A stretch of DNA of 38,212 bases from Fulvivirga sp. (GTDB lineage Bacteria > Bacteroidota > Bacteroidia > Cytophagales > Cyclobacteriaceae). Positions 1-38,212 of the stretch are shown here, one piece after another. Under the pieces are notes generated by a model that saw nothing but the letters and a program-made list of their open reading frames with translations, searched no databases and had not been told where the DNA came from. The translations under genes and the position numbers were made by a program. The DNA lies in assembly GCA_028280565.1 (NCBI GenBank), contig JANQLQ010000254.1, positions 1 through 38,212 of the forward strand. The letters are read 5' to 3'. Positions within the stretch are counted from its first letter, which is position 1. Each line of letters opens with the position of its first letter.

Positions 1-205
1 GTGCGTTTCGAGGGGAAAATGGGCTTGGTTCCTGGCGCCCTTTTCTTTTGTTTCGTTTTCTTTTGGGCGTGCAAAAGAAAATGAAAACTGGACTTAGAAC
101 CACGAAATCCCGCGTATACTGCTCATTGCAAGGTTGGCATTACCCGAAATATTTTCAAAACGTAGCCTAACTTGTCAAAACTAAACGCTTTCCTATCAAA
201 TTTAA
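1..205. repeat. Dispersed intergenic repeat, copy 1 (left of the cellulose island)
   Basis: This stretch matches 21312-21516 in the same orientation over its whole length, with roughly 85 percent identity by eye. The shared core includes GGGGAAAATGGGCTTGG and TTTTGGGCGTGCAAAAGAAAA. Similarity fades after about position 205. The left end may be cut by the window edge. It has no convincing coding content. The two copies bracket the HTCS, GH9, GH48 and cytochrome genes, but the degree of divergence and the absence of any transposase argue for an old dispersed repeat rather than the ends of a recent mobile element. Confidence 0.8.
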
Positions 206-933
206 TGGTCAAGTACATTTTAAGAACGAGACTGGAAAAAGTAGCTAACCGTCCAATTACACTTAATTTAACACTGTGCATGATCCGGGTTAAAGATGGC
301 GTTTGAACGTGTCAAAACCAAGGCTGGCCGTGTTAGTGTAGTGGCTATAAAGCGATCTCTCAATTGTGACACGCCACACGGATTCCGTCCTCGCTTTTCG
401 AAAAAGGGATCGCCTGCCTTCGGCGAGGCGTCTACGTGAAAGTAAGCTTCACGCCTAGCTAGAGCCAACCCACGAAGTTCGCGATAACGATAAATATATA
501 GTTTGGGTCATAATCCTAACGCAAACCTTCCTCAACCAAAAGTCTCCTCAATTTCTAACACTTTCATCCCTAAACTTACAATGCACAAAATCCAAGGCAC
601 AAAACATAAAGTGGGCATCATAAGCTTGCCGCTTAGTAGGAGTTACAAATCAATAATTCACGACCCAAGTGCTTCGTTTAATGACCTTTACATCTTTTAC
701 GCACTTACAATCCATCCGGAACAGGCCAAGAAATAACCTTGGGCTGTTCACCAAGCATACGTGCTAACAGCCCTCTCCCCTGCATAATCTTATGGGAATA
801 GTCATTCCACAGCAACAGAAAACATACATCGGGAAAAGCAGCAGCTAGCCTAACGGTTGTAGAAGGTTTGTCGATATTCTCTTAAGTTCACTCATGTGGA
901 GGTTGGCCTTTGTGTATCGTTTCTTAGAACGTG
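206..933. other. Gene-poor stretch upstream of the regulator gene
   Basis: No convincing gene is seen. Short open frames here (for example 268-468 minus and 503-736 plus) lack recognisable domains and look like chance. A small GC-rich hairpin, CGCCTGCC-TTC-GGCGAGGCG, lies at 411-430. The promoter of the hybrid regulator should be in the last 150 bases, but I could not pick a clear TTTG/TAnnTTTG pair. Confidence 0.6.
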
Positions 934-3900
934 ATGTATCATTGGGCTTCTTTTTCACAGTTTGGCACATCTTTTTTAGCAATACTTTTATCTTTCCCTT
1001 TAAACGGGCAAGGTCATAAAAATCTAAAGTTCCGAAACATTACCCGGGTGGACGGCCTTTCGAGCAGTAACGTTACCTGCATCGTGCAAGATCACAAAGG
1101 ATTTACCTGGATAGGCACCACCGAGGGCCTGAATCGTTATGATGGTTACCAAGTGCAAACTTTCGGGCACGACGCCACCGATAGCACCTCCCTGGCCGGG
1201 AATAATATCACGGCGCTATTCGTGGACCATGTAGGTGTGCTATGGATAGGCACGGAAAACGGTGGGTTGAGCAGGTACAATGAATACACCGAAAGCTTTC
1301 ATAACTACCGTTTCGATATTTATGATCCGCTGACCATAAATTTCAACTACATTTCCTCGATCACGGAAGACAAGAAGAAAGATCTCTGGATCGGTACCCT
1401 TATGGGCCTTAATAAATACAACCGGGATACGGATACATTTGAAAGGTACCTTTATCGTAGGGTGTTGAAAGTAGGCCAGCAGACGCTGGAAGCTATGGAT
1501 AGTTTGGGCTTCTCCCAAAAGGCCATTGAAGCAACCCGGAAACTGGTAGATACAAGCTATGTAGATGAGCTTTGGTTTAAGGATTACCTATCGGCTTGGT
1601 TAGAAAGAAAGCCCGGGCACATCTTCGAACAGGTCGTTCAACGAACCAAGCTGGGTAATTTTGGAGAGGCAATACGCGTAATGTACCCGGATGATCATGG
1701 CAATTTGTGGCTCGGTTTTGAACATTCCGGTGTGGGGTACTATCAACCGGGCTGTGGTTTGATCAAAAAAGTAAATGCTTCCAGTCATGGATTAAGTTCT
1801 AACGAGATCACCACCCTGTTTCCCGATGATAGTACCTTGTGGATAGGTACACGGTCCGGGGGGTTGTATAGGCTCGACCTGGCCAGTGAAAAGCTCGAAC
1901 AATACCCTATTCCATGGGCTAGTTCCTTTATTAAATGTATTTTGAAGGATCGCAGCGATAGGTTGTGGATAGGCAATGACGAAGGATTAGGACTTTATAA
2001 CCCCTGGGACAAGACCTTTAGCCGGTATTCCGTAGGCACTAACTCAAATTCCACCCTACCCTCGAATACCATTACCACGTTATACGAAGATGATCAAGGA
2101 GGTCTATGGATAGGCTCTTTCCAAGGAGGGGTAAGTTTCTACCTTGATCCCAAGCCCTTTCGCCATTACAAGAACTTTCCGGGCATTCCTTCCAGCTTAT
2201 CCGCAAATAGTGTCTCATCCATTTTGGTGGATAATAAAGAACATCTTTGGATCGGGTATTATACCTCGGGCGTGGATCATTGGGTGGATGGCGACAAAAG
2301 GCATTTTCCAGCCGCACCCGGTACACCCGGTGGATTGGGAGAAGGTACGGTATTCAGCATTCACCAAGACCGGGAGGGAACGATATGGCTCGGCACTTAC
2401 CGAGGTGGACTCCAAAAGTACCGGGCACAAGAAGATGTATTTATTTCGTACCGAAACGATCCCAACGATCCTTACTCCATTAGCGGTAATGATGTACGAT
2501 CCATTGATGAAGATAGTGAGGGTAACCTCTGGTTAGCCATACACGGTGGTGGGGTAAATAAGTTTAACAAGAAAACAGGCCGGTGTGAAAGATACAATAC
2601 CGTATACCCCGACCTGCAACATACCTTGGTCAGCGATTGGGTGAATTCGATCCTCGTGGACAGTCAAGAACGGGTTTGGGCGGCTACTGTTTCTGGTTTA
2701 AGTTTACTGCTCCCTGGCGCAAAAGATTTTGTTTCCTTTACGCGCGAAAAAAACGGCCTAAGTCATAACAACGTAAAAACCCTCTTCGAAGATGATCACA
2801 ACCGGTTGTGGATAGGTACTGATGACGGTCTCAACTTGTTTATCGACTCGTTACAAACTTTCCTGGTCTTCAGGAAGCAACATGGGCTGCCTAGCAATAC
2901 CATAAAGAGTATCGAGCAAGATGAAGACGGCTTGCTATGGATCAGTACCAACCATGGACTGTCGCGGTTTGATTACGAGGCCAAAGTATTTAAGAACTAT
3001 TCGGAAGAAGATGGGCTTCAATCGGATGAATATTTCACCGGGGCCAGCAATAGGGACAACCAAGGAAAATTGTATTTCGGGGGTAAAAATGGCCTGAATA
3101 TTTTCCGCCCTAGTTTAATGCAGACTAACACCTTTAAACCACCAATATACCTGTCCGGGCTTAAGCTCTTTAACCAAAAGGTTTCACCCGGAGATCCGCC
3201 CGGGATACTGCATACACCGCTGGTCCATGCGAAGGAATTGCATTTTAAACATGACCAGAACTTTTTTTCTTTATCATTTACAGCGCTCGATTACACCAAC
3301 CCCGGTAAAAGCCAATACAGTTATAAATTGGAAGGTTTTAATAACGACTGGAACCATACCGGCACACAGAAAGAAGCTACATTTACCAATGTGCCCCCCG
3401 GCCGTTATGTGTTCAAGGTAAAAGCCGCCAATAATGATGGCCTTTGGAGCGAAGATTTTAATGCCCTGGCCTTATATGTACACCCTCCCTTATGGCAAAC
3501 CGTTTGGGCGTATATCTTCTATGTTATATTGCTGCTGGCAGTGGTGCTAGGGGTAAGAAAGATGGTGCTGCACCGGATCTATTTAAAGCACAAGATCCAG
3601 CTGGACGAAATGAAAATAAAGTTCTTCGAAAACATCTCGCACGAGTTCCGGACCCCGTTAACCTTGATCGTAGAACCTTTAAATCAACTGATCTCTAGTG
3701 AAAAAGACGAAAACCAAAAGGATTTTACCCTATTACCGCTCATCCAGAGAAATGCCAAACGCCTGCTGCGCCTGGCCAATCAACTGATGGAGCTCTACAA
3801 GCTGGATGCCGGGTTTGCAAAACTTATGATATCTGAAGAGCCCTTAGAAACCCTCGTTAAAAATGTGTTTTATAGCTTTACCCATGGAGCCAAGCAAAAA

Positions 3901-5226
3901 CAACTACACTATCGTTTATACTCCACCTTACCCTTAGACCAGGCCGGGCACGTCGATAGGGACAAGTTTGAAAATATCTTATACAACCTTATCTCCAATG
4001 CCATTAAATTCACGCCTGAACGCGGTGCGGTGATGGTATTTGCGAGTATTTCATCGCCAAATAAAGACTATAGTCTAAAGAAAAAAATAAAGACCCCGAA
4101 CAGCAAGGAGGCCAAATATTTAAAAATCAGTGTAGTGGACAGCGGTTTCGGCATCTCCCGGGATATCCAAAACAAAATATTCAAAAGGTTTTACCAGGCA
4201 AGTCACCACGAGGGACTCGAGCCGGGCACAGGCATAGGCCTTTCATTGGTTTCCCAGCTTACCGAGATCCACAAAGGGGTCATCCAGGTAGAAAGTGAAT
4301 TAGATAATGGAAGCCGGTTTACATTTTGGATCCCGGTAGAAAAACAGGCCTACCACGAAGATGAATTGGCCACAGGCCTTGCCAACCAGCAATACGTAGC
4401 ACACCCGGAAGATTATGAAGAAAATTTTACAGATCCTTTGGAGCCAAGCCCGAAGGAAACCAGTAAGCCCATCTTGCTGATCATTGACGACAACGAAGAT
4501 ATCCGTGAATACCTGCGACACAACCTCGCAAGTAATTTCAATATACAAGAAGCATCTAACGGACCGGGAGGAATATCCCTCGCGGAAAACTCCATACCCG
4601 ATATTGTACTTACCGACATTATGATGCCGGGGATGAATGGAATACAAGTTTGCAAGACCTTAAAAAATGACCAACGCACCTCGCACATCCCCGTCATTCT
4701 ACTTACCGCTAAAACTGATGAAGTAAGTCACCTTGAAGGCCTTGGCATGGGCGCTGATGATTACATCACCAAACCGTTTAACATAGATATCCTAAAAGCC
4801 AAGCTAAAAAACATCATCAAACACCAGCAAGTATTAAGGAGAAAAAACATGGAGATCCTTCCCCAGTCGAAGAACTTTACGGGAAGCCGCCCAGACCAGC
4901 TGTTTTTGAACAACGTTTTCGAAATCATTGAAAAAAATCTGTCAAACCCAAGCTTTGGACCCGACGTATTGGCCAAAGAAGTAGGGATGAGCAGGTCCGT
5001 ACTCTACCGGAAAGTGACCGGCCTCACCGGCAGGTCTGTAAGCATCCTGGTCAGGACCTACCGGCTCAACCGCGCCGCGCAAATGCTTAGCGATGAGCAC
5101 CTGCCCATTAAAGAGTTAGCTTTTAAAGTAGGCTTCAATGACCCGGCCTACTTCACAACCTGCTTCAAAAAGCTATTTAACGTCTCCCCAAAAGACTACA
5201 GCATCCAAATGAAGGAGGGAATTTAA
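934..5226 (+). CDS. Hybrid two-component system regulator (HTCS): sensor kinase, receiver and AraC output in one protein
   Basis: One-protein polysaccharide-sensing regulator of the Bacteroidota type, 1,430 residues from ATG 934 (an adjacent GTG at 931 is also possible). After a signal peptide ending near NGQG come about 14 Reg_prop blades (LWIGT..GL.RY, residues about 50-730), which would form two periplasmic seven-bladed propellers. A Y_Y_Y domain (about 785-850) and one membrane span (about 852-876) follow. The cytoplasmic part has HisKA with phospho-acceptor His903 (HEFRTPL), HATPase with an N box and GTGIGLSL, a receiver with Asp1228 (VLTDIMMPG), and an AraC-type HTH at the C terminus. 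All catalytic residues are present. About 75 helix-like residues are inserted between blades 3 and 4 (about 173-249), which is unusual. HTCS proteins normally bind an oligosaccharide and switch on an adjacent utilisation locus; here the neighbours are the cellulase genes, so a cello-oligosaccharide signal is an inference. No SusC/SusD pair is present. Confidence 0.95.
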   Translation: MYHWASFSQFGTSFLAILLSFPLNGQGHKNLKFRNITRVDGLSSSNVTCIVQDHKGFTWIGTTEGLNRYDGYQVQTFGHDATDSTSLAGNNITALFVDHVGVLWIGTENGGLSRYNEYTESFHNYRFDIYDPLTINFNYISSITEDKKKDLWIGTLMGLNKYNRDTDTFERYLYRRVLKVGQQTLEAMDSLGFSQKAIEATRKLVDTSYVDELWFKDYLSAWLERKPGHIFEQVVQRTKLGNFGEAIRVMYPDDHGNLWLGFEHSGVGYYQPGCGLIKKVNASSHGLSSNEITTLFPDDSTLWIGTRSGGLYRLDLASEKLEQYPIPWASSFIKCILKDRSDRLWIGNDEGLGLYNPWDKTFSRYSVGTNSNSTLPSNTITTLYEDDQGGLWIGSFQGGVSFYLDPKPFRHYKNFPGIPSSLSANSVSSILVDNKEHLWIGYYTSGVDHWVDGDKRHFPAAPGTPGGLGEGTVFSIHQDREGTIWLGTYRGGLQKYRAQEDVFISYRNDPNDPYSISGNDVRSIDEDSEGNLWLAIHGGGVNKFNKKTGRCERYNTVYPDLQHTLVSDWVNSILVDSQERVWAATVSGLSLLLPGAKDFVSFTREKNGLSHNNVKTLFEDDHNRLWIGTDDGLNLFIDSLQTFLVFRKQHGLPSNTIKSIEQDEDGLLWISTNHGLSRFDYEAKVFKNYSEEDGLQSDEYFTGASNRDNQGKLYFGGKNGLNIFRPSLMQTNTFKPPIYLSGLKLFNQKVSPGDPPGILHTPLVHAKELHFKHDQNFFSLSFTALDYTNPGKSQYSYKLEGFNNDWNHTGTQKEATFTNVPPGRYVFKVKAANNDGLWSEDFNALALYVHPPLWQTVWAYIFYVILLLAVVLGVRKMVLHRIYLKHKIQLDEMKIKFFENISHEFRTPLTLIVEPLNQLISSEKDENQKDFTLLPLIQRNAKRLLRLANQLMELYKLDAGFAKLMISEEPLETLVKNVFYSFTHGAKQKQLHYRLYSTLPLDQAGHVDRDKFENILYNLISNAIKFTPERGAVMVFASISSPNKDYSLKKKIKTPNSKEAKYLKISVVDSGFGISRDIQNKIFKRFYQASHHEGLEPGTGIGLSLVSQLTEIHKGVIQVESELDNGSRFTFWIPVEKQAYHEDELATGLANQQYVAHPEDYEENFTDPLEPSPKETSKPILLIIDDNEDIREYLRHNLASNFNIQEASNGPGGISLAENSIPDIVLTDIMMPGMNGIQVCKTLKNDQRTSHIPVILLTAKTDEVSHLEGLGMGADDYITKPFNIDILKAKLKNIIKHQQVLRRKNMEILPQSKNFTGSRPDQLFLNNVFEIIEKNLSNPSFGPDVLAKEVGMSRSVLYRKVTGLTGRSVSILVRTYRLNRAAQMLSDEHLPIKELAFKVGFNDPAYFTTCFKKLFNVSPKDYSIQMKEGI

Positions 5227-5352
5227 GGGGAATTATTAATTCCTGGCTGCAAAAGGAGAAACCTCTTTAATCACTAAGAATTTACAAAAAATATAACTTT
5301 ACTCACCCATGATTTACACAAGAAAAGATTTATAGCTAAAAACGTTGTACAG

Positions 5353-5604
5353 GATCACTGATACCCGGTACAGAATCATTATGCACCACCTAGGAATCAT
5401 ATTGTACCACTAAAAAATCATTCTGTACCGTTTAAGAATCGCATTGTAACACATAAAAATCATTCTGCACCGCTTAGGAATCGCATTGTACCACTAAAAA
5501 ATCATTTTGTACCACCCAAGAATCGCTCTGCACCGGATAAAAATCATTTTGCACGCCCCAGCAATCACACTGCACCTAAAGAAAATCACTGCGTTGATCT
5601 TGAA
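5353..5604. repeat. 21-bp degenerate tandem array, about 12 units with 42-bp super-period
   Basis: Ten consecutive units of exactly 21 bp run from 5374 to 5583, each starting AATCAt/AATCgc and carrying TGtACCac-like bases at the same offset. One weaker unit flanks each side. Units beginning AATCATT and AATCGC largely alternate, giving a 42-bp higher-order period. There are no unique spacers, so it is not a CRISPR array. One frame stays open through all units (N-H/R-x-V/A-P-x-K/R heptads) from the TGA at 5359 onward, but it has no ATG. It lies between the HTCS gene and the DUF3667 gene. 21 bp equals two helical turns, so the conserved bases would fall on one face of the DNA. Confidence 0.9.
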
Positions 5605-6123
5605 TACCCCAAGGATGTGATCAGTTCCGCGGAAAGGTATAATCCTAGAACTGGATATAAAAGTACCGTCATTCCTTATTTTCTAATATCGTCATTCCTT
5701 GCGGCACGTGCGTTGGGATCATGCGTGACAAGGAATCTGCGAAGTCGTGAAACGAAAACCCAGTATACTCAAAAAGAAGGTTCACGTTCAACGACACAGC
5801 AGATTCCTGCTCTCGCGTATGCCTCACCCTGCAAGGCCGGCAGGAATGACGATAAAGAGGTTTTTTCGTTTTTGATGAGGGATAGAAGGATAATACCTCA
5901 CCCCTGGTATTAGGTTAGCCCGATTGTTCATATTTAAAGATTAGCTGCAAATCCTATGATCAGCAATAAAGCCACAAGAAGCACCTTGATTGGAACAAGC
6001 CCAGTAACCATAGGAATTTCAATTCATTAGATCATTTAGTTGAAAGCTTGACTTCATCTCTTATCGGCATTATCTTAATTGTTATTTCTTTACCCTTAAA
6101 TAAGAAACAAGGATAGAACTTAG
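5605..6123. other. Gene-free stretch between the tandem array and the DUF3667 gene
   Basis: Apart from the inverted repeat annotated separately, I see no gene. An open frame from GTG 5617 to 5913 overlies the inverted repeat and looks like chance. The AT-rich segment from about 6030 to 6123 is the likely promoter region of the next gene, without a clear consensus box. Confidence 0.55.
5688..5853. repeat. Large inverted-repeat element with GTCATTCC ends
   Basis: The outer arms ATCGTCATTCC (5688-5698) and GGAATGACGAT (5843-5853) are perfect reverse complements over 11 bp. An inner pair, AGGAATCTGC (5731-5740) with GCAGATTCCT (5799-5808), is also perfect. The structure is that of a palindromic intergenic repeat of about 166 bp that could fold as nested hairpins. 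It contains no transposase. A half-copy of the end motif (GTCATTCCTTA) lies just left at about 5668-5678. Confidence 0.75.
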
Positions 6124-6840
6124 ATGAATTGCCCTAATTGCGATCAAAAGATACGTGGAAAATATTGCCCAAATTGCGGGCAACCTACCGAACTCCCACG
6201 AATAGACATGAAGTACATAATACAAGAAATCGGGAGTGTATTAAGCTTTAAGAAAGGAATCCTTTTCACAATAAAAGAATTACTAATAAGGCCTGGGCAA
6301 AACGTTAAAACCTTTATTCACGAAGACAGGAACAGGCTGGTAAAACCCATAATTTTTGTCATATTCTGTTCTTTTATTTACACAATTCTCCAACAACTGC
6401 TGCATTTCGAAGATGCCTACGTTCGATATAACGAAGATTCGATAGACTCAGTGACCGCAGCCATATTTCAGTGGATTCAAGCGAATTATGGATATGCTAA
6501 TATTTTGATGGCCATTTTTTTCGCTTTTTGGATCAAGCTTCTTTTCCGCAAATACGGCTACAACTTCTTTGAAATCCTCATTTTGCTGTGCTTTATATTC
6601 GGGATCGGAATGTTGATCTATTCATTTTTTGGAGTTATTGAAGCGTTGACCCAACTAGGATTATTCCAGGTGGGTGGCTTAATTGGATTTGTTTATACAT
6701 CATGGGCCATTGCCCAATTTTTTGATGTGAGAAAAAAAATGAACTATGTAAAAGGGTTGCTGGCGTATATCTTAGGATTGCTTTCCTTTTCGATTGCAGC
6801 AACTGCAGTAGGAGTCTTAGCGGACTTGATCATTAAATAG
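6124..6840 (+). CDS. DUF3667 family membrane protein with N-terminal zinc ribbon
   Basis: 238 residues. The N terminus carries two CxxC pairs (MNCPNCDQK and YCPNCGQ), which should bind one zinc. It is followed by the family-typical segment with KELLIRPGQ (about residues 50-60) and about four hydrophobic membrane segments (about 76-93, 120-138, 143-170, 178-195 and a last one near the C terminus). This pattern is typical of DUF3667, a family of unknown function common in Bacteroidota. It stands alone between two repeat-rich gaps, so the context says little; a link to the flanking cellulose genes is not supported by operon structure. Confidence 0.8.
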   Translation: MNCPNCDQKIRGKYCPNCGQPTELPRIDMKYIIQEIGSVLSFKKGILFTIKELLIRPGQNVKTFIHEDRNRLVKPIIFVIFCSFIYTILQQLLHFEDAYVRYNEDSIDSVTAAIFQWIQANYGYANILMAIFFAFWIKLLFRKYGYNFFEILILLCFIFGIGMLIYSFFGVIEALTQLGLFQVGGLIGFVYTSWAIAQFFDVRKKMNYVKGLLAYILGLLSFSIAATAVGVLADLIIK

Positions 6841-7377
6841 TGAAAACCAATCGAGCAAACAGTCCTACACCCATTTGGCGCAGGTTCTCTGAACCTGGTG
6901 CCACACAATCGGCAGGTTCTCCGAACCTGCGAAAATGAACATCCATTTCCTCCTTTAAGACTTGCAGATAGGCATCCATAAATAAATTCCATCGCAGGTT
7001 GCAGCTCAGCAGGTTCAGAGAACCTGCATATACATAGGCACGGGTTTGGAAAACCCGCGCCAGTGGGTGACGCCAGTGGGGGAAGACCTGCATCAGCAGC
7101 GCAGCCTGGTAATATTTGGGGAACAAATATCTACCCTACACCCACTACCAACCCTCAAAAACTAACCTAAACACACATTAGGACAATATTCATAGTGATT
7201 GAGATTTTAACACAAGCCACTCCATAGGCAAAAAACTAACTTGACAACACATTTACAACGCGGGGATCTCCTTGAGTCCATCCTTACAAAATTAAGCGTA
7301 AGGTGCACCGTATTTGTCAAGGATGGAAAATCAACGAATGCCTCGATTGTAAAGATCATCAACAAAACAAACACGTT
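6841..7377. other. Repeat-rich gap upstream of the GH9 gene
   Basis: This gap holds the GCAGGTTC hairpin cluster (annotated separately) and then about 250 bases (7120-7377) that must contain the promoter and 5' leader of the GH9 gene. I see no clear TAnnTTTG box; GTATTTG at about 7310-7316 is a weak partial match. No gene is seen on either strand. Confidence 0.55.
6881..7057. repeat. Cluster of GCAGGTTC-type palindromes
   Basis: Several short perfect or near-perfect hairpins are packed together: CAGGTTCTCTGAACCTG (6881-6897), GCAGGTTCTCCGAACCTGC (6912-6930), GCAGGTTCAGAGAACCTGC (7009-7027) and CGGGTTTGGAAAACCCG (7041-7057). They share the arm GCAGGTTC with a 3-base loop and resemble REP-type palindromes dispersed in intergenic DNA. 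They lie between the DUF3667 stop and the GH9 start. Confidence 0.85.
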
Positions 7378-10300
7378 ATGCAGAACATCAAAAGATCATT
7401 AGTTTCGTTGTTTTTGTGCTTTAGTTGTGCATTGTGTTATTCACAATCCTATAACTATGCAGAGGTTTTACAAAAGTCTATTTGGTTTTATGAAGTACAG
7501 CAGTCTGGCCCGTTAACCCCATGGAACAGGGTAAGCTGGCGGGGCGATGCTTTTGTTAATGACGGGGCCGATATCGGCATTGATCTTAACGGCGGTTGGT
7601 TTGATGCCGGGGATCATGTAAAATTCGGTTTTCCTATGGCCTTTACCACCACGGCGCTGGCGTGGGGTGCTATCGAATACCGTGAGGCGTACGAACAGTC
7701 CGGGCAATTGGACGAGTTTTCCAATAACCTGAGATTTGTCACGGATTATTTCCTTAAAGCCTTTATCAACGATACCCCCGGGCAGTATGAATTTGTCGGG
7801 CAGATCGGCGACGGAGGGAACGACCACGCGTTCTGGGGGCCTGCGGAGGTAGCAAACCTGGCAGTAACACGGCCCACGGCTATCATCTCTACAAGCTGCC
7901 CCGGGTCGGATATTGTGGGGGAAACCGCTGCAGCGCTTGCCGCTTCTTCCATATTCTTTCGTGAAAGCGGGGATATCGCCTATGCAGATCTCTTGGTAGA
8001 AAAAGCGATAAAACTCTACGATTTTGCGGATAACTACCGGGGGAAATACAGTGATTGTATTACCGGGGTAGCCAGCTTTTACAATTCCTGGAGCGGCTTC
8101 CAAGATGAAATCGTGTGGGGAGCCATATGGTTATACAAAGCCACTGGCGATCCTGCCTACCTTCAAAAAGCAGAAAGTGAATATGATAACCTGGCGACGG
8201 AGCCGCAAAGCCCGGAAAGATCGTATCGATGGACCCTCGCATGGGATGACAAATCGTACGGGTGCTACGTTTTAATGGCCCAAGCCACGGGCAAGGCAAA
8301 ATACACCACTGATGCGGAAAGGTGGCTAGATTACTGGACGGTAGGTTTTAACAACCAAAGTGTCTCCTACAGTCCCGGCGGGCAAGCCCATCTAGACCAG
8401 TGGGGCTCCCTCCGCTATGCAGCCAATACCTCGTTCGCAGCATTCGTATATAGCGACTGGCTCGCACAAACTGGTGGCAGCCAAACGCTCATCGACCGGT
8501 ACCATGATTTCGCAGTACGCCAGATCAATTATGCCTTGGGAGATAACCCCAGGAATAGTAGCTACGTGGTAGGCTTTGGCAATAATCCCCCATTGAGCCC
8601 TCACCATAGGACCGCTCACGGGGGATGGCAGAACAATGTCACCGGTCTGCCGGAAATCAACCGGCATACACTCTTTGGTGCCTTAGTTGGAGGTCCACTT
8701 TCCGCTAACGACCAATACGTGGACGAACGCGGTGATTTCATCATGAACGAAGTAGCCTGTGACTACAATGCCGCTTTCCAAAGTTCGGTGGCAAGGATGT
8801 ACCTCGAATTTGGGGGCACCCCGTTAAGTAACTTCCCTGTACCCGAGGTGCCGGAAGAAGGTGAAGAGTATTTTAACCTGGTGAAGGTAAATGCCGAAGG
8901 ATCTACATTCACCGAGGTTTCCGTAAGAGCGACAAACCATTCCGCATTCCCGGCTATGGTCACTGACAATATCTCTTACCGGTACTTTGTAGACCTTTCT
9001 GAAGGTTTTGCAGCAGGCTACACCTTAGCGGACTACCGCGTAACCTCGAATTCGGGGGGCACTGCTTCCCCGCTCATCCCGCTGGATGAAGAGAATAACC
9101 TCTATTATGTAGAAGTACGGTTCAACGACGCGGTGATCTACCCGGGCGGTGACAACCGGAATTTTGTGGAATCACAGATGCGTATCGCCCTACCTAACAC
9201 AGCGCCGGCTTCGGCATGGGATCCTACGAATGATTTTTCATACCTCGAACTGATGGGGAACACACTAGTAAAAGCCCGGAATATCCCGTTCTTCAATAAC
9301 GACATCCTGCTGTTTGGCAATGAGCCGGCCGGCGGTGATGTGCCTCGCGCGGTAATTACGGCCAGTGTTACCTCGGGCGAATTTCCACTGGCAGTAGATT
9401 TTGACGGCAGCAACTCGGTAGATCCTAATGGAGACGTCCTGGCTTTCGCCTGGGACTTTGGAGATGGTAATACCGCCACCGGTGCCACCGTCTCCCATAC
9501 CTACACTACAGCGGGTGTTTACACGGCCACACTTACGGTAGACGACGGCAACGGCAACTCGAGCACCGAAAGTGTAATCATTACCGTGCTAGAGCCTAAT
9601 ATAGCACCAGAAGCATCCTTTACCGCCTCTCCGACATCGGGAGACGTTCCACTGACGGTAAGCTTTGACGCCTCTGCCTCAAGCGACGCAAACAATGATC
9701 CATTAACCTTTGCCTGGGATTTTGGCGACGGAACTTCTGCCAGCGGGGTAGCCCCTTCGCATACGTTTAGCTTGGCAGGTACCTTTTTAGTAACCCTAAC
9801 CGTTAACGACGGCAGGGGAGGCACAGGTATTGATACGCTAAGCATTACGGTAAACGCCGTTCCAAACGATCCTCCCATCGCCGTAGTGTCAGTATCCGAT
9901 ACCCTGGGAGAAACGCCTTTCGTAGTGAGCTTCGACGGATCAGCCTCTACCGACCCGGATAACGATATACTTACCTACACATGGGATTTTGGCGATGGTG
10001 CTACCAGCACAGGAGTGACTACCACTCATACCTACACCGTAGCCGGGAGCTATGAAGCTGTATTGACCGTAATGGACGGAAAGGGTGGAATTGACAGCGC
10101 TTCCGTAGCCATCACGGTAGAACAGGGGGATTGCAGCCTGCTCACCGTATTTGGTGTGCCCACGGCCGGCGGGTTGCCTACGATCGAAAATACATCTTTC
10201 GATTACGTACATGTATTGGGCGTTAATGGACCGGACCTGTCTAACATCGCTAATTTTGTGATCAACTGGGCAAACGAACCCTGGGGGTCAGGGCTCTGGC

Positions 10301-10824
10301 AAATGTCAGCCCAAACGAATGATGGCGTCCCTAACTGGTGGAACGACCTAAGGACGGTAAGCAGCAATACCTTTGCTTCTGCCGAGCCCACACTCACCTT
10401 TTCAGGGTCAGGTTTTCCAGGACTTGACGGCACCTACTACGTGAATGTAGACGGTAATAACTTTGTGATCGTCGCTACCACTGGTGAGCATGCTATTTAC
10501 TTCAGCAACTCTGCCACACCGCCAGTGGGTTGTGGTATTGCCAACGCCAGGCTCGCCGCAAAAGTTGAAAGCCAGTTTGGCGCTGTAGTGATGAGCAACC
10601 GCGTTTATCCCAACCCATCCGATACAGAATTTTCACTGAATACCACTCATTTGACGGGTGAGATCACGGTCATCAATGCTTGGGGACAAGAGGTCAGGCG
10701 TTTTAATGCGGCTGAGGTCAAGAATGACGAGTTGAAATTCGGAAGAGGTCTCGAAAGTGGTATCTACTACATTACGATACGTGAAGACAATAAATTAAAA
10801 GCACTCAAACTCATCAAGCAATAA
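7378..10824 (+). CDS. GH9 processive-type endoglucanase with CBM3c, three PKD domains, shared C-terminal module and T9SS tail
   Basis: Secreted cellulase of 1,148 residues. I chose ATG 7378 because it gives a clean signal peptide (ending near CYSQS); an upstream in-frame GTG at 7303 would add 25 residues without signal character. The GH9 catalytic domain (about 25-480) has GGWFDAGDHVKFGFP with catalytic-base Asps 76/79, SPHHRTAHG (His409, Arg411) and NEVACDYNA with the acid Glu458. A CBM3c domain follows (about 498-650; FTEVSVRATN, SYRYFVDLSE, YYVEVRFN, YPGGDN, NDFSYLEL), the arrangement of processive endoglucanases such as Thermobifida Cel9A. Then come PKD domains at about 657-740, 741-828 and 830-917, a Cys919-Cys1052 module shared with the next two genes, and a type A sorting tail (about 1074-1148) for surface delivery by T9SS. 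It should cut cellulose to mainly cellotetraose/cellobiose at the cell surface. Confidence 0.95.
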   Translation: MQNIKRSLVSLFLCFSCALCYSQSYNYAEVLQKSIWFYEVQQSGPLTPWNRVSWRGDAFVNDGADIGIDLNGGWFDAGDHVKFGFPMAFTTTALAWGAIEYREAYEQSGQLDEFSNNLRFVTDYFLKAFINDTPGQYEFVGQIGDGGNDHAFWGPAEVANLAVTRPTAIISTSCPGSDIVGETAAALAASSIFFRESGDIAYADLLVEKAIKLYDFADNYRGKYSDCITGVASFYNSWSGFQDEIVWGAIWLYKATGDPAYLQKAESEYDNLATEPQSPERSYRWTLAWDDKSYGCYVLMAQATGKAKYTTDAERWLDYWTVGFNNQSVSYSPGGQAHLDQWGSLRYAANTSFAAFVYSDWLAQTGGSQTLIDRYHDFAVRQINYALGDNPRNSSYVVGFGNNPPLSPHHRTAHGGWQNNVTGLPEINRHTLFGALVGGPLSANDQYVDERGDFIMNEVACDYNAAFQSSVARMYLEFGGTPLSNFPVPEVPEEGEEYFNLVKVNAEGSTFTEVSVRATNHSAFPAMVTDNISYRYFVDLSEGFAAGYTLADYRVTSNSGGTASPLIPLDEENNLYYVEVRFNDAVIYPGGDNRNFVESQMRIALPNTAPASAWDPTNDFSYLELMGNTLVKARNIPFFNNDILLFGNEPAGGDVPRAVITASVTSGEFPLAVDFDGSNSVDPNGDVLAFAWDFGDGNTATGATVSHTYTTAGVYTATLTVDDGNGNSSTESVIITVLEPNIAPEASFTASPTSGDVPLTVSFDASASSDANNDPLTFAWDFGDGTSASGVAPSHTFSLAGTFLVTLTVNDGRGGTGIDTLSITVNAVPNDPPIAVVSVSDTLGETPFVVSFDGSASTDPDNDILTYTWDFGDGATSTGVTTTHTYTVAGSYEAVLTVMDGKGGIDSASVAITVEQGDCSLLTVFGVPTAGGLPTIENTSFDYVHVLGVNGPDLSNIANFVINWANEPWGSGLWQMSAQTNDGVPNWWNDLRTVSSNTFASAEPTLTFSGSGFPGLDGTYYVNVDGNNFVIVATTGEHAIYFSNSATPPVGCGIANARLAAKVESQFGAVVMSNRVYPNPSDTEFSLNTTHLTGEITVINAWGQEVRRFNAAEVKNDELKFGRGLESGIYYITIREDNKLKALKLIKQ
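10132..10533 (+). other. Shared Cys-bracketed module, copy in the GH9 protein
   Basis: 134 residues (Cys919-Cys1052 of the GH9 protein). It shares with the GH48 and cytochrome proteins the motifs VLGxxGPDLSN, a Trp-rich stretch (NWANEPWGSGLWQ), WWND, [14 protein letters not shown] and [13 protein letters not shown]. I do not recognise the family. It always sits between the last PKD domain and the sorting tail. Aromatic richness suggests glycan binding, which is an inference. Confidence 0.85.
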
Positions 10825-10831
10825 CGCTAAG

Positions 10832-10875
10832 AAGGGTCTTTCCCCTACTATAAGGTTGGGGAAAGCCTTCATTTT
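10832..10875 (+). terminator. Hairpin terminator after the GH9 gene
   Basis: AAGGGTCTTTCCCC (10832-10845) can pair with GGGGAAAGCCTT (10858-10869), followed by CATTTTC. It lies 8 bases after the GH9 stop and 24 bases before the GH48 start, so it could allow partial read-through and set the GH9:GH48 ratio. Confidence 0.65.
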
Positions 10876-10898
10876 CTGATTCAATTTTCAATTTAATT

Positions 10899-13800
10899 AT
10901 GAAACCAATAACCCAGGACAAAACTGTCCATAGGTTGGCTTTAGTTGGCGCTTTTTTCTTTTTGATCCATGGGCTGTATGGCCAGGGCACATCACCTACA
11001 CCGGGTTATCTCGACCGGTTCTTAGAGATACGGGAGGAATTTTATGACCCTGCTAACGGGTATTTTAGCGCCGACGGCGCACCTTACCACTCGGTAGAGA
11101 CCCTGATTGTAGAAGCTCCTGACCAAGGGCACGAATCTACGAGTGAATTATACTCCTATTGGGTATGGCTGGAAGCGATGTACGGTAAATTAACGGGCGA
11201 CTGGCAGCCACTCAATAACGTTTGGGCTACCATGGAAGAGCATATCATACCTTCCTCTGAAGATCAGCCCAACACGGCGGATTACAACCCAAACGACCCG
11301 GCGGATTATATACCAGAGTTCCTGTTGCCGGAGGGCTACCCGGCACCGATCAGCTTTAGCATACCTGTGGGGCAAGACCCGGTATCTCCTGACCTGTTCT
11401 CTACCTATGGCACACACGAGATCTATGGTATGCACTGGCTGTTAGACTGTGATAATTTTTACGGCTACGGCAAAAGAGGTGACGGGGTGAGCACACCGTC
11501 GTACATAAACACCTTCCAACGGGGCGAACAAGAGTCTACCTGGGAAACTGTACCGCATCCTTCCTGGGAAGATTTTTCCTTTGGAAGCGATAACGGTTTC
11601 CTTCCACTCTTTATTGACGATCCAAATGGATACGCACGGCAATGGCGGTATACTAATGCACCTGATGCCGATGCAAGGGCCGTACAAGCGATGTATTGGG
11701 CCTACTTATGGACCAAAGAACAGGGGCTAGATCCCAAAACTACCATTCCCATTGACAAAGCGGTAAAAATGGGAGACTACTTACGATTAGCAATGTTTGA
11801 CAAGTACTTCAAGCCTTTGGGGACCCAAAACCCACAGGCACCCGGGGGCCAAGGTTATGAAAGCGCTCACTACCTCATGTCATGGTATTATTCCTGGGGC
11901 GGTAAAGTACCTGTAGAAGGTGAAAACTTCGGATGGTCCTGGAGAATTGGCTCAAGCGCATGCCATTTTGGATATCAAAACCCGGTAGCGGCCTGGGTGC
12001 TTAGCAATGTGGATGACTTTAAACCCGCCTCTGCCAATGGCGTAAGAGACTGGGGCCTGAGTTTTGACAGGCAAATGGAATTCTACGAGTACCTGCAATC
12101 GCCACAAGGGCCTATTGCCGGTGGCGCCACAAACAGTTGGAACGGTGATTACAGTCCACACCCTGCCGGTCGGTCTACGTTTTACGGCATGGCCTTCGAC
12201 GAAAACCCGGTATACGAAGACCCGGGAAGTAATACATGGCCTGGCTTCCAAGGCTGGTCGGTAGAACGATTGGCAGAGCTGTATTATTTGAATAACGACA
12301 CACGGGCAAAAGTCATCCTAGATAAATGGGTACCCTGGCTACTTGGAGAGATCCAACTCATCGATTCGGACGATTTCATGATCCCGGCCCGGTTTGAATG
12401 GAACGGTCAGCCGGATACGTGGACAGGTTCGCCTACCGCTAACAGCGGGTTACGTGTGGAAGTAGTCGAATATGGTCGCGATTTAGGGGTGGCCGCTTCT
12501 TTTGCCCGGACGCTCACCTATTATGCCGCTGCCACCGAAAAGCATGATGTGTTAAACCTAGAAGCCCGGGACATGGCAAAAGAGATCCTAGACCGGATGT
12601 GGACCTCTTACCGTGACGACAAGGGTCTCTCCTCTCCCGAACCCCGGGCAGATTACCGGCGTTTCTTTGAGCAGGAAGTATTCATACCCGGAGGGTTTAG
12701 CGGCACCATGGCCAATGGCGACGTGATCCAACCGGGCGTCAATTTTCTTGACATCAGGAGCCAATACCGTAACGATCCTATGTTCCCTGCATTAGAAGCG
12801 GCCTACCAGGGAGGACAGGATTTCGTGGTAAACTACCACAGGAGCTGGGCACAGATCGAGATCGCCCTAGCCAACGCCGAGTTTGGCATTTTCTTCGGCG
12901 ACAGTGGGATCAATAAAAGACCTACGGTAGCCATCACCTCGCCACAAGATGGGGAAAAGTTTGACCAAGAACCCGTAGACATCACGATCACCGCCGATGC
13001 TTCCGACGAGGACGGTACCGTGTTAAGTGTGGAATTCTTCCAAAATGGCACTTCATTGGGCATAGATACCCTAGCTCCCTATGAGGCCATTTTTGAAAAT
13101 GTAACCAATGGCACGTACAACCTTTCTGCCAGAGCCACGGATGACCTTGGCGGTTCTGCCACGGACGAAATTACGATAACCGTAGGCAATTCCGTTCCGC
13201 TGCTAGCCTTCACGGCCGACCCGGTGAGCGGTTCTGCCCCGCTAGTGGTCACTTTCGATGCTTCCGCTACCACGGATGCTGACGGAGATACCCTCACTTT
13301 TCATTGGACCTTTGGTGATGGATCCGTAGCCACAGGCCCTGTCGTACAAAACACGTATGACACGACAGGTACATTTACGGCTACGATCACCGTTACCGAC
13401 GGCAACGGGGGTATAGCTACGGACTCGATCTCAATCGAAGTATTTGACCTAGAGTGTGACTTGGCCACGGTATATGAAGTACCCAGGGCAACCTCTTTAC
13501 CTTCGATCAACAATGTTTCTTTTGATTTTGTATACGTGTTGGGAACCGGCGGACCGGATCTATCGAATGTCACCAACTTCACAATCAATTGGGCGAATGA
13601 GTCCTGGGGTACAGGGCTATGGCAAATGTCGATCCAAACGAACAACGGGGTTCCTAGCTGGTGGAACGATATGAGACAGGTATCTTCGAATACCTTTGCC
13701 CAGTCATCCCCTACCCTCACATTTACAGGGTCAGGCTTCCCGGGATTGGATGGGATGTACTACATCAATTTGGACAATGATAATGTAGTGCTGGTAGCTG

Positions 13801-14144
13801 CAACAGGAGAATACGCCATTTACTTCAGCAATTCTGCAACACCGCCAACCGGTTGTAAACCGGCCAATGCGCGGTTGGGTGATAAGCAAGATGTCCCGGG
13901 ACTTGCTGGGGTAAGGGTTCATCCCAACCCATCCAACGGCAGCTTTTTCATGTTCATTGAGGACGTAGAAAATGTGGATGAAATAGCGGTCTACAATGCT
14001 GTAGGCGTTAGGGTAAGGGAGGTAGAGATACCTTCACCGGGGGACCAACTGGTCCAGTTCGGCAACGAGTTGATGCCGGGCATGTACTATTTGACGATCC
14101 ATAAGCAGGGTAAAGTGACACCCCATAAGCTTATCAAAAACTAG
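10899..14144 (+). CDS. GH48 reducing-end cellobiohydrolase with Ig, PKD, shared C-terminal module and T9SS tail
   Basis: 1,081 residues. Signal peptide about 1-29. The GH48 catalytic domain spans about 30-670 and shows [11 protein letters not shown], in which Glu83 matches the general acid (Glu55 of Clostridium CelF), then [18 protein letters not shown] and [19 protein letters not shown]. Asp258 lies 175 residues after Glu83, the same distance as Asp230 from Glu55 in CelF, so it is the candidate base. C-terminal to it are an Ig-like domain (about 675-765, [12 protein letters not shown]), one PKD domain (about 766-850), the Cys853-Cys986 module shared with the neighbours, and a type A sorting tail (about 1003-1081). 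It has no recognisable CBM2 or CBM3. GH48 enzymes release cellobiose processively and act together with GH9 endoglucanases. GH48 is well known in Clostridia and Actinobacteria and, to my knowledge, is rare in Bacteroidota. The gap to the GH9 gene is 74 bases, so co-transcription is likely. Confidence 0.93.
13455..13856 (+). other. Shared Cys-bracketed module, copy in the GH48 protein
   Basis: 134 residues (Cys853-Cys986 of the GH48 protein). It is very close to the GH9 copy: [64 protein letters not shown]. The DNA is also clearly related, consistent with duplication or recombination between neighbouring genes. Confidence 0.85.
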
Positions 14145-14204
14145 GTGCTTTTATAAGGCATAGGTAGGAGACAATCGTCTCAATATCCTGTAAAAAGTGA
14201 AAGA

Positions 14205-14231
14205 GGAAGGCCGATTTTCGACCTTCCTTTT
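14205..14231 (+). terminator. Hairpin terminator after the GH48 gene
   Basis: GGAAGG (14205-14210) pairs with CCTTCC (14222-14227), with a further CGA/TCG pairing inside, followed by TTTTC. It suggests that the 233-base gap before the cytochrome gene holds a transcription stop and possibly a separate promoter for the downstream gene. Confidence 0.75.
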
Positions 14232-14376
14232 CTAAAATCTAGAAGCCTACGCTATATATATGATCCAATGATTGCAGGCCCATAAAGGCATCGCGATTGC
14301 TGGTAGCTCAAGCATTAGAGTGCGTGTGACCAGGAGTGAAGTCAAAGTGGCCTAATCACTCAATAATCAAGAACAA

Positions 14377-17300
14377 ATGAATCCAAGTAAAATATTTTCA
14401 AGAGCACGGCAAATGTTCGGTAACTCCCTTGTGGTCTACCTATCCGTAACATTTGCCATTATGGCCTTGCTGGGATGGACCTTTCGGCAAGTGCTGTTAA
14501 TGGATGGAACACAAGGGCCACCGCTTATCCAGCAGACATGGCCTGCCGGTACTTTCCTGGCTAATTTCCCGGAAGGGGACCGGATCAACACCTATCACCG
14601 CAATTACCTGATGATCGCCGGGCAGGAAGGCACCGGTATTTGGGACATCTCTAACCCCACTAATCCTGAACGACTACGGTTTAACGGCGCCGGCAACAAT
14701 GGGCACCGGTGGTGGAAAATAGGCGACCTATACTGGAGAGAATACTCGGTACCCGAAGTGGACGGCACCCAATGGCGTTACCTGGACCTTTCCGATATGT
14801 TCGACCTTAAGCCGGTCACGTCATCGGGGGTCCTGTTTACCGTAGAAAACGGCAACCCAAGGTACGATAAGCTGGAAACCTTCCCCCACACCATAGAATC
14901 AGGCAAGGTATACGACATGCGGTCTGGTGAAACCTTGGGAGACCTGCCGGTGGTGGTTAACCGGCCAGACATCGTGCTGCGGTTGGGAAATTATGTCTTC
15001 TACGTTCCCCAAACCGGGGAGATCACCGTGTATGACCTTGGGGACCCTATGAATGTAAAATACCTGGGCTCATTCGGAGGCGATGTACCTAAGGAGCAAT
15101 ACAGCACCGGCATACAACTCTGGCGCAATTACCTTATCTACATGAGTGGTAACGCGGGCGATAATAGTCTTGTCGCCTTTGACATCAGTGATCCTGCCAA
15201 TGTCACGCACGCATTCAACATTTCTTCAGACGATATCACGCTTGGGCGTTACATGATCTTCCAGGATGAATTCGGCTTTACCGGCCGCTTCGACCGGGGG
15301 GTAAAATACAACTTTGAGAAAATGGAAGTAGCACAGGAATTCTTTCCCCCCGCCGATGATGAAGTATTACAATTTTTAGATAATCAATGGATGCCGATCG
15401 GGAACATTGTAGTGGCTAGCGGGGACGGTAAAACATCGATCTTCTCTCACCAAGATGAATTGGACACACGCCCTCCTTCGGTTGGTTTCCATTTCCCCCG
15501 CCCCGGTGAAACTAACCTACCCGTCACCACCACGATAGGCTTCGTGATCAGTGAGGTCATTGACGATCTCACATTGAACGATACTAACATCCAAGTAAGC
15601 CCACTTGGTGGCGAACCCATAGAAGCAGATGTAAGCTCATCCTCCTACCAAGTGACCAATTATGCCCCTAAGGAACCATTGTTACCCAATACTACCTACG
15701 AAGTGAAGTTTATAGAAGGTGGTATTAAAGATGCCGTGGGCAATGGAATGGAAGAATATGTATTTTATTTTACTACCGGTGGTGATGAGAGTAACCAATC
15801 CCCGGTAGTGGCGGGCATCACCGCAGACATAGCTTCACCGGTGCTGACAGGCACATCGATCACTTTCACGGCCGATGCTTCGGATCCTGACGGCAATCCC
15901 TTAAGCTACCGCTGGGATTTTGGTGATGGTTCTCCAAAAACTGCGTGGACCGAAGCGACGGTAAGCCATACGTACCAGCAGGACGGCAATTACCTGGTAC
16001 AAGTACAAGTGTCCGACGACAATGGTGGATTTACCGTCGGCTCTACACCTGTAAACGCCGTAGAGGTAATGCCTAGCCACCCCCCTGCACAATCAGGTCC
16101 CATGGCTGTAGATGAGATCAACCGGGTGGTTTGGGTGGTGAACCCGGATAACAACACGGTATCCCGGCTCGATGCCGATGACCTTACCTTATTGGAAGAG
16201 ATCCCGGTGCCTGGTGATCCCGTAGGGGTAGCGCTGGACGCACAAAAAAGAGCATGGATCACCTGCCGTGACGCTGACCGTCTCGTGGTACTTACCCCCG
16301 GCGGAGCCGTAGGCCACAGCCTTCAGCTCGATCACGGATCCGCACCTTATGGGATCGTATTTACCCCGGATGGAAGCAGGGGATTCGTTTCTGCTTTCGG
16401 GGCGGGAAAGGTGTTGGAAGTGTCAGCCATCTCCATCAAAGTTGTATCCTCGCTGGAGGTGGGAAGTACACCACGAGCGATGGCGATAACGCCTGGTGGA
16501 AACTCGCTTTTAGTGACCCAATTTATTTCCCAAGATGAAGGAGGCAAAGTATGGAAAATAGATCTCGGCGCATTCACCATAGAGAAGGTTATTTCACTCC
16601 CCTTGGACGACTTCACTGCTGACAATGGCAACCAAGCTCGCGGGGTACCCAATTACGTCGCAGGGGTGGCCGTCCACCCTTACAACCAGTCCGCCTGGAC
16701 GGTAGCTAAAAAGGACAACATACTTCGAGGATATGCCCGGGATGGTCAGGCACTTACCTTTGACAATGCCGTGCGTACAGCCCTCTCCCGGCTGGATCTA
16801 GCCACCGGCAACGAGGTACTGGCTGAGCGGATGGATATCGACAACCACGGGCAGCCCTCATCGGCCATCTTCAGCCCTACCGGCAATTACCTTTTCGTTA
16901 CGATGCAAGGTAACAATCACCTGGTAGCCATCGATCCCAAAAAAGGGCTAGAGCTTTTCCAGCGGGACGTAGGGAGAGCGCCGCAAGGCCTGGTCATAGA
17001 CCCGGTTACCCATAGGATCTTTGTCAAAAACTTTATGGACAGGACGGTTACGGTTTTCGACGGGGAAGAAATGCTCACGTCCGGGGCGGCGGTTTTAAAC
17101 GAGCTTAGTACCATCAGAACGGTACAGCAGGAAAAGCTAAGTGCCGAGGTGCTCAAAGGAAAAAGGATATTCTATAACGCTGCCGACCAAAGGATGGGAG
17201 CAGACGGCTATATGAGTTGTGCCGGGTGTCACATAGACGGGACACAGGACGGGCGCACCTGGGATTTTACGAACCGGGGAGAAGGATTAAGAAATACAAT

Positions 17301-20300
17301 ATCATTGCGGGGCAGGGCTGGCACCGGGCATGGCAGGGTACATTGGAGCGCTAATTTCGACGAGATCCATGATTTTGAGAACGACATGCGTTTTCATTTT
17401 AATGGGCAAGGTTTTATGGCAGATGCAAATTTCAATGAAGGAACTACCGCACTCAGCTTGGGCGACAAAAAAGCCGGTAAATCACCGGACCTCGACGCCT
17501 TGGTAGCCTACGTGGAATCGCTCGATAGTTTTGACCCCAGCCCTTACAGGAATAACGATGGAACACTCACCGCCGAGGCTATTGCCGGCAAGGATATCTT
17601 TACCAACCTGCAATGCAACACTTGCCACGGGGGAGATAACTTCACCGACAGCTACTTAGGCAGGCGCCACGATGTAGGCACGTTAAAAGCGACCAGTGGC
17701 AACAGGCTCGGTAAAACACTGGTGGGATTAGATGTACCCACTTTAAGAGATGTATGGGCTACCGCTCCCTACTTGCACGATGGTTCCGCAGCCACATTGA
17801 AAGACGTGCTCACCACCCAAAATCCTGGTGACGCCCATAGTGCTGCTTCAGCGTTAAGCGCTTACGAGATGGACCAGTTGGTGGCTTATTTGAAACAATT
17901 AGATGGCTCAGAACGGGGTATACCTAATGACCGGTTACTGCACATGGCTTCTCCCACTGATGGGGTAAACATCACCACTTCCGATCCCGTGGACCTTCAA
18001 ATAAACAGCAATATCGAAGGGATCACGAAAGTAGTGTACTATGCTGACGATGAGGAAATTGCAACATCCGATACGGCACCGTTCAGCGGCCAGTGGCAAC
18101 CCATAATTTGGAAAGAGTACCACCTTTTTGCTAAAGTCTTTTACAACCAAGGCAAGACAGCCTCCATCACCCCCGAAATTAAGGTGAAGTACAAAAAGAC
18201 CATGGATGTAATGTTCGTGGTGGGAGATAAAGACCTTACCTCGGAAGACCTTAGGGTAAAAAGCAGGCTCGAACAGACCTTAGGATTCAACATCCATATT
18301 TTTGCTGATGAAGAAGCTGATAGCCCCGAAAAAGCTAATCCTTTCGACATGGTGTTGGTTTCATCGTCGGTCGAACCTTCCGTATTGGGAAATGACCTAG
18401 AAAGTGCCATCGTACCCGTGATGACTTGGGATCCTTTTATGTATGGCAGGTTAGCCCTCACCTCGGGGCCGCTCAACACAGGTTTCGGTTTCACCCCACA
18501 GGCTTATGAAGAGGTTACCCTGGCAGATACTAGTCACCCTATGGCGGCCGGGTTACGGGCTCCCGGGGTAAAACTATATCAAATCGTACAAAAGATGCCT
18601 TTCGGGCAGCCTGCTGAAGATGCCATCGTCATTTTAAAGGCGGGAGGGTATCCCATTCTTTTCGGGTACGAAAGCGGGGGTTCTGCAAATTCCAGGAGAG
18701 TGGCCTTCCCTTTACGAGACCAGTTCCTTCACCTTCTTTCCGAAGAAGGGTGGAAACTCTTCGATGCCGCGGTGCTATGGACCTTGCATGGGGGCAATGC
18801 CGAAACTCCTGTACAACAACTCCCCGACGTACGTTTCGTCTCACCGGCAGATGGTGAATTGGTAAACTCACCCCTGGACATCCGTTTTGAAACGGAAAAT
18901 TGGGACCTGCCCTCCTCGGAATACAAACTTAGGTTCAGGATCAACGGCCAAGACCGGGGCCTCGTAAGCAGTGATGCCCCTTTTACGGATGGCACCACCC
19001 TGTCAGAGGGGCCTCATACCCTCACATTCCAGATGGAGAGAAGCAATAACTTCCCTATGAGCCGGGGCGATACGATCACGGTCATAGTGACGAATGATCC
19101 CTTGCCCGAAGGACCATCAGTGATCATCCAGTCCCCGTTCGACGGCAGCTTACTGTCTCCTTCATTCGATATCGAGTTTTCGACGTATAAATGGGACATC
19201 GCTCCGGGCGGTAAGCATATCAAGTATTTTATCGATGGCGTGGAAGCAGGAGCTGTTTTTGAGATCGCTCCTATAAAGATCACCGACCTACCGGAGGGTC
19301 AGCACACCCTTACTTTAGCGCTGGCAGAAGAAGACGGGCAATTGACAGGATCAGAAGAATCTGTCACCGTAACGGTTAGCGAGGCAGTCGCTGGATTACC
19401 TGATACTCCTTTCATGCTGAAGTACTATGATAACTCAACAGGCCCTTTGGATCCGGAAGTTAAACCTGTCTTCAGCATTGTCAACGATTCTTCGGCTTCC
19501 ATTCCCTACAGTGACTTTAAGATCCGCTATTGGTATACCCCGGAACATAGCGGTCCCCTCCGGTTTAATGCGGATTATTCCAGTATACCCGGCGCTACAG
19601 GCTTAGCCGCGGTTACCGCCGAGGGGGAGCACTACATGGAAATATCTTTTACTACCTTAGCCGGCTTACCGGCAAATAGTGCCTCCGGCCCGGTCCAACT
19701 CCGGCTACATCATACGGCCTATCAAACCCAGAACCAAAGCAATGATTTTTCATACGATGGAGCTAAGAAGTCCTTAAGCCCGCACATTAAGGCCACGCTC
19801 TACTATAAAGACGAGCGGGTATGGGGGTTAGAGCCGGGGCCTTTGGGACCGGTCAATCAAAAGCCAGGGATTGTATTAGTCACCTCCGCTTTAAAAGGGA
19901 ACGTCCCGCTGGAGGTCACTTTCGACGCATCTCAATCTTTTGATCCCGATGGCACCATAGCATCGTACCTATGGGATTTCGGGGATGGCACCACGGCAAA
20001 TACCTCCTTGGTTACCCATACGTACACTACAGGAGGGGTATTTGACGTAAAGCTGACCCTAACGGACGACCTGGGAGCAATTTCGATAGAAACCTTAGCA
20101 GTAGTGGCCAACGATCCTACAGTAAATCATGACCCGGTGGCCGGGCTGCAAGTGTCTTCCACGAGCGGTAGTGTACCGCTAAAAGTAACGCTCGACGCAT
20201 CAGCGTCTACCGACCAAGATGGTGACGAACTTGCCTTTTCATGGGATTTTGGTAACGGGCAAACCGGCAGTGGTGAGGTAATAGAACACACGTATAACGT

Positions 20301-21060
20301 AGCAGGCGAGTACAACATTGTATTAACTGTAACCGATGGCAACGGGGGAATGGACCAAGCGGAGGTGAAGATAGTAGCCAGTGAAGTCATCATAGGAGGC
20401 TGTAATTTTGACACGCCCATTCCAACAGCCTTACCGTCCATTGACAATAATAGCTACGAGCATGTGCATGTATTAGGCTCCGGGGGGCCGGATCTTAGCA
20501 ATGTGACGAATGTGACCGTCAACTGGAACCTGCAAGGTAATGGGCTTCACCAGTTTTCCATTTCTACCAGTAATGGTGATCCTAGCTGGTGGAACGATCT
20601 CATCCCTGCGATAGATCAAACATTCCGTGAGCCTTCCCCGGGAATGACCATTGCGGGCTCCGGGTTCAGCGGCTTAGATGGAGAATACCATGTAAACAAG
20701 GTAGGCGATGATTTTGTAATGGTATCAAAAGCCTATGGTTTTAGCCTATACTTTAGCAACTCCCCAAGTGCCCCGGGCTGCGCGCCCGCTTCCGCGAGGG
20801 TGAGTAGTGGATCAAAGGAGCTTTCACCTAATGGGAATATGCTCATCTATCCTACCATGGCAAAGAGCAGGCTGTGGGTAAAGAGCAACGATAAGCTGAG
20901 TGATATGCAATGGCAAATCCATGATTCTGCCGGCAGGCTACATGCCAATGGCACCGGGATAAAAGGGTCAATCGATATTTCCGGTATACATACGGGGCTT
21001 TACTTTTTGAGGATCACAAATAACGGGAAGGAAACTGTCTTTAGATTTTTCAAACAATAA
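14377..21060 (+). CDS. Giant secreted di-haem cytochrome c / beta-propeller protein with CBM3, shared module and T9SS tail
   Basis: 2,227 residues. The domain order as read is: N-terminal hydrophobic signal or anchor (about 18-37); propeller with LVIVD-like repeats (about 45-350); Ig-like Big_5 (366-470); PKD (474-563); YVTN/NHL-like propeller (569-900); di-haem peroxidase/MauG-like domain (about 915-1180) with CAGCH at 948-952, CNTCH at 1080-1084 and the family stretch PTLRDVWATAPYLHDGS; Ig-like domain (1180-1273); ThuA-like, amidotransferase-fold domain (1275-1475); two Ig-like domains (about 1480-1670); CBM3 (about 1679-1820); two PKD domains (about 1830-1912, 1915-2005); Cys2009-Cys2135 module shared with the GH9 and GH48 proteins; type A sorting tail (about 2150-2227). 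Haem would be attached in the periplasm before T9SS export. The likely role is redox chemistry at the cellulose surface, either as electron donor, sugar dehydrogenase partner or peroxidase; which one cannot be told. The CBM3 and location link it to cellulose. Confidence 0.88.
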   Translation: MNPSKIFSRARQMFGNSLVVYLSVTFAIMALLGWTFRQVLLMDGTQGPPLIQQTWPAGTFLANFPEGDRINTYHRNYLMIAGQEGTGIWDISNPTNPERLRFNGAGNNGHRWWKIGDLYWREYSVPEVDGTQWRYLDLSDMFDLKPVTSSGVLFTVENGNPRYDKLETFPHTIESGKVYDMRSGETLGDLPVVVNRPDIVLRLGNYVFYVPQTGEITVYDLGDPMNVKYLGSFGGDVPKEQYSTGIQLWRNYLIYMSGNAGDNSLVAFDISDPANVTHAFNISSDDITLGRYMIFQDEFGFTGRFDRGVKYNFEKMEVAQEFFPPADDEVLQFLDNQWMPIGNIVVASGDGKTSIFSHQDELDTRPPSVGFHFPRPGETNLPVTTTIGFVISEVIDDLTLNDTNIQVSPLGGEPIEADVSSSSYQVTNYAPKEPLLPNTTYEVKFIEGGIKDAVGNGMEEYVFYFTTGGDESNQSPVVAGITADIASPVLTGTSITFTADASDPDGNPLSYRWDFGDGSPKTAWTEATVSHTYQQDGNYLVQVQVSDDNGGFTVGSTPVNAVEVMPSHPPAQSGPMAVDEINRVVWVVNPDNNTVSRLDADDLTLLEEIPVPGDPVGVALDAQKRAWITCRDADRLVVLTPGGAVGHSLQLDHGSAPYGIVFTPDGSRGFVSAFGAGKVLEVSAISIKVVSSLEVGSTPRAMAITPGGNSLLVTQFISQDEGGKVWKIDLGAFTIEKVISLPLDDFTADNGNQARGVPNYVAGVAVHPYNQSAWTVAKKDNILRGYARDGQALTFDNAVRTALSRLDLATGNEVLAERMDIDNHGQPSSAIFSPTGNYLFVTMQGNNHLVAIDPKKGLELFQRDVGRAPQGLVIDPVTHRIFVKNFMDRTVTVFDGEEMLTSGAAVLNELSTIRTVQQEKLSAEVLKGKRIFYNAADQRMGADGYMSCAGCHIDGTQDGRTWDFTNRGEGLRNTISLRGRAGTGHGRVHWSANFDEIHDFENDMRFHFNGQGFMADANFNEGTTALSLGDKKAGKSPDLDALVAYVESLDSFDPSPYRNNDGTLTAEAIAGKDIFTNLQCNTCHGGDNFTDSYLGRRHDVGTLKATSGNRLGKTLVGLDVPTLRDVWATAPYLHDGSAATLKDVLTTQNPGDAHSAASALSAYEMDQLVAYLKQLDGSERGIPNDRLLHMASPTDGVNITTSDPVDLQINSNIEGITKVVYYADDEEIATSDTAPFSGQWQPIIWKEYHLFAKVFYNQGKTASITPEIKVKYKKTMDVMFVVGDKDLTSEDLRVKSRLEQTLGFNIHIFADEEADSPEKANPFDMVLVSSSVEPSVLGNDLESAIVPVMTWDPFMYGRLALTSGPLNTGFGFTPQAYEEVTLADTSHPMAAGLRAPGVKLYQIVQKMPFGQPAEDAIVILKAGGYPILFGYESGGSANSRRVAFPLRDQFLHLLSEEGWKLFDAAVLWTLHGGNAETPVQQLPDVRFVSPADGELVNSPLDIRFETENWDLPSSEYKLRFRINGQDRGLVSSDAPFTDGTTLSEGPHTLTFQMERSNNFPMSRGDTITVIVTNDPLPEGPSVIIQSPFDGSLLSPSFDIEFSTYKWDIAPGGKHIKYFIDGVEAGAVFEIAPIKITDLPEGQHTLTLALAEEDGQLTGSEESVTVTVSEAVAGLPDTPFMLKYYDNSTGPLDPEVKPVFSIVNDSSASIPYSDFKIRYWYTPEHSGPLRFNADYSSIPGATGLAAVTAEGEHYMEISFTTLAGLPANSASGPVQLRLHHTAYQTQNQSNDFSYDGAKKSLSPHIKATLYYKDERVWGLEPGPLGPVNQKPGIVLVTSALKGNVPLEVTFDASQSFDPDGTIASYLWDFGDGTTANTSLVTHTYTTGGVFDVKLTLTDDLGAISIETLAVVANDPTVNHDPVAGLQVSSTSGSVPLKVTLDASASTDQDGDELAFSWDFGNGQTGSGEVIEHTYNVAGEYNIVLTVTDGNGGMDQAEVKIVASEVIIGGCNFDTPIPTALPSIDNNSYEHVHVLGSGGPDLSNVTNVTVNWNLQGNGLHQFSISTSNGDPSWWNDLIPAIDQTFREPSPGMTIAGSGFSGLDGEYHVNKVGDDFVMVSKAYGFSLYFSNSPSAPGCAPASARVSSGSKELSPNGNMLIYPTMAKSRLWVKSNDKLSDMQWQIHDSAGRLHANGTGIKGSIDISGIHTGLYFLRITNNGKETVFRFFKQ
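19411..19836 (+). other. CBM3 cellulose-binding module inside the cytochrome protein
   Basis: Residues about 1679-1820. The CBM3 hallmarks are MLKYYDNS, PVFSIVNDSS, FKIRYWYT, YMEISFTTLAG, QSNDFSYDGAKKS and LYYKDERVWGLEP. By visual alignment with CipA CBM3a, the flat cellulose-binding strip keeps an Asp (Asp1733) and an Arg (Arg1776). The His and Trp positions are Tyr (Tyr1734, Tyr1782). This is the only CBM3 of apparent binding type in the locus, because the one on GH9 is of the catalytic-helper 3c type. Confidence 0.88.
20401..20805 (+). other. Shared Cys-bracketed module, copy in the cytochrome protein
   Basis: 127 residues from Cys2009 to Cys2135, the most divergent of the three copies and about 7 residues shorter. 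It keeps [45 protein letters not shown] and LYFSNSPSAPGC. The region equivalent to the two Trp residues near NWANE is shortened (NWNLQGNGLHQ). Confidence 0.82.
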
Positions 21061-21076
21061 AGTCTATATAATAAGT

Positions 21077-21117
21077 AGGTCGGGTGAGGCTCTCCAACCC
21101 CTTGCCCGACCTTTTCA
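21077..21117 (+). terminator. Terminator after the cytochrome gene
   Basis: AGGTCGGG (21077-21084) pairs perfectly with CCCGACCT (21105-21112), followed by TTTTC. It closes the cellulose cluster. Confidence 0.8.
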
Positions 21118-21124
21118 TTTTACG

Positions 21125-21215
21125 ATGATCATGGGTCGCAAACGACAACGCCCGGATTACAAATCCTATTGCCTCGATAAGTACGCATTACGCTACACTA
21201 AATGCACACTAGGTG
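21125..21215. repeat. REP-like repeat, copy A
   Basis: It matches 37018-37108 in the same orientation (CCCGGATTACAAATCC, TTGCCTCGATAAGTACGCAT, AAATGC.CACTAGGTGA). In copy B the arms CGCATT and AATGCG bracket a short palindromic core and form a hairpin; copy A has a few substitutions there. Confidence 0.85.
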
Positions 21216-21311
21216 AAGAGTTGAAATTCAAGTGGCGTATGGAGGGGGGACATCCAGGAACAGCGCGGCACATTGGAGGCCCGTGGGTAAGCGGCCTATA
21301 GGGGTGGGATA

Positions 21312-21516
21312 GTGCGTTTAGCGGGGAAAATGGGCTTGGTTGCTGGCGCCTTTTTCTTTTGGTTCGTTTTCTTTTGGGCGTGCAAAAGAAAATGAAAACC
21401 GGGCTTAGAACCACAAAATCACGCGTACACTGCGCATTGCGAGGCTGGTATTACCCGAAACATTCTAAAAATATAGCTTTACTTGCCAAAGTTAAACGTT
21501 CTACTACCAAAGCTAA
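21312..21516. repeat. Dispersed intergenic repeat, copy 2 (right of the cellulose island)
   Basis: Second copy of the element at 1-205, same orientation, about 85 percent identical by eye, including GGGGAAAATGGGCTTGGTT and GGGCGTGCAAAAGAAAATG. Sequence immediately left of it (about 21220-21311) may belong to the same element, but the first copy is cut at the window edge, so this cannot be tested here. Confidence 0.8.
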
Positions 21517-21820
21517 TTTTAAAGGACACCCCTATTTTTCTGTCCTGTACTCAAAGTCGGCAATCAGCAATAAACCATCGACAATCCTATTTTTTTACCT
21601 ACTGCCTTTTGCCTATTGCCCACTGATCAATCCCTCAAACCCAGCTCGTCCTGTACCCGGTACGTCATTTGAAGCTTAACTTAACATTAAGGGTGAGCGC
21701 CAGCCTTAACTAAACAGTATTACTTTATGGATATCCGCTTGCGAGCTCCTTATACCGCCTTGGGAAAATCCAAACTTGTAATTAAGCCTTACAGGTTATT
21801 CTTTAATTAAGAATTGGTGC

Positions 21821-21828
21821 TAATTTTG
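21821..21828 (+). promoter_or_regulatory. Putative -7 box of the cysS promoter
   Basis: TAATTTTG fits the Bacteroidota -7 consensus TAnnTTTG exactly and lies 48 bases before the cysS ATG. A -33 TTTG at the expected spacing is not clear. Confidence 0.5.
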
Positions 21829-21875
21829 CAACTTGAATTGAAGAGACGCATTAAAGCATCAACCAAAATTTGTAC

Positions 21876-23375
21876 ATGTCGCTGAAAGAAAAGTATCCTG
21901 TCTACCTCTACAATACACTGACCAAAGAAAAAGAATTATTTGAGCCTATCCATAAGGAAAGTGTGGGCATGTATGTCTGCGGCCCTACGGTATATAGCGA
22001 CGTTCATTTGGGCAACATCCGTACATTTTTAAGTTTCGATGTGATCTACCGATACCTCACCTATTTGGGGTATAAAGTACGCTATGTGAGGAACATAACC
22101 GATGTAGGGCACCTTGTAAGTGATGCCGATGAAGGAGAGGACAAAATAGCCCGCAAGGCCCGGCTGGAGCAATTGGAACCCATGGAAGTTGTACAGCAAT
22201 ACACCAACGGCTTTCACCAAGTACTGGAGATGTTCAACTTACTCCCTCCGAACATAGAACCCTGTGCTACAGGCCATATTATGGAACAAATTTCCATGGT
22301 ACAAGACCTCTTGGAAAAAGGGATGGCTTACGAGGTGAACGGTTCGGTCTACTTTGATGTGACCAAATACAACGAAAAATACGATTACGGCAAGCTGTCA
22401 GGAAGAAAAATAGAAGAGCTCATGGAAAGCGGGAGGGCACTGGATAGCCAAGACGAGAAACGGAATAAGATCGATTTTGCACTCTGGAAGAAAGCTTCTC
22501 CTTCGCATATCATGCGCTGGAATTCACCCTGGGGGGATGGTTTCCCAGGCTGGCATCTTGAATGTACCGTCATGAGCACCAAGTACCTGGGCGAAACTTT
22601 TGACATACACGGTGGTGGGATGGACCTCATTTTTCCACATCATGAATGCGAGATCGCACAATCCGTGGGATCTACGGGCAAAGAGCCCGTAAAATATTGG
22701 CTCCATTCTAATATGCTCACCGTGAATGGTCAAAAAATGAGTAAATCCCTCGGCAATTCATTCCTGCCCGGGCAGCTGATCTCCGGCGATCACGAATTAC
22801 TGGATAAGGGATATAACCCCATGGTGGTCCGGTTTTTTATGCTCCAGTCTCATTATTCCAGCACCCTCGATTTTTCCAACGAGGCGCTTACTGCGGCAGA
22901 AAAAGGATATAAACGGCTGGTAGAAGGTATTAAGATCTCTAAAACGCTGCAGCATAGTGAAGGGAATGTAGATGGTGATCTCGAAGAAAAGGTCAAAAAT
23001 GCCATAGACCAACTCTTTACCAACCTTGGTGACGATTTTAATACGGCCAAGGCCCTCGCGGTATTATTCGAAATGACCACCTGGATGAATAATTTCAAAA
23101 CCGGCCATATGAAATCGACAGGTTTATCTTCATCCACGTTCAACGACTTGATCACACATTACCAGGGCTTTTTCTACGATGTCCTGGGCCTTAAGGAAGA
23201 AAACGAAGGGAATAATCAATTGCTGGATGGTGTCATCGATGTATTGATAAAACTCAGGTTAGACGCCAAGGCAGGTAAAAATTACGAACTTTCCGATAAG
23301 ATCCGGGACGATTTGAAGCAGATCGGTGTTACGCTAAAGGATAGCAAAGAAGGAACAGAATATTCTATTGATTAA
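21876..23375 (+). CDS. cysS: Cysteine--tRNA ligase
   Basis: 499 residues from ATG 21876; the in-frame TTG two codons earlier is less likely. Charges tRNA-Cys with cysteine in the cytoplasm. Class I synthetase signatures are clear: [19 protein letters not shown] holds the zinc-binding Cys and the HLGN version of the HIGH motif, WHLECTVMS and HHECEIAQS provide further zinc ligands, and KMSKSLGN is the KMSKS loop. The C-terminal helical domain ends with [20 protein letters not shown], typical of the family. Length is normal. It has its own promoter box and is followed by a 110-base gap before yidD. Confidence 0.97.
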
Positions 23376-23485
23376 TGTATTAAGTTACCGGGGTATGCTG
23401 TTTATTAGCCGTTGGGTTTACTTACGCTCTCCAGTATGATCCTATATGATTTAATAAACTTCATAAATAACAAGACACAGGCAAA

Positions 23486-23716
23486 ATGAAACTCCTAGCG
23501 CTTATTTTCATATTCCCCATAAGGGTGTATCAATATACCATAAGCCCATTGCTAGGTTCAAATTGCAGGCATACACCTACCTGTTCAGCGTATACCATCG
23601 AAGCTATTCGAGAGTGGGGGCCTATTAAAGGGACCTGGTTAGGTTTAAAGCGTATTGCGCGGTGCCACCCCTGGGGAACCTCCGGGTATGATCCTGTACC
23701 CAAAAGACGGCAATAA
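23486..23716 (+). CDS. yidD: Membrane protein insertion efficiency factor YidD
   Basis: 76 residues, the usual size. The family pattern is complete: [30 protein letters not shown] followed in the protein by [16 protein letters not shown] and GYDPVP, including the three conserved cysteines. It is a small amphipathic membrane-associated protein that assists YidC/Sec-dependent insertion. In many bacteria it sits next to rnpA; here it follows cysS instead. Confidence 0.95.
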
Positions 23717-23740
23717 GCGGCTGTGAAAATTCCGAAAACG

Positions 23741-23772
23741 ATTGTAGGCCGTCGTGGTATTCAATACTTTTG
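23741..23772 (+). promoter_or_regulatory. Putative promoter of the ACMSD-like gene
   Basis: TACTTTTG (23765-23772) matches TAnnTTTG, with ATTG (23741-23744) as a near-match to the -33 TTTG box 20 bases upstream. It lies 26 bases before the ATG. Confidence 0.5.
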
Positions 23773-23797
23773 CGGGATTGGCCTACGCTGATCGACT

Positions 23798-24811
23798 ATG
23801 TTAAAAATAGATATGCATACCCACGTGCTTCCTAAAGAGATGCCAAATTGGACGGAGAAATTCGGTTACGGGGACTTTATCTATCTTCAGCATCATAAGG
23901 AAGAATCAGCGATCATGATGAAGGGAAACCAGTTTTTTCGTGAGATACAAGCCAATTGCTGGGATCCCAGCCTGAGGATCGAAGAATACGCCAAGTTCAA
24001 CACCCAAGTGCAGGTGATCTGCACTATTCCCGTCATGTTCTCCTATTGGGCCCACCCGGACGATTGCAAGGACCTGTCCCGTTTTTTGAATGATCATATC
24101 GCTGAAATTGTCCGGGATCATCCCAAAAACTACGTGGGCTTGGGCACCCTACCCATGCAGGATACGGACCTGGCCATTGAAGAACTTGAGCGTTGTAAAA
24201 ACGAGTTAGGATTAAAAGGAGTCCAAATCGGTTCTAACATCAATAACCAGAACCTGGGGGAGTCCCGCTTTTATCCTATTTTCGAAGCTTGTGAAAAACT
24301 CGATATGGCCGTAATGGTACATCCATGGGAAATGATGGGCATGCGATACATGACCAAGTATTGGCTGCCGTGGCTGGTAGGTATGCCAGCAGAGACCTCC
24401 CGGGCCATCTGCTCTATGATCTTTTCAGGAATATTCGAGTCACTGCCAGCGCTCAGGGTCAATTTTTCCCATGCCGGGGGCTCCTTCCTTGCCACGATTG
24501 GCCGTATAGAGCATGGATTCAATTGCCGCCCTGACCTGGTGGCTATTGACAACCCTACAAACCCTAGAAGCTACATTAGTAAATTTTGGGTAGACTGCAT
24601 CACCCATGACGATGTTATGCTCAAATATGTTTTGGAAAAGCAAGGATCAAAACGAGTGACGTTGGGCTCAGATTATCCTTTTCCACTGGGTGATTTAGAA
24701 ATTGGCAAGTTTATTGAACACATGGAGCTAAGTACCGAGGTGGTAGAAGACATTTTTTGCAATTCTACGTTAGAATGGTTAAAGCTCAAGAAAGAAGATT
24801 TTACCTCATGA
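23798..24811 (+). CDS. 2-amino-3-carboxymuconate-6-semialdehyde decarboxylase (ACMSD) type amidohydrolase
   Basis: 337 residues. ACMSD diverts the tryptophan/kynurenine (or 3-hydroxyanthranilate) pathway away from quinolinate by non-hydrolytic, zinc-dependent decarboxylation. The similarity to animal ACMSD is high by eye over the whole length: FGYGDF, NCWDPSLR, PVMFSYWA, VGLGTLPMQ, GVQIGSN, KYWLPWLVGMPAET and GSDYPFPLGDLE. Metal ligands are His7 and His9 (HTH), His175 (VHPW) and Asp292, with His225 (SHAGG) conserved. No other kynurenine-pathway gene is in the window. The stop codon overlaps the next ATG (ATGA), so the downstream gene is probably translationally coupled. Confidence 0.93.
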   Translation: MLKIDMHTHVLPKEMPNWTEKFGYGDFIYLQHHKEESAIMMKGNQFFREIQANCWDPSLRIEEYAKFNTQVQVICTIPVMFSYWAHPDDCKDLSRFLNDHIAEIVRDHPKNYVGLGTLPMQDTDLAIEELERCKNELGLKGVQIGSNINNQNLGESRFYPIFEACEKLDMAVMVHPWEMMGMRYMTKYWLPWLVGMPAETSRAICSMIFSGIFESLPALRVNFSHAGGSFLATIGRIEHGFNCRPDLVAIDNPTNPRSYISKFWVDCITHDDVMLKYVLEKQGSKRVTLGSDYPFPLGDLEIGKFIEHMELSTEVVEDIFCNSTLEWLKLKKEDFTS

Positions 24812-25431
24812 TCAGCAGGATCACGTGCATAGTATTATTTACCCTGGTCGTTGGTCCTGTTTTTTCCCAAACGCAGGAAGAGCTGTTACAACAGCAAATG
24901 ATGGATAGAGAGCAAGCCCAGAATGCAGAAGTATCCCGCATGCTGGACGAAGGGGTAATACTTATGGAGCGGGAGGAATACGAGGAGGCAGATGACCTAT
25001 TCAGGCAAGTTCTTAAACGGGCCAAAGTCGTACCTACTGATCTTACGTTTTATTTTGGTAAAAACTCCTTTTACCTGGAAAAATACAAGCAGAGTATTGA
25101 CTGGCTTAACAAGTACATAGAGCTAAAAGGAACGTCTGGCAGGCATTACCAAGAGTGCATAAAACTATTAGAAACTGCTAATACTGCTTTTTTGGCTTTG
25201 CGAGAAGAAGAACGGCAAGCCGCACAAGAAATACTTACCAGTAGTTATGACATAGACTGTGGCCCTAGTGGCAAAGTCATATGCCCTGTTTGTGGCGGTA
25301 AAGGTGTCATCATCCAGCAAGGCCCCTTTGGGAGCACCTATCGTACCTGTCCCTACAGCGATGAACATGGTCAACTCACCTGCTCAGAATACAATCAATT
25401 ACTACGAGGGGAATTGAAACCCAAGTTTTAA
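24808..25431 (+). CDS. Secreted tetratricopeptide-like protein with C-terminal zinc-ribbon motif
   Basis: 207 residues from ATG 24808, which overlaps the previous stop and starts a good signal peptide (ending near GPVFSQ); an earlier in-frame ATG at 24757 lies inside the ACMSD gene. After the signal comes an acidic, Gln/Glu-rich helical region, then a TPR-like pair of helices (EEADDLFRQVLKRA, YFGKNSFYLEKYKQSIDWL). The C terminus has CPVCGGKG, a DnaJ-type CxxCxGxG knuckle, plus two more Cys (RTCPYS, LTCSEY), probably a zinc site. The function is not known. Tight coupling to the ACMSD gene is seen, but a functional link is not evident. Confidence 0.75.
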   Translation: MISRITCIVLFTLVVGPVFSQTQEELLQQQMMDREQAQNAEVSRMLDEGVILMEREEYEEADDLFRQVLKRAKVVPTDLTFYFGKNSFYLEKYKQSIDWLNKYIELKGTSGRHYQECIKLLETANTAFLALREEERQAAQEILTSSYDIDCGPSGKVICPVCGGKGVIIQQGPFGSTYRTCPYSDEHGQLTCSEYNQLLRGELKPKF

Positions 25432-26125
25432 TCGTTGTCCTGCACCGAATCAGCCAAATGGATCATTATCTTCTAGATTGACTTGTTTTCATCGCTTGGT
25501 CGAAAATGACCAAGACTACGGGAATTAAGGCTAATCTCCAATAAGATCAACATTGGCCAAGAATCGCGCGAACTACCCCCCAATTTGGGTTAAGATCACA
25601 GCCTAAAAGTTACGTATTTTATTGGAAATTAATTTTTTTAAGTTTAAATTATAAATTATATAATATTTGTGAACTATTATTTCACTAATAAAATAGATAA
25701 TTAAATTTCTATTAAGAATGGAATTTAACTTAAATAATTAACCAGCAACAACTTACAAATGAAAAAGACCAACAGCCGAATATATACTCCATGAACAAGA
25801 AAATAAGGGCTTATGTATCTTTCTTGCCTGTAGTCATATCTACTGCGGAGATGCCCCGCACATTTCTGTAGGCCCGGAGGGGGTGCTCTTAGGCAGTTTT
25901 ATTACGTATCTCCAGAAAGTATGAGAGTGATAAGATACCACGAGGATAGGTCCATTGACCCCCAAGCTCTCATTCTGTATTTTGAGCAAAGGACATGACC
26001 AAGAATCTAAGCATTTCTTACCAACATGCGGTTCAATCATTCTTTGAAAACCTATCTGGAAGTGCCATCGCAAGAAAAAGAATAAACTATAACTGTAAGA
26101 ATCTCAACCCAAAATAATAAATCCT
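25432..26125. other. Gap with a very AT-rich segment and possible gene debris
   Basis: Positions about 25615-25745 are strongly AT-rich. Thereafter short frames succeed one another: ATG 25792 opens a signal-like MNKKIRAYVSFLPVVIST that stops at 25868, a +1 frame continues with GDAPHISVGPEGVLL to a stop at about 25923, and further short frames run from ATG 25921 and ATG 25995 (40 codons). This could be a decayed small exported-peptide gene, but no homology is recognised and chance is possible. Confidence 0.35.
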
Positions 26126-26554
26126 ATGATGAAAAAACTAAAACCCTCCGCCATCTTAGCCCTGGTGTTCATTTTTACCGTTGTGGTGGCACAGACGGTC
26201 ATTACAGCACCGGATTCTAATACGTACACCAGCTTTTGTACTTTACCAATAGGAGGCACTAATGGAATAGACTATTGGGACGCTTGGTTTAACGATGAAG
26301 ACGGTGATTGCAAATCACATGATTGGTATGTCGAGTACCATTACATGAACGGCCGTATAGAACCTAAGAATGATGAGCATTGGAGAAACACTTTTGGTTA
26401 CAGTGATAGTGAAGTGACCATAAACTTTGGCACATGGCATTGTTGTGATCATATCATAGGAAGGGCGTGCGATTGTGAATGGGAATTCCATGCCATTACC
26501 AATACACTCACCATAGATTGTAATACCTGCAACGATGGAGGTGGAATGGATTAA
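26126..26554 (+). CDS. Small secreted cysteine-rich protein of unknown function
   Basis: 142 residues (ATG at 26126 or 26129). A signal peptide with hydrophobic core AILALVFIFTVVVA ends near AQT. The mature part of about 118 residues has eight Cys (one in SFCTLP, one in GDCKSH, HCCDH, RACDCEW and DCNTC), many Asp/His/Trp, and no recognised domain. The even number of Cys and the secretion signal suggest disulfide bonds. It stands 52 bases before a lipoprotein gene in the same direction. Confidence 0.7.
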   Translation: MMKKLKPSAILALVFIFTVVVAQTVITAPDSNTYTSFCTLPIGGTNGIDYWDAWFNDEDGDCKSHDWYVEYHYMNGRIEPKNDEHWRNTFGYSDSEVTINFGTWHCCDHIIGRACDCEWEFHAITNTLTIDCNTCNDGGGMD

Positions 26555-26605
26555 TGGCATAAACAACCAATACAGATCTAATAAAAAATATTAAATTAAA
26601 AGGCT

Positions 26606-27334
26606 ATGAAAACTATTAACATTGTGTTATTGATTTTATGGGTACTACAAGCTTGCACTAGCGAACCTGAAAATGTAGCCAATGATATTGCAAGCGAAGA
26701 GGAATTGGAAAACATACGAAGGTTTGAAACCCCGCCACGCTGGGATCTAAGCATAGTCACCAAGAATTCATTCCTGGTAGATGGTGAAATCACCAGTGAA
26801 CTCAATCTCTTCCCGCGGGCGTTCGGTTCCATGTTCGACGATTTGAAAGAAGAGAATGCAACCCTGCAGGAAGTAGACCAGTTGATCAGCAGCAAGCTGG
26901 ACAAATTCATCCATTCCAGCGAGATCAGCTATGAAGAAAAGCAATATAGCCGTAACATCCAATACACCGTACTGAAGTTCTTCGAGGGATATCTCCTCCC
27001 AGAGGCTCCTTCCAGGGAAATTGCCGACCGGGCTACCTACTACATGAATATTCTTTTACGCCACAAAGTGGTGGACCTAAGCATCATGGCGGATGTTTTG
27101 GCGCGAAACAAGCGTTACATGCAAAGGGAGAAATATGAAGAATTCGAACGCTATCTCCTCACCTCAGCCGAAGAGAATGTCAACTACATAAAAAACAATT
27201 GGGAAGAATATTATAAAAAATACCAGCAAAGTGAAGGACGTGAAAAAAGAAGGTGGCAATACGAGGGCAATCATTTGCAAGGTGTGTTAGAAGAGGCAAA
27301 ATATGTTAAAAACAGGCTTTCTTCAGAATTCTAA
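26606..27334 (+). CDS. Lipoprotein of unknown function
   Basis: 242 residues. The N terminus MKTINIVLLILWVLQAC ends in a lipobox (LQAC, acylated Cys17). The mature part is charged and almost entirely helical by composition, with EEENATLQEVDQL-like and EENVNYIKNNWEEYYKKYQ stretches, and contains no motif I recognise. It probably sits on the periplasmic or surface face of a membrane. It is the second of a same-strand pair with the Cys-rich secreted protein; co-transcription is possible. Confidence 0.75.
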   Translation: MKTINIVLLILWVLQACTSEPENVANDIASEEELENIRRFETPPRWDLSIVTKNSFLVDGEITSELNLFPRAFGSMFDDLKEENATLQEVDQLISSKLDKFIHSSEISYEEKQYSRNIQYTVLKFFEGYLLPEAPSREIADRATYYMNILLRHKVVDLSIMADVLARNKRYMQREKYEEFERYLLTSAEENVNYIKNNWEEYYKKYQQSEGREKRRWQYEGNHLQGVLEEAKYVKNRLSSEF

Positions 27335-27402
27335 ACTTGCATTTCTAAATCTTGGCCCGATCTAAGTGCCAGCTTGCTCCTCCCAAGAACTGACTATCAT
27401 CA

Positions 27403-27433
27403 TTTTCTGTTACAAGATATTCAATTAACTTTG
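27403..27433 (+). promoter_or_regulatory. Putative promoter of trhO
   Basis: TAACTTTG (27426-27433) matches TAnnTTTG. TTTT at 27403-27406 is a near-match to TTTG at the expected 19-base spacing. It is 24 bases before the ATG chosen for trhO, which supports that start over the longer frame beginning at 27374. Confidence 0.55.
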
Positions 27434-27457
27434 CAGGTCAATCATCATTCTTGCAAA

Positions 27458-28558
27458 ATGATCTTACACAACAGGGTCAACAAAGACGTTCTGAAACAAC
27501 GATTAAAAGAAAGTACAGAAGAACGACTTACCCTTTCTTTCTATAGGTATTTTCATATCTATGATGTTCATGCTTACCGTGACAAGCTTTACCTGCACCT
27601 GTCTGAACTTGGAGTTCTCGGCCGCGTTTATGTTGCGGAAGAAGGAATAAACGCCCAAATAAGTGTGTCCAAAGATAGGTTTGAGGACTTTCAACATTAC
27701 ATCGACAAGTCAGACGAACTACAAGGCATCCGGTTAAATATAGCCGTGGATGATGATGGAAAGTCCTTTTTCAAGCTTAAAATACAGGTGAGGACAAAAA
27801 TTGTAGCCGATGGGCTCAATGACAGTACCTTCGATGTCACCAACCGGGGAATACACCTTTCCGCAGAAGCTTTCAACGAGCTGACCAACGACCCGGAAAC
27901 GATTATTGTGGACATGCGAAACCACTACGAAAGTGAAGTGGGGCACTTTGAAAATGCCATATTACCCGACGTAGATACCTTTCGAGAAGCTCTTCCCGTA
28001 GTAGAAAATATGCTGGACGAGGCTAAAGACCGCAATATTGTGATGTATTGCACCGGGGGTATCCGGTGCGAAAAAGCGAGTGCCTATTACAAGCACCGGG
28101 GGTTCCAACGTGTATTCCAGCTAGACGGGGGTATTATCGAGTATGCCCGGCAAGTCCGTGAAAAGGGACTCGAAAATAAGTTTATCGGGAAAAACTTTGT
28201 TTTTGATGAACGCCTCGGTGAGCGCATAAGTGACGATGTCATTAGCAAATGCCACCAGTGTGGCGCACCTTGTGATACCCATACCAACTGTAAAAACGAC
28301 GGGTGTCACCTATTATTTATCCAATGTGATGCATGCGCCAAAAAATATGATGGCTGCTGCTCCAAAGAATGCCAAGAAGTGATCCATTTGCCGCAAGATG
28401 AGCAGCGCAAACTACGAAGCGGGATCAATAAAGGGCGACAAGTTTTTAAGAAAGGTCGATCCGAAAAACTGGTGTATAAATCTAACCCCACGAAAAAAGA
28501 AGCGAACCCAGTTACTAATGACCCGTTATCGTCATTAATGCAGGAAGCAGCGAAATGA
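27458..28558 (+). CDS. trhO: tRNA uridine(34) hydroxylase, rhodanese family
   Basis: 366 residues from ATG 27458. TrhO (formerly YceA) makes 5-hydroxyuridine at the wobble position of tRNAs in an oxygen-dependent way. Visual similarity to the E. coli protein runs over the full length: SFYRYFHI, GRVYVAEEGINAQISV, LNIAVDDDGKSFF, the rhodanese core VDMRNHYESEVGHFENA, and VMYCTGGIRCEKASA with active-site Cys198. The Cys-rich tail KCHQCGAPCDTHTNCKNDGC is present. The C terminus is Lys-rich. A promoter box just inside a longer open frame argues against an upstream start. Confidence 0.96.
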   Translation: MILHNRVNKDVLKQRLKESTEERLTLSFYRYFHIYDVHAYRDKLYLHLSELGVLGRVYVAEEGINAQISVSKDRFEDFQHYIDKSDELQGIRLNIAVDDDGKSFFKLKIQVRTKIVADGLNDSTFDVTNRGIHLSAEAFNELTNDPETIIVDMRNHYESEVGHFENAILPDVDTFREALPVVENMLDEAKDRNIVMYCTGGIRCEKASAYYKHRGFQRVFQLDGGIIEYARQVREKGLENKFIGKNFVFDERLGERISDDVISKCHQCGAPCDTHTNCKNDGCHLLFIQCDACAKKYDGCCSKECQEVIHLPQDEQRKLRSGINKGRQVFKKGRSEKLVYKSNPTKKEANPVTNDPLSSLMQEAAK

Positions 28559-28652
28559 AACTAAAATTTAGGCCTTGGTGTTAACAACGGTGGACTAACA
28601 CAGGGTGTCATTTGGTACTAAAACACCATTTTGATGGTCTAAACAAAGAAAG

Positions 28653-29633
28653 ATGGCGAGAATAAAATACTATTACGATACGGAAACTTGCAAATATGAG
28701 CGAGTAAAGACCAAGACGCAGGATGTAATACTGAACTTTTTGGGCTTAGCTTCACTCATAGTGGCCTGTGCGGTGGGACTATTAATGCTGTATAACAACT
28801 ATTTCGAGTCTCCAAAAGAGCTCATGCTAAAAAACGAGGTGGCCGAAATGGAGTATTATTACTCCAACTTGGAAAAAGAAGTAGCACAATTGAAGTCCGT
28901 AGTTTCAGTTTTGGAAAAAAGAGACGATGATATTTACCGGGTAGTGCTAGGGGCAGAGCCGTATGACGCGAGTATACGAAATGCAGGTATCGGTGGGGTA
29001 GACCGGTATGAAGACATCAAGAGCAAAAAGATCAATCACCAAGATATTATCTTGGCCCTGAATAAGGAAGTAGATAAGTTGAGACGTAAGATGTATATAC
29101 AGTCTACGTCTTACGACGAGATCATAGAATTAGCCGATAACAAGGCCAAAATGTTTGCCGCTATCCCGGCCATACAGCCCATTTCCAACAAAGAATTAAT
29201 CCGCTTGGCTTCCGGTTTTGGCAAAAGGATACACCCGGTATATAAGGTGAAGAAATTCCACGCGGGCATTGATTTTTCCGCTCCCATTGGCACCCCGATC
29301 TATGCTACGGCAGATGGCAAGGTGACCAAAGTAAAAAGTCGTTTCAGCGGGTATGGGAAATTGGTAGAGATCGACCATGGTTTCGGCTATAAAACACGTT
29401 ATGCCCATATGCATGACTTCGAGGTAAGAGAGAGGCAGCAGGTAAAACGAGGGCAAGTGATCGGTTATGTGGGCAATACCGGGCTGTCCACCGCTCCACA
29501 CCTGCATTATGAAGTGATCCTGAACAACAAAAAGATCAACCCCGTGCATTATTTCTTCAATGACCTCGATGCTGACGATTACGAAAAAGTGATAGAGCTA
29601 GCTTCGATAGAAAATCAATCTTTAGGACTATAA
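28653..29633 (+). CDS. Membrane-anchored M23 family (LytM-type) peptidase
   Basis: 326 residues. A short cytoplasmic N terminus is followed by one membrane span (about 27-48), a coiled-coil-prone stretch (about 58-92 and 128-150) and a C-terminal M23 domain (about 185-303). Zinc and catalytic residues are all present: His203 and Asp207 (HAGIDF), His252 (YAHMH) and His285 (HLHYEV). It should therefore be an active endopeptidase that cleaves peptidoglycan cross-links in the periplasm, rather than a degenerate NlpD/EnvC-type regulator. It lies upstream of the histidine operon and is separated from it by the attenuator region. Confidence 0.93.
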   Translation: MARIKYYYDTETCKYERVKTKTQDVILNFLGLASLIVACAVGLLMLYNNYFESPKELMLKNEVAEMEYYYSNLEKEVAQLKSVVSVLEKRDDDIYRVVLGAEPYDASIRNAGIGGVDRYEDIKSKKINHQDIILALNKEVDKLRRKMYIQSTSYDEIIELADNKAKMFAAIPAIQPISNKELIRLASGFGKRIHPVYKVKKFHAGIDFSAPIGTPIYATADGKVTKVKSRFSGYGKLVEIDHGFGYKTRYAHMHDFEVRERQQVKRGQVIGYVGNTGLSTAPHLHYEVILNNKKINPVHYFFNDLDADDYEKVIELASIENQSLGL

Positions 29634-29649
29634 TTTTTTTCAAAAAACA

Positions 29650-29681
29650 TTTGACCGGGCAAAACAATTGTCTTAATTAGC
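29650..29681 (+). promoter_or_regulatory. Putative promoter of the histidine operon
   Basis: TTTG (29650-29653) and TAATTAGC (29674-29681) are spaced by 20 bases, close to the Bacteroidota TTTG/TAnnTTTG arrangement, although the second box matches only in part. Transcription from here would start just before the leader peptide ATG at 29695. Confidence 0.45.
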
Positions 29682-29694
29682 AGTTGAATAAACG

Positions 29695-29766
29695 ATGCAA
29701 GGATTTAATCACATACATCATCATCACGCTAGCGCAAGCATTGTGCATGGTGAAGTTATGTGTTAA
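29695..29766 (+). CDS. hisL: Histidine operon leader peptide
   Basis: A 23-codon frame beginning MQGFNHIHHHH and ending at TAA 29764-29766. Six of its codons are His, five of them within six consecutive codons (29710-29727: CAC ATA CAT CAT CAT CAC). It lies about 75 bases before hisG and just upstream of a strong terminator. Ribosome stalling at these codons when histidyl-tRNA is scarce should control the downstream terminator, as in the enterobacterial hisL system. The peptide has no other predicted role. Confidence 0.9.
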   Translation: MQGFNHIHHHHASASIVHGEVMC

Positions 29767-29804
29767 AAAAAAATAAAATAGAAGACACAAAAAGGCTTAC
29801 CATG
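29746..29804 (+). promoter_or_regulatory. Antiterminator pairing of the his attenuator
   Basis: GCATGGT (29745-29751) plus AAG (29753-29755) can pair with CTT (29796-29798) plus ACCATGC (29799-29805), consuming the left arm of the terminator. The competing early hairpin is CACATA (29710-29715), which contains a His codon, with TATGTG (29757-29762). The three mutually exclusive pairings are what a translational attenuator needs. Confidence 0.75.
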
Positions 29805-29820
29805 CGGTAAGCCTTTTTTA
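29791..29820 (+). terminator. Intrinsic terminator (attenuator) in front of hisG
   Basis: AAAGGCTTACC (29791-29801) and GGTAAGCCTTT (29806-29816) form an 11-bp perfect stem with loop ATGC, followed by a T run. It ends 20 bases before the hisG ATG, so unless it is prevented from forming the whole operon is switched off. Confidence 0.93.
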
Positions 29821-29840
29821 TTTTGCAACTTAAATCAACC

Positions 29841-30698
29841 ATGGAAAAACTTAAAATTGCGGTTCAGAAATCCGGTCGGCTACAAGAAAAAACGGTGGCC
29901 TTGTTAAAAGAATGCGGTCTAAGCTTTAGTAATGGGCCAAATCGGTTAAAAACGGACGCTCGTAATTTTCCTGCCGAGATCCTTTACCTCCGGGATGATG
30001 ACATTCCCCAATACGTTCAAGATGCCGTGGCAGATATTGGCATCGTGGGAGAAAATGTGTTCATCGAAAAAAACAAAAGCATTAAGCTCATCGAAAGGCT
30101 CGATTTCGCGAAATGCAGGTTATCCATCGCGGTTCCTAAATCCACGGAATATACCGGCACGGCGTTCCTTGAAGGAAAAAGGATCGCTACCTCCTACCCT
30201 TTTATTGTGACAAAATTCTTACAGGAGAAAAATATTAACGCGGAGATCCACGAAATCAGTGGCTCAGTGGAAATAGCCCCGGGCATAGGCCTTGCAGATG
30301 CTATTTGCGACATAGTGAGCACGGGGAGCACACTGCTAAGCAATGGCCTACAAGAAGTAGAGACCGTTATGAAGTCCGAGGCCGTACTGGTGGCAGGCCA
30401 GCAGCTCAGCACAAGTAAGCAAGAGATACTCGACAAACTGATCTTTAGGATCAAAGCGGTAAACACGGCAAAAAACAACAAATACTTGCTTCTAAACACC
30501 CCTAACGATGCCATTGAGGCCATCACAAAGGTGCTGCCCGGTATGAAAAGCCCTACCGTCACCCCCTTGAATGAAGAAGGTTGGTCTTCCTTACATTCCG
30601 TGGTCAATGAAGACGATTTTTGGAATAAGATCGACCAGTTGAAATCCCTGGGTGCCCAAGGCATATTGGTGATCCCTATTGAAAAAATGATATTGTAA
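29841..30698 (+). CDS. hisG: ATP phosphoribosyltransferase (long form)
   Basis: 285 residues from ATG 29841; a TTG at 29823 would overlap the terminator tail. First and committed step of histidine synthesis: ATP + PRPP to phosphoribosyl-ATP. The length and C-terminal regulatory (ACT-like) domain (about residues 205-285, PTVTPLNEEGWSSLHSVV) mark the long HisG form, which is hexameric, inhibited by histidine and does not need HisZ. Catalytic-domain motifs include KIAVQKSGRLQEKT, LRDDDIPQYVQDAVADIGIVG and the PRPP loop region DAICDIVSTGSTL. It is the first gene after the attenuator; hisD starts two bases after its stop. Confidence 0.97.
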   Translation: MEKLKIAVQKSGRLQEKTVALLKECGLSFSNGPNRLKTDARNFPAEILYLRDDDIPQYVQDAVADIGIVGENVFIEKNKSIKLIERLDFAKCRLSIAVPKSTEYTGTAFLEGKRIATSYPFIVTKFLQEKNINAEIHEISGSVEIAPGIGLADAICDIVSTGSTLLSNGLQEVETVMKSEAVLVAGQQLSTSKQEILDKLIFRIKAVNTAKNNKYLLLNTPNDAIEAITKVLPGMKSPTVTPLNEEGWSSLHSVVNEDDFWNKIDQLKSLGAQGILVIPIEKMIL

Positions 30699-30700
30699 AG

Positions 30701-31987
30701 ATGCAAATTATCGATAATCCCACACCGAGTGAATGGCCTTCCCTACTTACCAGGCCTACTTTTGAGGCCAAAGCCCTGCAAAATACCGTAAAAGAGATCT
30801 TATTCAACGTCAAAACTCGCGGAGACCAAGCCCTTTTTGAGTATAATACGGAGTTTGACAAAGCGGATATTACCGACTTACAAGTCTCCCCGGTGGAGAT
30901 CAAGGAAGCAATCCAACAGGTAGACGACGCACTGAAAGAAGCCATTAAAACTGCGGCGAATAACATTCGCGCGTTTCACAAGGCCCAAGGAAGGGATATG
31001 CTTACTGTAGAGACCATGCCAGGCGTTACGTGCTGGAGAAAGTCCATTCCCATCCAAAACGTGGGGATCTACATCCCGGGGGGTACAGCTCCCCTGTTTT
31101 CTACGGTGCTTATGCTGGCCATACCGGCTTCACTGGCCGGCTGCGAAGAAATAGTACTTTGCACCCCGCCACAAGCTGATGGCTCAATAAACCCTGTCAT
31201 ACTATTTACCGCTGGCTTAGTGGGAGTTAAAAAACTCTATAAAACCGGCGGCGCACAGGCCGTAGCGGCCATGGCCTACGGTACGGACACCATTCCCAAA
31301 GTCAGCAAGATCTTTGGCCCGGGCAACCAATTTGTGACAGAAGCCAAACAACAGGTAAGCCTGGAGGGCATTGCCATCGATATGCCCGCAGGACCTTCCG
31401 AAGTCGCTATTATAGCAGACGCTTCGGCAGATGCCTCGTTTATCGCGGCTGACTTACTCTCACAGGCAGAGCATGGTGTCGACAGCCAGGTGTTGCTGAT
31501 CTGCACGGATCACGACAAAGTCAAGAAAGTGAATACAGAAATAGAAAAGCAACTCTCCCAGCTTCCACGAAAGGAAATTGCCCAGCAGAGCCTTCAAAAC
31601 AGTAAGGCCGTTGTCATGAAAGACCTGGGACTTGCCATAGAGATCAGCAATGCCTACGCCCCAGAGCACTTGATCATTTGTACTGCCGATTCCGGGGAAG
31701 TCGCAGACAAGATCACCAACGCCGGGTCGGTATTCATTGGCGCTTATACGCCTGAGTCCGCCGGTGACTATGCCTCCGGCACCAACCATACGCTTCCCAC
31801 AAATGGCGCAGCCATGGCCTACAGCGGGGTCTCACTGGACAGCTTCATGAAACAGGTCACCTATCAAAAAATCGATGCAGAGGGCTTAAGAAAACTCGGG
31901 CCTGTCATCGAGAAAATGGCGGAGGCAGAGCAATTAGAAGCGCACAAAAGAGCGGTGAGTATACGATTAGAAAAAATTGGAAGATGA
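30701..31987 (+). CDS. hisD: Histidinol dehydrogenase
   Basis: 428 residues, normal length. Oxidises histidinol to histidine in two NAD-dependent steps with a bound zinc. Signatures seen: VGIYIPGGTAPLFSTVLM, GGAQAVAAMAYGT, KIFGPGNQFVTEAK, IDMPAGPSEVAIIAD and QAEHGVDSQ, with the zinc/active-site His in AEHG and in TNHTLPTNG near the C terminus. It overlaps hisC by four bases (ATGA), indicating translational coupling. Confidence 0.97.
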   Translation: MQIIDNPTPSEWPSLLTRPTFEAKALQNTVKEILFNVKTRGDQALFEYNTEFDKADITDLQVSPVEIKEAIQQVDDALKEAIKTAANNIRAFHKAQGRDMLTVETMPGVTCWRKSIPIQNVGIYIPGGTAPLFSTVLMLAIPASLAGCEEIVLCTPPQADGSINPVILFTAGLVGVKKLYKTGGAQAVAAMAYGTDTIPKVSKIFGPGNQFVTEAKQQVSLEGIAIDMPAGPSEVAIIADASADASFIAADLLSQAEHGVDSQVLLICTDHDKVKKVNTEIEKQLSQLPRKEIAQQSLQNSKAVVMKDLGLAIEISNAYAPEHLIICTADSGEVADKITNAGSVFIGAYTPESAGDYASGTNHTLPTNGAAMAYSGVSLDSFMKQVTYQKIDAEGLRKLGPVIEKMAEAEQLEAHKRAVSIRLEKIGR

Positions 31988-33060
31988 AGCCATTAGAGCA
32001 ATTGGTCCGGTCTAATATTTTGGCATTAAAGCCTTATTCTTCCGCTCGCGACGAGTTCGAGGGCAACGGGGAGGTATTTCTAGATGCTAATGAGAACCCT
32101 TTTGAAACAGGGTTGAACCGCTACCCGGATCCTTACCAGCGAACACTCAAAAAGAAAATAGCCAGCATTAAAAGAGTGTCCCTAGGCCGTATTTTTTTAG
32201 GCAATGGCAGTGATGAGGCCATAGACCTGTTATTCAGGATCTTTTGTGAGCCTCAAAAAGATGGGATCATCATCACAGATCCCACGTACGGGATGTACCA
32301 GGTATCCGCCTCCATTCAAGACATCCGGGTGACGAAGGTGCCCATGTCAAGCGATTTCAGGATAACGGCACAGGATATTTTAGAAAAAGTGGACGATACC
32401 ACCAAAATGATATTCCTGTGCACGCCTAATAATCCTACCGCCAACGACCTGGATCGCCAAGCGGTCATGAACATCCTACATGGTTTTGAAGGCATCGTAG
32501 TCATTGATGAAGCCTACAGCGATTTCACTGACCAACCCAGCTTTACAGGAGTATTAAATGAGTGCCCCAACTTGGTAATCTTGCAGACTTTCTCCAAAGC
32601 TTGGGGGCTGGCAGGTATCCGCCTGGGAATGGCTTTTGCCTCGGAAGAGATCATTCGCTATTTCAATAAAGTAAAACCTCCTTATAATCTGGATGTGCTG
32701 GTACAAAAAGAGGCTCTCCGGCAGCTCGATAGTTTCGATGAAATGAAAGGTAAAGTAGGTGAGATCATCACACAACGGGAATGGTTGCTGAACCAGTTGT
32801 CCGCACTAACCATAGTCCTAAAAGTGTATCCTTCCTCTACCAATTTCCTATTGGTACGATTTGAGAGATCGAAAGAGGTATTTACGTATTTGATGGAAAA
32901 CGATATCATCGTAAGGGACCGTTCTAAGGCATTGCATTGTGAAAATTGCCTGAGGATCACTGTAGGTACAGCAGAAGAAAATAGGAAACTCCTAAGAACA
33001 CTCAACGCATATTCAAATAAAAAGAACGAATCGAAAAACGAAGGGACTATCACAAGATGA
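31984..33060 (+). CDS. hisC: Histidinol-phosphate aminotransferase
   Basis: 358 residues. Class II PLP aminotransferase converting imidazole-acetol phosphate to histidinol phosphate with glutamate. Key motifs: [46 protein letters not shown], and [13 protein letters not shown] with the PLP lysine at Lys205, plus the C-terminal Arg region [10 protein letters not shown]. It overlaps hisD at its start and hisB at its end by four bases each. Confidence 0.97.
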
Positions 33061-34178
33061 AAAAAGTATTATTCATTGATCGTGACAATGTACTCATCCT
33101 CGAGCCGGAGGACGAGCAAATTGATAGCTTGGAAAAATTGGAATTTTACCCGGGTGTATTCCGTTGGCTGGGAAAAATAGCGGAAGAAACAAGCTATCTT
33201 TTGGTGATGGTGACCAACCAAGACGGGCTGGGAACTGATTCTTTCCCGGAAGCGGATTTTTGGCCGGCACATAATAAAATGCTGGCGGCGTTAAAAGGGG
33301 AAGGAGTAGTATTTGACAAGATCTTTATTGATCGATCTTTTGAACACGAGCATAAGCCCACACGAAAACCTGGCACCGCCATGCTCACGGAATTTTTCCA
33401 GCAAGATTATGACCTGGCTTCTTCTTATGTCATTGGCGACCGGCTCACGGATATGCAGCTGGCCAAGAATTTAGGAGCCAAAGGAATATGGCTCCGTGAT
33501 GATCCGAAACAAGAGATACCCGGGGATGACGACTTGCAAAGCACGGTGGAACTGGTCACCCCTCACTGGAAAGACATCTACCAACACTTAGCCCAAGCGA
33601 AACGCACAGGTGAAATCGTGCGAAAGACCAAGGAAACCGACATCCGGGTATCCGTGAATTTGGACGGCAGCGGCATTGCATCGATCACCACGGGGATCGC
33701 ATTTTTTGACCATATGCTTGAACAGATCGCAAAGCATGGTTCTGTTGACCTCGTCGTCCAAGTCAAAGGAGACCTGGAAGTCGATGAGCATCATACGATC
33801 GAGGACACGGGGATCGCCTTGGGCGAAGCCTTTTTAAAGGCGCTCGGCGATAAACGAGGCATAGAACGCTATGGCTTCTGTTTACCCATGGACGATTGCC
33901 TTGCACAAGTGGCGCTCGACTTCGGTGGCAGGAATTGGATCGTTTGGGACGCTGAATTTCACCGGGAAATGATCGGGAAAATGCCCACGGAAATGTTCTT
34001 CCATTTTTTCAAATCATTTTCAGATGCATCAAAGAGCAACTTGAATATAAAAGCCGAGGGTACCAACGAACATCATAAGATCGAAGCTATTTTTAAAGCC
34101 TTTGCACGGGCAATAAAAATGGCGGTACGAAAGGATGATAAAAACAACCAACTCCCGAGTACAAAAGGGATGTTGTAA
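33057..34178 (+). CDS. hisB: Bifunctional histidinol-phosphatase / imidazoleglycerol-phosphate dehydratase
   Basis: 373 residues. N-terminal HAD phosphatase (about 1-165) and C-terminal IGP dehydratase (about 180-373). The HAD motifs are FIDRDNVLI (Asp8, Asp10), VTNQDG, and VIGDRLTD. The first motif reads DRDNV where E. coli HisB has DRDGT; this still fits the general HAD pattern D-x-D-x-[TV]. The Cys-rich zinc loop of E. coli HisB is absent (replaced by IDRSFEHEH). Dehydratase metal-binding motifs [23 protein letters not shown] and [11 protein letters not shown] are complete. The protein carries out steps 6 and 8 of the pathway. Confidence 0.96.
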
Positions 34179-34234
34179 AACAAAAAGCTCGTAAGATCAA
34201 ACCCTACTGTAGGCATCAAAACCAATTGTTCATC

Positions 34235-34825
34235 ATGAAAATAGCCATTATCAAGTACAATGCCGGTAACACCCAATCCGTGATCTTCGCATTGAACCGG
34301 TTGGGGATCGACCCCGTTCTTACCGCTGATTTCGAGGAGATACAAAAGGCCGACAAAGTTATATTTCCCGGCGTAGGGGAAGCCAGCACCACGATGAAGC
34401 ACCTAAGAGAACTTAAGATGGATAAGCTGATCCCGTCATTAAAGCAACCCGTTTTGGGGATATGTCTTGGGCAACAACTCATGTGTAAATACTCCGAGGA
34501 AAATGACACTGCGTGTATGGGTATTTTCGACCAGCATGTGTTGCGATTTATGCCTTCAAATCTTGAAAAAGTGCCCCACATGGGGTGGAACGATCTCGTG
34601 GACACTTCCGGACCACTAATGAAAAACCTCCCGGACCCGAACGTATATTTTGTACACAGCTACTATGTCCCGATCAACCCGGATACTTCGGCAGCGACAA
34701 ACTACATTGTACCCTTTAGTGCCGCTATGCATAAGGATAATTTTTATGCGGTGCAGTTCCACCCGGAAAAATCCGGCGTACAAGGTCAAAAGATCATACA
34801 AAATTTTATAGAGATATGCGATTAA
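34235..34825 (+). CDS. hisH: Imidazole glycerol phosphate synthase, glutaminase subunit
   Basis: 196 residues from ATG 34235 (an in-frame TTG at 34226 is less likely). Class I glutamine amidotransferase that supplies ammonia to HisF. The triad is Cys77 (LGICLGQQL), His176 and Glu178 (QFHPEKSG); the oxyanion-strand motif VIFPGVGEAST is present. There is a 56-base gap after hisB, and the 3' end overlaps hisA by ten bases. Confidence 0.97.
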   Translation: MKIAIIKYNAGNTQSVIFALNRLGIDPVLTADFEEIQKADKVIFPGVGEASTTMKHLRELKMDKLIPSLKQPVLGICLGQQLMCKYSEENDTACMGIFDQHVLRFMPSNLEKVPHMGWNDLVDTSGPLMKNLPDPNVYFVHSYYVPINPDTSAATNYIVPFSAAMHKDNFYAVQFHPEKSGVQGQKIIQNFIEICD

Positions 34826-35538
34826 TACCTGCTATAGACCTCATCGACGGCAAATGCGTGCGACTAACACAGGGCGATTACCACCAAAAAAAGGTCTACA
34901 ATGAAAATCCCGTTGAAGTAGCCAAGGAATTTGAAGAAGCGGGCATTCAATACTTGCATCTCGTAGACCTTGACGGCGCAAAGTCGGGCCACGTGGTAAA
35001 CCACGAAATATTAGGGAATATAACCCACCAAACCAACTTGCAGGTAGATTTCGGTGGTGGAGTAAAAACCGATGAAGATATCAAAAAGGTGTTTGATCAC
35101 GGGGCCCGCCAAGTCACCTGTGGCAGTATAGCCGTAAAGAACCGCGAAGCGGTATTAAAATGGATGGACCAATATGGAGCCAACCGGCTGATCCTGGGGG
35201 CAGATGTAAAGGGCCGGGAAATAGCGATCAGTGGTTGGACCGAGACCTCTGGAGTCTCTATATTTGACCTGGTACACCGGTACACCACGGAAGGGCTCAA
35301 TTACGTGATCTGTACAGATATTGCCACAGACGGAATGTTGACTGGGCCCAATTTTGAACTTTACAAGGAGTTGTTGGAAACTTTCCCATTAATCCAACTA
35401 ATAGCCAGTGGAGGGGTGAGTAGCGTCGAAGACCTAAAAAAGTTAAAAACCTTGCAAGTAGAAGGGGTGATTATCGGGAAGGCCATCTACGAAGGGAAGA
35501 TCACCTTAGAACAACTGTCGAACTTATCTTATGCTTAA
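34816..35538 (+). CDS. hisA: Phosphoribosylformimino-5-aminoimidazole carboxamide ribotide isomerase
   Basis: 240 residues, a (beta/alpha)8 barrel. Isomerises ProFAR to PRFAR. Catalytic Asp8 lies in [17 protein letters not shown]; the phosphate-binding loops are VDFGGGVKT and IASGGVSS, and the second catalytic Asp lies in [14 protein letters not shown]. It overlaps hisH at the start and hisF by eight bases at the end. Confidence 0.97.
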
Positions 35539-36283
35539 AAAAAGGATCATTCCCTGCTTGGACATCAAAAATGGCAGGACTGTAAAAGGTATTAATTTTG
35601 TAAACATCCGTGACGCCGGTGATCCCATCGAATTGGGAGAATTTTATGCACAGCAAGGCGCCGACGAGCTGGTCTTTTTGGATATCACTGCCACGAAAGA
35701 GGGCAGAAAGACCTTCGTGGCGCTGGTCCGTGAAATAGCCCGGCATTTGAATATTCCATTTACCGTGGGCGGGGGCATCTCCAGTGTAGAAGATGTAGCC
35801 CCATTATTACAAGCCGGGGCAGACAAGGTGTCTGTAAACTCCTCTGCCGTAAAGGACCCGGAACTTGTCAATAGGCTGGTCGAAGCTTTTGGAAGCCAGT
35901 GTATCGTGGTGGCCATCGACGCCCGGTTTGTCGATGGAGAATGGATCGTACATACCCACGGAGGAAGCAGGCCTACGGAAAAAGAACTTTTCTCATGGGC
36001 AAAGGAAGTAGAAAGCCGGGGAGCGGGTGAAATCTTATTCACCAGTATGGACCATGATGGCACCAAACAAGGTTTTGCAGTAGATGCCTTGAAAAAATTA
36101 GGGGAAATAGTGACCCTGCCCATCATAGCTTCCGGGGGCGCGGGTATCATGGAGCATTTCGACGAAGTGTTTTTAAAGGGGGAAGCTGATGCAGCGCTGG
36201 CTGCCAGTATTTTTCATTTTAAAGAGATCGGGATACCCGAATTGAAAAACCATTTAAGGGGGAGCGGGATCTATACCCGGTAA
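35531..36283 (+). CDS. hisF: Imidazole glycerol phosphate synthase, cyclase subunit
   Basis: 250 residues, a (beta/alpha)8 barrel paralogous to HisA. It condenses PRFAR with ammonia from HisH to give IGP and AICAR. Catalytic Asp in [15 protein letters not shown], phosphate loops [11 protein letters not shown] and [12 protein letters not shown], and [11 protein letters not shown] with the second catalytic Asp. The next gene, hisIE, begins 63 bases later. Confidence 0.97.
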
Positions 36284-36346
36284 AAAACATCATCTTTATA
36301 CGAAGAGCCCCCAATTGAAAGATAATTAGTTAACACATTACGTCAT

Positions 36347-36946
36347 ATGAATACAAAAAGCTTGACACCGACCTTTGAAAAAGGACTGGTCCCGGCCATA
36401 ATACAAGATTTTTTCACTAAAAATGTATTAATGCTCGGGTACATGGACCAGGAGGCGTTCGATAAAACTTTACAAGAAGGTAAGGTGACTTTTTTTAGCC
36501 GTAGCAAAAACCGGCTTTGGACCAAGGGCGAGACCTCGGGAAATTTTTTACACGTAAAAGACATCTCCCTAGACTGTGACAGGGACACGATCCTTATCAT
36601 AGCCGAACCCGTGGGGCCCGTATGTCACTTGGGTAATGATACATGCTTTGGGGAAACTCCTAATTCATCGGCAGACTTTTCCTTTTTGGAAAAAACCATC
36701 CAGCACAGGGTGAAAAATCCGCAGGAAGGTTCCTATACGAATGAACTGCTGGCTAAAGGGATCAACAAGGTGGCTCAAAAAGTAGGCGAAGAAGCGGTTG
36801 AACTGGTCATAGAAGCCAAAGACGACAATGAAGAGCTATTTTTAAATGAAGCTGCCGACCTCATGTATCACTACTTGGTGCTACTGGCTGCCAAAGGATT
36901 CGAATTAAATGATGTGATCAAGGTTTTAAGGGAAAGGCATAAATAA
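36347..36946 (+). CDS. hisI: Bifunctional phosphoribosyl-AMP cyclohydrolase / phosphoribosyl-ATP pyrophosphatase
   Basis: 199 residues, usual length for the HisIE fusion. The N-terminal cyclohydrolase (about 1-105) has MLGYMDQEAF, FFSRSKNRLWTKGETSGN and the metal-binding cysteines in LDCDRDT and GPVCHLGNDTCF. The C-terminal pyrophosphohydrolase (about 110-199) has the MazG-like helices EGSYTNELLAKG, KVGEEAVELVIEAKD and NEAADLMYHYLVLL. It catalyses steps 2 and 3 and completes the pathway, so all enzymatic steps after PRPP are encoded in this operon. Confidence 0.97.
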   Translation: MNTKSLTPTFEKGLVPAIIQDFFTKNVLMLGYMDQEAFDKTLQEGKVTFFSRSKNRLWTKGETSGNFLHVKDISLDCDRDTILIIAEPVGPVCHLGNDTCFGETPNSSADFSFLEKTIQHRVKNPQEGSYTNELLAKGINKVAQKVGEEAVELVIEAKDDNEELFLNEAADLMYHYLVLLAAKGFELNDVIKVLRERHK

Positions 36947-37297
36947 TCCCTTCTTAAAAGTCTGCATGGACAGGGCCTAACACTATAGGTTGGCTGCGGG
37001 GAGTATAAGAATTTTATATGATCATGAGTCACAAATGAGAACGCCCGGATTACAAATCCTATTGCCTCGATAAGTACGCATTACGCTGCGCTAAATGCGC
37101 ACTAGGTGAGTATAAGAATAAAATTACACCTCTAGCCATCGACCGACAATCACCAAGAAATCTCAATTAAATTAGGAAAAATCAAACTCCTAAGGGATTG
37201 AACCCAAACGCATTTCGTTTAAATACCCGCCTCATAATCGTAATGGTTGTCAGGCATATTACGAAAACTTTATGGAAAATGATGACATATTTGCAAC
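36947..37297. other. Gap between hisIE and the nitroreductase gene
   Basis: It contains the second REP-like copy and, near the end, CATATTTG (37286-37293), a one-mismatch fit to the TAnnTTTG promoter box just before the next ATG. There is no gene. No strong intrinsic terminator for the his operon is evident. Confidence 0.6.
37018..37108. repeat. REP-like repeat, copy B
   Basis: Matches copy A at 21125-21215 in the same orientation, nearly identical through CGCCCGGATTACAAATCC and TTGCCTCGATAAGTACGCAT. The end can fold as a hairpin, CGCATT pairing with AATGCG around a GCTGCGC core (about 37078-37100). Confidence 0.85.
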
Positions 37298-37987
37298 ATG
37301 AAGAAAAAGACAAAGGTCATCAACGGGTACGAGTTCGAGGAGTATAAAAAAGAAACCTATGATCTTCCTGAGATGGAAGAAAGAAGCCGGGAGTTCTACC
37401 AATGGATGGATTCCCGACGGACGGTAAGAGATTTTTCCGATAAACCTATCCCCAAAGAAGTCATTGATAACATTTTACTCACAGCCTCCACCGCTCCCTC
37501 TGGTGCGCACAAACAGCCATGGACTTTTTGCGTGATCTCTAATAAAGATCTAAAGAAAAAGATAAGGGAAGCCGCCGAAGCAGAGGAATACGAAAGTTAC
37601 CACGGACGTATGAATGAAGAATGGCTGGAGGACCTCAAACAATTTCAAACGGATTGGCATAAACCTTTTATTGATATCGCGCCATATGTCATTGTAGTTT
37701 TCAAAAGGGCCTACGACCTGGATAAAGAAGGGAACAAAAAGAATAATTACTATGTCAACGAGTCAGTAGGCCTGGCCGTAGGTTTTTTATTGGCAGCCAT
37801 TCATCACGCCGGGCTGGTAGCCTTAACCCACACCCCAAGTCCTATGAATTTTTTAAGTAAGATACTGGGAAGACCCGCAAACGAAAGGCCTTGCTTTTTG
37901 ATCCCGGTGGGTTATCCTACAGAAGATACTTATGTTCCTAAGCTATCCCGTAAGTCGTTACATGATATTGCCGTTTTTTACGATTGA
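37298..37987 (+). CDS. Iodotyrosine deiodinase-type nitroreductase family flavoprotein
   Basis: 229 residues. FMN-binding nitroreductase fold with RRTVRDF (about 40-46), TAPSGAHKQPW and VALTHTPSPMNFL. The substrate-lid residues that define iodotyrosine deiodinase (human Glu157, Tyr161, Lys182) are present as Glu97, Tyr101 and Lys122 with identical spacing (EEYESYHGRM to TDWHK). Full-length similarity to the characterised Haliscomenobacter enzyme is apparent from memory. Such enzymes reductively remove halogen from mono- and di-halotyrosine; the physiological role in bacteria is not settled. There is no membrane anchor, so it is probably cytoplasmic. It stands alone after the his operon. Confidence 0.88.
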   Translation: MKKKTKVINGYEFEEYKKETYDLPEMEERSREFYQWMDSRRTVRDFSDKPIPKEVIDNILLTASTAPSGAHKQPWTFCVISNKDLKKKIREAAEAEEYESYHGRMNEEWLEDLKQFQTDWHKPFIDIAPYVIVVFKRAYDLDKEGNKKNNYYVNESVGLAVGFLLAAIHHAGLVALTHTPSPMNFLSKILGRPANERPCFLIPVGYPTEDTYVPKLSRKSLHDIAVFYD

Positions 37988-38066
37988 GTCATGCAGTGTT
38001 GCAAAGTGAAATATAAAATAGGACTAGGTTAAACCGTAAAGAAGATCCCTTCATGATTCTTTGGGT

Positions 38067-38104
38067 CTTGGTGCCTCGGTAGCCGAGGAAGCTTCGCCTC
38101 CAAG
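38067..38104. repeat. Hairpin-forming intergenic sequence next to the intron end
   Basis: Outer arms CTTGG (38067-38071) and CCAAG (38100-38104) enclose a perfect inner stem CCTCGG (38074-38079)/CCGAGG (38083-38088) and the palindrome GAAGCTTC (38088-38095). It is the sequence immediately downstream of the group II intron on the minus strand, and may be the kind of hairpin such introns target. Confidence 0.6.
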
Positions 38105-38113
38105 ACACAAATT

Positions 38114-38212
38114 CGCCGAGTAGGCAAAGGGGAGTTTCACCCCTAAGCCTCTCACAGAACCGTACGTGAGCCTCTCGGCTCATACGGCTCGTGTTGTTTA
38201 ATCGTAGCTCTA
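38114..38212 (-). mobile_element. Group II intron, 3' end (domains V and VI), partial
   Basis: Read on the minus strand, 38190 to 38157 is a 34-nt domain V: it opens GAGCCGTATGAGCC, has a GAGA tetraloop and closes GGCTCACGTACGGTTC, with the catalytic AGC and the bulge in the usual places. Domain VI follows (GAGGCTTAGGGG-TGAAA-CTCCCCTTT), ending in GCCTACTCG with the candidate branch-point A opposite 38121. The 3' splice site should be near 38114-38116. The rest of the ribozyme and any reverse transcriptase/maturase gene would lie to the right, outside the window. Confidence 0.88.

Follow-up and report, generated by a model that had tools for sequence, protein, structure and literature searches.

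A putative wall-anchored di-haem oxidoreductase encoded beside GH9 and GH48 cellulase genes in Fulvivirga sp.

The locus and its multidomain protein

The window, which is the whole 38,212-nucleotide stretch of Fulvivirga sp. DNA that was analysed, carries at 14377..21060 the gene for a multidomain di-haem protein of 2,227 residues, in a frame that proved real and uninterrupted, as the initial annotation had proposed. On the same plus strand, profile matches place a GH9 cellulase with CBM3, PKD domains and a T9SS tail at 7303..10824, and a GH48 cellobiohydrolase-type enzyme with Big_7, PKD and T9SS tail at 10899..14144. Further upstream on this strand lies a hybrid two-component regulator (931..5226), composed of a sensor propeller, a kinase, a receiver and an AraC-type HTH. 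Such hybrid regulators sense polysaccharides in Bacteroidota, and from its position this one would control the cluster. Its sensor found matches only in L032, L049 and L071 of 79 loci, which were drawn from the 80 best-ranked of 561 relatives and include many Aquimarina members that are not independent. A DUF3667 gene at 6124-6840, between the regulator and the GH9 gene, found no match in these 79 loci. Between the GH48 and di-haem genes, an inverted repeat at 14204-14228 (a stem of 11 pairs, one of them G-T, closed by a loop of 3 bases) may, by its sequence, end the GH48 transcript and separate the di-haem gene from it; the terminator scan scored this repeat on the minus strand only, and gave four terminator-like sites in the region versus 3.9 expected from shuffles. 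Downstream, 21870-31987 looks unrelated to cellulose, with genes for cysteinyl-tRNA synthetase, an amidohydrolase, a rhodanese-like protein, an M23 peptidase, HisG and histidinol dehydrogenase.

The protein, whose domains are all read from the plus strand, begins with a hydrophobic stretch (residues 17-35, 14425..14481), presumed to be a Sec signal. It is followed by an LVIVD-type beta-propeller at residues about 40-360 (14494..15456; PF08309, 28.5 bits against a cut-off of 20.2), a region predicted to be beta-rich, and by two linkers matched by profile, Big_5 (363-467) and PKD (487-551), at 15463..16029. A second propeller, of hydrazine-synthase-beta/YncE type by profile or fold, occupies residues 574-901 (16096..17079), and the di-haem domain, of HZS-gamma/MauG/CcpA type, residues 915-1183 (17119..17925). 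The motif scan returned exactly two CxxCH motifs in the protein, namely haem site 1, CAGCH (948-952, 17218..17232), and haem site 2, CNTCH (1080-1084, 17614..17628). Between them lies Trp990 (17344..17346), which aligns with the inter-haem Trp of CcpA/MauG in HHalign comparisons with CCPs of the same genome, where it pairs with the FWDGR Trp of L124; His1154 (17836..17838), which lines up with a His in HZS gamma, presumably serves haem 2 as its second axial ligand. The remainder consists of a Big_7 profile match (1189-1242, 17941..18102), a ThuA-like/flavodoxin-like domain (1274-1471, 18196..18789), two probable Ig-like linkers assigned from the secondary structure of the model (about 1480-1672, 18814..19392), a CBM3 supported by Pfam score and fold (1677-1821, 19405..19839), two PKD domains matched by profile (1827-2004, 19855..20388), a CBM113/UKD module homologous to 9KVN (2009-2134, 20401..20778) and a T9SS type A sorting domain (2157-2227, 20845..21057). 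The latter scored 34.3 bits with TIGR04183 (cut-off 23) and 26.0 with PF18962 (cut-off 27). Taken alone, the Foldseek matches were mostly long propeller and Ig proteins, and propeller 2 took up the VIA match list of the first model, which therefore says little on propeller 1 or on the fold of the di-haem domain. Of the domains initially annotated, both propellers, the di-haem domain, CBM3 and the T9SS tail are backed by profile or fold and the ThuA-like domain by fold alone; CBM113 had been overlooked. An assembly join or frameshift as the source of the fusion was ruled out, since the same architecture occurs in other genomes.

Cellulose targeting, as first annotated from module content, is supported at sequence level along with the T9SS tail, the di-haem domain and the cellulase locus. 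Tyr1782 of the CBM3 pairs with a Trp of 3zqx that presumably bears on crystalline cellulose binding. CBM113 matches were found in the neighbouring GH9 and GH48 proteins as well, and the CBM113 of CelAly binds insoluble cellulose and alginate (PMC13235733). In an alignment read by eye, the cellulose-contacting Tyr50/63/64 of CelAly correspond to His/Trp/Trp in the 2,227-residue protein, and the alginate-contacting Arg36/Lys100/Lys110 to Thr/Lys/Lys.

The di-haem family and its link with cellulase genes

Relatives were searched with residues 560-1190, whereby 7,993 candidates were scored, 3,180 passed and the best 120 were listed. In these best 120 of 3,180, CxxCH at both haem sites and Trp990 are kept in all 120 proteins, and His1154 in 119. 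The di-haem domain shares 54-73% identity with those of 29 relatives, and the only cysteines in the 30 aligned domains are the four of the CxxCH motifs. Curated NCBIfam models scored 86 bits for HZS gamma (cut-off 625), 70 for the HZS beta-gamma fusion (cut-off 1250), 44.8 for MauG (cut-off 443.85) and 67.7 for the MbnH family (cut-off 362.85), while PF03150, with a cut-off of 25.6, gave 33.0 on the isolated domain and 24.8 on the whole protein. A true hydrazine synthase was rejected, as the scores fall far under the curated cut-offs and the third Cys for haem 1 is missing. The same genome holds five other CCP_MauG matches, as well as PF01578 matches (haem assembly), and the protein is probably loaded with haem.

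According to precomputed Pfam annotation, counted by eye, the best 120 of 3,180 comprise 48 proteins with CBM3 (the query included), 10 with CBM2, 11 with CBM6 and 24 with PF09118; because the proteins are listed in order of their similarity to the query, such fractions do not describe the family as a whole. Among them, CBM3 forms occur in Aquimarina, Tenacibaculum, Flavivirga, Reichenbachiella, Flammeovirga and a Pseudarcicella metagenome, and the relatives in public genomes are mostly named 'PKD domain-containing protein'. In a tree of 104 of the 120 proteins, with 16 CBM3 rows thinned out and many open forks, the PF09118 fusions, where the di-haem core is joined to a galactose-oxidase-like protein (for example P0059, P0061-P0064 and P0068-P0070), fall on at least two separate parts; in these fusions the core could act as a built-in activator of a copper-radical oxidase. 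Separate origins of the CBM2 and CBM3 forms are suggested.

The LVIVD propeller lies in the same frame in 65 of the 79 loci and separately upstream in 6; it was not found in 5 and was not assessable in 3. In 71 of the 76 loci that could be assessed, then, it is part of the same chain or encoded immediately upstream, a count made with five queries, four of them from loci within the set. Among the six separate cases, L072 and L056 alone are clearly genes of their own, and the rest may be frameshifts or overlaps; in L072 the propeller gene also encodes Big_5, NPCBM and a T9SS tail of its own. Found so regularly with the di-haem core, the propeller appears to be its partner. Its His residues 74, 110 and 358, conserved in 54, 57 and 54 of 60 rows, suggest a candidate metal site. 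In five betaproteobacterial loci (L059, L064, L066, L069 and L070) a GSDH-type sugar dehydrogenase gene, at about 12.4-13.7 kb, adjoins the di-haem gene and points to sugar as a possible origin of the electrons in these loci; Pfam assigns GSDH and NPCBM in L064 and L066. The genome of the 2,227-residue protein has four GSDH matches, none of them inside the window.

The cellulase link seen in the window recurs in other genera, with CBM2 replacing CBM3 in two gammaproteobacterial loci. Flanks of varying length were queried for GH5, GH6, GH8, GH9 and GH48 only; such genes flank 21 of the 27 loci with CBM3 (25) or CBM2 (2), compared with 1 of the 49 loci with neither module. Three 3'-open loci were left out of this count, including L041, where GH9 and GH48 adjoin; the GH48 gene adjoining the di-haem relative in that metagenome-derived genome (G310:C44:27545-29428) has one in-frame TAA. 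GH48 is close to the di-haem gene in 17 of the 25 CBM3 loci, and an Aquimarina locus (L022) reads GH9-GH48 in one frame, GH5, the di-haem gene and a GH5 with CBM3. Both CBM2 loci have GH5 and GH6 genes nearby, with GH48 too in L054. No cellulase-type gene was found in the flanks of the other 6 of the 27 loci: five of these (L032, L038, L039, L040, which is a short contig, and L044) have GH48 elsewhere in the genome, and the genome of L043 gave no GH48 match.

Genome-wide, GH48 was searched for 36 of the 79 loci and found in 26 of the 36 genomes, among them 23 of the 24 searchable CBM3-type genomes. Across 291 sampled genomes of the host's order it occurs in 11, of which 4 are among the 14 with a di-haem protein and 7 among the 277 without; 3 of the 4 genomes having both belong to one genus. 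Fisher tests on such counts disregard relatedness. In two genomes of the host's own genus that have GH48, no di-haem protein was found at E <= 1e-30, so GH48 users do not all need it.

Proposed role and competing explanations

The protein is read here, with moderate confidence, as an exported, wall-anchored di-haem oxidoreductase with putative peroxidase- or oxidase-type catalysis at the cell wall. CBM3 and CBM113 would hold it on cellulose, or on the cellulose and alginate of algal walls. Electrons would enter at a presumed bis-His haem 2 (His1084/His1154) and pass by Trp990 to haem 1, which would be bound by His952 and open on its other side, and where H2O2 or O2 would be activated as in CcpA/MauG. 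A peroxidase- or oxidase-type reaction could then proceed on the surface of the fibre as its chains are cleaved by GH9 and GH48. In this scheme the LVIVD propeller would be a constant working part of the unit, on the docking or substrate side, rather than a spacer, and one candidate donor is a sugar dehydrogenase, since some relatives have a GSDH gene next to them. Weighing against this reading are the six CBM2/3 loci whose flanks gave no cellulase-type gene, the two GH48 genomes without the protein, the possible terminator after GH48 and the non-independence of the many Aquimarina loci. A broader proposal, put forward tentatively, is that of a new auxiliary-activity redox class for cellulose that needs no LPMO, in which a CBM-anchored HZS-beta-gamma-like core with LVIVD would oxidise the surface of cellulose, the ends of cello-oligosaccharides or phenolics of the wall, and whose link with cellulase loci would have arisen on at least two occasions (CBM3/T9SS Bacteroidota and CBM2 Gammaproteobacteria).

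Part of the same evidence would fit a maturation enzyme of MauG/MbnH type, which would build or switch on a cofactor by oxidising residues in another protein or domain, such as its own LVIVD propeller or, among relatives, the portion resembling galactose oxidase; the di-haem domain would do the oxidising. The similarity to the MbnH family and to MauG, the conserved Trp, the propeller constantly fused or adjacent and the presence of PF09118 in the same chain in 24 of the best 120, in at least two regions of the tree, all speak for it; but the scores lie far under the MauG and MbnH cut-offs, no target residue was identified and two cellulose-binding modules are not obviously needed by such an enzyme, which makes this role rather unlikely. 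A protective H2O2 sink or electron exit, shielding cells and enzymes on the fibre and leaving the polymer untouched, would suit a CCP-type fold on an extracellular protein that its modules predictably bind to a surface, in a genome whose five further CCP_MauG matches indicate use of such chemistry. However, smaller CCP_MauG enzymes could suffice for this purpose and the CBM-bearing forms sit with cellulase genes, so we consider it improbable. That the protein is mainly a structural adhesin with vestigial haems is highly improbable: most of its 2,227 residues are indeed propeller, Ig, PKD and CBM modules, yet the haem motifs persist in 120 of the best 120 of 3,180 relatives and the core residues are invariant or nearly so.

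It had initially been considered that the protein donates electrons to an LPMO encoded elsewhere, and the genome does contain one AA10 match (G000:C268:78747-79271). This gene has two CBM5/12 matches and a T9SS-like tail that matches weakly (23 bits against a cut-off of 27), with no match to CBM3 or CBM113. CBM5/12 is usually tied to chitin. With one Pfam model (PF03067), which unusual LPMOs may escape and in genomes some of which are possibly incomplete, AA10 was found in 17 of the 36 relatives' genomes searched (37 loci, L042 left out) and in 14 of the 24 searchable CBM3-type genomes, most of them Aquimarina. The other 10 of the 24 gave no PF03067 match, two Aquimarina with a GH48 locus (L027 and L028) among them; in the host's order AA10 occurs in 2 of 291 genomes and in 1 of the 14 di-haem carriers, the other 13 being without a match. 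A role as donor to a cellulose-cleaving AA10, like that of the Cbp2D X183, gains from the 14 genomes with AA10, from the CBM113 that predicted cellulose AA10s are reported to carry (PMC13235733), and from the X183 of Cbp2D, which can start LPMO reduction according to PMC12542752; against it stand TtX183 domains that gave no electrons to TtAA10, as PMC10916295 reports. Given the patchy distribution of AA10 and the modules of the host's own, the claim is weakened: it was rejected as the main reading and appears quite unlikely.

Few proteins are known that act as redox partners when bacteria break down cellulose; in PMC10916295 (2024), Cbp2D and Cbp2E are, to its authors' knowledge, the only proteins suggested as partners of bacterial LPMOs. 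The present family offers a candidate that is conserved, linked to its locus and found in two phyla, and it does not closely track AA10 LPMOs, so LPMO-independent oxidative help for cellulases becomes directly testable. A concrete biological setting for the widespread HZS-beta-gamma-like family would follow.

Comparison with known systems

The protein had been annotated as undescribed, and this stands insofar as searches of an open-access library, some of them directed at other questions, yielded no account of a CBM-bearing, T9SS-exported protein of HZS/MauG type (a scope outside which most subscription papers and all preprints lie), but it is not unique, as the architecture is present in public genomes. 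HZS-beta-gamma homologs in Bacteroidota are already published, as the accessible part of PMC12758564 documents; these share a wide spread, a conserved Trp and two C-terminal haem motifs, and that part makes no mention of cellulose-binding modules or cellulase loci. The parts are known, and the combination and the cellulase linkage seem to be new.

Hydrazine synthase beta/gamma (5C2V), whose subunits are fused in some anammox bacteria, likewise places a propeller before a di-haem domain, and is the closest solved fold for propeller 2 and the closest solved sequence for the di-haem domain. The presumed bis-His haem 2 is a further likeness, haem gamma-II of HZS gamma being bis-His (PMC12607021). 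In contrast, HZS gamma has a third Cys on haem gamma-I, which the present protein lacks, and a His144 where this protein has Trp (PMC12758564); the CBMs, the LVIVD propeller and the T9SS tail are additions relative to HZS beta/gamma. With the di-haem CCP, MauG and MbnH enzymes it shares two CxxCH motifs, a putative inter-haem Trp and an alignment over 253 columns, and differs by its size and fusion, by missing the MauG, MbnH and CytoC_perox cut-offs, and by His1154, which sits in the stretch bearing other haem ligands, Met or Tyr, in those enzymes. The significance given to the inter-haem Trp is taken from PMC12758564. CelAly of Aquimarina sp. 2-A2, also a multimodular protein of marine Bacteroidota, shares CBM113, whereas it is a GH5-PL31 hydrolase/lyase, and the words 'cytochrome', 'redox' and 'peroxidase' are absent from the main text of PMC13235733.

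Other redox proteins of large size are known outside the cells of aerobic bacteria that use cellulose, namely Cbp2D and Cbp2E of Cellvibrio japonicus and TERTU_2913 and TERTU_3803 of Teredinibacter; of these, Cbp2D/E and TERTU_3803 bear CBMs (PMC10916295, PMC12542752). They are built from X158, X183 (a c-type cytochrome), X132 and other domains, with no di-haem core of HZS/MauG type, while the Pfam, NCBIfam and PDB scans of the 2,227-residue protein name other families, Cbp2D/E being compared by description. The initial likening to Cbp2D/Cbp2E therefore holds only as an idea, with X158/X183/X132 domains on one side and a core of HZS-gamma/MauG type on the other.
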